This document shows positions 1-60,917 of a stretch of 60,917 bases of DNA, one piece after another. Position 1 is the first letter of the stretch. Every line of letters begins with the position of its first letter. Position numbers and translations under genes: made by a program. A model generated the notes under the pieces. The model was given only the letters and a program-made list of their open reading frames with translations, had not been told where the DNA came from and made no database searches. Source of the stretch: Deltaproteobacteria bacterium (GTDB taxonomy: Bacteria; Desulfobacterota; Desulfarculia; Adiutricales; Adiutricaceae); assembly GCA_031264185.1 (NCBI GenBank), contig JAISEL010000098.1:1-60917 (forward strand), in the 5' to 3' direction.

Positions 1-157
1 TCTTTGACCTAACTTCCGGCCCTCTGCCTTGGCTGTCAATATTCTTAAGCGTTTTAGCGGTCAGTATTCCACCTAGATATCCGGCAATTTCCTGGCGGGT
101 GAAGATGGGCGGCAGTTCACAGTCCAATCTTGATAACAATATATCTGTGTGATTCAT
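1..157 (-). CDS. Small helix-turn-helix (MerR/AlpA-like) DNA-binding protein, partial
   Basis: The reading frame starts at an ATG whose complement lies at 155-157, behind an AGGAAG ribosome-binding site, and runs off the left edge, so only the first 52 residues are seen. The segment reading LPPIFTRQEIAGYLGG, followed by a conserved TAKTLKNIDSQGRGP stretch, resembles the winged HTH of small phage and plasmid regulators (excisionase or AlpA type), in which this region recognises DNA before an RKVVY-type hairpin. The hairpin would lie outside the window. A regulatory role in the mobile island is inferred. The ORF was found by reading the strand directly; its length is unknown. Confidence 0.6.
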   Translation of the reverse strand, partial: MNHTDILLSRLDCELPPIFTRQEIAGYLGGILTAKTLKNIDSQGRGPEVRSK

Positions 158-449
158 CTTATCTTCCTTTAATATAGATATTAACAGATTAAATGTCTTA
201 ATTGGGCATTTATAGTCCCAATTACTATAGTATGATTAATGAAATTTATTTTTAAAGGGATAAAAATTTCTAAAATCGCAGGTAATAAAATCAAATCTCA
301 GGCGAAGCATTAGGCGAAACACTGGGGAAAATCACGGTGTCAGATTTTTTTGATCCACTCTCGGGTATAACCAAAGGCTTGTCCTGGAACTTTACAGGTC
401 AGTCTCTCCCACGAAAGGCTCTACTGCCGTGAACGGATACCAGTTTTAT
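158..449. other. Non-coding AT-rich gap
   Basis: No convincing reading frame on either strand. The sequence is AT-rich around 170-300 and would hold the promoter of the partial HTH gene, which is transcribed leftward. No clear inverted repeat or attachment-site duplicate was recognised. Confidence 0.4.
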
Positions 450-620
450 CTACTCAATTAATTGCTTTATTTCACTTAAAAAAGCAATAAAACGATTAAT
501 TTCTTCATTCATCTCACTATTTAGACCACTAACAACTGATGATTGCTTTATTGAACTCATAGTAGTAACGAAATGATTAATTTTTTTTTCAATCATTTCA
601 TTTAATTCATCATTAATCAT
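450..620 (-). CDS. Small hypothetical helical protein (56 aa)
   Basis: A 56-residue protein starting MINDELNEMIEKK. This start is preferred over the upstream ATG at 647 because an AGGGAG ribosome-binding site lies just before it. The product is almost entirely predicted amphipathic helix with charged and hydrophobic heptads (MIEKKINHF, EINRFIAFLSEIKQ), which suggests a short coiled coil or oligomerising protein. No cysteine, signal peptide or membrane segment is present and I recognise no family. It sits alone between the partial HTH gene and a gene fragment, in DNA as AT-rich as the neighbouring AAA+ cluster, so it probably belongs to the same mobile cargo. Confidence 0.5.
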   Translation of the reverse strand: MINDELNEMIEKKINHFVTTMSSIKQSSVVSGLNSEMNEEINRFIAFLSEIKQLIE

Positions 621-855
621 AGCAACTCCCTTACTATATATAAACAAATAGCACTCAGATTAAGCCGATGTTTCAATCACTTGGGCAGAAAACAGAAATT
701 ATATTTAAGTAATAATGGAACGTTTTCAATTAGAAAAGCTTTAGATATCAAATTCAAAAATTCTTATTTTCTTAATTCTAACGCTATATAAAAAAACAAA
801 AGATTAAATAAATACACTAGAAGACTCTTAAAAGTCTTCTAGGTAGGTCAATATT

Positions 856-1001
856 TTACTTATTTTCCTGAGTTTCCGAAGTGGAACCTTTAGGAAATAA
901 AATTTCATTAGCCCGTTGTTCAGCGATAAACTGAGTGTAAAGTTCACTAGTTTTCTCAACTTCACGTAAAGTCCTAATGGCCTGAAACTTATGGTACTTC
1001 T
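856..1001 (-). pseudogene. 3' remnant of a small gene truncated by a miniature repeat
   Basis: On the minus strand an open frame ends at TAA (856-858) and reads KKYHKFQAIRTLREVEK and onward to GSTSETQENK, a charged helical, coding-like C-terminus. It has no start codon. Its 5' end coincides exactly with the miniature inverted-repeat element at 1002-1094. Removing the element with one TA target copy joins the frame to sequence just downstream of the 498-aa nuclease-like gene: a TTG start then opens a frame of about 60 codons, in the same phase as that gene. I infer a small fourth gene of the AAA+ cluster, or a former C-terminal extension of the nuclease-like protein, broken by the insertion. 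Confidence 0.5.
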
Positions 1002-1094
1002 TATTACCCCGGCTGATAATTATGATACAAACAAATCATCATAAGCTAAAATCAATGAAGAAGTAGATTATCATAATTATCAGCCGGGGTAATA
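1002..1094. mobile_element. TA-flanked miniature inverted-repeat element, copy 1
   Basis: A perfect 27-bp inverted repeat (1001-1027 and 1069-1095) brackets a 41-bp centre. The core element, 1004-1092 (89 bp), starts TTACCCCGG, ends CCGGGGTAA and is flanked on both sides by TA, as expected if TA is the duplicated target. Copy 3 (43813-43905) has the same 89-bp length and differs at only about ten positions. There is no room for a gene, so movement would need a transposase in trans. TA target duplication is typical of IS630/Tc1-mariner enzymes; that assignment is inference. It interrupts the small gene ending at 856. Confidence 0.8.
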
Positions 1095-1126
1095 AAACAC
1101 TGAGATAAATTTCTCAAACAATTAGC

Positions 1127-2623
1127 TTATCCAGTTACGTAATTCAAAACATTATTGAAAAATGAAACGGCTGTGTTTTTAACAGACTTAAATCCTGTCG
1201 TTATCTTGTCAACAACGAAACTTCCGACTTCCCGAACTCCATTGACTACAGCTTTTCCAACATTTGCCCCTGCAATATAACCGACAGTTCCTCCCACAAA
1301 ACCGCCAACTACCACACCTACTGGGCCTAGAACAGTTCCTATGGCAGCTCCGGCCACAGCACCTTTCCAGCCGACAATAGCACCCGCTACTGTTGAGACT
1401 GTTACCTCTCCCATCTTGTTCAAGCCTTCGAGAACCGTAAGCTCTCCGGTGGCTACTTTGGCACAAATTTTCGCATTTTCTATCCCTACATTGGCGACTG
1501 TAGCGATAATTCCGACAGGAGTGCCTTTTGGAATGACGCTAATAAGCCCTTTTCTCACCACTACAGTCAATGCTCCCGCCGCCGCTGCCTTAACACCGCT
1601 GTCTATAGCCGTAGAAACCGCAGTGTCGATAATTTTCTCACCTTCTATTTTTTCATCATTCCAAAGCGACTGAGCGATATGAGAACCGACAGCAATCCCC
1701 GCAGCTAAAACCGCACTTTTAGCTGCATCTTGAGCTATTCTTTTTGCAACTTGTTTTGTTGAGTATTCATTATAATCCAATTCAATTGATTCAGCTTCGC
1801 CTGATTGTTGAACTTTTTTTTGCTTTTCTTTGGCGGACTCTTTTGATAACGGATTACTAGTGGTGCCATCCGGAGCCTCAATGACAGTTGAGGATTTTTT
1901 AGAAAGACCATTTTCCTGGCCTTTAGGGACAAGCCTTCTCTGACCTCTATAGTCTCCCTTTTCAAAGGCTTTGTCGGTAGCTTGTGAGTCAGATCCATAT
2001 TTGGATTGATATTTTCTGACAATTTTGCCATTTTTATCTTTAATTACAATATCAACGCCGTTTTTGCCGTCAGACCCCTTTAAAGGCAACACTTCAGCCC
2101 GGTATCCACTTCCATTAGCTTCGGCGTTCATGTTAAAAGTCTGAGCATGATACTGTTCAGCGATGTATCCGTCAAGATTAGGATTCTGGCTGACTGTGCC
2201 GCTGGAAGTAAATATTGTCTCGCGTAATTCCTTATTAGCCATTTGGACAGCATTATCCAAAGTGCCAATCAATTTGACTTGATCCTGAATGGAATTGTTA
2301 GCTAAGGATTTTTGGAGATCGGCGGCAAACCAGCCTTCTTTTGCCCGGCCTTTGTTGACAGCATCTGCGAGGGACTTCTGTTTTTCATCAAGCACTTTAA
2401 GCGTATGTAATATTTCTTCAGAATAGTTTTCGCATTCAGATTCACTCTCTTGAGGTAAATGTTTAACTAGTTCTCTCTTGAGCCACGAATTATCGTCTAA
2501 ATGACCATTATTTAAGTGATAGCTATTGATAAATTCTACTTCAAGATCATTAATTACCTGAGCTTCCTCATTGGAGATGATTGAAGGAAGCTGATTGTCT
2601 ATTCCTAGAATGTTTATTTGCAT
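1127..2623 (-). CDS. Putative nuclease-like effector with C-terminal glycine-zipper membrane region
   Basis: A 498-residue protein. The start is placed at the ATG inside ATGGAGCTAAGTATG because GGAG lies six bases before it; an upstream ATG would add four residues. Residues about 1-145 are helical and acidic. Residues about 152-235 hold a compact domain with an ExxHAxTF helix (E156, H159), D191 on a strand and Q206-x-K208, followed by KAFEKGDYRGQRRLVP; this E...D...QxK spacing resembles the PD-(D/E)xK nuclease core. A charged linker (about 240-290) leads to a long Ala/Gly-rich tail (about 300-460) with repeated GxxxG, typical of glycine zippers that insert in membranes. It is the downstream gene of the AAA+ cluster. 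Nuclease activity and effector or toxin role are inferred from motif layout only. Confidence 0.55.
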   Translation of the reverse strand: MQINILGIDNQLPSIISNEEAQVINDLEVEFINSYHLNNGHLDDNSWLKRELVKHLPQESESECENYSEEILHTLKVLDEKQKSLADAVNKGRAKEGWFAADLQKSLANNSIQDQVKLIGTLDNAVQMANKELRETIFTSSGTVSQNPNLDGYIAEQYHAQTFNMNAEANGSGYRAEVLPLKGSDGKNGVDIVIKDKNGKIVRKYQSKYGSDSQATDKAFEKGDYRGQRRLVPKGQENGLSKKSSTVIEAPDGTTSNPLSKESAKEKQKKVQQSGEAESIELDYNEYSTKQVAKRIAQDAAKSAVLAAGIAVGSHIAQSLWNDEKIEGEKIIDTAVSTAIDSGVKAAAAGALTVVVRKGLISVIPKGTPVGIIATVANVGIENAKICAKVATGELTVLEGLNKMGEVTVSTVAGAIVGWKGAVAGAAIGTVLGPVGVVVGGFVGGTVGYIAGANVGKAVVNGVREVGSFVVDKITTGFKSVKNTAVSFFNNVLNYVTG

Positions 2624-2734
2624 ACTTAGCTCCATTTAGTTGTTAAAAGCTATGATAGTATAAGAAAGTAAATTATTATTTTTGTTACTAAGAAAATTAA
2701 ATTAATATATTATTCATTATATTTCTTAATGACG

Positions 2735-4249
2735 TTATTTTTGAGATGGAAAACTAGCAAGTTTAAAGCCGAAATTATTCTTTACATTGCTAATATTATC
2801 TATTTTTGATTTTAAAGTACTAGAAATAGATTTTGTTATTTTAATTATATCTAATAAATTTGTTGTTGTGATTGAATTAAAGCCATTAATAAACGCCGTT
2901 TCAACAGTGTCTTTCACAACAGCTTCCAGATCTGCTCCATTAAATCCCTCTGTAGGCTTGATTAATTGAATCAAATCAATACCACGATTCCATTTGTTCC
3001 GTTTTTTAATATGAATTTCCAGAATTTTAAGGCGTTCTTCTTCATTCGGTAAGTCAACAAAGAATATTTCATCAAATCGGCCTTTACGTAAGAATTCCGG
3101 TGGAATTGATGTAATATCATTAGCCGTACCCACGACAAAAACCGTATTGCTTTTCTCCTGCATCCAAGTTAGAAATTGTCCGAACAGACGTATTGTTACC
3201 TCATGACCGCTTCCTCCCTGTCCTACGCCAGCGAAAGCTTTCTCAATCTCATCCACCCAAAGAACACATGGACTAATGGCTTGGGAAATTGATAAGGCCC
3301 GCTGCATGTTACCTTCGCTTTCGCCGACATATTTACCTAGAAGCCGTCCGACATCTAACCTTATCAGCGGGATCTCAAATAAAGAAGCAGTAGCTTTGGC
3401 GGTGAGGCTCTTTCCGCATCCAGGCATACCAATAATCATGATGCCTTTCGGAGTATCAACACCGAATTTCAAAGCTTTGTCTAAAGAAGAAAATATTTTT
3501 CCTTTTTGTTTTAACCAGGAAATTAAATTTTCTAAACCGCCGATATTTTTGATGTTATTAGTAGTATTAACGATTTCAAGAAGACCAGATTTCTTAATAA
3601 ATTGCTCTTTTTCTTTTAAAATTAGATCTTTATCTTCTTTATTTATCATACCACCGTCTTGATATGCTAAATTTAATATTTGTCTTATATGAAATTCATG
3701 TAAACCTTTGAAAAGTAAAGAAAAATCACTAATTACATCATCTGAAATTTCTAAATTAAGTTCTTGCTTAAAATTATTGATTAAATAAATGATTTGTTGG
3801 TCATCTGGAGAAGGAATCTCAAAAATAGTTATATAGTTTTCCAGTTCATGAGGGATAACTAAAATATCAGACACTATAATTATAGAACAATAATAATCTT
3901 TCTGGTAAAGGTTAGTTTCAGAAATTCGTTTAAGCAGCGAAATAATTTCTGGATCATTTAATTGAGCATGTATATCTTTTAAAATAAGAAAAATTTCCTG
4001 TTCATAACCATAATCAGATGTAATTTTTAGAAAATTTAGCAAATCACATTCAAATATTGGGTTTTTAGTGTCAAAATCAATAATTCCATAGGCATTATTA
4101 TATTCTACAATTTTGGACTTTTGAGAAACAGCAGTTATAGCGTTTGAAATTAACTTATCTGCTAAATTAAAATCAAAATAATTAATGTAGATAATAGGAT
4201 ATAAAGCTTCTAAATATGAAACAATTTTATCTATAAGTATATTAGACAT
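2735..4249 (-). CDS. Ycf46-like AAA+ ATPase
   Basis: A 504-residue protein with a complete classic AAA+ module in its C-terminal half: Walker A GMPGCGKS (274-281), Walker B VLWVDE (329-334), sensor-1 asparagine N378 in GTAND, arginine fingers R388 and R391, and a FNGADLEAVV lid helix. The signature IGGLENLISWL before the module, together with LDVGRLLGKYVGESE, is characteristic of the Ycf46 family. The N-terminal 230 residues match the arrangement of the inactive first ATPase-like domain in that family. It lies 4 bp downstream of the 322-aa gene and 111 bp upstream of the nuclease-like gene, all on the minus strand, so co-expression is likely. It probably remodels or unfolds a partner; the glycine-zipper protein next door is the obvious candidate (inference). 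Confidence 0.85.
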   Translation of the reverse strand: MSNILIDKIVSYLEALYPIIYINYFDFNLADKLISNAITAVSQKSKIVEYNNAYGIIDFDTKNPIFECDLLNFLKITSDYGYEQEIFLILKDIHAQLNDPEIISLLKRISETNLYQKDYYCSIIIVSDILVIPHELENYITIFEIPSPDDQQIIYLINNFKQELNLEISDDVISDFSLLFKGLHEFHIRQILNLAYQDGGMINKEDKDLILKEKEQFIKKSGLLEIVNTTNNIKNIGGLENLISWLKQKGKIFSSLDKALKFGVDTPKGIMIIGMPGCGKSLTAKATASLFEIPLIRLDVGRLLGKYVGESEGNMQRALSISQAISPCVLWVDEIEKAFAGVGQGGSGHEVTIRLFGQFLTWMQEKSNTVFVVGTANDITSIPPEFLRKGRFDEIFFVDLPNEEERLKILEIHIKKRNKWNRGIDLIQLIKPTEGFNGADLEAVVKDTVETAFINGFNSITTTNLLDIIKITKSISSTLKSKIDNISNVKNNFGFKLASFPSQK

Positions 4250-4253
4250 TTAT

Positions 4254-5222
4254 TTAAACCAAAATATATTGTAAAAGGTCACTAGAATCATTGCTTTTAC
4301 AAACTAATCCATCAAAAATAGGAAAAATTTTATTGACAGTATTACTTTTATAGTCTTTATCCTTTGAAGAAGGGGTGGCTACAGTTTGAGACTCACCAAT
4401 ATGTAAAATAAGGCATTTTGTACCGCTATGTTCAATATTTTGCCAGCAAGAATCAGTATTTCCTTTAAATTCATAATAATATTTGCCTAAAATTAGCTCT
4501 CTAGATGATTCATTTCTAATAACTCTACCTATAAGTTCTAATATTTGATTATATATATATAATTTAGTCGTTTTTTGGTAATCTTCATAGTTAATATAAC
4601 TTAATTGCATTCCAATTGCAGCTATGCTTGGTATGCTATCTATAGTGTCATAAAGATAAAATTCACGGTATTGATCAATTGTTAGCATACAAAAAACAAC
4701 TAAAGGATTGTTAAAACAAACTTTCCAGAATAATTCACTAAAATTAGTCTGAATAATTAGATAATAACTTTCAGCAATATGCTTTAAAATCGCCTTTATA
4801 GAAGAAAAATCAGAGTCCTTGCCAAGTAAAATATTTACCAATTTATCATATTCAGCGAAATATTCGCTATTGATTTGATTAAAAGAAAGATTATATTCCT
4901 TATACTTAATAATTTGGTTGATTTGGTTATTATGATATATTATACTATGAATTTTTTCATCTATTTGTTCACTATTATCAGTGATATCAAAGATTTTAAC
5001 TAGTTTTTTCCCAATATTTAGATCGTCTTGTTCTGTAATTGAGCTAATTTGACTTAATTCATCATTATAACCGCGAACTTTTAGCCATCTATGTAATATT
5101 CCACCATGATACTGACTGAGAAGATCGTCAATATTAAAATTATTCCGTAAATCGTCCAGCGAACGAACAGGGTTGCCATCACAAATAAGATTAAATTTGA
5201 TTTGTTTAATTGTGTTTTCCAT
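4254..5222 (-). CDS. Hypothetical protein, partner of the Ycf46-like AAA+ ATPase
   Basis: A 322-residue, AT-rich gene that I do not recognise. It ends 4 bp before the AAA+ start and is therefore probably translated from the same message. The product is mostly predicted helix and rich in Ile, Asn, Tyr and Asp. The N-terminal 60 residues (FNLICDGNPVRSLDDLRNNF, then LLSQYHGGILHRWLKVRGY) look like a small recruitment or adaptor domain of the kind that begins with a beta strand and ends at a WL motif. The C-terminal part has a CLILHIGESQ strand. No signal peptide, membrane segment or catalytic motif is visible. Neighbourhood suggests an adaptor or sensor for the ATPase (inference). Confidence 0.75.
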   Translation of the reverse strand: MENTIKQIKFNLICDGNPVRSLDDLRNNFNIDDLLSQYHGGILHRWLKVRGYNDELSQISSITEQDDLNIGKKLVKIFDITDNSEQIDEKIHSIIYHNNQINQIIKYKEYNLSFNQINSEYFAEYDKLVNILLGKDSDFSSIKAILKHIAESYYLIIQTNFSELFWKVCFNNPLVVFCMLTIDQYREFYLYDTIDSIPSIAAIGMQLSYINYEDYQKTTKLYIYNQILELIGRVIRNESSRELILGKYYYEFKGNTDSCWQNIEHSGTKCLILHIGESQTVATPSSKDKDYKSNTVNKIFPIFDGLVCKSNDSSDLLQYILV

Positions 5223-5307
5223 AATTATTATTTCTTTAGAGTTAAAAACAGTAAATTATATCAAAAATAACGGCAACTTGCATCCCGTTTCCTGCCGACT
5301 GCTCTAC

Positions 5308-5646
5308 TTACTTTTTATAAGTAACTGTAACAGTATTAGTGATGATATTTCTGTCAATTTCATAGTCCGGATTAAATGTTGCGACAAGATGAGCTACTTT
5401 TCCAACCGCTAAACCCAAAAAACCAAGACCACCCGACAAAATGCCCGGTGCAATTGATCCGACTACCGCGCCTTTCGTAGAAACCCTTGAGCTGTAGCCG
5501 CAATTGTCGCAACACTTCTCAATTTTGGCGCAAGCTTGCATTAAATCGCCGCGATCAGCGTCCATGACAAAATCGGACCTGCTTCTGAGAAGATTTTCAA
5601 TCTCCCTCTCTGAAGCGCTGTTAAAATGTATCCTAGTTTCTGACAT
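5308..5646 (-). CDS. Small glycine-zipper protein with N-terminal CxxC knuckle
   Basis: A 112-residue protein starting at an ATG behind a strong GGGGAG site. It begins with an amphipathic helical segment, has a CCDNCGYSS zinc-knuckle-like motif at about residues 45-53, and then a Gly/Ala-rich stretch (about 57-90) that could form a membrane glycine zipper. The C-terminus is a beta-like segment ending VTVTYKK without a second CxxC. The architecture recalls the proteins at 7167-7475 and 15623-15931, which carry CxxC pairs at both ends of the zipper. It is the first gene of the AAA+ cluster. An imperfect hairpin (7-bp plus 4-bp stems) lies directly upstream of the ribosome-binding site at about 5660-5692. 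Function unknown. Confidence 0.65.
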   Translation of the reverse strand: MSETRIHFNSASEREIENLLRSRSDFVMDADRGDLMQACAKIEKCCDNCGYSSRVSTKGAVVGSIAPGILSGGLGFLGLAVGKVAHLVATFNPDYEIDRNIITNTVTVTYKK

Positions 5647-6296
5647 AGAACTAACAACTCCCCTTACAGTTCAGACGCTAAAAGTCTCTGTAAGACATAA
5701 ATTAACGCCGCTAAAACTTGTCCCATACCACTCAAAAATAAAATCTGATTTTTAATGCCGAATTCGGCTAATGAATCAGAATATTTTTCAGCTTGCTCCC
5801 CAGAGCCTCCGGCCAGATTCAAGGTGAGCTTTGAACCCGAAATTTCTGCCTGTCCGTCATTTTTTATAAGCTTACCGTAATTTGAGTATTTTTGTCAAGC
5901 CTTTTTATCTGTAAAACTCAATAAATTTTCTTACTATTCCATTTTCTGGGCTGACAGCAGATCTATCCGTAAGATTCTGTCGGATTATAGGCATTGAAAT
6001 TTTATAACCCACTGATTTTACTGGATTTTTACCAAGGCATCGCCTAAAAAAATAATCGATAAGACAAAATAGTTATTTTTACAATCTAAAAAGGTCATAT
6101 ATTTATGAAAACAATTTAAAAAGTAACTAATTTTTCTTCAACGAGCAAAGTTCCATCCAAAACCTTTTTCAGCATGACATGAGATGTCTGACGACTAGTC
6201 AGAATTTGATATGAAGTTATAGAGCCTCTCGCTCGTTATTTTTTACAGTTAAATCAAGGACAATAGATCCCAGTCAAAACAGGCCGGGAGCTTAAA
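5647..6296. other. Intergenic region between divergent gene clusters
   Basis: About 650 bp separates the leftward AAA+ cluster from the rightward XRE gene, so promoters for both should lie here. The first 50 bp hold a leader hairpin for the 112-aa gene (CTTACAG pairing with CTGTAAG, inner AGAC with GTCT). The middle is AT-rich. No gene was recognised. A regulatory region controlled by the XRE protein at 6297 is plausible but unproven. Confidence 0.45.
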
Positions 6297-6653
6297 ATGA
6301 ATCCTGCACCGCTGAATAAACAGGTCGGCCAAGCCATAGCCCGCCAGCGCAAACTTGCCAACCTGACCCAGGCCCAGGTGGCTGAACAGCTGGGAATTGA
6401 AAATGAAACTGTCTCCCGCCATGAGACTGGGGCCTCGCCTCCTAACCTGGCCCGTCTGGAGCAGTTCAGCCGCTTATTCGGCTGTCCGGTTATTCGTTTT
6501 TTTGAGGAACAGCACTCAGATGAGTCATTGGTCCTTCTTCAGACCTTAGTTGATTTGCTCCAGTCTCTGGAAACTGATGAAAAGTCCCTCTTGGTTAACT
6601 TTATAGCTAACGGAGCAAGAATGTTTAAAAACAGAAGATTTAATGCTAATTAG
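6297..6653 (+). CDS. XRE-family transcriptional regulator
   Basis: A 118-residue protein with a textbook Cro/C1-type helix-turn-helix at residues about 8-62: RQRKLANLTQAQVAEQLG (helices 1-2), the recognition turn IENETVSRHETG, and helix 4 with LARLEQFSRLFGCP. The C-terminal 50 residues form a helical tail (VLLQTLVDLLQSLETDEK), probably for dimerisation. A GGGAG-like site precedes the ATG. It lies at the divergent junction between two leftward cargo clusters and a decayed paralogue directly downstream, and probably represses island genes (inference). Its base composition is closer to the GC-rich ERF/VWA module than to the AT-rich AAA+ cluster. Confidence 0.88.
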   Translation: MNPAPLNKQVGQAIARQRKLANLTQAQVAEQLGIENETVSRHETGASPPNLARLEQFSRLFGCPVIRFFEEQHSDESLVLLQTLVDLLQSLETDEKSLLVNFIANGARMFKNRRFNAN

Positions 6654-6691
6654 CCTAAAATCATAACGCCTGCCGTTCAAGCCATAAGCAA

Positions 6692-7049
6692 GATGTCAAT
6701 TCTGCTCCGAGCATCAACGCTAAAGAACTGACCAAAAAAGTCGAAAAAGCTGTTGCCAGACAGCGTTTACGATCCGACTATGACCAGGCTATGGCGGCCA
6801 GCAAGCTGGAAATTGAACCCGAATCCGTATCGCGTTTGGAGAATGGTGTTTTCGCTCCGTCCTTGGAACGTCTGGCTGGCTCATTTCGCTTCTTTGTTCA
6901 ATTGCCCTATCGCCATTTTTTTCCATGATGAAACAGAAGATTTTGACTCCCTGGTTCTGACTTCAGCTGATATTATCAGGCCGTTAAACAAAATAAATCA
7001 TACTTTAACAATTAATTTTATTAGCGAATTTGTTCATTCCATTAATTAA
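6692..7049 (+). pseudogene. XRE-family regulator, frameshifted by a 4-bp duplication
   Basis: A degenerate paralogue of the preceding gene. The upstream frame reads KELTKKVEKAVARQRL and continues through the HTH to SVSRLENGVFAPSLERL. It then loses phase, and the downstream frame continues FASLFNCPIAIFFHDE to the stop at 7049. The break coincides with a tandem GGCT duplication (6874-6877 and 6878-6881); deleting one copy restores LERLAHFASLFNCP, matching LARLEQFSRLFGCP in the intact gene. No good start codon is visible, so the 5' end has also decayed. Tandem duplication and loss of one regulator is the simplest explanation. Confidence 0.75.
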
Positions 7050-7166
7050 TAAGTCAATAAATAGCTGCAATGGGACAGGGAGCAGGATAAGCCTGCTCCC
7101 TGTCTCTGTCGGTACTTGCTTCAGAATTTGAAGTTGTGTATGTAACTATAATAATAGGATGGTCAG

Positions 7167-7475
7167 TCAGACCCTTATAGTCCTGCCGCATCGGGCGCAG
7201 CGGTACACGCGTATAATGTGCCGGTCGGCCTTTTCGCCGATCTTCGCTCCGGTGACCAGACCGGCTAGAATTCCAGTAAGACCTCCAACCAGCCCTCCAG
7301 CCGCAGTTCCGACTCCCGGCACTGCCGAACCGACAGCCGCTCCGGTTGAAGCTCCTCTGGCAGCAAAAATGCCTGACCCCAGTATCACTCCAGTCAGACC
7401 GCCAAGAGCTTCGCCGTAGGAGGTCAGCTCAACATAGTCCCGTGTGCCGCAGACATCGCATTTAGGCTTAATCAT
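7167..7475 (-). CDS. Zinc-ribbon / glycine-zipper small protein
   Basis: A 102-residue protein with an unusual split layout: CDVC (residues 6-9) at the N-terminus and CARC (about 93-96) at the C-terminus, separated by about 65 residues of Gly/Ala-rich sequence with repeated GxxxG. The two CxxC pairs could come together to bind one zinc while the centre forms a membrane hairpin. Its ATG overlaps the stop codon of the VWA gene (ATGA), so translation is coupled and it is the last gene of the CobS-DUF3150-VWA operon. A decayed second copy lies at 15623-15931, also just after a VWA gene, so the pairing is conserved within the element. I know no described function. Confidence 0.7.
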   Translation of the reverse strand: MIKPKCDVCGTRDYVELTSYGEALGGLTGVILGSGIFAARGASTGAAVGSAVPGVGTAAGGLVGGLTGILAGLVTGAKIGEKADRHIIRVYRCARCGRTIRV

Positions 7476-9229
7476 AGTCGTCCGCCCCTTTGATTTATGG
7501 ATTTTATGGCGGTCTCCAGGAGCCGGAACAGCTTCTCCGGCAGTTCCGCCAGGCTGTACAGGACGAAGCTGCTTCCGGGCAGCAGCTCCTTTACGGCCTC
7601 GTTCCTGAGACCCAGACCGTAAATTTCAATGCCTGTACGCCTGGCCTCTTCAATGGCGGCCATGGCGTTGGGCTCCGAATCCGGCACGCCGTCAGTAACT
7701 ATAATAATGATTTTCCGCGACTCCCTAAGCCGGGAAAGTACCTGGAGAACCCGCCAGACGGCTTCGCCCAGAGGCGTGCCTCCTGACGGATACAAACTGA
7801 ACTTCCGGTGCAGCGGCTCGCCATGGCCGAGAATCGGAGCGACAGTGCAAGCGTTCGGCTCCCGCTGGCCTTTCATTTGAACTGGTTTTCCCGGAAAAGC
7901 GGTGGCGGCAGCGTTTATTCCCGGAACGCTGTGCAGGGCTTCGCACAGGGAATAAGCCGCCAGGCTCGCCAGATCTGTCATTCCGGTCATGGAGCCTGAA
8001 ATGTCAACCAGGAGGTGGACCGCCGTATCCAGGCCTGTCCTGGTTCCGGTCCGTCTGAAGATTTTAGGCTGACCGGCCAGGAGCTTATGGAGGGAGTTCG
8101 TGTCCAGCTTTCCCCTGCAGCCTGGTCGGGTTGCTCTTAAAGTCATGGTCTGAAGGAGACTTTGGAGCCTGCCTTTCAAGGCCAGGGCGGTCGGCCTGAC
8201 GCTCTCCAAATCCTGAGCCGTGAGTTCGGAAAAGTTCAGCGGTCCTTCCTGAGCGACCGCCAAGCGGTCGTCGGAACGGCCTTGACGGGCGGAATTCAGG
8301 CAGGACTCCATCATGGAATCAAAGGATACAGGCAGCTCGTCGGCTGATTTGTTGAGAAGAGACCGGACGATGCTGACAGGATCGGAGCTTCCGGCTGCTC
8401 TGTCAGGCCGGGCTGACTGGTCCGGCTGGGAGTTTCGGTCAAAGCCGCTGTCGGCAGGAGTTTCACTCGAAGACTTATGTTCGCCGGAACTTTGACCGGA
8501 AGCTTCAGGCTGACTTGACGGCTCGGCAGCGGATGCTGACGCAGTTTCCTGAGAATCGGCATCCGAATCGCCCTGACCGGCCTGACTGACATCACTGCGG
8601 CTGTTCCGGCCGGAATCAGATTCCGTCATATAGGAACTGAGAGTCCGGATTATTTCGTAAGCGTACTTTAAGGAGTCTTTTGTCTCCGGGCAGTCGTTAC
8701 GGAGAACATCAAGGATGCTGTTCAGCCTGGCAGTCAAGCCCGGAAGCCGGATCTCGACCAGGCTGGCCAGTTCCGAAACCCGTGCTCCAAGTTCAGGCAC
8801 GGACCAGCTTCTTAAAGTCAGCAGAAGCCAGCTCAGAAGATCATCTTCGGGATCAGCGGAATGACAGTCCTGGCCGAAGAATCTCCTGATGAGCCATACA
8901 AAATTCTGACGGCACCCTGGATATCTTTCGCCCAGCAGCCGTTCGACCCGCCAATCCTCAATCATGTTCCAGACGTGCTTTTCCAATGGGGTCAGCTTGA
9001 CGGACTTGGCCAGAGCGAAATCAGTTTCCCGGATATGGGCCGCTTCGTGGTCCAGATAGCCTCGGGCTAAAGACACGAGTTCCAAAGGCGAATCCAACGG
9101 AAGGGCGGGCAGGAAAATATTGCTGTCGTCGGAAAAGGCCTGCTGCCCTCCGATTACGACACTGACTCCGTACTTGCGCCCCAGAGCGCTGGCCACCAGG
9201 GGCAGCGCCCTTATGAAGTTTTCCTTCAT
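7472..9229 (-). CDS. CobT-like VWA-domain protein with HEAAH metallopeptidase-like motif
   Basis: A 585-residue protein. Residues 61-65 are HEAAH, an HExxH metal-binding signature, in a region (about 50-120) resembling the N-terminal part of CobT-like VWA proteins. Residues about 205-285 are a Ser/Asp/Glu/Gln-rich disordered linker. The C-terminal 185 residues form a von Willebrand A domain with an intact MIDAS motif, DISGSM (409-414), and later TDGVPDS. Such proteins work with MoxR/CobS-type AAA+ ATPases; here the ATPase lies upstream in the same operon. The gene ends in ATGA overlap with the zinc-ribbon zipper gene and starts 12 bp after the DUF3150 gene. Whether the HEAAH site is proteolytic is unknown. 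A decayed paralogue lies at 14885-15609. Confidence 0.82.
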   Translation of the reverse strand: MKENFIRALPLVASALGRKYGVSVVIGGQQAFSDDSNIFLPALPLDSPLELVSLARGYLDHEAAHIRETDFALAKSVKLTPLEKHVWNMIEDWRVERLLGERYPGCRQNFVWLIRRFFGQDCHSADPEDDLLSWLLLTLRSWSVPELGARVSELASLVEIRLPGLTARLNSILDVLRNDCPETKDSLKYAYEIIRTLSSYMTESDSGRNSRSDVSQAGQGDSDADSQETASASAAEPSSQPEASGQSSGEHKSSSETPADSGFDRNSQPDQSARPDRAAGSSDPVSIVRSLLNKSADELPVSFDSMMESCLNSARQGRSDDRLAVAQEGPLNFSELTAQDLESVRPTALALKGRLQSLLQTMTLRATRPGCRGKLDTNSLHKLLAGQPKIFRRTGTRTGLDTAVHLLVDISGSMTGMTDLASLAAYSLCEALHSVPGINAAATAFPGKPVQMKGQREPNACTVAPILGHGEPLHRKFSLYPSGGTPLGEAVWRVLQVLSRLRESRKIIIIVTDGVPDSEPNAMAAIEEARRTGIEIYGLGLRNEAVKELLPGSSFVLYSLAELPEKLFRLLETAIKSINQRGGRL

Positions 9230-9241
9230 TTTTCATTTCTC

Positions 9242-10255
9242 CTACCAAAGGCCGAGACTGTCCAAAGTTATGGTTTCCTCTTCGGCCTCGTCAGTTGAAT
9301 CTATGGACTGGCTGTCATCCTCGTCAAAAATGTCTGAAAGTCCTTCCGGTTGAAGACCGTCAGCTTCATAATCTTTGACTGACAGACGGGAGAGGCATTC
9401 GAGAATCTCGGATGAGCTGCCCCGGTCAATGGCCGTCCGGCTGTGTTCGAGAAGATGAGCCGGATCGCGGAGCATGGAGACCAGTCCCTGAAGGGTCAGT
9501 AAGGCCGGTCCGCTGATCAGTCCTCTCTTGGGGATGCTGCTGAGAGCCGTTCCGATCAGGTCGGCCAGAGGCGCGACTCGGGGCTCCACGAAAGAAAGGC
9601 CTGAAAGTTTGTCCTGCATGGATTTCAGCGGGGAAAGGGCCTTGTGGGTGATCTCGGTTTTTCCGGCATAGGCCTTGTTCCAGACAGTCCTGGCTTCCCT
9701 GGAAATTTCCCCGAAAAGCGTATCCCCCAGGGCTTCCACTTCCGTCAGAAGGTTCCCGCCGGTTGTCTCAGCGGCCCCGTCAGGGGTCACGACCTTATAA
9801 AACTGCCAGTTAAAACTTAGGCGTTTTCGGACGAGTTCCGCGCTGACTGTGGAAGCGGAGATGATCCGCTCCCAGCCGGGATGGGTGTCAATCCAGCCTT
9901 TGACTGCCTGGTCGTAGTTGGCCAGGAACTCGGCTTTAGCCTTCTGAAACTCATCCCTGATTAAGAGAAACTTATCGTGGACGGTTTCGGTCTTCTCTTC
10001 CGGTATGGCCCAGCCTCCAAGGAACCGCATACCTGTCTTCTCCAGCAGATTCACCGCTCTGGCCTTCAAAGCGGTGAAGATCCTAAGCTTTTCGGGATCG
10101 CAGATTTTCTTGCTCCCGAGGGACGCCAGCTCTTCCGGCGGAAGTTCCGCCTGACCGAAGTCTTCAGCCGTAAGCTTCGTCCTGGCGGTCCAGATGGCGA
10201 CATTGAGATTCACGGCGGTCAGCCGGTCCAGGATATGAATGGCAGCTTGAGTCAT
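9242..10255 (-). CDS. DUF3150 family protein
   Basis: A 337-residue protein that matches the DUF3150 family by pattern: an N-terminal LNVAIWTARTKLTAEDFG segment, SLGSKKICDPEKL, then MRFLGGWAIPEEK, followed by long helices and a strongly acidic C-terminus (SDIFDEDDSQSIDSTDEAEE). DUF3150 genes are typically found between a CobS-like ATPase and a VWA/CobT-like gene in phages and integrative elements, exactly the order here. Its start overlaps the stop of the ATPase gene by 4 bp (ATGA) and its end is 12 bp before the VWA start. No catalytic residues are apparent; a structural or adaptor role in the AAA+/VWA complex is inferred. Confidence 0.78.
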   Translation of the reverse strand: MTQAAIHILDRLTAVNLNVAIWTARTKLTAEDFGQAELPPEELASLGSKKICDPEKLRIFTALKARAVNLLEKTGMRFLGGWAIPEEKTETVHDKFLLIRDEFQKAKAEFLANYDQAVKGWIDTHPGWERIISASTVSAELVRKRLSFNWQFYKVVTPDGAAETTGGNLLTEVEALGDTLFGEISREARTVWNKAYAGKTEITHKALSPLKSMQDKLSGLSFVEPRVAPLADLIGTALSSIPKRGLISGPALLTLQGLVSMLRDPAHLLEHSRTAIDRGSSSEILECLSRLSVKDYEADGLQPEGLSDIFDEDDSQSIDSTDEAEEETITLDSLGLW

Positions 10256-11271
10256 GATTGAAGCTCCGTGGGTTGATAGTCTGTATTGAAGATCCTCTGG
10301 GCGAGTTCCTGGAGGAAAGTCCGGCTTTCGGCTGCTGCCCTAAAGCCGACCGCTCTTTCCAGGGAATGGAGAATCGGGGAAATGCCCTGGCGGCTTAAGG
10401 GCTGGAACATGACGGTCAGGCGAGCCCAGCGCAGCAGAGTCCGGGTGGAAAAGGTGATGTCCAGGACCGTATCAGGCCGCGACTCGCTGTCAGTCGAAGA
10501 GCCGACAAACAGCCGCCGGACTTCATTGGCGAACTCGACCATCCTAGTCCGGAGGTCAGAAGGCAGTTCCGGCGAAGTTTTCTCCAGAAGCCTTTGCTCG
10601 AACTCCGGCTTGGGGTAGCCGATTTCGCAGAGCCAAAATCTGTCCATGAAGGCGCAGTTCTGTCGTAAGGTCCCACGGTAAAGTCCGGTCGTATCTTCTG
10701 TTCCGTTGGTATTGGCCGTGGCCGCGAACCTGAACATGGGATTTGGGGCTATGATTTCACCGCCGTTTTCCGGAACGCAGAGCGGAGAGCCGTCCAGTAT
10801 GCTGTTAAGCCCAGCCGCAGTGGAGGGATCAAGAAGGTCTATCTCGTTCAGCAGAAACAGGCCGCCGTACTTCAGGGCCAGGGCCAGCGGCCCGTACTGA
10901 AAAAACATGCCGCCGTCCCTGACCGCCAGATGTCCGATGAGTTCAGGAAATTCCAGTCTGCTGTGACCGGTCACTTCAAAGACCGGATAGTTCAGCCTGG
11001 CGGCCAGCTCTTTGATTAAGCTCGTCTTGCCGGAGCCCAGGGGACCGAAGACATACAGCGGGTCCTTGTCGTACAGGAACCAGACAATCAGATCCCTGGC
11101 CTGCTCGTGAAACAGATAATTCCGGTTGACAGCCGGAGTGAACGGGGAAGGGGCTTCAAACCCTTTGATTTTTGTGCCGGTGGCCTGGCCGCTGAAGATG
11201 CTGCCGGCATCAAGATCGCAGGGGACGAGCTGTTCGAGAGCGGCAGCTTGGGTGTCCGAATGGGAATTCAT
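10252..11271 (-). CDS. CobS/MoxR-like AAA+ ATPase
   Basis: A 339-residue AAA+ ATPase. The start is the ATG in GGAGCAAGTATG, six residues downstream of the longest frame, because it has a good ribosome-binding site. Walker A is GPLGSGKT (76-83), Walker B LLNEID (141-146), and sensor-1 lies in FAATANTNG. The segment LEFPELIGHLAVRDGG is typical of the CobS/MoxR branch, which acts as a hexameric chaperone with a VWA partner. It heads an operon with the DUF3150, VWA and zinc-ribbon zipper genes. A terminator-like hairpin ends two bases before the ribosome-binding site, so expression is probably conditional. Despite the CobS resemblance, no cobalt-chelatase genes surround it. Confidence 0.82.
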   Translation of the reverse strand: MNSHSDTQAAALEQLVPCDLDAGSIFSGQATGTKIKGFEAPSPFTPAVNRNYLFHEQARDLIVWFLYDKDPLYVFGPLGSGKTSLIKELAARLNYPVFEVTGHSRLEFPELIGHLAVRDGGMFFQYGPLALALKYGGLFLLNEIDLLDPSTAAGLNSILDGSPLCVPENGGEIIAPNPMFRFAATANTNGTEDTTGLYRGTLRQNCAFMDRFWLCEIGYPKPEFEQRLLEKTSPELPSDLRTRMVEFANEVRRLFVGSSTDSESRPDTVLDITFSTRTLLRWARLTVMFQPLSRQGISPILHSLERAVGFRAAAESRTFLQELAQRIFNTDYQPTELQS

Positions 11272-11280
11272 ACTTGCTCC

Positions 11281-11322
11281 ATAAAAAAACATCCTGGCCC
11301 TATTGAAAGGGTCCAGGATGTT
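11281..11322 (-). promoter_or_regulatory. Leader terminator/attenuator before the CobS-like gene
   Basis: On the minus strand a 13-bp stem (arms 11288-11300 and 11309-11322, one bulged base) is followed by seven U residues that end only two bases before the GGAG ribosome-binding site of the ATPase gene. It reads as an intrinsic terminator placed in the 5' leader. Read-through would be needed to express the gene, unless the hairpin simply ends the upstream transcript and a promoter is hidden within it, for which there is hardly any space. Confidence 0.7.
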
Positions 11323-11371
11323 CGGATAGAAATAAAAAGAAAGATAGAAAGAGATCGTTCCAGTATAATTT

Positions 11372-12505
11372 TCAGTTGACAGGACTTAAACAGAGACGCT
11401 GAAACGGCTTGCCCTGTTTGAAGGAAGAAGAGACGACTTCCGAAATCAGATCATCTTCAAGATGAGCTTTCCGACTGAGGTTCTCCTGCAACAGATGCCG
11501 GTCCAAACTGCTCCGGCCTTTTTGTTCCGTAACTTTGAAGCGATAAGAATCGGCGCTGATCCACCGGCCATTGCAGCTGAGCCTGGAAGCCAGAGATTTC
11601 AGGGTGTCTTCCCGATCTTTTATCTGGTCATCCAGAGAATTCCGTCTGGCTTTCAAATCAATGAGTTCCTCAAGATCCGGGGCCAGTCCGTCACAGGAAT
11701 CTCCCTTAAACTTCGGGCAGTCATGATTGAAGCCGCAATAGTCGCAAAGAGGCGAGAACTCCTTTTGATAGGGGATATCCTCAACGCCTGGGATGCCAGC
11801 TTTAATTTCCTGTAGAATACTCCATGTACTGCTGGCTTTAGTGAGAAGCATATCCAGCATCATTCGATTTGGAAAGTAAGGCCCGAAAGCCCGGGCGTCA
11901 TTAGGAGAGACCGTGAGGACAAAACCGCTGACTGTAGAAGTATCTGGGGAATCCGGAAGATTAATGTGAAGATGCTTACTGGCCAGTTCAGGAAATGAAA
12001 CAGCGTCATCAGTTCCGCAAGCAGTAAAGACAGGTTCCGACCAGTATTCAGCCAGAAGTCCTAACTGGCCGTACAGCTGGGCTTCATGGGATTCGTAAAC
12101 GCAATCACGGCTTTTAGCCGCGCTTTTGATTTCCAGAACAGTAACGGAATTGCTGTCAGTTCCAGGGATTACTAAATCCAAGTGGGCTTTTATAGGAGCG
12201 TCTTCATGCTGAACTGCAATTTCCATCTGACGGATGAAACTGACGCCGAGATTCTCTAAAGACCTTTCGATGCCTGACTCAAGCCAATGGCCGCGAGACA
12301 GCTGCAAAAGATTCCGGAGAGACTGAGATTTTCTGTTTTCCAAAACCTTATTCAAAATTACCGTCCTGGGACAGGACATGGCTCCGGCCAGATCTGAAAG
12401 TCCCAAGTATGAACTCCGGTCGCCAAGTTCCAGGGCCGCCTGATTTCTGGAAGCCGCTTCCAGTCCTTCAGCCAGAAGAGCGAGCATTTCATTTTCACTG
12501 GGCAT
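11372..12505 (-). CDS. Cas4/AddB-like PD-(D/E)xK exonuclease with Fe-S cluster cysteines
   Basis: A 377-residue protein starting at an ATG behind AGGAG (the longest frame would add 23 residues without support). The nuclease core is visible as D110, then E125-x-K127 (LEIKS), followed by a helix with Q143 and Y145. Four cysteines, C45 before the core and C254, C257, C263 after it, have the one-plus-three arrangement of the 4Fe-4S cluster in Cas4 and AddB nucleases. The last 100 residues include a coiled-coil segment (LEELIDLKARRNSLDDQIKD). It lies just downstream of the ERF annealing gene, the usual pairing of recombinase and exonuclease in phage-type recombination, so it probably resects DNA ends for ERF-mediated annealing. 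No cas1 or cas2 or CRISPR array is present. Confidence 0.78.
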   Translation of the reverse strand: MPSENEMLALLAEGLEAASRNQAALELGDRSSYLGLSDLAGAMSCPRTVILNKVLENRKSQSLRNLLQLSRGHWLESGIERSLENLGVSFIRQMEIAVQHEDAPIKAHLDLVIPGTDSNSVTVLEIKSAAKSRDCVYESHEAQLYGQLGLLAEYWSEPVFTACGTDDAVSFPELASKHLHINLPDSPDTSTVSGFVLTVSPNDARAFGPYFPNRMMLDMLLTKASSTWSILQEIKAGIPGVEDIPYQKEFSPLCDYCGFNHDCPKFKGDSCDGLAPDLEELIDLKARRNSLDDQIKDREDTLKSLASRLSCNGRWISADSYRFKVTEQKGRSSLDRHLLQENLSRKAHLEDDLISEVVSSSFKQGKPFQRLCLSPVN

Positions 12506-12520
12506 GGTTTGCTCCTGAAA

Positions 12521-12547
12521 AAAATAATGCCCCCTGAGCAGGGGGCA
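12521..12547 (-). promoter_or_regulatory. Leader terminator/attenuator before the Cas4-like gene
   Basis: A minus-strand hairpin with a 7-bp GC-rich stem (12528-12534 with 12541-12547) and six-base loop is followed by TTATTTTTTTC, then the AGGAG ribosome-binding site and ATG of the nuclease gene. It also lies about 35 bp after the ERF stop codon, so it may double as that gene's terminator. The layout is the same as in the leaders at 11281 and 13304. Confidence 0.7.
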
Positions 12548-12580
12548 CGGCATGATAAAAGGAAAATTGTGCAAAGGTCG

Positions 12581-13285
12581 TCAGGCAGCGGTTTGAGCCG
12601 TGTCGGCATTGCGCCACCAGACATTTTTCCCCGGATTCCATCTGAATCCTGTTCCGGAGAGAATGTCTCTTTTGGGATATGTGTCGCCGACAGCAATAAT
12701 GCAAAGTGAGCCGTCATTGCTTCTGACGCTCTTATAGGTGACACCGTTAAGTTTAGGTAGCTTGTCAAGCTGGAGCTTATCGAGCGGTTCGCCTTCCGGG
12801 AGCCTGTCCCCGGAAGAACTGTTGAATGTCGAATGGCCGTCGGATTTTGAAGCTTGCTTGGAAGTCTCCTGAGCAATGGCAGTATGGCCGCAGGCCTTTT
12901 CGCCGTCATCATCCTCCACTATGATTCCGATAAGAGCCGCCATTGAATATCGCCTGGCATAAGTCATTGCGCTGCCGTAACCTTGAGGATCGAATTTTGC
13001 CAGCGGCATGACCATGAGGGAAGACTGCCATTGTCCGCTGGGGCCATGGGTCAGTTTGGTGACCAGTCCGAGATGACCGGATTCGACCGGAACCGGAAAT
13101 TGAACGACCCAAATCTCATTTTTCAAAAGAGCCTCTCTCGAAGCGGTGATAACCGAATTGAGCGTGGCATACCGGCTTTTTGCAAAAGGATTAGATGCGT
13201 CTTTGATGGCCGGATTGATTTCCGCCTGGACCTTAAGCATCGCGCCTGCCAGCTCCTTAACGTCGTCGGAACAGAACATTTCCAT
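12581..13285 (-). CDS. ERF-family single-strand annealing recombinase
   Basis: A 234-residue protein. The start is the ATG 9 bp after GGAGGT; a longer frame upstream would cover a terminator hairpin and is rejected. The N-terminal 130 residues carry the ERF pattern: NPFAKSRYATLNSVITA, then DPQGYGSAMTYARRYSM and the acidic DDDGEKA. ERF proteins (as in phage P22) form rings on single-stranded DNA and anneal homologous strands. The C-terminal 60 residues after a Ser-rich linker carry a GFRWNPGKNVWWR motif, like the small modules found at the ends of several phage DNA-metabolism proteins. It lies first in the ERF-nuclease pair, and its long upstream region carries hairpins. Confidence 0.85.
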   Translation of the reverse strand: MEMFCSDDVKELAGAMLKVQAEINPAIKDASNPFAKSRYATLNSVITASREALLKNEIWVVQFPVPVESGHLGLVTKLTHGPSGQWQSSLMVMPLAKFDPQGYGSAMTYARRYSMAALIGIIVEDDDGEKACGHTAIAQETSKQASKSDGHSTFNSSSGDRLPEGEPLDKLQLDKLPKLNGVTYKSVRSNDGSLCIIAVGDTYPKRDILSGTGFRWNPGKNVWWRNADTAQTAA

Positions 13286-13303
13286 AATGGGAACACCTCC
13301 AAT

Positions 13304-13336
13304 AAAAAAAACCGCACCGTGCCTGAGCACGTGCGG
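13304..13336 (-). promoter_or_regulatory. Leader terminator/attenuator before the ERF gene
   Basis: A minus-strand hairpin (arms 13312-13322 and 13327-13336, loop of four, one bulged base) is followed by eight U residues and then, three bases later, the GGAGG ribosome-binding site. No gene lies upstream for about 700 bp in this direction, so it cannot be explained as the terminator of a preceding gene. This makes a true attenuator or antitermination site likely. Confidence 0.72.
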
Positions 13337-13385
13337 CCTTAAAGCTTTGATCAAAATTATAATATATATGTGAAATTTTTTGATC

Positions 13386-13451
13386 GGCACTCGTTTTACG
13401 AGTGCCTGCCGAATCGATTTATCGATTGAAAAATCAGTAGTTTTACGACTG
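13386..13451. repeat. Cluster of three hairpins with matching AT loops
   Basis: Three inverted repeats follow one another: 13386-13406 (8-bp stem GGCACTCG, loop TTTTA), 13412-13427 (6-bp stem AATCGA, loop TTTA) and 13435-13451 (six-base arms, five paired, loop TTTTA). The stems differ but the loops are the same, and spacing is 5-7 bases. The cluster lies upstream of the ERF leader. It could be a protein-binding array, an origin-like structure or a structured leader RNA; none is proven. Confidence 0.6.
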
Positions 13452-14032
13452 CGTTCTGAATCAACAAGCCGGTTTGAAACGCGCCGTGTTCTATAGTTTC
13501 AAATTTTAATCGCCTTATACATGTTTCTTAAGTTTTTGGTCACTTAGATTTCTTCATAGGTAAGAGAAAGGTCAATAAATCCTCGGCCTTTCTCTTAAGA
13601 GTGCCCGTAAAATTTTCTCTGCATTCACTGATTTGCCGGACAGCCTTCGGGTTTCAACTCCCCTAGCACTGTCTATGTTTTGTTTTATAAGCACTCCTGG
13701 ATAAATCGTCTCTTGAACTCCATCCGGCTTTGATAAAAATAAAAATTTTTGATAAATTCAATCTTAATGAAAAACGGGCCGATATGAGTTCAAGGAAATG
13801 GGGGATGCGAATGACCGACGACCTTCGGCTGAACTTGAATCCTTCTTGAGTTATTCGATTAGCTGTGGATCAAAAAATTTAATTTACACCATGGATTTAT
13901 TAGGTTAAACTGAAGAAGTGAATGACGGTCGCGTGAAAAGTCCGTTTTTTTGATAAATAAATCTATAACGATTTTAAATTATTAATCTTTTTAATATAAG
14001 TTCTAAAAAATATAATTTTTATTAAAAACTTT
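13452..14032. other. AT-rich intergenic region between ERF module and hicAB
   Basis: No coding frame with a credible start or family match. It holds the divergent upstream regions of the ERF gene (leftward) and hicA (rightward). The last 100 bp are very AT-rich, which fits a promoter for hicAB, but no clear consensus -35/-10 pair was identified. Confidence 0.4.
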
Positions 14033-14287
14033 ATGAAAAGTAGCCATAAAAAAACATTAAAAGCTATTTTTGCCGAACCGCTGGCAGGTCCAATCAATTG
14101 GAACGATATTGAAGCTTTATTTTTATCAGTAGGGGTTCGAATTTCAAATAGGAAAGGATCAAGGGTAAGTTTTATTTTTAATAATCATAAGGCGATATTC
14201 CACAGGCCGCACCCATCAAAAGAAACTAAAAAGTACCAGATTAAAGATGCCAGAATTTTTCTGGAAAAAATAGGGGTGATACCATGA
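14033..14287 (+). CDS. hicA: HicA-like mRNA interferase toxin
   Basis: An 84-residue basic protein with the HicA fold pattern: INWNDIEALFLSVGVRI (first helix), GSRVSFIF (strands), FHRPHPSKE and a C-terminal helix ending FLEKIGVIP. It matches the subgroup in which the histidine lies in the FHRPHP turn. HicA toxins cut mRNA and are neutralised by HicB, encoded next: the stop overlaps the hicB start in ATGA. No strong ribosome-binding site precedes this ATG, which may keep toxin expression low. The gene is AT-rich in contrast to hicB. Confidence 0.88.
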   Translation: MKSSHKKTLKAIFAEPLAGPINWNDIEALFLSVGVRISNRKGSRVSFIFNNHKAIFHRPHPSKETKKYQIKDARIFLEKIGVIP

Positions 14288-14625
14288 AGAAAGCCATGAC
14301 TCACAAAGGCTACTCCGCTTCAATTGAATACAGCGATGAGGATGCCTGCTTGGTCGGTCATATCATTGGAATCAATGATATCGTGGGCTTTCACGGCGAT
14401 TCAGTTTCCGAAATCAAGCAGGCTTTTATTGATGCTGTTGACGATTATCTGGAAACCTGTGATGAAGAAGGCCTTGAGCCGGATATTCCGTTCAATGGTC
14501 GGATCGAACTCCGTGTGCCTCCTGATTTTCATGCTCGTCTTGTTTCCTTTGCCAAGGCTAAAGACAAAAGCGTGGACAATCTGGTAATTGATTCTATCAA
14601 TCAGTTGATGGCAAGCAATTATTAG
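14284..14625 (+). CDS. hicB: HicB antitoxin
   Basis: A 113-residue antitoxin. The N-terminal part has the degenerate RNase H-like HicB fold (YSASIEYSDEDACLVGHI, then VGFHGDSVSEIKQAF and DAVDDYLE). The C-terminal 40 residues form a ribbon-helix-helix (GRIELRVPPDFHARLVSFAK) that would bind the operator and autoregulate the pair. It overlaps hicA by 4 bp. Such pairs stabilise mobile elements, which fits its place in the island. A strong terminator hairpin follows at 14709-14736. Confidence 0.92.
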   Translation: MKKAMTHKGYSASIEYSDEDACLVGHIIGINDIVGFHGDSVSEIKQAFIDAVDDYLETCDEEGLEPDIPFNGRIELRVPPDFHARLVSFAKAKDKSVDNLVIDSINQLMASNY

Positions 14626-14708
14626 TGTAAAAAAAAACTTTAATAGCTAAATTTACTATTTCGTTTTAATAAGTTGTCTTAAAGACTATCCATAAGGCAT
14701 TCAACTCA

Positions 14709-14736
14709 AAGCCGATCCTGTTCTCAGGGTCGGCTT
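14709..14736 (+). terminator. Terminator hairpin after hicAB
   Basis: A 12-bp stem (AAGCCGATCCTG with its partner, one G-U pair) and a four-base loop, followed by GTTT. It is the only strong hairpin after hicB and separates it from the decayed VWA gene. Confidence 0.65.
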
Positions 14737-14884
14737 GTTTCTGAAATTTCCTGAAAATACCCAAACTGACAATTTCGATCATTTTTTCGCCCAAATAAGT
14801 TGTTCAAAAATTAATGGTCTTTTTCAGTGAGGCTTTAATTAGGTGCTCCCTTGTCTTTTGACGTGCGCTTACGAAGACAACCTG

Positions 14885-15609
14885 CTTAAAGTCCGGCCAA
14901 CGGCGACACTTTTAAAGCCAAGCTCCAAAAACGTCTACGGTGGTCAACGGTTAACCAGGGCGGCGGATCAAGCTATGGGTGGCGGTTGGATTCTCAGAGT
15001 GTCACCAGCTCTTTCAAGATTCACCCAAGATTTTTAAAAGCCAAAAAGAGCAGGTTTGGTTTGAGTTTGGCTGTTCATCTGCTCATTGATACTTCCGGTT
15101 CCATGAACAGCCAAATCGAACAGGCCAGCTTGACGGCTTATTCCCTGTGTGACGCTCTGGCCGGGGTTCCTGGAATCAATGTGGCCGCTACGGCTTTTCC
15201 TGGAGGTCAGCTGAGAAACACCGGACGCGGAGTTGATCACTGGGCCACTGTCTCTCCTCTGCTCAAACATGGCCAAGCCATGCACCGACGGTTCCAACTC
15301 TTCGCTGCCGGGACAACTCCGCTAGCCCAGGCTCTCTGGTGGGTTATCCAGGATATGGTTCCCTTAAGTGAATCCCGGAAGGTCATTTTTATAGTAACTG
15401 ATGGTGTGCCCGACTCGGATGAAGAGGCCATGGCGGCTATCCGGGAAGGACGGAATCTCGGTCTGGAAATCTACGGTTTAGGTTTGGGCACAGATTCAGT
15501 CAAAAATCTTTTGCCTGGCAGAAGCGTAATAATCTCCAACTTTTTGGAACTGCCTCAGAAGCTATTTTGGCTTTTGGGACAGGTTTTAACTGTAACTATA
15601 ACTAATTAA
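14885..15609 (+). pseudogene. Decayed second copy of the VWA-domain gene
   Basis: From 14986 a frame encodes an almost complete VWA domain with MIDAS motif DTSGSM and TDGVPDS, very close to the C-terminal domain of the intact protein at 7472-9229 (shared SLCDALAGVPGINVAATAFPG pattern, GLEIYGLGL, LELPQKLF). Upstream, in another frame, VRPTATLLK and TRAADQ match the region just before the VWA domain, so the copy is 5'-truncated and frameshifted and lacks the HEAAH part. It lies in the opposite orientation to the intact copy and is again followed by a glycine-zipper gene, so a whole operon end was duplicated or acquired twice. A translated VWA fragment from 14986 cannot be excluded. Confidence 0.75.
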
Positions 15610-15622
15610 GGATGATTGAGTC

Positions 15623-15931
15623 ATGATAAAACTAAAATACATTTAATGTGGCACAAGTAACTATGTGGATTTGACTTCATGTGGTCAATCGATCGGTGGA
15701 GTTGTCGGTGGACTTGCGGGAGCTAGGGTATTGACTACCAGCGATGTCGCCGTAGGAGCGACTTTGGGGTCGGTTGTCCCTGTCGTTGGAAACGTTGCTG
15801 GCGGAGTCCTGGGTGGATTGGTGGGAGCAATCACCGGTTTGCTGGCTGGGTCAAAGGTAGGGGAGGAATTTGACAAGCACGTCATCAAGGTCTACAAGTG
15901 TAGGAAATACGGCCAAATAATTCGGGTTTGA
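15623..15931 (+). pseudogene. Decayed second copy of the zinc-ribbon glycine-zipper gene
   Basis: An ATG at 15623 opens MIKLKYI, then a TAA, then CGTSNYVDLTSCG, which aligns codon for codon with MIKPKCDVCGTRDYVELTSYG of the intact gene at 7167-7475. The stop replaces the eighth codon and the first cysteine is now tyrosine. The remainder is intact, with the glycine zipper and a C-terminal end matching HVIKVYKCRKYGQIIRV; the final CxxC has also lost its second cysteine. A GTG at 15665 could start a shortened protein, but without a zinc site. It follows the decayed VWA gene by 13 bp, preserving the original gene order. Confidence 0.8.
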
Positions 15932-16164
15932 CCGTAGTTTAATTATTCTCCGGTTTTATTCATTTGTTTATATCATCCAGCTCCCTTAAGGGGGTGGATG
16001 AACGAATAAGTTATATTTTTTGCTTATCGTTATTCAGAAAAGTAATTCTATTTAATATATAAAAGCATCTTTTAAATAAAAATTAATTGCTTATTCAGAG
16101 CTTTTGAGGAATTATTATAGGTCCATCTCCTTATCGGGAGTTGAATAACTTAATGCCTAGGTAC
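15932..16164. other. Intergenic region with hairpin
   Basis: No coding frame. A hairpin at about 15985-16012 pairs CATCCA with TGGATG and CTCCC with GGGGG around a TTAA loop; it has no U-tract after it. The rest is AT-rich. Confidence 0.4.
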
Positions 16165-16195
16165 AAAAAAGGCGGTCATGCAATATGACCGCCTT
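16165..16195 (-). terminator. Terminator of the AlpA-like gene
   Basis: An 11-bp perfect stem (AAGGCGGTCAT at 16169-16179 with 16185-16195) around a five-base loop. On the minus strand it is followed by six U residues, so it should end transcription coming from the AlpA-like gene at 16340-16537. Confidence 0.8.
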
Positions 16196-16339
16196 AAAAC
16201 TATATTTTGTTTTGAGAGAATCTGAAGCTGGAGGTCATAAACGTTTTAACCTTATCTCTCAGAAGTACATAATAAATAACAAACAAGTTTAAATATAGTT
16301 TAACTTTAATATCTAAGTGAATTAATTAACATCTTCATT

Positions 16340-16537
16340 TTATTTACTTTCAATATAAGCTAATATATCTGCTTTTTTCCATCTAGTTATCCTTTTACCT
16401 AATTTTATTGGTTTTGGGAATCCATCCAATCTTTTGGCCCAATTCCAAACTGTTGATTTTGCTATTCCAAAAATTGACGCCACTTGGACGACTGTTAAAA
16501 GATCTGAAAATCCTTCTAATGATAGTGGAGCTTTCAT
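16340..16537 (-). CDS. AlpA-family excisionase/regulator
   Basis: A 65-residue protein with the AlpA winged-helix pattern: LLTVVQVASIFGIAKSTVWNW (HTH), DGFPKPIKLGKRITRW and WKKADILAYIES. A good AGGAG site precedes the ATG. AlpA-type proteins act as excisionases or activate integrase expression in P4-like elements. Here the gene lies directly downstream of the integrase on the same strand, next to the tRNA attachment site. With the integrase broken, it may no longer have a partner in this copy. Confidence 0.88.
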   Translation of the reverse strand: MKAPLSLEGFSDLLTVVQVASIFGIAKSTVWNWAKRLDGFPKPIKLGKRITRWKKADILAYIESK

Positions 16538-16723
16538 GAGTTATACTCCTGAAAAAAATTTTCAGGCTAAAACTCGACTTCCAGCTATTTTGAGAATGGT
16601 AGAGTATTTTTGGGGCCTTGTCAACAAAAATCTATTTTTTTTTCTTGCCGTGCCAGAGACGTAAAAAAATAAATATTATTGGCCTTTGAAAACTAAGTTA
16701 TTCAATATAATAATATTTTAATA
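16538..16723. other. Short AT-rich gap between integrase and AlpA gene
   Basis: About 186 bp, AT-rich with poly-A and poly-T runs. It holds the upstream region of the AlpA-like gene. No gene is visible. Confidence 0.4.
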
Positions 16724-17923
16724 TCATTTTAACATGTTATTATGTTTTAAATTGCATAGATAATCAGCCCATTGTTGCATCATTAGACGTCTTTCAGGTA
16801 AATAATCGGCATAATTATAAGCAGCTCTGACGCTGTTCCTCTCCCCATGAGCCAGTTGCCGTTCTATCCAATCTCAATTGTAGCCCAATTCATTTAGTAA
16901 AGTTGAGGCAATCGACCTAAATCCATGGACAGTCATTTCTTCTTTGGAATAACCCAAACGTCGTAATCCGGCGAGCAGAGTCATATCTGAAATAGGTCTA
17001 TTATTAGTCCTTAAACTGGAAAAAAGATATCTGTCGTTACCGGTATAAGGTTTAAGTTCTGTAATAATATCAACAACTTGTGTGGCTAAAGGAACTATAT
17101 GTACTTGTTTCATTTTCATTTTATCAGCAGGTATACGCCATTCAGCCTGTTCAAGATTAATTTCCCTCCATTCAGCGTGACGCAGTTCTCCTGGTCGGAC
17201 GAAAACAAAAGGAGCTAACTTTAGGGCCGCTCTGACAATAAGATTCCCGCTGCTGTAAGCGTCAATAGCCCTCATAAGCCCACCGACCTCATTAGGGTCG
17301 GTCAGGCTGGCCATATGGTTATGAATCGCCGGACGCAGAGCACCTCTCAAGTCAGCAGAGATGTCATGATTGGCCCGTCCAGTGGCGATGGAGTATCTGA
17401 AAATCTGTCCACAATATTGGAGACATCGGTGAGCCGTAACCACAGCTCCTCTATCTTCGACTTTTCTAAGGACCCCCAATAGCTCCTGGGCACTGATTTC
17501 ATCAATGGGCTTGCTTGACAAAAATGGAAGCAATTCTTGTTCGACCCGACCCCATATCCGGCTGGAATAACTTTCCTTCTTACCCTCTTTTTTCCTCTCA
17601 AACCACTCTCTGGCCACGGTCTCAAAGGAATTAAGGGCTAAATGAGAGGTAGCTTTTTTAAGAATTTGTTTCTGTGCGGACGGGTCGATTCCAGCTTTTA
17701 GAGATCGTCTAGCGTCAATGAGAAGGTTCCGGGCCTCTTTTAATGAAATTAGGGGGTAGGTCCCAAAAGTCAGGGTAAGCCGTTTTCCTTGGAATCGGTA
17801 GTCGAAACGCCAAGATTTCAGTCCCTTTGGACTTGCATATAAATACAGACCATCTGAATCAGTAAACTTACAGGCTTTTTCTGGAGCTTTCAAATTTTTA
17901 ACAAATAGGTCGGTTAAGCTCAT
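16724..17923 (-). pseudogene. P4-type tyrosine integrase with one in-frame TGA
   Basis: A frame of 400 codons interrupted by a single TGA at 16874-16876 (codon 350). Before it, the protein has the N-terminal arm-binding domain (LYLYASPKGLKSWRFDYR, LTFGTYPLISLKEAR), the core and the catalytic residues R in FVRPGELRH and HxxR in HGFRS. After it, without further damage, the same frame continues DWIERQLAHGERN and VRAAYNYADYLPERR, which contains the catalytic tyrosine. A CGA-to-TGA transition would explain the stop. Truncation removes the nucleophile, so the product should be inactive unless the TGA is read through. It lies 160 bp from the 3' end of tRNA-Glu, the usual integration target. Confidence 0.9.
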
Positions 17924-18083
17924 GACGGTATTTCCCTTTGAGAAAATCAGATACCGTCGTTTATACCGTCAATTGTGCTAGATGTCAAGTGATTTTAGAA
18001 GACTTTATGAGACAAGGAAAAGGCCGGAAACCATTGATTTTATTAGGTTTTTAGTCCTTATCAGACCTGGTGAAACAATGAAC

Positions 18084-18159
18084 TGGTAGTCCCAAGGGGA
18101 CTCGAACCCCTGTTTTCGCCGTGAGAGGGCGGTGTCCTGGGCCACTAGACGATGGGACC
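18084..18159 (-). tRNA. tRNA-Glu (CTC), integration site of the island
   Basis: The minus-strand sequence begins GGTCCCATCGTCTAGTGG and ends with the TTCGAGTCCCC T-arm, matching acceptor stem and an encoded CCA. The anticodon loop CTCTCAC gives anticodon CTC. The acceptor stem pairs over seven bases with one G-U pair; the first anticodon-stem pair is C-A instead of C-G. The 3' end faces the integrase, so the island to the left was probably inserted here, leaving a direct repeat of the tRNA 3' end at its far end. I did not find that repeat between 1 and 16,700. Confidence 0.93.
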
Positions 18160-18779
18160 TTAAAGTGGCTTAAAAGTGGCATTTTAATCTATTTGCCTCA
18201 GAATGACAAGAGTTAAAGTCTTTGATTCTTTGATTTTAATTCTTTAAAATCACAAGTCTTATCTCACAGGTAACTGGCTCTATTCACCCCCGGCCTTTCA
18301 GTGCTCTTATATCAACCCTTAATATCAGGCTAAATTTAGCCTCCGACAGAAGACATTTTAAGAATGGAGCCGCCTTTGGCAGGGACACCCTGGAGCAACC
18401 GGCTGAATCCCTGAACGATTCCAGCCCATTGTCCTGCCATAAATTTTTCGCAGCCGGCTCCTTTATTCTGGAACAGGCACGGACACAGACCCAAAAATAT
18501 CCCAGTCGCTTTTTGAGGCTTTTCTTTCTTCGGCAACCCTAAAGTCACTCCAGGAGGCCCTTTCTGGCCTAAAAATTTTGTTAAAAAAATAAATTCGCCT
18601 GAATTAGGAAGATAAAAATAGTTTTTTATCTAAATATCTCTGTCAATCCCCTCAATTCAGAATCTCCGGCAGACCGGCACATTTGCCCTTCCGGCCTTTC
18701 AGTGTTAATATGTACTAATTAATTTCTGTTCTAAAGTTTTTGTTTTTAACTTTTTTGGCTTTTATTGCAGGTAGCCCAA
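18160..18779. other. Intergenic region upstream of the hem operon
   Basis: About 620 bp. A minus-strand frame at 18336-18548 is open but has no ribosome-binding site and no family match. The end (18720-18779) is T-rich and probably contains the promoter of the FmdB-hemC run. No clear consensus promoter was identified. Confidence 0.4.
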
Positions 18780-19028
18780 ATGCCCATATATGAATTCAAA
18801 TGCCTCCAGTGCGGACAAGAATTTGAGACTTTAGTCAGGAGATCCCAAAAGACCGTCATCTGTCCCGGCTGCGGCGGCGGTAAATGCGAAAAATGGCTCT
18901 CCAGTTTCCGTTGCGGCGGCGGATCCGGCTCGTCTGACGTTTCCCAGTCTTATTCCGGGGCTTCATCGTCCGGCTCAGGCTGCGGCTCCTGTTCTTCTTC
19001 TTCCTGCGCAGGATGCGCTTCTCATTGA
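18780..19028 (+). CDS. FmdB-family zinc-ribbon protein
   Basis: An 82-residue protein; the start is at the ATG of MPIYEFKC, the invariant beginning of this family. Two CxxC pairs (CLQC at residues 8-11 and CPGC near 28-31) form a zinc ribbon in the order typical of FmdB regulators. The C-terminal half is a Ser/Gly/Cys-rich tail with CGSC and CAGC, common in deltaproteobacterial members. Its function is unknown; it was first noted as a putative regulator of formamidase. It overlaps hemC by 16 bp and opens the operon. Confidence 0.88.
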   Translation: MPIYEFKCLQCGQEFETLVRRSQKTVICPGCGGGKCEKWLSSFRCGGGSGSSDVSQSYSGASSSGSGCGSCSSSSCAGCASH

Positions 19029-20002
19029 AATCTCATCTGATAATCGGGGCCAGAGGCAGTCCGCTGTCATTGGCTCAAACCGAAACTGTAGTCCGGGCTC
19101 TCAAAAAGCATCACCCCGGTTTGACCGTTTCGGTCAAGCCCATCCGGACCGGGGGGGACGATCTGAGTACCAGAAGTCAGTCTCTGGGACTTAAAGGTCT
19201 TTTTGTTCAGGAGATAGAAAAAGCCCTGCTGAAGGGAGAAATTGATCTGGCCGTCCACAGCGCCAAAGATCTGCCTCAGGATCTGCCGCCGGGACTGGCT
19301 TTAGGTCCAGTGCCGCTAAGAGGTCCGGTCCATGATTCTTTAGTCTCCGTTCGGGGTCTGAAATTGAAAGAGCTGCCTTTGGGAGCCAGAGTGGGTACGT
19401 CCAGCTTAAGACGCCAGACTCTACTTCTGGCTGCCCGGCCGGATCTGGCCGTAGTACCCATTCGCGGCAATCTTGATACCCGTTTAGCCCAACTAACCTG
19501 CGGCCGGCTGGAAGCGACAGTCTTAGCCGCCGCCGGTTTAAACCGTCTGGGCCGTTCCGACTGGCCCCAAATCCCTCTGCCGCCGGAATCGTTTCTGCCG
19601 GCTCCGGGGCAGGGCAGTCTGGCTTTGGAATACCGGGAAGGCGACCGGGAAACTTTGGATTTAATCAGCCCTTTGAACCATCACCAGTCGGCAGTGTCTC
19701 TGGCTTTAGAAAGAGGAGTCACTTTTGAGCTGGGAGCCGGTTGCCATACTCCGGCTGCGGCATGGGCCAAATTAGAAGGGCAAAGGTGGCATTTAAGGGC
19801 CATGGTGGCTCTGCCCCAAGGCCAGCACATCCTGAGGGCCGAAGCTTACCTGGACGTTGACGAACTTAACGCAGCCAGAGAGTTAGGCCGGAATCTGGCC
19901 CAAACCCTTTTAGCTCAGGGCGGGGCCGAGATATTGGCCCAGCTGGACAATAATCAGGGCCCGGAGCCTGAAGAAATTAAGGCCGGTCATGAGCGTCCCT
20001 GA
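19013..20002 (+). CDS. hemC: Hydroxymethylbilane synthase (porphobilinogen deaminase)
   Basis: A 329-residue enzyme that joins four porphobilinogen molecules into hydroxymethylbilane in tetrapyrrole synthesis. The family motifs are clear: IGARGSPLSLAQ at the N-terminus, the catalytic-site segment AVHSAKDLP, the substrate-binding arginines in GTSSLRRQ and IRGNLDTR, and the cofactor-binding cysteine in ELGAGCHTP, which carries the dipyrromethane. Length is normal for the family. The start lies inside the FmdB gene and the end overlaps cobA-hemD by 14 bp, so the three are translationally coupled. Confidence 0.97.
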   Translation: MRFSLKSHLIIGARGSPLSLAQTETVVRALKKHHPGLTVSVKPIRTGGDDLSTRSQSLGLKGLFVQEIEKALLKGEIDLAVHSAKDLPQDLPPGLALGPVPLRGPVHDSLVSVRGLKLKELPLGARVGTSSLRRQTLLLAARPDLAVVPIRGNLDTRLAQLTCGRLEATVLAAAGLNRLGRSDWPQIPLPPESFLPAPGQGSLALEYREGDRETLDLISPLNHHQSAVSLALERGVTFELGAGCHTPAAAWAKLEGQRWHLRAMVALPQGQHILRAEAYLDVDELNAARELGRNLAQTLLAQGGAEILAQLDNNQGPEPEEIKAGHERP

Positions 20003-21512
20003 GCCTGAAAAAGCAGCCGGAAAAGTCTACCTGATCGGGGCCGGACCGGGAGATCCGGGACTTATTACCCTAAAAGGGGCCGAACTCATCAAAAAAGCCC
20101 AGGTCATTGTCCACGACTACCTGGCCTCACCGGAACTTCTGCGCCTGGCTCCCCCCGGCTGCCGGCTTATTGACGCGGGCAAAAAAGCCGGACGGCACAT
20201 TTTAAATCAAAAGGCCATAAACGAACTTCTGGTGAGCGAAGGCCGAAAAGGCAATACGGTCGTACGGCTTAAAGGCGGGGATCCCTATATATTCGGCCGG
20301 GGCGGAGAAGAGGCAGTGGCACTTTTCGAAGCCGGAGTGGCTTTTGAGGTAGTGCCAGGAGTAAGTTCGGCCGTAGCTGCCGCCGCTTCAGCCGGCATTC
20401 CCCTGACCCACCGGGGAATATCATCTCAGGTGACTATTTTAACCGGTCACAGCCAGACGGACAGCCAAAGCCTTTCCGAGTGGGAAAATTTGCTCCCCGG
20501 CCAGACTCTTTCCGTCGTCATGGGCCATCAGAACCTTTACAATATATGCCAAAAATTAATCGGCCGCGGCTTCAGCCCCCAAACCCAGGCCGCAGCTGTT
20601 CAGTGGGGCACAACCCCTAAGCAGAAAACCCTGACCGGGACTTTGGCCACTCTACCGGACAAAGTAGCGGCTAATCACTTGACTCCGCCGGTCCTTCTGG
20701 TGGTCGGGGCGGTAGTGGGTTTAAGGGACCGGCTGAACTGGTTTGAAAAAAGACCTTTATTCGGCAAATCAGTCCTGGTCACCCGAACCACGGCTCAGTC
20801 CGGACGTCTGGCAGAGCCTTTAAGGGACCTGGGCGCCCAGGTCTGGGAAAGACCGGTAATTAAAATAGCGCCGATTCTGCCTAACCCGGAATTAAACGCC
20901 TGTTTAAATGATATCTCTCAGTTTCAGTATCTTATCCTGACCAGTCCCAACGGGGCGGAGATATTTTTAAAATATCTAATGAGCCGGGCTTTTGATGTCC
21001 GCTGCCTTGGCGGTTTAAAAATTGTCACCATAGGTCCGGGCACGGCCCGAACCTTGGAGTCCTTTGGCCTTAAAGCCGATTTGACACCCGAACTTTTCCA
21101 GGCTGAGGGCCTGATTGAACTGTTTAAAACCCAGCCCGCCGGAGCGGTTCTTCTGGCCAGAGCCGAGCGGGCCAGAGAAATTTTACCGGCCGGGCTTTCT
21201 GATTTAGGCTTTCAGGTTACCCTCGTCTGCCTCTACCGGACTGTGGCGGAAACAGCTGATTCTGCGCCTCTGCCCAAAGTCGATCTGGTCACTTTAACCA
21301 GCGCCAGTACGGCCCGGGGTCTGGCCGCCCTTTTAGACCCTTCTGAACGGTCCGGCTATCCGGCCGTCTCCATAGGTCCCATTACAACTCAGGCCGCCAA
21401 AGAAGAAGGACTCAAGGTGGTGGCCGAAAGCCCGGCGGCCACTATTGACAGCTTGGTTAAAACTGCGGCTTTATATCTGTCCGGAAAAGACATACAAAAC
21501 AATGGCCATTAA
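19989..21512 (+). CDS. cobA-hemD: Fused uroporphyrinogen-III C-methyltransferase / uroporphyrinogen-III synthase
   Basis: A 507-residue bifunctional protein. Residues 10-250 are a SUMT methyltransferase (GAGPGDPGLITLKG at the start, VVRLKGGDPYIFGRG, the VPGVSS turn, AGIPLTHRG), which converts uroporphyrinogen III to precorrin-2. Residues about 258-505 are a HemD-type synthase (KSVLVTRTTAQSGRL, LTSPNGAEIF, SASTARGL), which closes the ring of hydroxymethylbilane made by the upstream HemC. The fusion is common in Desulfobacterota and links haem, sirohaem and cobalamin synthesis. Its last 11 bp overlap the helicase gene. Confidence 0.95.
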   Translation: MSVPEPEKAAGKVYLIGAGPGDPGLITLKGAELIKKAQVIVHDYLASPELLRLAPPGCRLIDAGKKAGRHILNQKAINELLVSEGRKGNTVVRLKGGDPYIFGRGGEEAVALFEAGVAFEVVPGVSSAVAAAASAGIPLTHRGISSQVTILTGHSQTDSQSLSEWENLLPGQTLSVVMGHQNLYNICQKLIGRGFSPQTQAAAVQWGTTPKQKTLTGTLATLPDKVAANHLTPPVLLVVGAVVGLRDRLNWFEKRPLFGKSVLVTRTTAQSGRLAEPLRDLGAQVWERPVIKIAPILPNPELNACLNDISQFQYLILTSPNGAEIFLKYLMSRAFDVRCLGGLKIVTIGPGTARTLESFGLKADLTPELFQAEGLIELFKTQPAGAVLLARAERAREILPAGLSDLGFQVTLVCLYRTVAETADSAPLPKVDLVTLTSASTARGLAALLDPSERSGYPAVSIGPITTQAAKEEGLKVVAESPAATIDSLVKTAALYLSGKDIQNNGH

Positions 21513-23817
21513 TTTCCAGGAAATATTAAATCCGGCCCAGTATCAGGCCGTGGCCCACGAAAACGGACCTCTTCTGATCGTGGCCGGGGCCGGTACCGGC
21601 AAAACGAGGACTCTGGTCCACCGGGTGGCCTATCTGATAGAAAGAGGTTTTTCGCCCCAGTCCATCCTGCTTTTAACTTTTACCCGCAAAGCCGCTCAGG
21701 AAATGCTGACCCGCTCATCCCAGCTGGTCGGACATTTCGCCGGCCGGGTCTCCGGCGGAACTTTCCATTCCCTGGCCCACGGTCTGCTCAGAACCTGGGC
21801 CCCGGTTATAGGCTACAGTCCTTCCTTTACGGTCATGGCTCAGGATGACAGCGAAGCTTTAGTCGGTCTGATCAGAGCCAGTCTGGCCGAAGTTCAGAAC
21901 CATAACCGCTTTCCCAAAAAAGAGGCCCTTTTAAATGTCATAAGTCAGGCGGTAAACCGCCAGATCACGGTTAAAGAAGTCATTGAGCGGCATTTTAACC
22001 ATTTCAAATCCTTTATCCCGGAGATTGAACATATCGCCGCCCTCTACGCCAGGGAAAAATCCGTCCGGTCGCTGATGGATTTTGACGATCTTCTGGTTAA
22101 TCTAGTCCGCCTTTTATCGGAAAGCGAAAATGTCCGCCAAAAAATAGCCGGAACATACGCCCATGTGCTGGTGGATGAATATCAGGACACCAATCCATTA
22201 CAAGCGAAGCTTACCTGGTTACTTGGCCGCGACCACCAGAACGTCACTGTGGTCGGCGACGAAGCCCAATCCATCTATTCTTTCCGGGGAGCCAGTTTCA
22301 GAAATATCATGGATTTTCCGTCCCTGTTTCCGAAAACTGCGGTTATCACTTTAGAAGACAACTACCGCTCCAAATCCCCCATCCTGACAGTGGCCAATAA
22401 AGTCATAGGTATGGCCAAAAACAGATTTGACAAAAATCTCCGGTCAATCCGGGGAACCGGACCCAGACCGACCTTATATTCTGTGACTGATTTGTCGGCC
22501 GAAGCCCAGACAGTCTGTGCGGCTATTCAAAAAAGACTCAAAAAAGGACTCAAACCGGAAGACATGGCTGTTTTGTTCAGGAACTCATCCCACTCTTTTG
22601 AACTGGAGCTTCTGCTGCAGCGCAATAAGATAAGTTTCACCAAGTACGGAGGCCGGAAATTTTTGGAATCAGCCCACATCAAAGGCTTTCTGTCCATCCT
22701 GAGGACGGCCGTCAACCCCTCGGACACTGTCAGTTTCAGTAAGGTCCTCCAGAACATTAAAGGCATAGGTCCCCAAACCGCCGAAGCGATCATGAACTTT
22801 GTCGGCGGTCACCGTGATAAACTGGCCCGTCTGACCGAGGCGCCCATCTCCGGCCGTCTGGCCGGCAAGCTAGGGGAACTTTCGGCCCTCCTGGAAGAAC
22901 TAATCCGGCCCGACGAAATTTGTCCGGTTCTGAAAAAAGTCAAGCTGACTTCAGAGTACTACTGTCAGATACTGCCGGATATCTTCCCCGACGACTACCC
23001 TTCCCGCCAAAGCGATCTTTTGGAATTAACCCCCATGCTGGACCGTCCCAACTTGGAAGAGGCTCTTTCAGAGCTGACTCTGGATCCGCCCAGTTCATTC
23101 GGCCTGGGACGGACGGAAAACGGGCGGCCTTTAGATCTGACCCTGTCGACCATCCATTCGGCCAAAGGCCTGGAGTGGCCGGTCGTTTTTGTCCTGTCGG
23201 CAGTGGAAGGCCGCTTTCCGGTCTCCTTTGTCACGGATGAAGAAAACGTGGAAGAAGAAAGAAGACTTTTTTACGTGGCCCTGACCAGGGCCAAAGATGA
23301 ACTCCATATCCTCATGCCCAATAAAGGCATCTCCTTTTCCGGACCCATGACTTTTGAGCCGAGCCGTTTTTTAAATCCTCTGCAATCAGGTGATGTGGAT
23401 GTCATTAAACACGGCCGCCCGGCCTCATTTTCGGAGATCGCCGGCTTGGGGTACGACAGCTATGATGAAGATGACAGCCAGGAACAGGACTTTTCGGAAG
23501 AATCGGACAGCCTGGATTATTTCTCCAGCCCGGCTCTGACCACAAATAATTCCGGCCGGAAGGCCAAAGGTAAGACCGCCTCTCTGGGACACAAAAACCC
23601 GGCCCATAAAGTCAAACCCCTGCCGCCTCCGGAACCGCCGTCCGTCGACCTGAACTATGTCCCTAAAGTCAGCCACCGGGTTAGTCACCCGATTTACGGT
23701 CCCGGTCTGGTAATTAAAATTATCCGTGATATAGTGGTGGTCGATTTCGAACACTACAGCCAAAAGCGTCTTAAGCTGCCCTACGCTCGTCTTTCCAGAC
23801 TTAAAGACCGGAAATAA
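21502..23817 (+). CDS. UvrD/PcrA-type superfamily 1 DNA helicase
   Basis: A 771-residue helicase. The start is the ATG of MAINFQEILNPAQYQAV; the longer frame would read through the end of cobA-hemD. SF1A motifs follow in order: Q motif LNPAQYQAV, Walker A GAGTGKT, motif Ia LTFTRKAAQEM, motif II VDEYQDTN, motif III VVGDEAQSIYSFRGA, motif IV LEDNYRS, motif V STIHSAKGLEW and motif VI YVALTRAK. An acidic disordered segment (about 660-700) precedes a C-terminal tail with VSHPIYGPGLV and a DFEHYSQKRLKLPYA strand, the Tudor-like region of PcrA that contacts RNA polymerase. It probably unwinds DNA in nucleotide excision or mismatch repair. Confidence 0.93.
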   Translation: MAINFQEILNPAQYQAVAHENGPLLIVAGAGTGKTRTLVHRVAYLIERGFSPQSILLLTFTRKAAQEMLTRSSQLVGHFAGRVSGGTFHSLAHGLLRTWAPVIGYSPSFTVMAQDDSEALVGLIRASLAEVQNHNRFPKKEALLNVISQAVNRQITVKEVIERHFNHFKSFIPEIEHIAALYAREKSVRSLMDFDDLLVNLVRLLSESENVRQKIAGTYAHVLVDEYQDTNPLQAKLTWLLGRDHQNVTVVGDEAQSIYSFRGASFRNIMDFPSLFPKTAVITLEDNYRSKSPILTVANKVIGMAKNRFDKNLRSIRGTGPRPTLYSVTDLSAEAQTVCAAIQKRLKKGLKPEDMAVLFRNSSHSFELELLLQRNKISFTKYGGRKFLESAHIKGFLSILRTAVNPSDTVSFSKVLQNIKGIGPQTAEAIMNFVGGHRDKLARLTEAPISGRLAGKLGELSALLEELIRPDEICPVLKKVKLTSEYYCQILPDIFPDDYPSRQSDLLELTPMLDRPNLEEALSELTLDPPSSFGLGRTENGRPLDLTLSTIHSAKGLEWPVVFVLSAVEGRFPVSFVTDEENVEEERRLFYVALTRAKDELHILMPNKGISFSGPMTFEPSRFLNPLQSGDVDVIKHGRPASFSEIAGLGYDSYDEDDSQEQDFSEESDSLDYFSSPALTTNNSGRKAKGKTASLGHKNPAHKVKPLPPPEPPSVDLNYVPKVSHRVSHPIYGPGLVIKIIRDIVVVDFEHYSQKRLKLPYARLSRLKDRK

Positions 23818-24042
23818 AGGCGGTTTTTAGCTGGCTGAAATATAAGATACGCTCTAAGCAAGTAAGCCCGGATAAGCGGCGTATTCGTTACTGCCCGGAT
23901 TTTTTGGCTGCTCTCCGCCTAAAAGCCGCCTCTTTGAAGCGCTTAAGGCAGATACCCGGTTTTGGTTTGGATTTGAACTCACACTTAAGGAGGCGGCGCG
24001 ACCTCCCCGGCCTGAGACCGGGACTTTCCCGCCGAAATTCGG
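23818..24042. other. Short intergenic gap
   Basis: About 225 bp between the helicase and folC. It contains GC-rich dyads (a CCCGGATAAGC to TGCCCGGA pair followed by TTTTTT at about 23865-23910), possibly a weak terminator. No gene visible. Confidence 0.35.
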
Positions 24043-25374
24043 ATGAATTACCGAAAATCTCTGACCAAGCTCTTTGACCTCCAGAAATTCGGCATCAAAG
24101 TCGGCCTGGATTCCATGAACAGTCTTTTGGACGCCTTAGGCCGCCCGGAAAAAGATGCCCGCTTCGTCCATATAGCCGGGACCAACGGCAAAGGCTCAAC
24201 CGCCGCTATGCTGGCCTCAGTGCTGACGGCCGGCGGTTATAAAGTCGGTCTCTATACTTCCCCCCACCTGGTCACTTTCAGGGAGAGAATCCAACTGGAC
24301 GGAGTCATGATCTCCGAAGAAGAGACCCTGGATCTTTTTAGCCGGGTCTGGGCGGTAATTGATGAATCCAAGCCTCCCACGTTTTTTGAGTTTGTCTCTG
24401 CCATGGCCTTTATGTATTTCCAAAGGCATAAGCCGGATATCTCAGTTATTGAGACCGGTCTGGGCGGACGGCTCGATTCGACCAATGTAATCAGCCCTTT
24501 AATTGTCGGCCTGACCAATATCTCCCTGGAGCATACCGAATATTTAGGCAGTACTTTGGCCGCCATAGCCGCAGAAAAAGCCGGGATCATTAAAAAAGGC
24601 CTGACTGCGGTCGGCGGACGTTTTCCCCGGGCGGTTGAGGAGGTCATTCTAGCCCGGATTAAAGAAGTGGGCGCCGCCGGCAAATTTTTAGACACTGACT
24701 TTCATATCCAAAACGAAGACTGCCGCCCCGCCGGACCTGTCTTTTCCTACCTGGGGCCCAAGTGGCAGCTGGATGATCTTTCGCCCTCTCTGGCCGGTCC
24801 TTACCAGGCCGAAAACGGAGCTATAGCCGTAGCTCTGGCCGAAAGCCTGAGCGACTTGGGCTTTGCGGTTTCGGCCGAAGCGGTTCGAAATGGCTTAACC
24901 AATGTTAAATGGCCGGGGCGGGCTGAACGTTTTGCCCCCGGCACCTGGCCTCTGGACCACCGAAGTCAGGCTCCTCTGGTTTTGGACGGGGCTCACAATC
25001 CCGGCGGAGCCCAGGCTTTTAAGACTTATCTCCAAAAGGCGGTCAAAGGAGATCTTCACCTGGTTGTCGGGGTTATGGCTGACAAAGATATCTCCGGAGT
25101 CTTAGGGCCTTTAGTGCCTCTGGCCAGCCGCCTTTACCTGACCAGGCCTGAGTATGAGAGGGCCGCTTCCCCGGAAGAGCTTTTAAATCGCTTAACTTCG
25201 GCTCTGGGCCCTATGACCGTGCCGACCGTCCTATGTCCGACCATTCCCGAGGCTCTGGCTAAGGCGGCCCTGGAGGCCGGCCCCAATGATCTGGTGGTGG
25301 TCAGCGGTTCCCTTTTTACGGTCGGGGAAACCCGGGCTTATCTAACCGGAGAACCGGTGGTGGAGTCCAACTAA
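24043..25374 (+). CDS. folC: Folylpolyglutamate synthase / dihydrofolate synthase
   Basis: A 443-residue Mur-ligase-like enzyme that adds glutamate to dihydropteroate or folates. Visible motifs are the P-loop HIAGTNGKGSTAAML, the YTSPHLVTFRERI segment, the central VIETGLGGRLDSTN, the EHTEYLG motif, and the C-terminal VLDGAHNPGGAQAF. Length is normal. Its stop codon is immediately followed by the ATG of lptD, so the two are probably cotranscribed. Confidence 0.96.
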   Translation: MNYRKSLTKLFDLQKFGIKVGLDSMNSLLDALGRPEKDARFVHIAGTNGKGSTAAMLASVLTAGGYKVGLYTSPHLVTFRERIQLDGVMISEEETLDLFSRVWAVIDESKPPTFFEFVSAMAFMYFQRHKPDISVIETGLGGRLDSTNVISPLIVGLTNISLEHTEYLGSTLAAIAAEKAGIIKKGLTAVGGRFPRAVEEVILARIKEVGAAGKFLDTDFHIQNEDCRPAGPVFSYLGPKWQLDDLSPSLAGPYQAENGAIAVALAESLSDLGFAVSAEAVRNGLTNVKWPGRAERFAPGTWPLDHRSQAPLVLDGAHNPGGAQAFKTYLQKAVKGDLHLVVGVMADKDISGVLGPLVPLASRLYLTRPEYERAASPEELLNRLTSALGPMTVPTVLCPTIPEALAKAALEAGPNDLVVVSGSLFTVGETRAYLTGEPVVESN

Positions 25375-27714
25375 ATGCGCTTAGGGGTTTGGCTGTTAAT
25401 CTGGCTTTTGCTCCTGCCTTTACTGGCCCAGGCCCAGGAGTCTCCGGCCCCGCCGGGTTCGTCCGAGCCGCCGGTGACCATGGTGTTAAAAGATTCCGAG
25501 CCGCCGGTGACCATTACGGCCCAGCAGATGCGCTATGACCAGAGAACCGGACGCCTGGAATTTTTTGGTCAGGTCCGCCTAATCCGGGGAGATGAACTTA
25601 TTGAAGGCGACCGGGCTATCTGGCACGACCCTTCCGGCAGCGCCGAGATCGCCGGAAATGTCCGGATGCTGACACCGGATTTTTCAGCTGAGGCTAAAAG
25701 AGCCACTGTCAATATGGATCTGCGCCTGGCTAAAATCTATGACGGCCGGGCTTTTTTTCCCCAGCGCCATTTTTATGTTCAGGGCGCTTTACTGGAACGC
25801 CGGGGCAGTGACACGGTTTACGTTCAGGAAGGCAAATTCACCTCCTGCGACGGCGAGGAGACTTCCTGGAATTTAGAAGCCGAAAACCTCTTAATCAATC
25901 AAGGCGGCATGGCTACGGCCTCGGGAGTGGTCTTCAATACCCGCTACCTGCCTATTTTATATCTGCCTTATTTTACTGTGCCCATTAAAAACGAGCGCCA
26001 GACTGGTTTTTTGTTACCTTCCCTGGCCAGTTCTTCCAGGGACGGAGTCATGACGGCCCTGCCTTTTTTCTGGGCCATTAACGAAGATTACGATTTAACC
26101 GTAACCCCGGTCTGGCGGTCCAAGCGAGGTCTGGCTCTGACTTTGGAGGCCCGTTATAATTTAAATGCCGGTCAGGGCATCTGGTTAGTGACCTACTTAA
26201 GGGATCACAAAAACAACTACTTCACTTACAATTCTTTCGGCCAGCCCCGCCGGCAGGTTAAAGATATTTACTGGATCCGGGGCCAGAATAACTGGCAGGC
26301 CGGCGGGTGGGATTTAAGCTTAGACGTGGATCTGGTCTCTGATCCTTTGACCCTGTACGCTTTCCGAAACGACTTAGACGGATTCCGCTATACACAGGCT
26401 CTCTTCAGCCAATATTTCGGCCGGACAGTCAGCGAGGAACTCGACCCCTTAAGGCTCAGCACTTTCTTCGCCCAGAAAAAAACCGATGACACTCTTTTTC
26501 GGGGGACTTTAACTTACGTTAATAATCTCTACAGCCAGGGCAACGTCAATACCGTCCAGAACCTGCCGAGCCTGTATTTCGGGTTGGTTTCCCGGCCTCT
26601 GACAGTGCCCGGGGCCGTTCATACCGAAATGGACCGGCCCCGCCTGAACCTGGATTTAAGGTATGATTATTTTACCAGGCGCTATAATGAACACAGCGCC
26701 ATTACCGAAACCGGACACCGGTTTTTCGCCTCCCCTTCCTTATTTTGGCACCACGATTTCTTTGGGGTTTTTGGCTTAAAGACCGAAGGGGGCCTGACTT
26801 TTTCGGCTTACGCTCCCAACGGACGGAGACCGGGGCCGGGCGGACTGGAACAGAAGGCCAACAGCGAAAATTCGGTGACCGGCGAATTCAGCGTGGAACT
26901 GTCCTCCACCTTATCCCGGATTTATGAAGGCGGCTTCGGTCAGGCCGAAGCCACCCTTCATCAGGTCACCCCTTTTGTGGCTTTTGAATTTGTGGAAGCC
27001 CCCAATCAGGAAGATCTGCCCTACTGGGACTTAAATGACCGAAAACTGCGGCGCCGGACCCTGCGCTACGGTTTTAGAAACAATCTTTTAACCAAACACC
27101 CCATCAAAAATCCCCAGGGCCAAATTACGGGCTATGAATACCGGTCTTTACTCCGGTTAGGGCTTTACGCCAGCTATGAATTCGCCTCCAATCTGGAGTG
27201 GGCCGAGAAGACCTGGGCCCGCTATTTTACAGTCGGCTATTTTGATCGGGGAGTGGGCCCTTACGAACTGGAGCTGGAGACTTCTTTCAACCCTTATGTT
27301 TCCCTGCGTCTTTTATCAAGTTTAGACGGCCGGTCCGGCAATTTCATCCGCCACGACCTGAACCTGACGTTCAACGACTTAAGGGGCGATTATCTGTCTT
27401 TGATCTATGACTACGAATCCCCCACTATCCAGCAGGGACCTAACCGCGGCCAGCACACGAACCAAATCCGGGGGGATTTCCATTTGGAATTGTCCGGCGG
27501 CTGGTCCACCACCGTTTCCAGCCGTTTTGACTTCCAGTCCCAGAAAGGTTTAGAGACTTACGTCAATCTCCACTACAGCGCCCAGTGCTACGGGCTGGCT
27601 CTGGTCTACGCCGACAGCGACGATGACCGCCGCATAGCTTTAGTGGTCGATCTTTTAGGACTGGGCAGTTTCGGGACTCCCGGCACCTCCCTGTCCAGCC
27701 GGGCTGAGAACTAA
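25375..27714 (+). CDS. lptD: LPS-assembly outer-membrane protein LptD
   Basis: A 779-residue outer-membrane protein with a signal peptide (MRLGVWLLIWLLLLPLLAQA). Residues about 40-130 form the periplasmic OstA/LptA-like domain (QQMRYDQRTGRLEFFGQV, GNVRMLTP), followed by the beta-barrel region with LPILYLPYFTVPI and many alternating aromatic strands up to the C-terminus. LptD inserts lipopolysaccharide into the outer leaflet together with the lipoprotein LptE. Cysteines at SCDG in the N-terminal part and AQCYG near the end could form the interdomain disulphide. Its presence shows the organism makes an LPS-type outer membrane. Confidence 0.95.
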   Translation: MRLGVWLLIWLLLLPLLAQAQESPAPPGSSEPPVTMVLKDSEPPVTITAQQMRYDQRTGRLEFFGQVRLIRGDELIEGDRAIWHDPSGSAEIAGNVRMLTPDFSAEAKRATVNMDLRLAKIYDGRAFFPQRHFYVQGALLERRGSDTVYVQEGKFTSCDGEETSWNLEAENLLINQGGMATASGVVFNTRYLPILYLPYFTVPIKNERQTGFLLPSLASSSRDGVMTALPFFWAINEDYDLTVTPVWRSKRGLALTLEARYNLNAGQGIWLVTYLRDHKNNYFTYNSFGQPRRQVKDIYWIRGQNNWQAGGWDLSLDVDLVSDPLTLYAFRNDLDGFRYTQALFSQYFGRTVSEELDPLRLSTFFAQKKTDDTLFRGTLTYVNNLYSQGNVNTVQNLPSLYFGLVSRPLTVPGAVHTEMDRPRLNLDLRYDYFTRRYNEHSAITETGHRFFASPSLFWHHDFFGVFGLKTEGGLTFSAYAPNGRRPGPGGLEQKANSENSVTGEFSVELSSTLSRIYEGGFGQAEATLHQVTPFVAFEFVEAPNQEDLPYWDLNDRKLRRRTLRYGFRNNLLTKHPIKNPQGQITGYEYRSLLRLGLYASYEFASNLEWAEKTWARYFTVGYFDRGVGPYELELETSFNPYVSLRLLSSLDGRSGNFIRHDLNLTFNDLRGDYLSLIYDYESPTIQQGPNRGQHTNQIRGDFHLELSGGWSTTVSSRFDFQSQKGLETYVNLHYSAQCYGLALVYADSDDDRRIALVVDLLGLGSFGTPGTSLSSRAEN

Positions 27715-27742
27715 ATATCCAAAATCATAAGGAACTTTTACT

Positions 27743-28993
27743 TTGGCCAAAAGCACTTACCGCAAAGTTTCAGGGGACAGTTTTCCTCTGGAAATCAGGC
27801 TCAGTTTAGACGAACAGAATCTGGTCTACCGCAAGCAATTTTTCGGCTCCGAGGGACAGGAGCCGCAGGGCCTGCGCTACGGCGAAAACCCGGGGCAGGA
27901 AGCCGCCCTCTATCGCCTGACATCCGGGCAGCCGGCATTAGGCCGGACTTCTTATGCCGGATCCCAAAAAGCTCTCCTGTCCGCTCTGGGCGAACCTGGC
28001 CGCATGTCCGGAGGCCAAAAACATCCTTCCATGACCAATTTTACCGATCTGGACGCGGCTTTAAATCTTCTGAGGTGGCTGACTAAACCGGCCGCAGTCA
28101 TAATTAAGCACAACAATCCTTCCGGCGCCGCCCAGTGCTCTAAAATTTCCGAAGCTTTCCGCAAAGCTTACCGGGGAGATCAGCTGAGCGCTTTTGGCGG
28201 AGTGGTCGTCTTTAACCGGCCGGTTGACCTGGAGACCGTGGCTTTAATGGACGAACTTTTTGTGGAAGTGGTGGCCGCCCCGGACTATGAGGCGGGCACT
28301 GTCGCCGCTTTAAACAAAAAGCCGGACATAAGGGTTTTTAAAATCCCCAATATGGATAAACTCAACGGCTTAGAGAGGACTATCCAGATAAAAAGCTTAA
28401 TCGACGGGGGCCTTATTCTCCACCAGTCTCTGGTTAATGCCATTAAAGCCCCCTCTGATTTCCAGCCGGCCGAAATTGAGTACCAGGGGCGGACCTATAA
28501 AGCAGTCCGTACTCCGACCCCCCAGGAATATGACGATCTCATCTTCGGCTGGGCCGTAATCTGCGCCGTCAGTTCCAACAGCGTAGTGGCGGTCAAAAAC
28601 GAGGCTACCCTGGCCATCGGCGGAGGTCAGCAAAGCCGTCTGGGTGTGGTTCAGCTGGCTATCAACAAAGCTTACCAGAATTTCTGCCAGCTGCGATCCC
28701 AGGAACTCCATCAGAAGCCTTTCTGGCAAATGGCTCGCGGCCCGGAGCCTGCTTTAGTTCAGGCCATTGAAGCTGAAGCTAAAAACTGCCGGGCCGGCTT
28801 AAAAGGAGCCTCTCTGGTTTCCGACGGTTTTTTCCCCTTCCGGGACTCGGTTTTAGAGGCCATGGGAGAAGGCATCACGGCTTTTGCCCACCCCGGCGGC
28901 TCCATTTTGGACTGGGATTCCATTGAAGCCGTAAACCACCACCAACCTCCGGCGGCTATGGTCTTCACCGGACAAAGAGCCTTTAAGCACTGA
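27743..28993 (+). CDS. AICAR transformylase (PurH without IMP cyclohydrolase domain)
   Basis: A 416-residue protein from a TTG start behind AAGGAAC. It matches only the formyltransferase half of PurH: LRYGENPGQEAALY, the KHNNPSGAA active-site motif, SAFGGVVVFNRPVD, and the C-terminal SDGFFPFRDSV and ITAFAHPGGSI. It would formylate AICAR with 10-formyl-tetrahydrofolate in the ninth step of purine synthesis. The MGS-like IMP cyclohydrolase domain is absent, so another protein must close the ring. Stand-alone forms are known in Desulfovibrio relatives. It ends 2 bp before lgt. Confidence 0.92.
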   Translation: MAKSTYRKVSGDSFPLEIRLSLDEQNLVYRKQFFGSEGQEPQGLRYGENPGQEAALYRLTSGQPALGRTSYAGSQKALLSALGEPGRMSGGQKHPSMTNFTDLDAALNLLRWLTKPAAVIIKHNNPSGAAQCSKISEAFRKAYRGDQLSAFGGVVVFNRPVDLETVALMDELFVEVVAAPDYEAGTVAALNKKPDIRVFKIPNMDKLNGLERTIQIKSLIDGGLILHQSLVNAIKAPSDFQPAEIEYQGRTYKAVRTPTPQEYDDLIFGWAVICAVSSNSVVAVKNEATLAIGGGQQSRLGVVQLAINKAYQNFCQLRSQELHQKPFWQMARGPEPALVQAIEAEAKNCRAGLKGASLVSDGFFPFRDSVLEAMGEGITAFAHPGGSILDWDSIEAVNHHQPPAAMVFTGQRAFKH

Positions 28994-28995
28994 CC

Positions 28996-29766
28996 GTGTG
29001 GCCTCAACCCGTCATGATAGGTCCGGTCGGTTTCAGCCTCTACGGACTTATGGTGGCCCTGGGGGCTGTGGCCGGCCTTTTGGTTTTAAAGAAAACGGCT
29101 CCCGCGGTCGGCTGGTCGGCCAAAGAGGCCGGAGATCTGGGTTTTTGGCTGGTTGTGGCCGGATTAATGGGAGCCCGTATCTTTTACGTTCTCTTCCACT
29201 TACCAGAGTTTGCCTCCCACCCCATAAGAGTTTTCCAGTACTGGCGGGGCGGTCTGATGTTCCAGGGGGCTGTTTTCGCTTCAGCCCTATCAGCCTTTAT
29301 TTATTTTAAAAAAACCGGCCAAAATTTCTGGGCCAGAGCCGATGCCGTAGCTCCGGCTCTGGCTTTAGGCCAGGCTCTGGGCCGAATCGGCTGCTACAGC
29401 GCCGGTTGCTGCTACGGTCTGCTGGCCTCCCCGACCTGGCCGATCAGAGCCGTCTTTCCGCCGGGCGGGGCGGCTCCGGCCGGGCTGCCTCTTTACCCGG
29501 TCCAGTTAATGGAATGCCTGGGCCTTTTGCTCTTATTTTTTACTCTTTTACGGTATATAAAAAAAGGACCGCCCAGGGGCCGGATTTTTGGGCTTTACTT
29601 ATTGGGCGCGGGGTTGCTCAGAGCTGTAATGGAACAGTTTCGGGGGGATTTCCGAGGTCCTGAAGTGGGGGGGCAGGCCCCGACCTTCTGGCTGGCTTTG
29701 ACTCTGGCTGCTCTGGGTCTGTGGGGACTTAGAAGATCGTTCAGATTCAAGAAGACTGCTTTCTAA
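28996..29766 (+). CDS. lgt: Phosphatidylglycerol-prolipoprotein diacylglyceryl transferase
   Basis: A 256-residue inner-membrane enzyme with a GTG start directly after the AICAR transformylase stop. It has about seven hydrophobic segments. The Lgt signature lies in GQALGRIGCYSAGCCYG, with YWRGGLMFQGA before it and AVMEQFRGDFRG near the end. It transfers diacylglycerol from phosphatidylglycerol to the lipobox cysteine of prolipoproteins. It is the last gene of the plus-strand housekeeping run. Confidence 0.96.
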   Translation: MWPQPVMIGPVGFSLYGLMVALGAVAGLLVLKKTAPAVGWSAKEAGDLGFWLVVAGLMGARIFYVLFHLPEFASHPIRVFQYWRGGLMFQGAVFASALSAFIYFKKTGQNFWARADAVAPALALGQALGRIGCYSAGCCYGLLASPTWPIRAVFPPGGAAPAGLPLYPVQLMECLGLLLLFFTLLRYIKKGPPRGRIFGLYLLGAGLLRAVMEQFRGDFRGPEVGGQAPTFWLALTLAALGLWGLRRSFRFKKTAF

Positions 29767-31277
29767 AGCCGGAATTAACGCCTGCCCCGCCTGAAGCCAG
29801 GTGATTATCACAGAGCCGGGAGCCGGAAACCTTTCTTTCCCGGCAGTCTTAAACGAGGTCCTGCTTCACCGGCCGGTGAACGTAAGATCCTCCATGGAGA
29901 TGGAGCATGTTCATCGGCCGGCCGGCTGCCCGCCAAAGTTTCGTTATATTCTCCGGTCAATAGCCGGAAGGGATTTTCAAGTCCGCCGGTCGGCCAAAAA
30001 AATTAGACCGCCCAACGGAGATACTTTGTAGAAAGTTGCGGCGTTCATCTGCCTATTTGGCCGAAAATTGCGGCGGAGTTCAAATTTCATTTTCAGGCGA
30101 GTCTGTTGAAAATCAACCAACACTGAACCGGAGCCCCAATTTCGGTCGGAACGCGCATAAACCACCGGGCTTGGCGGCCGGAGTTTAACGGCGCTTACGG
30201 TAAAGTCAGGAATAAATTCATTGATTTCCGGCAACTGACTTGACCGGGTAATCAAAGAATTTGGCGTATCCGAAAATACCGCTGTTTTTCTTTTCCCGGA
30301 CAGAACTAAAAAGCGGCCAAACCCTGAACTGGTGGCTATGCCCAGATATTGACTGAAAATAGCAAGGAGTTCACTTCTCCAAAATATAGATCCAGATGCC
30401 TCCTCCTCTCCCGGAAGTCCGTCCGCAAAATGCTGCCCTTTTCTGCGGCCAACATTGATATCTCCGCCCCCCGTTTTCAGAAGTTGAGTTAAAAAAGCTT
30501 ATGATATCAATAAACTATAAATGCACTTTTCTAAAAAACGGACTTTTTGCGAGGCGGTCATCCTTAGCTCAACCCAGTTTTCTAGAGTCAATGGCGGCCT
30601 TATGAACCAATTCCGTCTATCCTCCCAGCCAATTGCCAGTCTAAATATACCCTGTTTGACTCTGAAGAAAAAAAATGACTATACTGAGACCAATATACGA
30701 CAATTGGGTGACCCCCAAAAAGGCAATCATTGCCATGAACGGGTGCCGTTAAAGACTATCAGCTTAATGAGATTATTTCTGGCCATTCTGAAGAGAAAAC
30801 TTATTCTGGCGGCTGCAAAACGGAACAGTCCCCAAAACCAGATGTAACCCTTCAGCAGTCTGATTTAAACCCGAAAATGATTATAAAGAGAAAACGATTA
30901 TAAATAAAGAATAGCGGGCTCGGCAGTTAACTGGTCCGCCTATGGGAAAAACGAAGTCGGAAAAACTTCGGATGATCAGTCAGGGTTTAGTAAGGATATA
31001 GTTTGGCCGCCTTCACAGCCGATAAGGCTATTCAAAAAACGTGTAAAATTATGAGTTCAGGAATAAATACTCAACTTTAGTTATTTGACCTCCCTTAGGC
31101 TGAATGTGGTCAAGGAACGCTTACAGGCCTGACTGATATCCTTTTTTTATTTTAATAAAAAATTATAAATTCATTGCCGCTCAGGGCCTCAGTCGTGGTA
31201 TATGTAATATATCAGTATCTAAGATTCTTTGATCATAATTTTTCCTCAGGCCTCCTGGTGATCTTAAATGGTGAGCG
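29767..31277. other. Long non-coding region after lgt
   Basis: About 1.5 kb with no recognisable intact gene. Open frames at 29977-30255 (minus) and 30521-30847 (plus) lack ribosome-binding sites and family signals. A segment around 31090-31130 (CTGAATGTGGTCAAGGAACG and onward) resembles 57325-57358. Composition falls from GC-rich near lgt to AT-rich near 31150-31240. It is most likely decayed sequence. Confidence 0.45.
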
Positions 31278-32199
31278 TTATGAGTGCTCTTAAGGGACTG
31301 CCTATCGGGCAAGCCAAATTTGAGTCAATCCGCCGGAAAAACTTTGTTTACGCCGACAAAACCGAGCTTCTTACCCGCTTGTCAATAGTGAGCTACTCTA
31401 TTTCCTGTCCCGGCCCCGGCGGTTCGGCAAATCCCTATTGGTAAGCACCCTGAAGGCTGTCCTTAAATGTGAAGATGGCAACAGGAAGCTGTTCGAGGGG
31501 CTGTGGATCCACGGCCATTCTGACTATGACTGGACGCCTAATCCGGTTATTCACCTTAGTCTAAACGCGCTCTAGACCGGTAGCGTCACTTCGTTTAATC
31601 AAGATTTGCTTGATACTTTAAAAACTATCGCCGATGAAGAGAAATTGTTACCCATCGGCGCCTCACCGGCAGTTTTTTCCGATCCCTCATTTCCAGGCTT
31701 TATGGTAAGTACGGCCGGAAAGTTGCGGTACTTACTGACGAGTACGATTGGCCTGTTTTGGAGGGAATTACCAGTATCCGTCTGGCTGAAAAAATACTAA
31801 AGACTTTGAGAAAATTCTGCAATGTACTGAATCCTCTGAGAGGCTCAGCTGGAGTGCGAAGCCTGCTGCGGGACGGTTTTTCTGATGGTCATGGCCGGCC
31901 GGGAATGCGATTGTCAGCAGCCGGTCGGTTCAGACAGGCCGGATGTCCGTTTAAGAACCAGAGACGGAAACGATTACGTTACTGAGCTGAAATTAGTCAA
32001 GGCTGCGGTTAATGTTAAAGGTAAAGATAAGGATCTGACGGCCGAACAAATCCAAAAGAATATGGAAAAAGCCCTCGCCGCAGCCATGGTTCAGATAGAG
32101 AAAAATAAATACACCCTGAAATTTCAAGGTTATGGCAATAAAATTTATAAAACCGCTTCAGCCGTATCCGGCAGGGGCCGGCGTCCGGGTCATTTTTGA
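31278..32199 (+). pseudogene. AAA-ATPase-like / PD-(D/E)XK nuclease family gene, decayed
   Basis: The N-terminus MSALKGLPIGQAKFESIRRK and YADKTELLTRL matches the AAA-ATPase-like family with a C-terminal PD-(D/E)XK nuclease. After about 40 codons the frame shifts; another frame continues LLYFLSRPRRFGKSLLVSTL, with the P-loop, to HLSLNAL and a TAG. Further pieces follow in other frames: SFNQDLLDTLKTIADEEK, VAVLTDEYDWPVLEGI, and the nuclease-like VTELKLVKAAVN and EKALAAAMVQIEKNKY. At least two frameshifts, a stop and deletions of central sequence have destroyed it. These genes are often numerous in gut and termite symbionts; their role is not established. Confidence 0.8.
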
Positions 32200-32705
32200 G
32201 GAATCTGCCAATTGGGTCCTGGCCAAAGATCTCTGACAGCTTTACTATTCGGTCAAGAAGGTTTGAACTGACGCGTCTTAAGGCAGTGACCACCAGAAAT
32301 TAAACACCTGTGAATTAAAAATTTGTGCCGGCATCCGGGTTACGGCCGACTCCAAAAATGATTGGGAAAAATCAAGCGTAGGATTCGGAAGCTGCAAGGG
32401 ATATGAACGGTTACGAAAATAGCTCTTGACTTTTCAGTCAGGTCGGATAGTATTCAGGCCAAACTCGGTATTTTGGCCCTTGATCCCCTGCTGAAAGCCA
32501 TTTTTTTATTTTTCTTGCTTTTTGGGCCATTTCAGATAAGATCCTGTATCGTTGAAAGAAATTATTAAAAAATTTCTCAGACCCTTTGGTCTTAGACAGT
32601 TAACCCTAAAAACAATATAATTTTTCATTGTTTTACAACTCTTTCGTTTAATTGAGCCATTGGCCCAGCCGATTTGTTCGGCCATCATTACCCAAAGGAT
32701 CTCTC
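32200..32705. other. Intergenic region
   Basis: About 500 bp with no gene. The part before 32706 is AT-rich and probably contains the promoter for the secreted protein; no firm consensus was picked. Confidence 0.4.
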
Positions 32706-33170
32706 ATGTTCCTGAAAAAACTTGTCTTCTTCTTACTTCTGGCCGGTTTGGCTGTGGTCCAGAGCCAAAACATTCAGGCTCAGTCCGGTGATATTGATCT
32801 GGATGCCATCACCCCTGACCAGTTAACCAAAGAAGCTCCCTTAAACCAGCAGGACATTGACAATTTTATTAAATTTATGGAGGTCTCCGCCGAATCCATC
32901 AAGGCGGCTCAGAAAGATCCCGAAAATGTCAATCCCAATGACTTCGAAAAGCAAGTGGTCAAATTCATCCAGGACAACAAAATCCCCCCGACCCGGATGC
33001 GTTATCTGATGGAAAAAATCCAGCTGACCATGGTCGGTCTCCAGAACCCGGATATAATTCCGAAAAAAGGAGACGGCCAGGACTATCTAATCCCCTCTGC
33101 GGCCGAAAAAAAGCTGATCGAGGTCAATATGGAAAAACTTATGGCAGCTCTCCAGGCAGCTCTTAATTGA
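32706..33170 (+). CDS. Secreted helical protein of unknown function
   Basis: A 154-residue protein starting at an ATG behind AAGGA. The first 26 residues are a typical signal peptide (MFLKKLVFFLLLAGLAVVQS, cleavage near QAQ). The mature part is small, acidic to neutral and predicted all-helical, without cysteines or repeats: DLDAITPDQLTKEAPLNQQD, FIKFMEVSAESIKAAQ, MRYLMEKIQLTMVGL, EVNMEKLMAALQAALN. It looks like a periplasmic helical protein of the kind widespread as hypotheticals in Desulfobacterota. It is isolated and ends in a strong terminator, so it is probably its own transcription unit. Confidence 0.82.
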   Translation: MFLKKLVFFLLLAGLAVVQSQNIQAQSGDIDLDAITPDQLTKEAPLNQQDIDNFIKFMEVSAESIKAAQKDPENVNPNDFEKQVVKFIQDNKIPPTRMRYLMEKIQLTMVGLQNPDIIPKKGDGQDYLIPSAAEKKLIEVNMEKLMAALQAALN

Positions 33171-33176
33171 TCTTTG

Positions 33177-33204
33177 GGCGGCCCCACCAGAGGCCGCCTT
33201 TTTT
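33177..33204 (+). terminator. Intrinsic terminator after the secreted-protein gene
   Basis: A 7-bp GC-rich stem (GGCGGCC with GGCCGCC), eight-base loop, then six T residues, starting 6 bp after the stop codon. This is a canonical rho-independent terminator. Confidence 0.9.
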
Positions 33205-33676
33205 GATATTCCTCCGGCCTTACTGCCAGAACCTCTGCCGTGCTTTTCCGGGACAATATCCGCCCAGTCTGTAAGTACCACAGAAAACGGCCGAGCCGCA
33301 GGGCTAAATCTACGCTGTCATGCTGCATGGTTACGCAAAAAACCGGTCTCCTTCAGCTGAAATAATCAGTCAGATCTTTCCAATAATTACAAGGCAATGA
33401 ATGACCAGTCCCGTTATTGACGGCTTTTCCCGGATAATTGGCCAAAAAGAGCTTTTGACTTTTTGAGCAGGCCGAAGAGTATTCCGACAAAAATTCAGGT
33501 TAAATTTGACGGCCTCGCGAAAACCCCTTTTATCTATAACTATTTGATATCATTATCTTTTTTGAACTCGACTTAAAGGGGGTTATTGCGAAGGCATCAA
33601 ATTTGTTGTCTATAGGCTAAATATCAGATTAAAGAATTGTTATTACCGTTTTATTTATTAAACAGAACTAATTTAA
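33205..33676. other. Intergenic region before repeat copy 2
   Basis: About 470 bp without a recognisable gene. AT content rises toward the repeat element. Confidence 0.4.
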
Positions 33677-33858
33677 TATTACCTTGGTTGATAATTATGA
33701 TAAAAAAATTTATCTTTTGTTTATTCAGTCTTTAGTATATTCAAAAATTATGCAATTTCTATATTCTATTTGTAGTATGGCTAAAGAATTATTATACCGT
33801 GATCATCTATAAATAATAAGAAATATTTGATCTATCATAATTATCCGCCGGGTTAATA
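33677..33858. mobile_element. TA-flanked miniature inverted-repeat element, copy 2 (long form)
   Basis: Left end TTACCTTGGTTGATAATTATG (33679 on) and right end ATAATTATCCGCCGGGTTAA (ending 33856) are imperfect inverted repeats related to copies 1, 3 and 4, and TA flanks both sides (33677-33678, 33857-33858). The centre is about 130 bp of AT-rich sequence unrelated to copies 1 and 3, giving a length of 178 bp. A variable centre with conserved ends is typical of non-autonomous elements mobilised in trans. Confidence 0.7.
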
Positions 33859-35292
33859 TCTCCTGCAATCTCTGGCGGGTTACGGGAAGTTTTTTCAGTT
33901 TTTTTTGCTCATTGCCGGTTTTGTCATATCACCTCCGACTTAAGGGCCCCAGCATCATATTTTTAGGCCCCGTCCCTTTGGGGGGCTGCGGACAGGCAAA
34001 TGAGAATCAAGGTTTTAAGCGGAATGGAGAACAGGGCTTTATTTAACACATACGCCGCTGCCCGGGTAATCCGGTCCGGGACTACGGGGCAGCAAAATCA
34101 GCTTCAAAGGATCAGTCGGATCCTGAGAACTAAAAGTTTGGCCTGCAGCCCAAAGGTCTCTGATTTCCGGAGTCGGCCGCCGTCTTCAGCAGATACCGGA
34201 CCTTGGAGCCGGATATGGGCCGAATCGGCCAGGGCCGCCCAAAAACACAAGCCTCCGGCCGATTATTTTGACAGTGACAACTATATCACATTCTGATTGG
34301 TTTTCGGACTGATTCTGGCTTGGCGCTGTTTTAATCTATGGAGAAAAGGCGGGAACCATGAGTTCATCTAACTTGTGGCAGGAGATCTTGTATTTTGATT
34401 CATTTTCCGGCTGCCGGCGTTTAGGCCGGCCTGTGACCAATTTTGAGATGACAGCAGCAGAACGGGCCCGGGGTTTTTCATTAATTGATCTGACTTAAGT
34501 AAAGGGCGGTTTAAATTTTTCCGTTCAGCTGCGGCCGGGGTTTTGGACTCATACTTCCGAAGCCCGCTTAAATTTCCGGATTTTTTGTTGACTTAGGACT
34601 TTAAAGCAACCGGCTAAACAGCCGGTCAGGGCGTTATTCCGCTGGAATGGGCCGGTCTTTTGACCGCCAATTTAAAATCTGAAGGCACTGAACTGTATCA
34701 GTCAGAAGGAGCTGTTTAAGTTTCAGCCAAAAAACATGACATTGCAGCCGGGGCAGTTACAGAGGAGCCAGTTGAGCGGACTTCCGGAAAATTTAAAATA
34801 AGATGAGATCTCCAGTTTTTTCGAAAAAATTTTTAGGGCCGCAGTATTGAGTTAAATCTTCACGAACCGTCCCGATCAGAAATAACCACCGGCCGGCAAG
34901 AAAGACCGAGGGGCTGATAACTGATTTCGGTGATTTGGTTCAGGCTGATCATCCGGGCCCAAAACTGATGAAGTAGCGGCCGCCCTTAGGTCACCGACTG
35001 CCTTTATTGCCATCGGCCGGTCAGCTGCCGGAGGGCCTCGGTCTGACCCAGAAGTCAGGGGATTGAGGGCTGATGGCCTTCAATCGGCCGCATAGGGCCT
35101 ATAGCTCTGGCAAATGGAGTCCGGGCTGTTTTTTGGGTCTTTTAGGGAGGCGGAGTTTTAAAATCTGAGAAATTATTATAAATTTCCGGCCTGGCCAGGT
35201 CAAAATTTATATTTTAGGGAAATTATATATTTTTATGGTGTTATTTTTCCATTTAAAAGATCATAAAAAATGGATTTTTTATCTTTAGAGCC
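33859..35292. other. Long non-coding region with probable decayed gene
   Basis: No intact gene. Between about 34358 and 34501 a short frame reads MSSSNLWQEILYFDSF and ends GFSLIDLT; around 34633-34720 another stretch reads VIPLEWAGLLTANLK. Both look coding but are short, in different frames and unidentifiable, so a decayed gene is likely. The remainder is mixed GC-rich dyads and AT-rich DNA. Confidence 0.4.
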
Positions 35293-35320
35293 TTGACATT
35301 AAAAAAACATGTCTTATAAT
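35293..35320 (+). promoter_or_regulatory. Consensus sigma-70 promoter
   Basis: TTGACA (35293-35298), 16-bp spacer, TATAAT (35315-35320): a perfect match to both housekeeping hexamers. It lies about 385 bp upstream of rpoD on the same strand with no gene between. It therefore probably drives rpoD with a long leader, or a small RNA. Confidence 0.7.
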
Positions 35321-35704
35321 ACGAATAGGATTTTTTTCTAATGAAGGCCGGATTTTACGGCCAAATTTTCTTGTCTGACTTTAAGTCATTTTAATATCAC
35401 CAAAACCAAATAACCAAGGAAAAATTGGCCTGAACAAAATATATGACATACGGTTCCGGGTTTTGGGCAATTTTAGCCCTTGGGCTAAATTAAGCATTTA
35501 TATGAATAATTTATTTTTACATAAAATTTTTATGTTTTTAGATTAATATATTTAAATGACTGAAATGAAGAATTAGGCTAAGGCCGGTAAATTACCGTTA
35601 CGACACTGTTATTTTTTGGAAGGAAAAGATCCCAATCAGTTTTGAGTTGTTCCTCTAAGTGATCTTTTTAGGACTGACTTCAAAGGGATTTAAAGGAGTT
35701 GCCC
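35321..35704 (+). other. Probable long rpoD leader
   Basis: About 385 bp between the consensus promoter and the rpoD start, AT-rich, without an open frame that I believe. It may be an untranslated leader. A GATC-containing dyad occurs near 35628-35668 (AAGATCCCAATC and AAGTGATCTTTTTAGG), possibly a weak hairpin followed by T residues. Confidence 0.35.
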
Positions 35705-37519
35705 ATGAAAAGAGGGCGGAATTGGCCCCAGGACGAGATGGAGGAATTGGCCGACTTAGACCCGGAGGCGACTCTGGATCTGGCCCTGATCCAGGACAGT
35801 GACGAAAATCTTTTGGACTATTACGGAAAACCCGTGGCCTTAACCGAACTGACCGAGTTGGACGAGTTGAACCCGGCCGAACAGCTGGAAGGGCTGGACG
35901 GCCTGGATCAGACAGACCAGTTGGGGCCTTTGGAAAGGCTCGACCCTCTGGAAAGTTTAGAGAAGCTGGATAGTTTAGACCGGTCGCCGGAAGAAGAAAC
36001 CGGAGCCCGGCCCAAAGTTCAGCCCTTATCTTCAGGGGAGGCCACAGTCGATCCCCTGAAGATCTATCTGCGGGAAATGGCCCTTTACCGTCTCATTTCA
36101 CGGGAGGAAGAGGTGGTTCTGGCCAAAAAGATCGAGTCCGGGGAAAACCAGATTTTAATGTCCCTTTTAAAAACCCGGCCCGGCCGCCGGCGGCTTTCCG
36201 ATCTGCGGGAAAAACTGGAAACAGGGGAGATCGCGGTTAAAGACGTGGTCTCTGAGCCCGGAACCGGTGACGAGTCCGAGACGTGCGGCCGTTCCATGGA
36301 GCAGATTCTGCAAATTTTCCGGGATTTGGAAAGGCAGTTGCAAAACCAGGAACGCTACCTGAAAAAAGCCGAGACGGAGTACGAGTACGCCTCCCAAACC
36401 CGCCTGAAAACCATTGCCGCCCGCCTGGAGCGCTACGATAATGACATTGCTGCTCTGGGCCGCAACCTGAATTTATTGAAAAAATTTCAGGAGACCATGA
36501 TCGGCCGTTTTCGGGAATGGGAAACAGAGGCCCGGGATCTGGAGGAGAAATATTTGTCCCTCGTCGGGTCTTTAAGCAGTGAGGCCAGGGAGCTCCTGGA
36601 ATCTGACCACAGTGACGGTCAGCCTGTCAATGAGCCTTTGCGGCCAACCGAGAAGCTGGTCAGTTGCGGGCCTCAGGTTAAAGCGGCCCTGAAACTCAAA
36701 AAGCAGCTCAGGGCTTTGGAGAAGATCAGCCAGATGCCTCAGGAGCAGCTCTACGCTCTGGTCCGTGATATCTCGGCCTATGCCCAGACTGTTCAGGAGG
36801 CCAAAGCCGAACTGATTCAGGCCAATCTGCGTCTGGTCGTGGCCGTGGCCAAAAAGTTTCCCAATCCTAAACTGGGCTTTTTGGATCTCATCCAGGAAGG
36901 CAACATCGGCCTCCTCCGAGCCGTTGAGAAGTTTGATTACCGTCGGGGCACAAAGTTTTCCACTTATGCCACCTGGTGGATCCGTCAGGCTATTTCCAGG
37001 GCCATAGCCGACCATTCCCGGACTATCCGCATTCCGGTCCATTTATCTGAAACCATTAATAAAATATCCCGGGTTTCCAGGCAGCTGACCCAGATTTTAG
37101 GCCGGACACCGTCGGAAGAAGACATTGCCGCTCAGGCTAATCTGCCTTTAAACCGGGTGGCTCAGGCTTTAAAAAGCTGCAAAGACACCATCTCCTTGAC
37201 TGCGCCGGTGGGCGACGACGGGGAGACGAGTCTCGTTGATATCCTGCCCGATACGGCCAGTGTCCAGCCGGACCGGGCGGCTATTGACCAGAACTTACTG
37301 GAGCAGATCCGTCTGGCTTTGGGCACCTTAAGTTTTCGGGAAGCCGAGGTCTTAAGGTACCGCTATGGTCTCGACAAGCCCCGGGAGTATACTTTAGAGG
37401 AAGTTGGTCAGATGTTCGGGGTGACCCGGGAGAGGATCCGGCAGGTGGAAATAAAGGCCATTATGAAGCTGAGGCACATAAAAAGAAGCCGCAAGCTTGT
37501 GCCTTTCTATTACGATTAG
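35705..37519 (+). CDS. rpoD: RNA polymerase primary-type sigma-70 factor
   Basis: A 604-residue sigma-70 factor; the ATG follows AAGGAG. Region 1.2 ([21 protein letters not shown]) begins near residue 113, followed by a non-conserved insert of about 220 residues. Region 2 is clear ([50 protein letters not shown]), region 3 follows ([14 protein letters not shown]), and region 4 closes with LRYRYGL and the [17 protein letters not shown]. This is the layout of the housekeeping factor. The first 100 residues are unusual: instead of a recognisable region 1.1 they carry tandem Leu-Asp-rich units ([27 protein letters not shown]). The gene overlaps the convergent YciO-type gene by 4 bp. Confidence 0.93.
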
Positions 37520-38115
37520 GGGAAAACCCCCAGGCCCTGGCGGAGGATGACCGGTTCGTCGTCAATTAAGGAAACCACGGTTGACGGCTGTCCGGGAACC
37601 GGCCCCCCGTCAATGACCGCGTCCAGCTGTTTGCCGAACTGCTCTTCAATTTCCGAAGCCAGGAGGGAGGTGGGCTGTTCGGGCAAATGGGCCGATGTAT
37701 TGATTAAAGGCCGGCCCAAGGCCTGAACGAGACCTAAGGCAATGGGATGGCCGGGCACCCTGATGCCGCACTCATGGCGCTTGGTGAGCATAATCTGGGG
37801 CATTAACCGGCTGCCCGGCAGAATAAAAGTATAGGGGCCGGGCAGAAGACGTTTTAAGGTCCTGTAAGCGAAGTTGGAAACCCGGGCGTATTCGGCAATG
37901 TGGGTTAAATCAGCGCAGATAATGGAAAAAGGGGTTTTTAAATTGCGCTGTTTAAGCCGGTATATTTTTTCAATGGATTTTTTTTGGCTTAAATCGCAGC
38001 CCAGGCCGTACTGGGTGTCGGTGGGATAAGCGATAATGCCGCCGGCTTTCAGGATGTCGGCTACTTTGCTTAATAGCCGCCCCTGGGGATTGTCCGGATT
38101 AACCGTGATGATCAC
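37516..38115 (-). CDS. YciO/Sua5-family protein (threonylcarbamoyl-AMP synthase-like)
   Basis: A 199-residue YrdC-domain protein. The opening [15 protein letters not shown], then [58 protein letters not shown] and INTSAHLP follow the YciO branch more closely than classical TsaC/Sua5. Related enzymes make threonylcarbamoyl-AMP for the t6A modification of tRNA; whether this member does so is unproven. Its 3' end overlaps the rpoD stop by 4 bp in convergent orientation. Confidence 0.88.
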
Positions 38116-38218
38116 ATACCGCTCCTGAAAATATGTTGGAATTTTGATGCAAAAAAACCCCCAGGCCTGAGCTTAAGCCAGTCCGGCCAAAGCTGTCAGT
38201 CTGAGGGTTAATTGATTT

Positions 38219-39310
38219 TTACAGTTCAATAATCCGGTTGCGGCCGCTTTGTTTGGCCTCATACAGAGCCTTGTCAGCCCGAGCGATCAGCTCTTCCCAG
38301 GCATCGCCTACGGTGAACTGGGCCACCCCGCCGCTGATGGTCACTGGAATGGTTTTACCCCTGATAGTCACCTGAGTGCTTTCCACCTGATAGCGGATGT
38401 TTTCGGCCAGAATAACGGCACCGGCTTTCTCCAGCCCCGGACAGATGACCAGAAACTCCTCCCCGCCGAACCTAACGGGCAGGTAATTGCTGCCGGCGTT
38501 ATTTTTAATGATCTTTGCGCAGAGCATTAAAACTTTGTCGCCTATGTTGTGACCCCAGGTGTCATTTATTTTTTTGAAGCGATCCAGGTCAAACATGAGG
38601 ACGCTTAAAGCTGTCTGATTTTCCCCTCCCGGAATGAGCTGATTAATCTTCTGGGCCAGAAAACGCCGGTTGTAAAGCTGGGTCAGTTCGTCAATATTGG
38701 CCAGACGGGTCTGATCTTTAAGTTCGGTTGTCAGACTCATGATCAGATTCCTGGTCTTTTCAATATGGGAGGCCAGATCGTTCTGGCTGGACAGGGCGGT
38801 GTTAGTTTCCTCCAGAAGATTGTCGACCAGATTTTTTAAAGAATTATCTTCCAGCCGGACAGCAGTCATCTGGTTGACGGTTTCCGACAGAATCTCCCGG
38901 TAATGGCTGGTATTGTCTATGGTCGTGCCTAAGTTATGGGTCAGGGATTCGGAAATCAGGGCAATCTGGTCGGATACTTTGGCAATACTGACGACCTGAA
39001 ACTCGTCAGGCTGATAAAAAGAGCGGAAGATTTCTTCGGAGATCTCGGGATTAAAGCGGCAGTCAGACTCAAGAAGCTCGTCAACCCTTTTGCTTAGTTC
39101 AGGCTTAAGGCCCAGGAAATAGTCGTAAAAAATACGGTAGTTGTCCGGAGTTAAGGGAATTTGCCGTCTGGCCAGAAAAGGCAGAATTTTTTTGGCCATC
39201 TCGTAAGTTGCGTCGACCAGCGAGGTGAATTTCGGTCCCTCACCATGTGGCTTGGTATTGAGGTCTTCTGTGGGAATAGGAGGCATAAAGTCAATTCCGA
39301 AAAGGGACAA
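38219..39310 (-). CDS. GGDEF-domain diguanylate cyclase
   Basis: A 363-residue cytoplasmic protein. Residues about 25-125 are helical, with DNYRIFYDYFLGLKPELSK, a pattern found in the N-terminal region of many stand-alone GGDEF proteins. A coiled-coil stalk follows (about 130-195). The C-terminal 165 residues form the GGDEF domain: DELTQLYNRRFL, MFDLDRFKKINDTWGHNIGD, and the active site RFGGEEF, intact for making cyclic di-GMP. No RxxD inhibitory motif is seen before the active site. The start is uncertain: either TTG at 39310 or ATG at about 39286. No membrane segment is present, so input is probably cytoplasmic. Confidence 0.92.
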   Translation of the reverse strand: MSLFGIDFMPPIPTEDLNTKPHGEGPKFTSLVDATYEMAKKILPFLARRQIPLTPDNYRIFYDYFLGLKPELSKRVDELLESDCRFNPEISEEIFRSFYQPDEFQVVSIAKVSDQIALISESLTHNLGTTIDNTSHYREILSETVNQMTAVRLEDNSLKNLVDNLLEETNTALSSQNDLASHIEKTRNLIMSLTTELKDQTRLANIDELTQLYNRRFLAQKINQLIPGGENQTALSVLMFDLDRFKKINDTWGHNIGDKVLMLCAKIIKNNAGSNYLPVRFGGEEFLVICPGLEKAGAVILAENIRYQVESTQVTIRGKTIPVTISGGVAQFTVGDAWEELIARADKALYEAKQSGRNRIIEL

Positions 39311-39736
39311 GAGCCTGAGGTGACCTCAATAGCCAAAGTGCAGTAAATCGTTCGAACCGGGAACTTGTCCAAAAAGCGGAGCCTGAACTCCAGAGGTTTT
39401 TAAAAAAATACTGTCTCAAGTTAAAAGCCGCATCCTTAGTGCTTGAAAAATAACCGGCCCGTTTTAAACCAATTTTTGGCCTGCCCTGAGCCTCAGACTC
39501 CAAGAGGGCAGAGCATTTTAAGCCCCCGCTGCAGGTCTTAATCCTCCGAAAAACGCATCAAGCTTATTGCCCCTTTTCCCCGGACAATGTTTTTTCAAGC
39601 CGCCGGTCTTAGCTGGGGGGTAATTGACAGTCAGGCCGTTTGACGGCAATCCTCCGGCCTGAGGTCGGGGATTCGCCCTGAACCGGAAAATTTACTGCTC
39701 CCGGTTTCCTCAAGGGCTTACTGGATCACCGCCAGA
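39311..39736. other. Intergenic region with degenerate repeat
   Basis: No gene. A stretch around 39494-39585 resembles 40968-41060 on the other side of nrdR at roughly two thirds of positions, suggesting two copies of a decayed element. Confidence 0.35.
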
Positions 39737-39859
39737 CTAAAGTCTAAATCTTCCGCAGGCTGTAGCAACGGTTTGTCCGGCCGTCAAAAAATTTAAAGTG
39801 CCGTCCGGATCAGCGCTCTTTTCATAGCCGCATTCACGGCATTTGAATTTAGCTGGGGT
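39737..39859 (-). pseudogene. TnpB (IS200/IS605-type) C-terminal zinc-finger remnant
   Basis: On the minus strand a 40-codon frame reads KFKCRECGYEKSADPDGTLN and then FLTAGQTVATACG before a TAG. The CxxC knuckle, the aspartate in SAD, and the downstream (A/T)xN(I/F)L and G(Q/H)T..A.ACG pattern are the second half of the zinc ribbon and RuvC III region of TnpB proteins, the RNA-guided nucleases of IS200/IS605 elements. Everything upstream of it is unrecognisable, so it is a relic. Confidence 0.7.
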
Positions 39860-40264
39860 TCTTCAGAATGAGCATTATATCCCCGGCCTCGCGGTCGAGG
39901 TTTTACAGCGTTTTGGAAAAAATATAATATAGATCTATAGTTCGGATTTCCAGGTCAGTCATTGAAAATAAATTAAAAGTTTTTTTGGGTTAAACCTTAA
40001 TCCTAACGTGCCAATTTCAGCATAAAACTTAACTCATGTCAAGGATAAATATTATCGGAAATATGAACCGCCTCAGCCAGCGATAAGCGGAATTTTATCG
40101 TTATGTCAAGCTAAAAAGCGGGAGTGGTTTAATTTAGGCTTATTTTGGAATAACCGCCTTCGGCTTCAAAAGGCGAACCGGTCCCCCTGACTATAGGCCG
40201 CAGTCAAGCCTATAGTCTCAAAGAGAGCCGGTCCCCCAAATCAGGTCAGGGATTGGGCTGGGTG
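39860..40264. other. Intergenic region
   Basis: About 400 bp without a recognisable gene. If the TnpB relic once extended upstream on the minus strand it would have occupied this stretch; no protein similarity remains. GC-rich dyads (40165-40215) could include the nrdR terminator. Confidence 0.35.
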
Positions 40265-40756
40265 TCAGTTAAAGTGAGGATTGCTCGGCCGGGTGCCGCC
40301 GCCGGAGTTCACGTAGAGTTCCTTTAGTTCCCGGTCAAAATCTTCCAGACTTTTAAACTGGCGGTAAACGCTGGCAAACCTGACATAAGCTACCGGATCG
40401 GTCTGGCGCAGAAACTCCACCACCCGTTCGCCGATCTCCGAGGTGTGGATTTCCTTGAAATTGCCCTCCTGAAACTGCCGTTCCAGCTGATCTAAAAAGG
40501 CGTCGATTTCCCCGACCGAGACCGGACGTTTCTGGGTAGCCATGAGGATGCCCCGGCGGATTTTGTCCCGGCTGTAGGACTCTCTTCGACCGTCCTTTTT
40601 AACCAGGAGGGGGATCTGCTCCTCGACTTTTTCGTAGGTGGTGAAACGGCGGCTGCAGATCAGACATTCCCGCCGACGACGGATAGCCACCGAATCCCGG
40701 CTGAGACGGGAGTCAATGACCTTGTTTTCGAGTTCTCCGCAAAAGGGACACTTCAT
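40265..40756 (-). CDS. nrdR: NrdR transcriptional repressor of ribonucleotide reductase genes
   Basis: A 163-residue protein with a complete NrdR layout: N-terminal zinc ribbon (MKCPFCGELENKVIDSR, then RRRECLICSRRFTTYEK) followed by an ATP-cone domain (VKKDGRRESYSRDKIRRGIL, ending YVRFASVYRQFKSLEDF). NrdR senses ATP/dATP and represses nrd operons by binding NrdR boxes. The last 20 residues (VNSGGGTRPSNPHFN) are a short disordered tail. It is transcribed divergently from ribD. Confidence 0.96.
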   Translation of the reverse strand: MKCPFCGELENKVIDSRLSRDSVAIRRRRECLICSRRFTTYEKVEEQIPLLVKKDGRRESYSRDKIRRGILMATQKRPVSVGEIDAFLDQLERQFQEGNFKEIHTSEIGERVVEFLRQTDPVAYVRFASVYRQFKSLEDFDRELKELYVNSGGGTRPSNPHFN

Positions 40757-41524
40757 CCGAATCTTCGGCGTAGAAACCCCGGCCGAAAGGCAGGGGAGGG
40801 AACGCCGCCTCCTTAAGTTTAAATTAGAATCGAAAATACGATTCTTTTAACGAATACCGTTACGGGCTGAAATACTCGGACCCTTCGGACCGTTTCAGGC
40901 GCGACTTTTTTCCGTCGGCGCTGGGGCTCCGACCTTCTCAGACTTACCCCTGGCTGGTCTGCAGCCCCAGACTTCAGGAAGGGTGAGCTTTTGAAGCCCG
41001 CTGCTGCCGGTTTAAACCTACGGAAAACGTCGCGGCCTGGTTACCGCTTTCCCTGGTCAGTCCGGGGCTCTTATGAGCCCCCGGCTCAATCCGGTGGTGA
41101 TCGGCCGTTTCACTCCTACTGGGGCAGAATACCCAGCTTTATTGTATATTGACAGAAATTAATCAGATGCTCAGAAATAATTATACTGAATTATTTCTAT
41201 GAAGCAACAATTATTTTTCGGGCCTTAAGGGTAATTATTTGCCTTCCAATAGTTTTTATGGCTATTTTAGGCTTCGAAGCGAAGAATATTTGCCTTGACT
41301 TTAATTTTTATATAGCAATTTCAGTAAGTTAGTCATATTAATTTGTTTGAGAAAAAATTAAGAAATAATTTTTATCCCACCGCGTTAAAGTAAAATATAA
41401 ATATAAAATTACTTATAATAAGTATAATTAGGTATAGATGAAGTCGGGCTTGAATTTCCCGGCAAACTGTGTGATTTTAGAAGCGGACAAATAAATTTTT
41501 TTCCTTTGGGATAATGGTGGGATT
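40757..41524. other. Divergent intergenic region nrdR-ribD
   Basis: About 770 bp. The nrdR side is GC-rich with decayed-looking repeats; the ribD side (41150-41420) is strongly AT-rich and probably carries the rib promoter. I looked for the conserved blocks of an FMN riboswitch before ribD and did not find them. A palindrome CTTCGAAGCGAAG lies at 41272-41284. Confidence 0.4.
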
Positions 41525-42673
41525 ATGAGCCGTTGGACCCCGAAACAGACGGGATTTATGAAAGAAGCCTTACGGCTGGCCAGGCAGGGTTGGGGCCTTG
41601 TCTCGCCCAATCCCCTGGTGGGGGCGGTGGTGGTTAAAAATAACCGCCTGATAGCCCGTGGCTGGCACCAAGGTCCTGGTCAGCCCCACGCCGAGGTGGT
41701 GGCTATAAAAGAAGCCGGTAAGAAAGCTCAGGGGGCAGAACTGTATGTCAATTTAGAGCCCTGCGCCCATTACGGCCGGACCGGGCCCTGTACCGAGGCC
41801 ATTGCCGAGGCCGGTATCAGGAAGGTTTATTATTCCATAGATGATCCCAATCCCGAGGCCAAAGGCGGAGCCGCTTATCTGGCCGAAAGAGGTCTGGAGA
41901 TCGATAAAGGTCTTCTGGCCGCCGAAGCCTGGGAACTCAATCAGTTTTTTTTAAAGTGGACTAAAACTGGACTGCCGTTTGTCATTTTAAAGACAGCAGC
42001 TTCTTTAGACGGCAAGATCTCTACCCGTTTGGGGGATTCCAGATGGATTACAGACAAGGCGGCCAGAAATTTCGGACACATTATAAGGGCCGGGATTGAC
42101 GGCATTTTAATTGGCCGGAACACGGCCTTTAAAGATGATCCCGAGCTCTCAGCCCGTCCCTGGGGCCGCCGGAAGATGCACCGTCAGCCCTGGCGTATAG
42201 TCTTGGATCCTCTTTTAAGGCTGCCTGAAACATTAAAGCTTTTCAATCCTGATTTCGGCGGACATACGGTTGTGGCCTGCCTGGCTGAGGCTTCCTCCGG
42301 CACGGCCGAAAATCTGAAAAATATGGGCCACGATGTCTGGCCCATTGCCAAAACGGCCACCGGCCTTATTTCGTTAAAAGACCTTCTGGTCAAACTGGGC
42401 CAGGAGAAGATCCAGTCGGTCTTAATCGAACCTGGGGCCACATTAGCTTACTCGGCTCTGGTCGAAGAACCGGTCGTGGATCTGGTTCACATTTTTATGG
42501 CCCCTATTTTTATCGGCGGCGGGGACGCTCCTTCCATGGTCGGCGGTTCGGGTCTGGAATCATTGGCCCAGGTCCAGGGAGCCCAGATCCTGAAAATAGG
42601 GCGCAAAGGTCCGGATATCCACCTCATGGTCCGGCCGACCGGCGGATTTTCTCCTGATTTTTCTGAGGAATAA
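41525..42673 (+). CDS. ribD: Bifunctional diaminohydroxyphosphoribosylaminopyrimidine deaminase / 5-amino-6-(5-phosphoribosylamino)uracil reductase
   Basis: A 382-residue bifunctional enzyme for the second and third steps of riboflavin synthesis. The N-terminal deaminase domain has the zinc-binding HAEVVAI and PCAHYGRTGPC motifs (after NPLVGAVVV). The C-terminal reductase begins near residue 150 with LPFVILKTAASLDGKIST, followed by DGILIGRNTA, DDPELSARP and the GGGDAPS turn. Length is normal. It is followed 23 bp later by ribE. Confidence 0.96.
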   Translation: MSRWTPKQTGFMKEALRLARQGWGLVSPNPLVGAVVVKNNRLIARGWHQGPGQPHAEVVAIKEAGKKAQGAELYVNLEPCAHYGRTGPCTEAIAEAGIRKVYYSIDDPNPEAKGGAAYLAERGLEIDKGLLAAEAWELNQFFLKWTKTGLPFVILKTAASLDGKISTRLGDSRWITDKAARNFGHIIRAGIDGILIGRNTAFKDDPELSARPWGRRKMHRQPWRIVLDPLLRLPETLKLFNPDFGGHTVVACLAEASSGTAENLKNMGHDVWPIAKTATGLISLKDLLVKLGQEKIQSVLIEPGATLAYSALVEEPVVDLVHIFMAPIFIGGGDAPSMVGGSGLESLAQVQGAQILKIGRKGPDIHLMVRPTGGFSPDFSEE

Positions 42674-42696
42674 GCCTTAAGGTTTGGGAGGTTCTC

Positions 42697-43326
42697 TTGT
42701 TCACCGGCCTGGTTTTGGGACAGGGCAGGCTCTCCTGTCAGCCAATTGACGGCAATTCGGTTTCTTTAACCGTGACCCCGGAATTTGACTGGGGGGAAGA
42801 ACTGGTTTTAGGTGAAAGCGTGGCCGTCTCCGGGGTGTGCCTGACGGTGGAAACAATTTCCGGCCCCGGATTCACCGCTTTTGCTTCCCGGGAAACTTTA
42901 GGCAAAACGACCCTGGGTCAGGTCAAAAAAGTCAATCTGGAAAGGGCTCTTAAATTAACGGACCGTTTAGGCGGTCATTTGGTCAGCGGTCATGTGGACG
43001 GGTGCGGCCGGGTTAAAAGTATTACCTCCAGTGGTTCCGGGTTAAGTCTGGTTTTTTCTTTGCCCAGGGATTTGGAAATACTGGTAGTGCCCAAAGGCTC
43101 CGTGACGGTGGATGGGGTCAGTTTAACGGTCAATACGGTTAAGGGGGGCGTTTTTGCAGTTCAGACCATCCCGGCCACGCTGGCCAGAACGACTCTGGCC
43201 GACTTGACTGTGGGACAGGAAGTTAACTTAGAAACAGATCTTTTGGGCAAATATGTACAGAAGCTTTTAAATCACCGTGCGTCAAAAGGAATTACCTGGG
43301 AACGGCTGGCCGAACAGGGCTTTTAG
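42697..43326 (+). CDS. ribE: Riboflavin synthase alpha subunit
   Basis: A 209-residue protein with a TTG start (MFTGLVLGQG) behind GGGAGG. The two lumazine-binding repeats are visible: residues 1-95 with GESVAVSGVCLTVE and LGGHLVSGHVDG, and about 97-190 with KGSVTVDGVSLTVN. It converts two molecules of dimethylribityllumazine into riboflavin. ribBA and ribH, which often follow, are absent here; instead mobile-element debris begins 200 bp downstream, so the operon may have been split. Confidence 0.96.
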   Translation: MFTGLVLGQGRLSCQPIDGNSVSLTVTPEFDWGEELVLGESVAVSGVCLTVETISGPGFTAFASRETLGKTTLGQVKKVNLERALKLTDRLGGHLVSGHVDGCGRVKSITSSGSGLSLVFSLPRDLEILVVPKGSVTVDGVSLTVNTVKGGVFAVQTIPATLARTTLADLTVGQEVNLETDLLGKYVQKLLNHRASKGITWERLAEQGF

Positions 43327-43535
43327 TGTAACCTTTTGCCGGCGAATTTCCCGGTAAAGCCTGGGACCGGCAGAGACTTCTTCCTTGAAGGCATCTTAAA
43401 AAGGCTGAAACCTAAAGGAGCACAGAGCAATTTTTATTTGAAGAAACCAAAATGCAATCATGTAATCTACAGTTGTCCGAACATAGCCGGAAAATTTAAA
43501 TTGTATCCTGAGGTTATGGCCAAAAGGAAGATCAG

Positions 43536-43727
43536 ATGGATCCGGAACTGCCCGCAGGGATGCAGGCCTTTAAGCAAATGCGGGACAGGCAGGCTGTATA
43601 TGCGGACAAGACGAAATATTTTTCCTTATTGCCGGAAGAGGGAAAAGTCGTTTTTTGCTCCCTGCCCCTGCGCTTCGGCAAATCACTGACCGTCTCCGCT
43701 CTGGAAGACGGTCGGGTTTGCGGCTGA
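43536..43727 (+). pseudogene. AAA-ATPase-like family gene, N-terminal fragment
   Basis: MDPELPAGMQAFKQMRDRQ, then VYADKTKYFSLLPEEGK and SLPLRFGKSLTVSALE, match the first 55 residues of the AAA-ATPase-like family with PD-(D/E)XK C-terminus, including an altered P-loop context (PRRFGKS in the family is PLRFGKS here). The frame ends at once after this, and no central or C-terminal part follows. Other remnants of the same family lie at 31278-32199 and 58958-59290. Confidence 0.75.
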
Positions 43728-43812
43728 AACCTTGAATTCGATGTCCGCCCTGAAGCCAGTAAAAAGCCAGGGCCAGGCCGATTTGGAGGTCAAGTAAGGA
43801 TCGCGATTACAT

Positions 43813-43905
43813 TATTACCCCGGCGGATAATTTTGATACAAACAAATCACCATAAGGTAAAATCAATAAAGAAATAGATTATCATAATAATCCGCCGAGG
43901 CAATA
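43813..43905. mobile_element. TA-flanked miniature inverted-repeat element, copy 3
   Basis: An 89-bp element (43815-43903) beginning TTACCCCGGCGGATAATT and ending CCGCCGAGGCAA, flanked by TA on both sides. It has the same length as copy 1 and differs from it at about ten positions, including paired changes in the two arms (for example T-to-G in the left arm, A-to-C in the right) that keep base pairing. It lies between the AAA-ATPase-like fragment and the insertion sequence. Confidence 0.8.
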
Positions 43906-44077
43906 TTGAGGTGAAAACCGCTAAAGACGGCCGGCTGAAGAGGCGGAATGAAACCAAGCTGCCCAAAGGAAAGAGGTGTTGACTGAGAAAAAATTTGATG
44001 TCTTGTGTCTTTTTGGTCAGAAATCTTCTGGACGGCTCATTTCATCAGACCAGTTACGCTCTTATGTGAGGGCCTTA

Positions 44078-45362
44078 GGGATTGTAACTAAATAATCTGG
44101 GCAAGTTTACGAATTCATGCTGTACTGAACAGGTGAAAAACATTAATGAAGCAGCGCTGAAAAACCGCATAGAGATCGTTTTGCCTACACTATAAACGAA
44201 TACCAACGCAGAAGATATTTATCGGCGGAAGCAAAAAGTATAGGCTATGGCGGCATCAGTACAGTGAGCCGATTGTCAGGTGTATCTCGTCAAACGCTGA
44301 CGGAGGGCGTGAAAGAACTCAAGAACACGAATGCGGAACCGATGAAACAGGGCAGAAGCCGAAGGCCGGGTGGAGGACGCAGGCCGATTCGGGAAACGCA
44401 GCCGGGGATTCTTGAAGCGTTGTCCGAACCTGTAGGCACTCACCCCAAGGGTGATCCGGCATACCTTTTGTTGTGGACCAGTAAAAGATTCCGCAATCCG
44501 GAGACTGGTCTTTTGGGAGCCGGATTTGCCGTATGCCATTGTGTTGCCGGAGAAATGCTGCGCAAATTGGGATACGGGTTGCAAGCGGACAAGAAAGCTC
44601 TCATGGCCGCACCGTTCGAGCATATTAACGGCGAAGCAAAGAAAGCGGCTGCCAAGGGCAGTCCCGTGATATCAATCGACGCCAAGAAGAAAAAGAATAC
44701 CGGCAGCTTCAAGAATAACGGCAAAACAGATCAACCGCACAAAACGCCCATTGAAGAGCTTGATTACGATTTTCCGGTGAAAGAACCTGGGAAAGCCGCG
44801 CCGTTCGGCGTGTATGACATCTTCAAAAATCGAGGATTTGTAAATGCCGGTCTGAGCGCCGGCACCGCAACGTTTGCCGTCGAATCCGTTCGTAAATGGT
44901 GGTGGTATGCGGAAGGAGTGAACAACTGCGGCGGCTCGAACATAATCATGATTACGGCCGACTGCGGCGGAAGCAGCGGATACAGGAACAGACTGTGGAA
45001 ATGGGAACTCCAAATATTTGCGGATGAAATATCCAAGGATATTCAAGTCAATCACTATCCGCCGGGAACAAGCAAGCGGAATAAGATCGAACATCGTCTG
45101 TTCGCATCTGTCACAAGGAATTGGCAAGGCATCCCACTCGTGGGCGCTGCCGTTATTGTTAACCTGATCGGCAGTACAAAAACCGAAAAAGGTCTTTCTG
45201 TTCGATGTGTTCTTGACGAAGACACATATGAAACAGGGACGGAGATATCCGACGAGCAATTAAAATCCATAAACATTCTCATAAACGATTTTCATGGAGA
45301 ATGGAATTACACCGTTAGGCCGAATAATTTACGATGTGTCAACTTTATTTAGTTACACTTCC
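44078..45362 (+). mobile_element. ISAzo13-type insertion sequence, complete
   Basis: About 1285 bp bounded by terminal inverted repeats that begin GGGATTGTAACTAAATAA on the left and (reverse complement of the right end) GGAAGTGTAACTAAATAA, 16 of 18 identical. A 3-bp direct repeat TTA lies outside both ends (44075-44077 and 45363-45365). The single gene inside is an ISAzo13-family transposase with a frameshift. The boundaries and target duplication are read directly from the sequence. Confidence 0.82.
44133..45352 (+). pseudogene. ISAzo13-family transposase, frameshifted near the 5' end
   Basis: From a GTG at 44133 the frame reads KNINEAALKNRIEIVLPTL and then TAA. In the next frame the typical N-terminal sequence resumes: NEYQRRRYLSAEAKSIGYGG, then the HTH STVSRLSGVSRQTL. 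An extra TA dinucleotide in CTATAAAC at about 44200-44205 explains the shift. The rest is intact: SIDAKKKK (first catalytic Asp), ITADCGGSSG (second), SKRNKIEHRLF (Glu) and the C-terminal FHGEWNYTV. The ORF from 44264 lacks the first 40 residues. Transposition would need frameshifting or a helper copy. Confidence 0.82.
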
Positions 45363-45365
45363 TTA

Positions 45366-46891
45366 GTCATTTTGAACATCGGTCAGGAATAATTCTGTGA
45401 ACGGTTGCTTTTTAGGCCTCATAATACCGGCTCTTTTTTAAATCATATTAAAAATGTAATATTTAAAATACTCTATTTTGGGCAGGAAAAGTGTTTATTT
45501 GTCTGCTCAGGTGGATAAAAATTACCTAGTCAAAGATAATAATTACCCAAAAAAAGGCGGGCTTTTTAGGGCCCGCCCGCTCGCCTGTTACTTTATTATA
45601 GAATGGTTCCTGAGAAGAGGCACCGTCGGGGTGGTGTGAAGTTTTTTGATTATCAAAGCAGATAATCATATTGACAGGATCTATCGGCAGATTTCCTGGA
45701 AAGAGCAACAGGCCGGACTGTGTCCGGTATTTCCCCGACTTCAGTTGCAGATTTATATAGCATATTCCGTGCCAAATTTCATGCTGCGAGTCCTCAAAGG
45801 TATTCTGGGGCCAAAAAACACCAGATACTGGATACGGAAATTAAGTCTATACCAGATAGCTGATATGGCTATGGAGGGATATTTTTTGGCCCAATACTTT
45901 ATTTACATTTTTGTCGATTTTCGGCCGCAGCGATAAAAAAAGGTCTGACTTAATGGACGCAAATTTGACAGAAAAGAGGTAGCTGTTTTTTCAGAACTGA
46001 TTTGCCGGGGAATAATTTTATCAATGCCGGTCCTGGGATAGTATTTTTGGTTCTTTAGGTCCTGACTAAGTGCCGGCACCGGACGGGGAGATAAAATTAT
46101 TTTAAATTATTTTGAAAATACATATTTTATTATTATCTTGGGATCCGGATGTTAAGGGCCGTGATATTTTTTATTATTTAGGCTAAAAAAATATTTGTCA
46201 AAAAACATAAGTTATGGAAATTATTGGGGAAAATTTTTTCTTATTTTTATTGAAAATGAATTTCAATTGTAGTAAGATCTTTTTCAGGTCGACACAGCAG
46301 ACTGTCTGAGACGCAGCCTCCCACCTGTAACCAGCCTTCAGTATGTGTTGTCCATACCGGGACCGGGTCAGAGGGCGAAATTCCTGGCTTTTCGCCTTCT
46401 GACCTTTTTGTTTCCTCTGGAAAATCGGGGGAGAGCCTGTCAAGTTCCTTGTTTCCGGTCATAATTATTTAAAAAGATCTGTAAATACCAGCCGGTTATA
46501 AACGAAATCATCGGTCCGGCTGATTTTTGTCCTGGCTAACCTCTTTGCTTCTCATCTAAAATTTCCTGACCTTAAAAAAAATTTTAACTTGATCTTTCTT
46601 TTTTAGAGCTTTTAGTTTAAAATGACCATAAAGCCGAGGCAATTTTCTCGATCTTTATCTATATTTTAATCGGTCCTTAAAAATTGCCTGACCTGAAAGA
46701 CGGTTCATATGGTTTTTCTTTTTAGATTTTAAGCTTAAATTTCATTAAAAGAAAATTTATCTTTCCAATATCAGTCGCTAGAACGGCTTAAACGATCAGG
46801 CTGTTAGCTGTAAAAAATATAAATATTAAGTATAGTATCAATAAACAGTAAAAATCTGATGAATTTTAAGAGCGCTTTTTTCGGAGGCTCT
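45366..46891. other. Long intergenic region
   Basis: About 1.5 kb. A hairpin at 45550-45577 is described separately. Small frames at 45646-45936 (plus) and 46198-46462 (minus) have no ribosome-binding site or family signature. Two related T-rich segments (about 46555-46630 and 46678-46750), each starting with CCTGACC and followed by a CTTTTTAGA-like run, lie in tandem before the zinc-ribbon genes and may be duplicated promoter regions. Confidence 0.4.
45550..45577 (-). terminator. Terminator-like hairpin facing the minus strand
   Basis: A 7-bp stem GGCGGGC (45556-45562) with GCCCGCC (45571-45577) and an eight-base loop. On the minus strand it is followed by a run of six or seven U residues. 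There is no clear minus-strand gene upstream, so it may be the relic of one, or may shield the insertion sequence from read-through. Confidence 0.5.
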
Positions 46892-47107
46892 ATGCTTTGT
46901 CCCAAATGCGGCTTTAACAGTTTTGAATACAACACCAATTGTCCCAAATGCCGCAAAGATCTTCGTTCGGTCCGCAAACAACTTTCAATAACAGCCACCA
47001 AGCCAGGGGCGGTAAATTTTTTTTCCTTACTGGGCCCGGCTGACGAAATGTTGAATCAGACCATAAGGCCTTCCGCTCTGCCGGACAATCAAAGGTCAGG
47101 TCTTTGA
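46892..47107 (+). CDS. Short zinc-ribbon protein (paralogue 1)
   Basis: A 71-residue protein starting at the ATG 4 bp after GGAGG (longer frame rejected). It opens MLCPKCGFNSFEYNTNCPKC, a two-CxxC zinc ribbon, followed by a basic linker and a hydrophobic VNFFSLLGPADE segment, then stops. The first 55 residues match the N-terminus of the larger protein encoded next, and even the ribosome-binding region (GGAGGCTCTATG) is the same, so the two arose by tandem duplication. It lacks the long acidic tail. Function unknown. Confidence 0.75.
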   Translation: MLCPKCGFNSFEYNTNCPKCRKDLRSVRKQLSITATKPGAVNFFSLLGPADEMLNQTIRPSALPDNQRSGL

Positions 47108-47166
47108 AAAAGTTTTTTGCCCCCTAAACCCGGTACCGGTCTGGGATAAGATAATCTGGAGGCTCT

Positions 47167-48369
47167 ATGCTCTGCCCCAAGTGTGGCTACAACAGTTTTG
47201 AATATAACACCAGCTGTCCCAAATGCCGCAAGGATTTAAATCCCATCAGGCGGCAGCTGTCCCTGACTTGTACCCCGCCGGGTCAGGTGGATTTTTTTGC
47301 TATATTAGGTGATACGGGCGGACCGAACCTGATCGCTGATATGCAGACTGTGAGTTCATCCGGACCTGCGGCTCAGGCCCCTCCGCCTGATCCTTACCGG
47401 ACTATGCCGCCGGATTTTGAGGAATCTCCGGCTCTGGCGGCCGAAATGCCCAGAGCGCCTCAGGACTTTCCGCCGGATTTACCTCCTCCTCTGGTTGCTC
47501 CTCCTCCGCCTCAGGCTGTTTCTCCTGCGCCGCCAACACCCCCTCCGCTTCCGGTAGCGCCTCCGCCGCTGGCTCCGCCCGCCGCTCCGCCTCAGGCGGT
47601 TTTTCCGGCTCCTATGGCGGAACAGGATTTGGATATTGCCAGTTTGGTGGCCGAACCGGCGGTGGAAGATGCGGTCGGGGGCACAATAACTCCGGTTGAT
47701 ATTGATATTTATGAAGACGAGACCCCGGTGACTCCGGTTACGGTCGAACCCCAGGCCGTGGAGGTCATGCCCGATGCGGTTGAGGTGGTGCCGGAAATAG
47801 AGCCGGATGCGGCCGAAATAGGGTCAGAAGCCTTGGAGGTTGAACCTGATTTTATGGAAGTGGTCGGCGAATCGGCGGTGCCGCCGGTTATGCCGCCCCA
47901 GCCTCAAGTCCAGGCTCCGTCTCAGCCTGCGGCTGCAGCCCAAGAGCCGGATTTTGGAGATTTTTTGGACGACGATCTTTTTGCCGAGCCTGCGGAGGCC
48001 CAAAGACCGGATGCCCGGGTTCCGCCGGCTGCGCCTCAACCTCAGATGCTGAAGATGGAAGCCCCGGAGTCCAATACTTCTATTAAGAAGATCAGGGAAA
48101 CCTTAGCTAAGACCGGCGATCTGCCGCCTACCTCGCCTGTGCCGACTCCGGCCGAAACGTTTATGGTCCAGCCCAGTACTCTGGATGTTCTGGATGACCT
48201 GGAAGACGGCACCCACACTATAGCCGCGCCCGACAGTCCTGATTCCGAAGGCCTGGACGTGAATTTGGACGATGATTTCGATTTGGACGCCCCGGACGAC
48301 GGGTTAGAGAGCGATTTGAACGATGAAGTGGAATTGGAAGGTCTGGACGATTTAGATGACGATGACTGA
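47167..48369 (+). CDS. Zinc-ribbon protein with long Pro-rich/acidic tail (paralogue 2)
   Basis: A 400-residue protein. Residues 1-20 form a zinc ribbon with CPKC twice; up to residue 50 it matches the preceding short paralogue (VDFFAILGD). Residues about 65-160 are Pro/Ala-rich (APPPPQAVSPAPPTPPPLP), 160-300 Glu/Val/Ala/Pro-rich, and 330-400 strongly acidic (LDVNLDDDFDLDAPDDG). The tail is low-complexity and surely disordered. Zinc ribbon plus disordered tail resembles regulators or gliding-type adaptor proteins of deltaproteobacteria, but no function is established. Its end overlaps pyrF by 14 bp, linking its expression to pyrimidine synthesis. Confidence 0.8.
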   Translation: MLCPKCGYNSFEYNTSCPKCRKDLNPIRRQLSLTCTPPGQVDFFAILGDTGGPNLIADMQTVSSSGPAAQAPPPDPYRTMPPDFEESPALAAEMPRAPQDFPPDLPPPLVAPPPPQAVSPAPPTPPPLPVAPPPLAPPAAPPQAVFPAPMAEQDLDIASLVAEPAVEDAVGGTITPVDIDIYEDETPVTPVTVEPQAVEVMPDAVEVVPEIEPDAAEIGSEALEVEPDFMEVVGESAVPPVMPPQPQVQAPSQPAAAAQEPDFGDFLDDDLFAEPAEAQRPDARVPPAAPQPQMLKMEAPESNTSIKKIRETLAKTGDLPPTSPVPTPAETFMVQPSTLDVLDDLEDGTHTIAAPDSPDSEGLDVNLDDDFDLDAPDDGLESDLNDEVELEGLDDLDDDD

Positions 48370-49102
48370 TGCTTGGGATTTGGCGGCCGTTAAATATAAA
48401 CTGGCTTTCCCCCTGGATGTGCAAACCAGCTCCGAGGCTCTGGACTGGGTTCGGGAGCTGGCTGATTTAGTCGGTTGGTTTAAGGTTGGGTTGGAACTTT
48501 TTATAGCCGAAGGTCCTTCTTTAATTTCCGAACTCAAAAAATTTGCCCCTGAAGCTAAAATCTTTTTGGATTTAAAACTCCACGATATTCCTGCCACCAT
48601 AGCCGGGGCAGTCAGATCGGCCGAGGCCTGGGGAGTTTCGCTTTTATCGGTTCACGCCCAGGGCGGCCGGGAGATGATGAGAAAGGCGTCCGAAGCCGCC
48701 CAAAAGGTCCGTCTTTTGGCGGTCACTGTCTTAACCAGCCTTAACCCGGAGGAAGATTTTCCGGAACTTAGGCCAAAATATACGGTTCCGGGCGCTTATG
48801 CCGTAAGTCTGGCCAAAAGAGCCCGGGAAGCCGGAGTGGGCGGCCTGGTGGCCTCGCCTTTGGAAATAAAGGCCTTAAGAAAAGAACTGGGTCCGGATGT
48901 CTTTTTATTGATTCCGGGCATCAGGCCCAAGTGGTCCGAAGTTTCTTCTGATGATCAAAAAAGGGTCGGTACGCCCAGTGAGGCCATTCAAGACGGCGCC
49001 GATCTTTTAGTTATCGGCCGGCCTATCAGACAGGCGCCGGATCCCCGGAAAGCCGCTCTGGCTTCCTTGAAGGAGATTTTTGAGGCAATTTCTAATCACT
49101 AA
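48356..49102 (+). CDS. pyrF: Orotidine 5'-phosphate decarboxylase
   Basis: A 248-residue enzyme that converts OMP to UMP, the last step of UMP synthesis. The signature LDLKLHDIPATIAGAV contains the catalytic Asp-Lys-x-x-Asp array (DxKxxD), with FKVGLELF before it and IPGIRPKW and LVIGRPIRQA at the phosphate-binding end. This is the bacterial type 1 form of normal length. An alternative ATG 6 bp downstream is possible. It overlaps the acidic zinc-ribbon gene. Confidence 0.96.
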   Translation: MTMTDAWDLAAVKYKLAFPLDVQTSSEALDWVRELADLVGWFKVGLELFIAEGPSLISELKKFAPEAKIFLDLKLHDIPATIAGAVRSAEAWGVSLLSVHAQGGREMMRKASEAAQKVRLLAVTVLTSLNPEEDFPELRPKYTVPGAYAVSLAKRAREAGVGGLVASPLEIKALRKELGPDVFLLIPGIRPKWSEVSSDDQKRVGTPSEAIQDGADLLVIGRPIRQAPDPRKAALASLKEIFEAISNH

Positions 49103-49178
49103 AGCCCTTTGAGCCTTTTGGCCCTGATTCCTGCCTCTGGGAACTGGACTTTTTTAGTTTAATAAAGCGGAGATTGCC

Positions 49179-51728
49179 TTGAAATTTCGTAACTGGCCGG
49201 AGTTGGCCGAAGAACTTCTGGATATTGAACATCCGGCCCGCTATCTGGGGGCAGAACACGGAGCCGTACCTGGCAATGAGCCGGACGAGCGGGGGTTTAT
49301 TTTAACTTGCGCTTTAGCCTTCCCCGAGGTCTACGAAATAGCTCACTGCCATCTGGGCCACAAGATCCTCTACCATCTTTTTAATCACCAAAGGGGCTTT
49401 TCGGCCGAAAGAGTCTATGCCCCATGGGTTGATTATGAAGAGCGCTTAAAAAAAGCCGGCCGGGCTTTAAGAAGCCTGGAAAATAAAAGACCCCTTAATG
49501 ATTTTCATGTAGTGGGCTTTTCTCTCCAGTATGAGCTGTCCTATACCAATATTTTAAATATGCTTTCTTTGGGGGGCATCAATCCATTAAGAGCCCAAAG
49601 AGACGAGGACGCGCCGTTAATTGTGGCCGGCGGTCCGGGGGCGGCCAATCCGGAAGGTCTGGCCGATTTTTTTGACCTGTTTTTTTTAGGTGAAGCCGAA
49701 GATACTTGGCTGGGTGATTTTACAATCATTAAAGACTGGGCATTTCGGAAAGAGCCGAAAAAGGAGCTTTTTGACCGACTGGCCGGACGGCCCGGGATCT
49801 ATATTCCTTCCCTGTTTGAACCCCAGTATGAAAATGACAAATTTACCGGCTTAGAGTGTTTGAAGCCCGGTTACAGCCGGGTTTCCAGAGCTGCAGTCAG
49901 GGATCTGACCGGAGCGCCTTTTCCTCTTTGCCAAATCTCACCGTGGCTGAAACCCGTCCATAACCGGGTGGTGGTGGAAATTGCCAGAGGCTGCAGCCGG
50001 GGCTGCCGTTTTTGCCAGGCCGGCTATATTTACCGTCCGGTCAGGGAAAGAGAGCAAAATAAGGTTCTTGAACTGACCCGGGAAAATTTAACAGCCACCG
50101 GCTATGATGAGGCGGCTTTTCTGTCTCTTTCAGCCGGAGACCATACCCAGATTGAAAGTTTAGTCAGTTCTTTTATGAACACGTGGTCTGACTCGGAAGT
50201 GGCTTTGTCTCTGCCGTCGCTTCGGGTGAAAAGCCTGTCGCAAAATTTGGCCGGAGAAATTGCCAGGGTCAGGAAAACCGGCTTTACCATCGCTCCGGAA
50301 GCGGCTACGGCCAGGCTTCGGGCGGTCATAAATAAAGACTTGACCGAAGACGATCTGCTGGCGGCCTGCACGGCTGCATTTTCTTACGGCTGGCGGACCC
50401 TTAAGCTTTATTTTTTAACCGGTCTGCCCACGGAAACGGAAGAAGATCTGATCGCCTTAGGCCAGCTGGCCGGTAAAGTAAAAAAATTAAGCCGGGCCAG
50501 AATAAATGTCTCCGTGGCCACGTTTGTTCCCAAAGCCCATACCCCTTTCCAGTGGCAGGCGGCTTCCAATTTTTCTGATATTGACGGACGCTTTAAGGTT
50601 TTCGGGCCTTTTTTTAAAAAAACCGGTCTTGACCTCAAGTACAGTTCGCCCGAGGCTTCGGTTTTAGAGGGCATCCTGGCCAGAGGGGACCGCAGGCTGG
50701 GCCGGGTCTTTTACGAGGTCTTCCTGAAAGGGGCCCGTTTTGAGGCTTGGAACGAACGCCTTAATTTCAGCCTGTGGCAAGAGGCTTTGGCGTATTTTGG
50801 CCGTCAGATTCCCGAACTTCTGGCCGAAAGAGATCCGGCGGCCCCGCTGCCGTGGGATCATCTGGGGCCTTTTGTCAGCCGGGAGTTTTTACAAAGGGAG
50901 CTTAATAAAGCTCAAAGGGCCGAAACAACTCCCGACTGCCGGACGGGCGGCTGTCAGAACTGCGGGGCCTGTGACGGAGTCAGCCCCAGTTTGGCCGAGC
51001 CAGGGCACGTTCAGCCGGACCGGGGAATTTCCGAAGTCAAAGATCAAGGAGACCGAAAGCCAGGGACCGGCCCGAAAAACCGCCGTAACCTCAAATCGGC
51101 TCCTGGCGGCCAGCCTCCGGAAACGTTCCGTTACCTGGCCGAGTTTTCCAAAACCGGGCCCATGGCCCTTTTAGGGCACCTGGAAATGGTGGAGGTGATT
51201 AAAAGATGTATCCGCCGGTCCGGGCTCCCTATGGCCTTCAGTCAGGGTTTTCACCCTCAGATGAAACTTGGTTTTCTGACCGCCCCGCCTCTGGGCATGG
51301 AGAGCCTAAGTGAACTAATGATCGTCACCCTAAAAGAACCAAGATCCCCTGAAACCGTTAGATTAAGCCTTATTCTGCCTCCAGGTCTGGATATATTGAA
51401 AGTCTATAGCCTGCCAAAAGGGGCTCCTAAACTTAAAATTGGCTCCATTTCCTACCAAATAGAGTCGGACTATAGTATTTGGACGAGTCAACCTCTTCAC
51501 CCGGCCGCATTATTAAGTTATACTGATAAACAGGGGAGGATTCGGGTCTTTGACTTGGCAAAATTTATTCAGGTCTCGGAAGTATTAGATCCCTGTCAGT
51601 TGAAACTGACTATTTTATACAGTCCCGAGGGCAGTCCCCGTCCTCTGGCAGCAGCCCGGGCCCTGTACGGTCTGGGAGATGAGGTCAGGTTGAGGGTCAA
51701 AAAAACGGCCACCGTTCTGGCGGCCTAG
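49179..51728 (+). CDS. Radical SAM protein (TIGR03960 type) fused to DUF2344
   Basis: An 849-residue protein with a TTG start behind GGAG. Residues about 1-240 form a B12-binding-like domain. The radical SAM core follows, with CSRGCRFC (CxxxCxxC) for the 4Fe-4S cluster, then LSAGDHTQIESL, APEAATARLRAVINK and LYFLTGLPTETEEDL. A linker with CRTGGCQNCGACDG (about 585-600) adds another cysteine cluster. The last 200 residues are DUF2344 (FSKTGPMALLGHLEMVEV, FSQGFHPQMKLGF). The two parts are separate genes in many bacteria, usually beside RNase E/G, as here (rng starts 14 bp later). The substrate is unknown; a role tied to RNA metabolism is inferred from this context. Confidence 0.9.
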   Translation: MKFRNWPELAEELLDIEHPARYLGAEHGAVPGNEPDERGFILTCALAFPEVYEIAHCHLGHKILYHLFNHQRGFSAERVYAPWVDYEERLKKAGRALRSLENKRPLNDFHVVGFSLQYELSYTNILNMLSLGGINPLRAQRDEDAPLIVAGGPGAANPEGLADFFDLFFLGEAEDTWLGDFTIIKDWAFRKEPKKELFDRLAGRPGIYIPSLFEPQYENDKFTGLECLKPGYSRVSRAAVRDLTGAPFPLCQISPWLKPVHNRVVVEIARGCSRGCRFCQAGYIYRPVREREQNKVLELTRENLTATGYDEAAFLSLSAGDHTQIESLVSSFMNTWSDSEVALSLPSLRVKSLSQNLAGEIARVRKTGFTIAPEAATARLRAVINKDLTEDDLLAACTAAFSYGWRTLKLYFLTGLPTETEEDLIALGQLAGKVKKLSRARINVSVATFVPKAHTPFQWQAASNFSDIDGRFKVFGPFFKKTGLDLKYSSPEASVLEGILARGDRRLGRVFYEVFLKGARFEAWNERLNFSLWQEALAYFGRQIPELLAERDPAAPLPWDHLGPFVSREFLQRELNKAQRAETTPDCRTGGCQNCGACDGVSPSLAEPGHVQPDRGISEVKDQGDRKPGTGPKNRRNLKSAPGGQPPETFRYLAEFSKTGPMALLGHLEMVEVIKRCIRRSGLPMAFSQGFHPQMKLGFLTAPPLGMESLSELMIVTLKEPRSPETVRLSLILPPGLDILKVYSLPKGAPKLKIGSISYQIESDYSIWTSQPLHPAALLSYTDKQGRIRVFDLAKFIQVSEVLDPCQLKLTILYSPEGSPRPLAAARALYGLGDEVRLRVKKTATVLAA

Positions 51729-51742
51729 CTCAATAGGTCACT

Positions 51743-53326
51743 ATGCCGTCAGATTTGCTCATTAATTACCGGCCGTATGAGACCCGCATCGCCCTGGTGG
51801 AAAACGGGGTTTTGGTGGAGTTTCAGCTGGAGAGAGGGGCCAGGGGTGCCGGACTTCTGGGCAATATCTATTTGGGGCGGATTTTAAGGGTCCTGCCGGG
51901 TCTCCAGTCCGCTTTTGTGGATATTGGCCTGGAGAAAGCGGCTTTTTTGTACGTGGACGATATATGCGGCAGTGAAAGGGAGTTCAGCCGCCTTTTGGGT
52001 CAGGCCACGGTGACCGAAGATGACCCGCCCGAGGTTCTGGCCACTCCGGATAAGCTGGAAAAGCTGGATAAGCTGGAAGAATTATCGGAGGCGGAAAGCC
52101 CTACCGTTCCCATTGAGTCTTTACTGACCGAAGGGCAGGAGATCATGGTTCAGGTTTCCAAAGAGCCCATCGGCCAGAAAGGGGCCCGGGTCACGACCCA
52201 TATTTCTCTGCCGGGCCGCCGATTAGTATTTATGTCCATGATATCTCATCTGGGGGTCAGCCGGAGAATTGAAGACGAAAACGAAAGGAAGAGACTCAGG
52301 GATATTCTGGACTTTATCCGCGGCGGCCACGGCTTCATTGCCCGGACCGCCGCCGAGGGCGCCACGGAATATGAGATAAAAGCCGAGGCCAGTTTTCTGA
52401 TCCAGTTGTGGCAGAAAATCCTGTCCGAGGCCGAGAAAACCAGGGCGCCGGCTCTTATTCACCTGGAACTGGATGCCACCTTAAAAGCCGTCCGGGATAT
52501 CTTTACCGACCAGGTGGAAAGGCTTATATTGGACGACCCTGGCCAGTTTGAGAAGGTCAAACAGTTTTTAACGGCTTTTGTGCCGGTTAAGGCCCCGGCT
52601 TTGAGCCTGTACGAAGGAGAAGAACCTCTGTTTTCGGCCTACGATGTGGAGGCTGATTTAGCCCGGGCCTTAAGCCGTAAAGTCTGGCTTAAAAGCGGCG
52701 GCTATGTGGTCATTGATTCCACCGAGGCCCTGACGGTCATTGACGTAAATACCGGCCGCTACGTCGGTCACTATAATTTTGAGGAAACCATCCTCAAGAC
52801 CAATCTAGAAGCAGTCCGGGAGATTGCCTACCAGCTGCGCTTGAGGAACATAGGGGGGTTAATAGTTATTGACTTCATTGATATGGAAAAGGAAGTCAAC
52901 CGCGAACGGGTCTTTTCGGCTTTAAAGGAGTTTTTAAGGCGTGACAAAGGTAAGACCAAGATCCTGCCGATGAGCGAACTGGGTCTTATTGAAATGACCA
53001 GAAAAAGAACCCGGGAAAACATAGACCGCCTGCTTAGGGAACCCTGTTTTTACTGCCAGGGTCAGGGTTACCTTCTCTCCCGTGTTTCGGTTTTTCATCA
53101 GGCTTTTCGGGAAATGGAGATGGCGGCCTGCGATTACCCCGGACAGCCCCTGACTTTGAAAGTCCATCCTTTTATCCGGGATTTAATCTTAGATGAGGGT
53201 CGGGCGGCCCTGGAAGATTTGGAAAAACGATTAAAAAGGCCCATTACCATCAAGGCCGATGAAGCCCTTCATCTGGAAGCTCACCGGATTGAGCCCGGTG
53301 AAGTGCCCGGTCTTGAGGTCAATTAA
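51743..53326 (+). CDS. rng: Ribonuclease G (RNase E/G family)
   Basis: A 527-residue endoribonuclease. It begins directly with the S1-like region (RVLPGLQSAFVDIGLEKAAFLYV), broken by an acidic insertion (about 95-125, with LEKLDKLEEL) absent from E. coli RNase G. The catalytic DNase-I-like domain has IDVNTGRYVGH and IVIDFIDM, holding the two metal-binding aspartates, and TRKRTREN follows. The Zn-link CFYC before GQGYLLSR is intact, so a dimer or tetramer is expected. It matures rRNA and degrades mRNA. It lies 14 bp after the radical-SAM gene. Confidence 0.95.
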   Translation: MPSDLLINYRPYETRIALVENGVLVEFQLERGARGAGLLGNIYLGRILRVLPGLQSAFVDIGLEKAAFLYVDDICGSEREFSRLLGQATVTEDDPPEVLATPDKLEKLDKLEELSEAESPTVPIESLLTEGQEIMVQVSKEPIGQKGARVTTHISLPGRRLVFMSMISHLGVSRRIEDENERKRLRDILDFIRGGHGFIARTAAEGATEYEIKAEASFLIQLWQKILSEAEKTRAPALIHLELDATLKAVRDIFTDQVERLILDDPGQFEKVKQFLTAFVPVKAPALSLYEGEEPLFSAYDVEADLARALSRKVWLKSGGYVVIDSTEALTVIDVNTGRYVGHYNFEETILKTNLEAVREIAYQLRLRNIGGLIVIDFIDMEKEVNRERVFSALKEFLRRDKGKTKILPMSELGLIEMTRKRTRENIDRLLREPCFYCQGQGYLLSRVSVFHQAFREMEMAACDYPGQPLTLKVHPFIRDLILDEGRAALEDLEKRLKRPITIKADEALHLEAHRIEPGEVPGLEVN

Positions 53327-53363
53327 AGCCATCGAAAACCTGGGTACGAAGGAGATTTAGGAC

Positions 53364-53822
53364 ATGTCCGGCCGGATTAATTTTGAATTAAATAAATTAA
53401 GGCTCATTAAGAGCCTGTTTACGACTAATCCCGGCTATCACCCTCCGGCTCCGGGAGAATTGATAGCCATGGGAGTGACTTTAAGAAACGGCGGGGAGTT
53501 TTCGGTGGACGGCGGACAGGCTCATTTTGTCCAGAGCTTTAAAACTCAGGCCGCATATGAAATGCCTTTCAGTCTGGAAGTGGAGTTTGAGGCCCTGTTT
53601 GCTCTGTCAGCCCCGGTCACTCAAACCGAGCAGGAGCCGTTTTTAGTCCAGGTTTTTCCGCAGGTGATTTTCCCTTTTATGAGGGAGTACGTGGCTGAAA
53701 CGACCAGGCGGGCCGGTTTTCCGCCATTACTCATTAACCAGAGTTTTTACCCTGATTCGCCCGGGGAAGGAGGCGATGCCAATACCGGTGAGAAGGTCGT
53801 CACCAGTAAATGGATCCATTGA
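53364..53822 (+). CDS. SecB-like chaperone
   Basis: A 152-residue protein. The central and C-terminal sequence follows SecB: alternating strands (QAAYEMPFSLEVEFEALFAL), a FPQVIFPFMREYVAETTRRAGFPP helix broken here for length (residues about 100-123), and LLINQSFY, matching the LFPYAR...GGFP..L..VNF region of SecB. SecB holds preproteins unfolded for SecA or, in SecB-like antitoxin systems, partners a toxin; no toxin gene is present. The GGAG site at about 53350 supports the ATG chosen. It lies between rng and waaA, apparently in the same operon. Confidence 0.72.
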   Translation: MSGRINFELNKLRLIKSLFTTNPGYHPPAPGELIAMGVTLRNGGEFSVDGGQAHFVQSFKTQAAYEMPFSLEVEFEALFALSAPVTQTEQEPFLVQVFPQVIFPFMREYVAETTRRAGFPPLLINQSFYPDSPGEGGDANTGEKVVTSKWIH

Positions 53823-53829
53823 GGCATAA

Positions 53830-55086
53830 TTGGACCCTCAAGTAAGAACATTTCTATACCAGTTTTTTGGCGGTCTGGCCGCTGTTCCGGCTTACGCTTT
53901 TATGACTTTGAAGGGCAGGTTCGGCACCAGATGGGCAGACCGGCTGGGATTTCCTCTGGCCGGGGGGCAAAATCCTTTGTGGTTTCATGCCGCCTCTGTC
54001 GGGGAAGCTCAAAGCGCCTTGACTGTAATTCGGTCAGTAGCTGATATTCTGCCTTTGACCAGGTATGTCCTGTCGGTTGGCACTCCGGCAGGATTGAAAA
54101 GAGCCGAAGATTTAATCGGCTCCGAGCCTGGGATCCAGCTCATGGCCCCGCCTTTGGATTTTTTCGGAGCCCCTGGACGTTCATTAGACCGGGTCGGACC
54201 TAGAGCTTTAATAATTGTGGAGACAGAAATCTGGCCGGAACTAATCGGCCAGGCTTATAAGCGGGAGATTCCGGTTATGGTGGTGGCCGGCCGGATGAGC
54301 CAAAAATCTTATCAAAGGTATATGAAGGTCCGCAGTTTTTTAAAGCCCTTAATGGAAAAATTGTCCCTGGTGGCCGCTGTTTCCCCCGAAGCTCGGGAGC
54401 GTTTTCTGGATCTGGGGACGCCTTTTAATAAGACCGTCTGCCTGGGGAATCCGAAGTTTGATTCTTTGCGGCCGGCAAACCTTGACACCGCCTTGACTAT
54501 CGAGCGTCCGTTAGGGAGAAAGATCATTGTAGCCGGCTCAACGGAAGGCAGAGAAGAGGATTTAATCGTCAGCGCCTGGCGGGAACAGGGGGGCCCTAAA
54601 CCTTTTTTACTGTTGGCCCCCAGGCATTTAGGCAGGGTGCCGGCCATTTTAGATTCAATTAAATCCCAGGGCCTTCCGGTCAGGCTTTATTCGGAAAACA
54701 GAAATTTTAACTGGCCTGAAGAGCCGGACATAATAATTATTGACGAATTGGGACTTCTGGCCCGTCTGTACGCCTTGGCTGATTTGGCCTTAATCGGCGG
54801 CAGTTTTTATAGAGGTCAGGGTCACAACCCTTTGGAACCGGCGGTATTTGGTTGCCCCATTGTTTTTGGACCTTACATGTCCAGTTTTCGGGAACAAGCC
54901 CTGGAACTGGAAACGGTCGGGGCTGCCAAAACCGTCCTTCCAAGCGAACTTTCCGGGACTTTAGCCAGATGGCTGGCCCGGAGAGAGGCGTTCCTGGCCG
55001 GTCTGGCCGGCCGGGAGCTTCTGGCTGCCCGTCCTGCAGTGGGACCCGGGCTGGCCGCTTTAATAGGGCAGACTTTAAGCCCATGA
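53830..55086 (+). CDS. waaA: 3-deoxy-D-manno-octulosonic acid (Kdo) transferase
   Basis: A 418-residue GT30 glycosyltransferase that attaches Kdo to lipid A precursor. A TTG start behind GAGG gives an N-terminal membrane anchor (FLYQFFGGLAAVPAYAFMTL). The family motifs are WFHAASVGEAQSA with the catalytic glutamate, VETEIWPELI, VAGRMSQKSY, VAGSTEGREED, and the donor-binding GGSFYRGQGHNPLEPA. It fits the LPS-producing outer membrane implied by lptD. Confidence 0.95.
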   Translation: MDPQVRTFLYQFFGGLAAVPAYAFMTLKGRFGTRWADRLGFPLAGGQNPLWFHAASVGEAQSALTVIRSVADILPLTRYVLSVGTPAGLKRAEDLIGSEPGIQLMAPPLDFFGAPGRSLDRVGPRALIIVETEIWPELIGQAYKREIPVMVVAGRMSQKSYQRYMKVRSFLKPLMEKLSLVAAVSPEARERFLDLGTPFNKTVCLGNPKFDSLRPANLDTALTIERPLGRKIIVAGSTEGREEDLIVSAWREQGGPKPFLLLAPRHLGRVPAILDSIKSQGLPVRLYSENRNFNWPEEPDIIIIDELGLLARLYALADLALIGGSFYRGQGHNPLEPAVFGCPIVFGPYMSSFREQALELETVGAAKTVLPSELSGTLARWLARREAFLAGLAGRELLAARPAVGPGLAALIGQTLSP

Positions 55087-55159
55087 ACCCGGCCGGAGTA
55101 ATTCGGCTTTAATCTTAACCTTCTTACTTTCCCATCTGGGAACAAGGTGAGTGTAGCTT

Positions 55160-55369
55160 ATGAAAATAAACGGCGAGGCCTTCCAGAAAGCCAGGGAAAA
55201 TCAGCTGTTGAGCACCATTGGCCTAGCCAAGATGGCCGATGTCTCTCCCAATGTCATTCGGTCTCTGGAACAAGGAAACAACATCCGGCCGGAGTCGATC
55301 CGCAAGATCATTGAGGCCTTAGGCTTAACCATAGAAGACGCCCAGAAAAAAGGGTTAATCAAAACCTGA
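55160..55369 (+). CDS. Small XRE-type HTH protein
   Basis: A 69-residue protein that is essentially one Cro/C1-type helix-turn-helix: RENQLLSTIGLAKMADVSPN, then IRSLEQGNNIRPESIRKIIE and a final helix ending AQKKGLIKT. The ATG is preceded by AAGGTGAG at a suitable distance. It lies between waaA and the exported protein on the same strand and, judging by composition, is native to the chromosome rather than island cargo. Target unknown. Confidence 0.85.
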   Translation: MKINGEAFQKARENQLLSTIGLAKMADVSPNVIRSLEQGNNIRPESIRKIIEALGLTIEDAQKKGLIKT

Positions 55370-55428
55370 AATTCTGGCTTAAACCACAATAGAGACCGGG
55401 TAACTCCGGTCTGGGAGGGATACCGGCC

Positions 55429-56244
55429 ATGCCCCGGTTATTAATCAGCCTTGGGCTCGGCCTGGTCCTCCTTAGCGGCCAGGCTTTGGGTTATATCCAG
55501 TCGGCTTTCTTAGGCGGCTGGCCCGGGGCTTGCGAAAATAATATCTGCTACGACGACGGGCAGCCGTTGTCGGATCCACCCTCCGCCATTCACGAGCAGG
55601 TTCTGGAGCATCAACTGGTCTCCTCAACCTGCCCGACCGACCTGATCTACCTTGTGATCAGATATCCGGCCAATACCGGCAGTTCCCCTTTAGACACCAG
55701 GCTTTTCCGTGAAATGGGCGCCCGGTTCGATTCAGCCAAAAAGTGGGCCCAGACCCTTATCTGTAATGATTTTTTCGGCTGCGAAGGGGAATGCCGGCCC
55801 ATTGGCCTGGAAATCAAGCACTACGTCCACCAAAGCGGACCGGGGTATTTATCGGCTTTCAGAGTTGAAAGATTTAACGGCAACTACAGGCAGGACAAAA
55901 ATTTACCGGGTACAGTCAAATACTCTTTCCACAATTACCGCTTAATTGACGGTCAGGATTTAATCCTGACCGACATTTTCCCTGAGCCGGAAAAATCCGT
56001 TCCGGAGTTTTGGGCTAACGTGGAAAGATCCCTCAAAGGGGCAGGCAACTGTGAACTGAATAAATTCACAATTTACGGCCGCCGGATAAACCGGACCAGA
56101 CTGGCCCCGGACGATTTACTTTTGAGTAAATTAGGGGCCACCGTGGCCTTAGAGGGTCAGGGGTCCTGCCGGTCTCAGGCTGTGGATTTTCCTGTTTCAG
56201 AGATGATTCGCCTGGGAGCCGCCCCGGATCTTTGGGGCCGCTGA
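55429..56244 (+). CDS. Exported DUF3298/RsiV-like protein
   Basis: A 271-residue protein with a GGGAGG ribosome-binding site and an N-terminal signal peptide (MPRLLISLGLGLVLLSGQAL). It has at least six cysteines in the mature part (ACENNICYDD, SSTCPTD, ICNDFFGCEGECRP), suggesting disulphides. The region YSFHNYRLIDGQDLILTDIF, followed by a helix (EFWANVERSLK), resembles the DUF3298 fold found in RsiV-like and lysozyme-binding periplasmic proteins, although the assignment is by pattern only. Its TGA overlaps the ATG of rsmD. Confidence 0.65.
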   Translation: MPRLLISLGLGLVLLSGQALGYIQSAFLGGWPGACENNICYDDGQPLSDPPSAIHEQVLEHQLVSSTCPTDLIYLVIRYPANTGSSPLDTRLFREMGARFDSAKKWAQTLICNDFFGCEGECRPIGLEIKHYVHQSGPGYLSAFRVERFNGNYRQDKNLPGTVKYSFHNYRLIDGQDLILTDIFPEPEKSVPEFWANVERSLKGAGNCELNKFTIYGRRINRTRLAPDDLLLSKLGATVALEGQGSCRSQAVDFPVSEMIRLGAAPDLWGR

Positions 56245-56810
56245 TGCTGAGAATTATTGCCGGACAGTATAAGGGCCGGAAACTGAAAGTTCCGTCCGGA
56301 GCGACCAGACCGACGGCCGACCGGGTCCGGGAGGCGGTCATGTCCATAATCGGGCCTAAAGTCCTGGGGGCCCGGGTCCTCGATCCTACTGCCGGTTCAG
56401 GAGCCTTAGGTCTTGAGGCACTGAGCCGTGGAGCATCATGGGTCGTCTTAGGCGATCGTTCGGCTCAGGCGGCCAAAGTCATTTTAGAAAATTTAGCCTT
56501 AATAAATGATCCCAAAATAATATTTAAAAAAACCGTACTTTTAAAAGATTTTGATAAATTGTTGGCTCTGGGGCCTTTTGATCTTATTTTTTTAGACCCC
56601 CCGTACAAAGAAATCAGCTGGCCGCGAGAATTTTTAAGCCGGGCGGCCAAGGAGGATTTAGCCGCCCCTGAAGCTCTGGCCGTCTGGGAACAGGAACCGG
56701 AGACTTTAAAAACCTGGACTCAGGAAGATTTAAAGCCATGGCAGTTAGTGACGGCCCGGACCTGGGGGCAGAGGGCGGCCGCCTTTTTTTTTCTGAATCA
56801 GGAAAAATAG
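56244..56810 (+). CDS. rsmD: 16S rRNA (guanine-966-N2)-methyltransferase
   Basis: A 188-residue SAM-dependent methyltransferase. The ATG at 56244 is chosen because MLRIIAGQYKGRKLKVP is the conserved start. SAM-binding motif I is VLDPTAGSGALGLEALSRGA, and the catalytic motif IV is FLDPPY. The RPTADRVREAVM segment is typical of RsmD. It methylates G966 of 16S rRNA during 30S assembly. coaD, often next to it, is absent here; the housekeeping run ends with this gene. Confidence 0.95.
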   Translation: MLRIIAGQYKGRKLKVPSGATRPTADRVREAVMSIIGPKVLGARVLDPTAGSGALGLEALSRGASWVVLGDRSAQAAKVILENLALINDPKIIFKKTVLLKDFDKLLALGPFDLIFLDPPYKEISWPREFLSRAAKEDLAAPEALAVWEQEPETLKTWTQEDLKPWQLVTARTWGQRAAAFFFLNQEK

Positions 56811-57517
56811 GTAAAGATAAACTGAACAGCGGAAGGAAATACAAATCAACCGAAAAGGTAGATTTAAATGATTAAAGAAACTCATATTTGATTTTTGATG
56901 TAAAATAAAAAGAGTTAATTATGGCCGAATCTTGGCTCTTTGTGGTCAGTAAATATTTTCCGCCGGGGGCAGGAAAAAAAGTCAAAATTCTTCAGAGAAA
57001 AACCTTATTTGGCCGATAATATCAAGCCTGAGGCTAAAAAATCATATTTTCCGAAAACATTTTGTCTAAAACATAACGGTCTGTCCGGTCTAATTATTCC
57101 ACGGATCGACAATATTTACCTATTGTTCCCGGCTGAAAGAATGTCCGAAAAAAAGCAGATTAGCTTACAGATTTTTTTTTAGCCCAGCCATCTGGTGAAG
57201 ATTTGAACCGGCTTCTGGTACAGACTGCTCCGGGATTCAAGGCGGGTCCAATAAATTGGTGGTTTAGCAGGGAACATATACACCGGGTATCAGTGATTTC
57301 AACATTTTTTGACTGAATGCGGCTAGTGAACGCTTAAAAGCCTGACCTACAGAAGTTTTCGATTTCAAACTGTCATGAGCAGCTCAGGCCTCATCTCCGG
57401 GGCCTGAAAAATACATTGGACGGTATGTTTCACAGTACTATAATTGGAACAATTGTCGGCAGCCTAAGAATTGGCCAGACGTTTTCAGCGGTGACCAAAA
57501 TAAAGAGGTTTTACCAA
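56811..57517. other. Intergenic region at the left edge of the right-hand island
   Basis: About 700 bp with no identifiable gene. A frame at 56940-57182 is open but unconvincing. A segment at 57325-57358 (CTGAATGCGGCTAGTGAACG and onward) resembles 31101-31134, likewise just upstream of a decayed gene. Confidence 0.4.
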
Positions 57518-58874
57518 ATGGCAAATGATTTGGATGTCATCCTCAGTGAAGGTGAAAGCTTTACAGTGGAATTCAAAGAGAGCGCTGATAAGTCGCTTTC
57601 TTCTGAGGTTTGTGCCTTTGCCAACGCTTCTGGCGGCAGGGTGTTTATCGGTGTGGACGACTGCGGCCGTGCGGTAGGCACAGATGTGAGCAATGAGGCG
57701 CGTTCCCGTGTTCAGGACATGATTAACCAGATAGATCCGCATCTGAAAGTAGAAATTGAGGTTCTTGACAATATCATCATCGTGACTGTACCGGAAGGAA
57801 CAAATAAACCTTATTCCTGCTCAAAAGGGTTTTGCCTACGTTCAGGCTCCAATTCGCAGAAGTTGACGCGTGAAGTATCATTGAGTTTTTCCAGAGCGAA
57901 GGCCGCGTTAGATACGATGAAATCGTCCGCGAAGACCTGCCAATTTCAGAGAGGTTCAATGAAAAAGCTTACGCACGATATGTCAGGCTCGCCAAGATAA
58001 GCGACGTGCTTGACCGGACGGCGATTTTAAAGAATCTTGACTGCGCCGGGATGATTCGCGATGAACTGTGTTACACTAATGCAGGAGCCCTGTTTTTTCG
58101 GACGAATGACGAAGATGTCGTGTTTCGCCATGCTGGTATCGTTTGCGCTTTGTACAAAGGGACAGACAAGGCATATATTCTGGATGCCAAGGAATTCAAC
58201 GGCGATATGCTCAGCAATGTGGACGATGCAGTTATTTTTTTGAAGAAGCATCTTCGTATGAGCTATAAGATTGAAACGGTTCAGCGGGAGAATATATTGG
58301 AACTGCCGGAGGATGCGCTTCGCGAAGCCATCGTCAATGCCGTATGCCATCGGGATTATTTTGAAAAGGGCGCGAGGGTCATGGTAGAGGTGTTCGATGA
58401 CCGCGTGGATGTCGCAAGTCCTGGCGGGGTCTGCAAAGGCATAACCAGCGAAAATTTCGGCACAGTCAGCATTGCCAGAAATCCAATCAACGCCAGCATG
58501 CTATTCCGCGCTGATTACATCGAACAGATGGGCACCGGAATCGAACGCATGAAAAGGGCGGCCAGGGAAGCAAATGTCGCCGAGCCGGCGTTTGAGCTTT
58601 TCGGGTTTTTCCGGGTTACGTTTAAAAGACCGGAATCAGATTTTATAAGCGGTCTCCAATCGGCTGCCAATCGGCCGCGACAACCGATAGGAAGCAATCA
58701 GTTGCCGCTTTCCTTGATGAACACGGACAGGCGAGAATGGCAGACTTGATAAAAATTGTCGGTCTCAGCGAAGGACGAGTTCGTGCATTGCTTTGTGAGA
58801 TGGTGAGTGACGGAACTATCGAAAAAAATGGTAATAATCGCTATGCGCACTACGTGCTGATAAGAAATAATTAG
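57518..58874 (+). pseudogene. AlbA_2/Schlafen-type ATP-binding transcriptional regulator, two frameshifts
   Basis: MANDLDVILSEGESFTVEFK, SEVCAFANASGGRVFIGVDD and SCSKGFCLRSGSNSQKLTRE form the N-terminal AlbA_2 domain. At about 57875 a base is missing: inserting one after GAAG restores LTREDIIEFFQSEGRVRYDE. The second frame carries the helical and GHKL-like ATPase part (LPEDALREAIVNAVCHRDY, PGGVCKGI, GTGIERMKRA). Near 58680 a second shift moves to a third frame with the winged-helix end (VAAFLDEHGQARMADLIKIV, ending at 58874). The protein would be about 450 residues, as in intact relatives from gut Firmicutes. Its codon use differs from the surrounding chromosome, suggesting transfer followed by decay. 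Confidence 0.85.
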
Positions 58875-58957
58875 TAGTGTGCCGCGCACCATAAATACAG
58901 CAAAAACCGCTATAGAAGGTCCGCGAAAAAGGGGAAAGGAAAAATCACCGGTACCCT

Positions 58958-59290
58958 CTATTCAGAACAGCATATTTCGACAGCGACATTTGATCTCCCG
59001 GCGATACCAACAGCTACCTTGTGGACCGTCCCAAATTCCTTTTCGTAATTTCTGGGGTAATGGTTCTTCTCGATCTGCTCTTTAGCTTCTTTCAGCAACT
59101 TTGGTAAAAGCGCTTTCGGGGTTGCAGTAAAGGTTCTTTCTTTTACTGTACCATTGGCCGTCTGCGCATTTTTTTTATGAACTAAGGCTCCAAATTTAAA
59201 TTCAAGGATGAAGATGCGTTTCGAAGAATATTCGATGACCAAATTTATGCGGCCATCAGAGGCGGGACTATTGGGCGGCAGAATATAAGG
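58958..59290 (-). pseudogene. AAA-ATPase-like family gene, C-terminal PD-(D/E)XK nuclease fragment
   Basis: On the minus strand an open frame without a true start reads SDGRINLVIEYSSKRIFILE, then FKFG and ALLPKLLKEAKEQIEKNHY, and ends HKVAVGIAGRSNVAVEI. This is the nuclease end of the AAA-ATPase-like family. The usual GRxDLVI aspartate is asparagine here, which would remove a metal ligand; the ExK triad (EFK) remains. The ATPase part is missing. It is the third remnant of this family in the window. Confidence 0.72.
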
Positions 59291-59677
59291 ATCAAGCAGA
59301 CATTATTGAGATGAAAACCGCAAAAACAGCCTGGTCGCTCTCAGCCCGCCAGGATAGGGCACCCGGTTTCAGATTCGTAAATACGGAGGCGCCGCCAGTA
59401 ACCAACTTGCTCTTTATCTTTGGCCGTGGCTTGGAGAAGCGCAACGCCGGCGGCGCCGTTTTTGGGAAAAACGAGCTAATTGACAGCCTGAACCGACGGT
59501 ATTTGTCCGGCTCTGTCTGCCTTGGCCCATTGAGCGGCTTAAACCAGTCCCCGAGGGTGTAGAGTGTTAAGGAGGGTTGTAGACGACCCTCAAAAAACAT
59601 AGGCAGACAGGGCGTTTGCGGCACACGAACGAACTTCTGACGTAACCACATTTTACACCGAAAGGGAAACCGAAACA
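59291..59677. other. Intergenic region
   Basis: About 390 bp with open frames on both strands (plus 59311-59562, minus 59292-59753) but no ribosome-binding site or family similarity that I can support. An inverted repeat AGGGTTGTAGACGACCCT-like motif lies at 59573-59590. Confidence 0.35.
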
Positions 59678-60283
59678 ATGAACAAGAGGAAAACGGCCAC
59701 CTACTGCCGTTCCGCAACCTATGACGAGATCGCGGTTGCGAGGCAGGAGGCAAACTGCCGGAAGTACGCCGCCGGACACGGCTGCGAAATCGGCAAAGCC
59801 TACCGCGATTGCGGAGCGAGCGGCGCCACGCTCGCCCGCACCGCGATGAGCGAATTCACCGCAGACATCAAGGCGGGAACAATTGGCGCGGTCATCACGC
59901 AAGACGTGGCTCGCGTTGCGCGGAACTTTGCGCTTGTGAGCGAATGGCGCGAACTGCTCCGCACAAACGGGGTGAAACTCATCACGCTCACCGCCGGCGA
60001 TACTGATAAGTATGACAACGGGCTGACTTACAGCCAAGTCGGGGACTATTTGCTCCCGGATTTGCGGCTGAACGACAGCGGCGAACCGCTGGGGCGTTAT
60101 GGTATGCTTCACAAGACATACCTGCGGAAATGGAAGCCCGCGCTCTATGCGAAACTCCTGCTCTCGGAACGGCTCTATCCGCTTTGCCGCGAAGTTGATA
60201 AAGCGGCGGCGCACAGGCTCACGGCAATCTCCGACAAAGAAGTCGCTCATGAGATTGTCCTGTCGGAACTCGTTTATCGCTGA
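59678..60283 (+). CDS. Serine-recombinase-like domain fused to TnpV-like domain
   Basis: A 201-residue protein. Residues 1-104 match the resolvase catalytic domain: YCRSATYDE at the active-site position, ARQEANCRKYA, GASGATLARTAM, IGAVITQDVARVAR and NGVKLITL. The usual YxRxS serine position is A13 with S12 beside it, as in recombinase-like proteins with YCRVAT that may be inactive. Residues about 114-201 match TnpV, a small protein of Firmicutes transposons: NGLTYSQVGDYLLPDLRL, LGRYGMLHKTYLRKWKPALY and EIVLSELVY. The two are normally separate genes. The fusion may come from a deletion. Composition and relatives point to transfer from gut Firmicutes. Confidence 0.7.
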   Translation: MNKRKTATYCRSATYDEIAVARQEANCRKYAAGHGCEIGKAYRDCGASGATLARTAMSEFTADIKAGTIGAVITQDVARVARNFALVSEWRELLRTNGVKLITLTAGDTDKYDNGLTYSQVGDYLLPDLRLNDSGEPLGRYGMLHKTYLRKWKPALYAKLLLSERLYPLCREVDKAAAHRLTAISDKEVAHEIVLSELVYR

Positions 60284-60808
60284 GGGCTTGCGGCGGCGAA
60301 GTCGTCACGGAGTTTGGCGTCCTGCTCCTGAATGTTCACCCACAGCGCCGATGTGATGTTTCCCACAGGGTATTCAATCTGCAACGTGCTGTGTACCTGC
60401 GGGAGCCGGAACATCGGCGGCTCGTCGCTGCCCGTGACCAGTTCCGCGCCAAACACGATGGCGCTCAGGAGATTCAGGATATGAAGCCCTTCGTCGGTGG
60501 CGAGCAGAAGATTCACCATCGGCGTGGCGGCGGCGAACGCGGTCAGTTTGACAACCTCATCAATGTCGTCCCCGTCGAACTTCGCGGCGATGGTTTAAAG
60601 TACCTCGCGGGATTGGATTTTCTTTATCTCCCGTATCAGCTGAAGCCGCTTGGCGGCTTTGGGGTAAAGCCCGGTTTGCAGGCAGACATCGGAAACCTCG
60701 CGGTCAGGGTCGGGGATAAGACCGAGCAAATAGTCCGCGCTGATGCCGTACTTGGCGCAGATTTGACGCAGAACGCCAATGTCGGGAGTCCGCGCCTCCT
60801 GCTCATAG
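60274..60808 (-). pseudogene. XRE-type repressor truncated by a miniature repeat, with an in-frame stop
   Basis: From the edge of the repeat at 60809 the minus strand reads YYEQEARTPDIGVLRQICAK and YGISADYLLGLIPDP, the second half of a Cro/C1-type HTH, then continues helical to SREVL and a TAA at 60595-60597. The same frame continues without further stops, TIAAKFDGDDIDEVVKL and MVNLLLATDEGLHILNLLSA, to 60274. This matches the layout of long Clostridia-type repressors with an HTH followed by a helical C-terminal domain. The first half of the HTH is missing beyond the repeat. It converges on the recombinase-TnpV gene with a 10-bp overlap. Confidence 0.68.
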
Positions 60809-60917
60809 TATTACCCCGGCGGATAATTATGAGAATCTATTTATTCTTTGGTTTCGCCTCGACTTTCGCGTATTTAATTTTATCATGGTCAAAAATTTTT
60901 TTAACTTTTGAATGATC
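60809..60917. mobile_element. TA-flanked miniature inverted-repeat element, copy 4 (partial)
   Basis: TA (60809-60810) is followed by TTACCCCGGCGGATAATTAT, identical or nearly so to the left ends of copies 1 and 3. The sequence then diverges from them after GATAATTATGA. No right arm occurs before the window ends, so the element is a longer form like copy 2 or is cut by the window edge. It joins directly to a truncated repressor gene. Confidence 0.65.

Follow-up and report, generated by a model that had tools for sequence, protein, structure and literature searches.

The ERF module and its surroundings

On its minus strand, the window (the whole stretch of 60,917 nucleotides analysed here, contig JAISEL010000098.1) carries a module of the mobile-element type, in which the gene for an ERF single-strand annealing protein is followed by those for a Cas4/RecE-like nuclease, a CobS-like MoxR ATPase, a DUF3150 protein and a CobT-like VWA protein, in that order (Table 1). 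The DUF3150 gene overlaps CobS, the CobT-like gene starts 12 nt past DUF3150, and neither possesses a leader hairpin; hairpins are therefore found at every uncoupled gene of the module and at none of the coupled ones.

Further upstream, an integrase gene (16874-17923) adjoins a tRNA gene (18087-18159). An attachment-site repeat was sought at the tRNA edge and not found, nor were the ends of the element found within positions 1-18087. The composition of this region is uneven, the module (7-13.4 kb) having 54% GC and being flanked by stretches of 36% and 40%. On the opposite strand to the module, a C-terminal CobT/VWA fragment (14986-15609, plus strand) with 49% identity to the module CobT lies beside a HicAB pair (14033-14625). 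A strong canonical terminator of 11 pairs followed by a U-run is located at 16169-16195 on the minus strand, 3' of a 65-aa gene (16340-16537) whose product looks AlpA-like by eye and whose Shine-Dalgarno sequence (SD) comes after a U-run without a hairpin.

Table 1. Coordinates of the module genes, their leader elements and related features (window positions unless a locus is named).
Feature	Position	Strand	Remarks
ERF single-strand annealing protein gene, 234 aa	12581..13285	-	Pfam ERF 1e-27, PHROG Erf-like; ATG 13285
Cas4/RecE-like exonuclease gene, 377 aa	11372..12505	-	Weak PDDEXK; PHROG CRISPR/Cas-associated, RecE-like and Cas4-domain families; ATG 12505
CobS-like MoxR AAA+ ATPase gene, 339 aa	10252..11271	-	AAA_5 and CbbQ_C; ATG 11271
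DUF3150 gene, coupled to CobS by overlap, without leader hairpin	9242..10255	-	DUF3150 9e-96
CobT-like VWA gene, last of the coupled block	7472..9229	-	CobT and VWA domains
ERF leader, terminator-like hairpin and U8	13304..13336 (stem 13336-13312, U8 13311-13304)	-	Score 42.6
ERF SD, GGAGG	13296..13300	-	3 nt (ATT) past the U-tract
Cas4-like leader, terminator-like hairpin and U-rich tail with U7	12518..12548 (stem 12548-12527, tail 12526-12518)	-	Score 28.1
Cas4-like gene SD, AGGAG	12512..12516 (GGAG 12515-12512, CA between tail and GGAG)	-	Direct reading
CobS leader, terminator-like hairpin and U7	11283..11320 (stem 11320-11290, U7 11289-11283)	-	Score 36.0
CobS SD, GGAG	11277..11280	-	AT between U7 and GGAG
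Block ATATATATTA before ERF, resembling a promoter or operator	13360..13369	-	Core TATATTA conserved in relatives
Inverted repeat GGCACTCGTAAAACGAGTGCC	13386..13406	-	Stem of the second copy (C155) changed on both sides, still palindromic
Predicted bistable leaders at most genes of the bet/exo/CobS/DUF3150/VWA region	L104 23791-49812 (pRA1), L106 14675-23865 (R997), L121-L124

Three adjacent terminator-like leaders

The leaders of the ERF, Cas4-like and CobS-like genes share a common layout, in which a GC-rich hairpin and 7-8 U are followed, after 2-3 nt, by GGAG(G). A preliminary description of the DNA had proposed this arrangement, and direct reading together with folding bears it out: three adjacent leaders each place a terminator-like hairpin against the ribosome-binding site. 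In every case a single hairpin is the dominant predicted fold, with local energies of -20.5 kcal/mol for ERF (z -2.8), -17.5 kcal/mol for the Cas4-like gene (z -1.9) and -24.7 kcal/mol for the CobS-like gene (z -5.2), and all three show the GC-rich hairpin directly followed by 6-8 U that characterizes an intrinsic (Rho-independent) terminator. Conversely, a similar leader hairpin that had been suggested for the 112-aa gene at 5308 does not hold up as a fourth case. It reaches only -11.1 kcal/mol (z -1.3), 19 of 200 shuffles fold equally well, and it has no U-tract; what the leader of this gene contains (5600-5740, minus strand) is a weak hairpin adjoining GGGGAG.

Hairpins of -12 kcal/mol or better occur at 24-34% of genes in these genomes, and because hairpin energy alone is so common, a terminator score of the d'Aubenton type was used in its place (own implementation, threshold 0). 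By this measure, 3 of the 38 window genes match, namely exactly ERF, Cas4-like and CobS-like. Samples of the same genome (400 kb) and of the relative Smac51 gave 1 match among 176 genes and 2 among 250, respectively. In a wider test, in which the gap to the SD could be up to 22 nt and a third genome was added, a terminator-scored hairpin was found at 26 of 43 homologous ERF, Cas4 and CobS leaders (13/15 for Cas4, 8/13 for ERF and 5/15 for CobS) compared with 12 of 638 background genes from three genomes, where background starts came from a simple ORF and SD caller rather than curated annotation and genome samples were of 400 kb. The corresponding Fisher p of about 1e-26 is overstated, since the scored relatives are not independent of one another. 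Chance or compositional bias as the source of the hairpins is refuted by these background samples; given three consecutive genes and conservation in two families as well, such an artefact has next to no probability.

Conservation in related modules

Relatives carrying the module were found by profile search of genome contigs, a single-protein search having given none. The genome itself contains another copy (C155) with a 94% identical ERF and the same leaders; its ERF stem shows a few differences and still folds. Related modules are also present in the family members G002, G009 and G016, in Deltaproteobacteria bacterium Smac51 (CP026657.1), which has three such loci, and, at a greater distance within the phylum, in another family (loci L155-L164 and L171), here called Desulfovibrio-like by our own assignment. 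Gene order is mostly kept, and hairpin leaders recur at ERF and Cas4 and often at CobS, although the CobS leaders of relatives also often lack one. The ERF layout in particular reappears in C155, G002, G009, the Smac51 b locus and the Desulfovibrio-like loci, and in the last of these DUF3150 is coupled to CobS across about 9 nt. The same leader layout is thus present in related elements, as the preliminary description had asked to be examined.

The stem sequences have turned over between families while the pairs have been kept. Across relatives, the Cas4 hairpins show 92% paired cells and changes on both sides, and the ERF hairpins 95.5% paired cells, with a covariation score matched by 4 of 500 shuffles; compensatory and G-U-preserving changes are found in both. 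The earlier view that these leaders represent a repeated design, and not a duplication, is upheld by this recurrence with altered sequences in the second copy, the family members and the distant family. G-U pairs are frequent in the stems when read on the sense strand, which indicates RNA rather than DNA. An element acting at the DNA level, either a palindrome bound by a protein or a hairpin that forms in the single strand during transfer, might be expected of genes that handle single-stranded DNA in a module found on conjugative elements. Yet the retention of sense-strand G-U pairs, an orientation and position that follow the SD, and the lack of any common sequence for a protein to read make such an element very improbable.

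The U-tract is less constant. Seventeen of the 43 homologous leaders score below the terminator threshold, among them that of the G002 Cas4-like gene, whose hairpin has no U-tract, and that of ERF at the Smac51 a locus, where the U-tract is broken. In the Desulfovibrio-like loci the U-tract is often only about 4 U long. Some relatives therefore keep the hairpin while losing a good U-tract, so that conservation is stronger for the hairpin than for the terminator as a whole. Sequence comparison shows genuine structures with U-rich flanks that are under selection and go with the downstream gene, and it is very likely that the hairpin structure has a selected function. This selective maintenance of the layout in related bacteria makes it probable that every one of the three genes has an RNA gate to itself.

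Two of the related loci show further peculiarities. The G002 Cas4-like gene (L041 5428-7175) is interrupted by about 1.1 kb and carries a frameshift. The third ERF copy of Smac51 (L070 9504-9858) lacks its N-terminal part and lies directly 3' of a tmRNA gene, which suggests insertion there.

The hairpins accompany the downstream gene

The distance from hairpin to downstream SD is 3-12 nt (sd 2.4), whereas that from the upstream stop codon to the hairpin ranges from 17 to several hundred nt, one of the long values (L159) depending on an uncertain ERF start. At two Desulfovibrio-like loci, L155 and L171, genes have been inserted between Cas4 and CobS, and the hairpin remains with CobS. Upstream of ERF, the TATATTA core is present in 12 of 14 regions and as one-base variants in the other 2, mostly some 80-110 nt before the start codon; this block is likely to be a promoter or operator. 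No gene on the same strand ends there, HicA starting at 14033 on the other strand, in agreement with the earlier remark that ERF has no upstream gene to terminate. The ERF hairpin would therefore sit between a likely promoter and its gene. Together, the constant spacing to the downstream SD and the location of the ERF hairpin 3' of the promoter-like block imply that the hairpins belong to the downstream genes, and the claim that each is its gene's own leader stands. More repeats similar to GGCACTCGTAAAACGAGTGCC occur just upstream of that inverted repeat.

Predicted switch-type leaders in Bet/RecT-type modules

A version of this module in which Bet or RecT substitutes for ERF is carried by the IncA plasmid pRA1, by R997, which we typed as SXT/R391-type from its gene set, and by other plasmids. 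The bet/exo/CobS/DUF3150/VWA regions of pRA1 and R997 are syntenic with the module of the window, CobS being 43-44% identical. In pRA1, the leader z lies below -2 for 79% of 34 genes at 73.7-100 kb against 7% of 91 genes elsewhere, and in R997 for 77% of 13 module genes against 14% of 51 others. As in the ERF modules, a strong structured leader thus precedes nearly every gene of this region. Unlike the ERF-type leaders, however, those of pRA1 and R997 are predicted to hide or expose the SD through a bistable fold, in which a hairpin imitating the SD/start region is followed by an anti-SD arm and then by the SD itself. In the predicted minimum-energy fold the arm hides the SD, and when the SD is held open, the arm usually re-pairs with the imitation.

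At least 5 nt change partner in 56 of 97 module genes, whereas among the remaining genes of pRA1 and R997 this holds for 13 of 110 (p 2e-12). The comparison was not blind: module genes were chosen by their location, several loci had initially been spotted by eye, and pRA1 is related to R997 by descent. Such a switch was found in 0 of 34 ERF-type leaders and in most of ten Cas4 and CobS leaders from other Desulfobacterota modules without ERF. For the Bet/RecT-type leaders, modelling a consensus fold with covariance gave no consensus pairs and was dropped; because sequence alignment had misregistered the variable loops, the switch was instead scored leader by leader. No Rfam family was found for the pRA1, R997 and pALVIN02 stretches, where permissive searches gave sub-threshold matches only, and no description of switch-type leaders was found in the full text of open papers, subscription papers lying outside the scope of the search.

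Proposed per-gene attenuation and its alternatives

The best reading of the ERF-type leaders, for which the chances are about even, is that each hairpin and U-tract acts as an attenuator, or partial terminator, within the 5' leader of the gene that it precedes. An RNA polymerase setting out from the ERF promoter would meet an intrinsic-type terminator before the ERF ribosome-binding site and further ones before Cas4 and then before CobS, and each of these uncoupled genes would be made only from those polymerases that read through; DUF3150 and CobT, being translationally coupled to CobS, would hence need no gate. In the first 8 nt past the stem, 62% of residues are T and 15% A, whereas the same place in other genes has 21-32% T and 24-29% A. 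A flank so specifically rich in U favours termination over a generic A/U-rich unstructured spacer. Attenuation also fits the position of the ERF hairpin, which comes after the conserved block and has no preceding gene to terminate, and the restriction of hairpins within the module to uncoupled genes. It is given in terms of partial terminators because of the leaders that fall below the score and the hairpins that lack a good U-tract. That the leader hairpins terminate in vivo is, on this evidence, somewhat probable; that read-through is regulated is the weaker proposition and must be called doubtful.

Termination does not require the tight spacing to the SD. A steady 3-12 nt gap would be at home in an element for 5' stability and translational insulation, its resemblance to a terminator being incidental: after initiation or RNA cleavage, the hairpin would shield the mRNA 5' end and hold the SD within an unpaired, U-rich spacer immediately beyond the 30S footprint. 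The greater conservation of the hairpin relative to the U-tract would agree with such a role, as would the fact that the SD of ERF-type leaders is never in a switch. It is the main rival to attenuation and is considered rather unlikely, as the flank is specifically U and not A/U, and the window copies, with their 7-8 U and scores of 28-43, have the textbook form of a terminator. Their canonical appearance might equally be taken to mean that the hairpins are ordinary terminators, which stop the preceding transcript or shield the genes against transcription entering from elsewhere and are passed by unregulated, leaky read-through or bypassed by a promoter inside the preceding gene; a terminator insulating element genes from host transcription is reported for Tn916 (PMC11658703). 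However, the hairpins follow the downstream SD and not the upstream stop, ERF has no gene before it, and structures ending 2-3 nt before the SD leave no room for a promoter behind them, which together render this explanation improbable.

The preliminary description had invoked either processive antitermination or per-gene attenuation. The layout fits the latter best, and for the former neither an antiterminator nor a shared site was found: no NusG/RfaH-like or other antiterminator Pfam domain was detected among the island proteins tested, and inspection by eye of the sequence preceding ERF in 14 relatives showed no nut/boxA-like element in common. A boxA-like string was visible in only 1 of the 14 ERF leaders (L155), and such sites were dropped as a shared signal. 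Rfam gave no match above the gathering score for the window and relatives, a permissive search of the focal region yielding sub-threshold matches only. Simple or processively controlled attenuators need neither an antiterminator fold nor a leader peptide. Regulated, processive antitermination in this module is no more than possible.

Implications and comparison with known systems

Taken across both types of module, it can tentatively be proposed that, in conjugative and integrative elements, RNA leaders rebuilt in each lineage control the individual genes of the recombination/CobS/DUF3150/CobT module. ERF modules would use gates of the terminator type, and Bet/RecT modules (IncA, SXT/R391-type and others) a bistable SD-mimic/anti-SD/SD translation switch before most genes. 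If true, this would constitute a regulon-wide layer of RNA gating in mobile elements, with transfer, excision or a similar shared event presumably opening the gates. Constant expression of a mobile element's recombination and exonuclease genes is likely to be harmful, and a gate per gene rather than per operon, which is unusual, would explain how the genes of an element can be kept quiet yet be released together. IncA and SXT/R391-type elements spread drug resistance, and the two-state leaders predicted there would be a testable regulatory layer, found neither in Rfam nor in the open papers searched.

Terminators that restrain the genes of an integrated element have a parallel in Tn916, where, in the portion of the report available, they act with the processive antiterminator canT and are not described as fused gene by gene to ribosome-binding sites (PMC11658703). 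Unlike in Tn916, no canT-like element was found here, and the gene set is unrelated. In a transcription attenuator of a bacterial 5' leader, a terminator lies just before the controlled gene. In E. coli, transcripts that terminate prematurely within 5' UTRs have been reported (PMC7815308). The leaders described here resemble such attenuators in that an intrinsic-type hairpin and U-tract lie between a promoter, here a likely one, and the SD of the controlled gene. They differ in having no visible antiterminator fold, leader peptide or ligand domain, and in being placed on three consecutive genes, each packed to within 2-3 nt of the SD.
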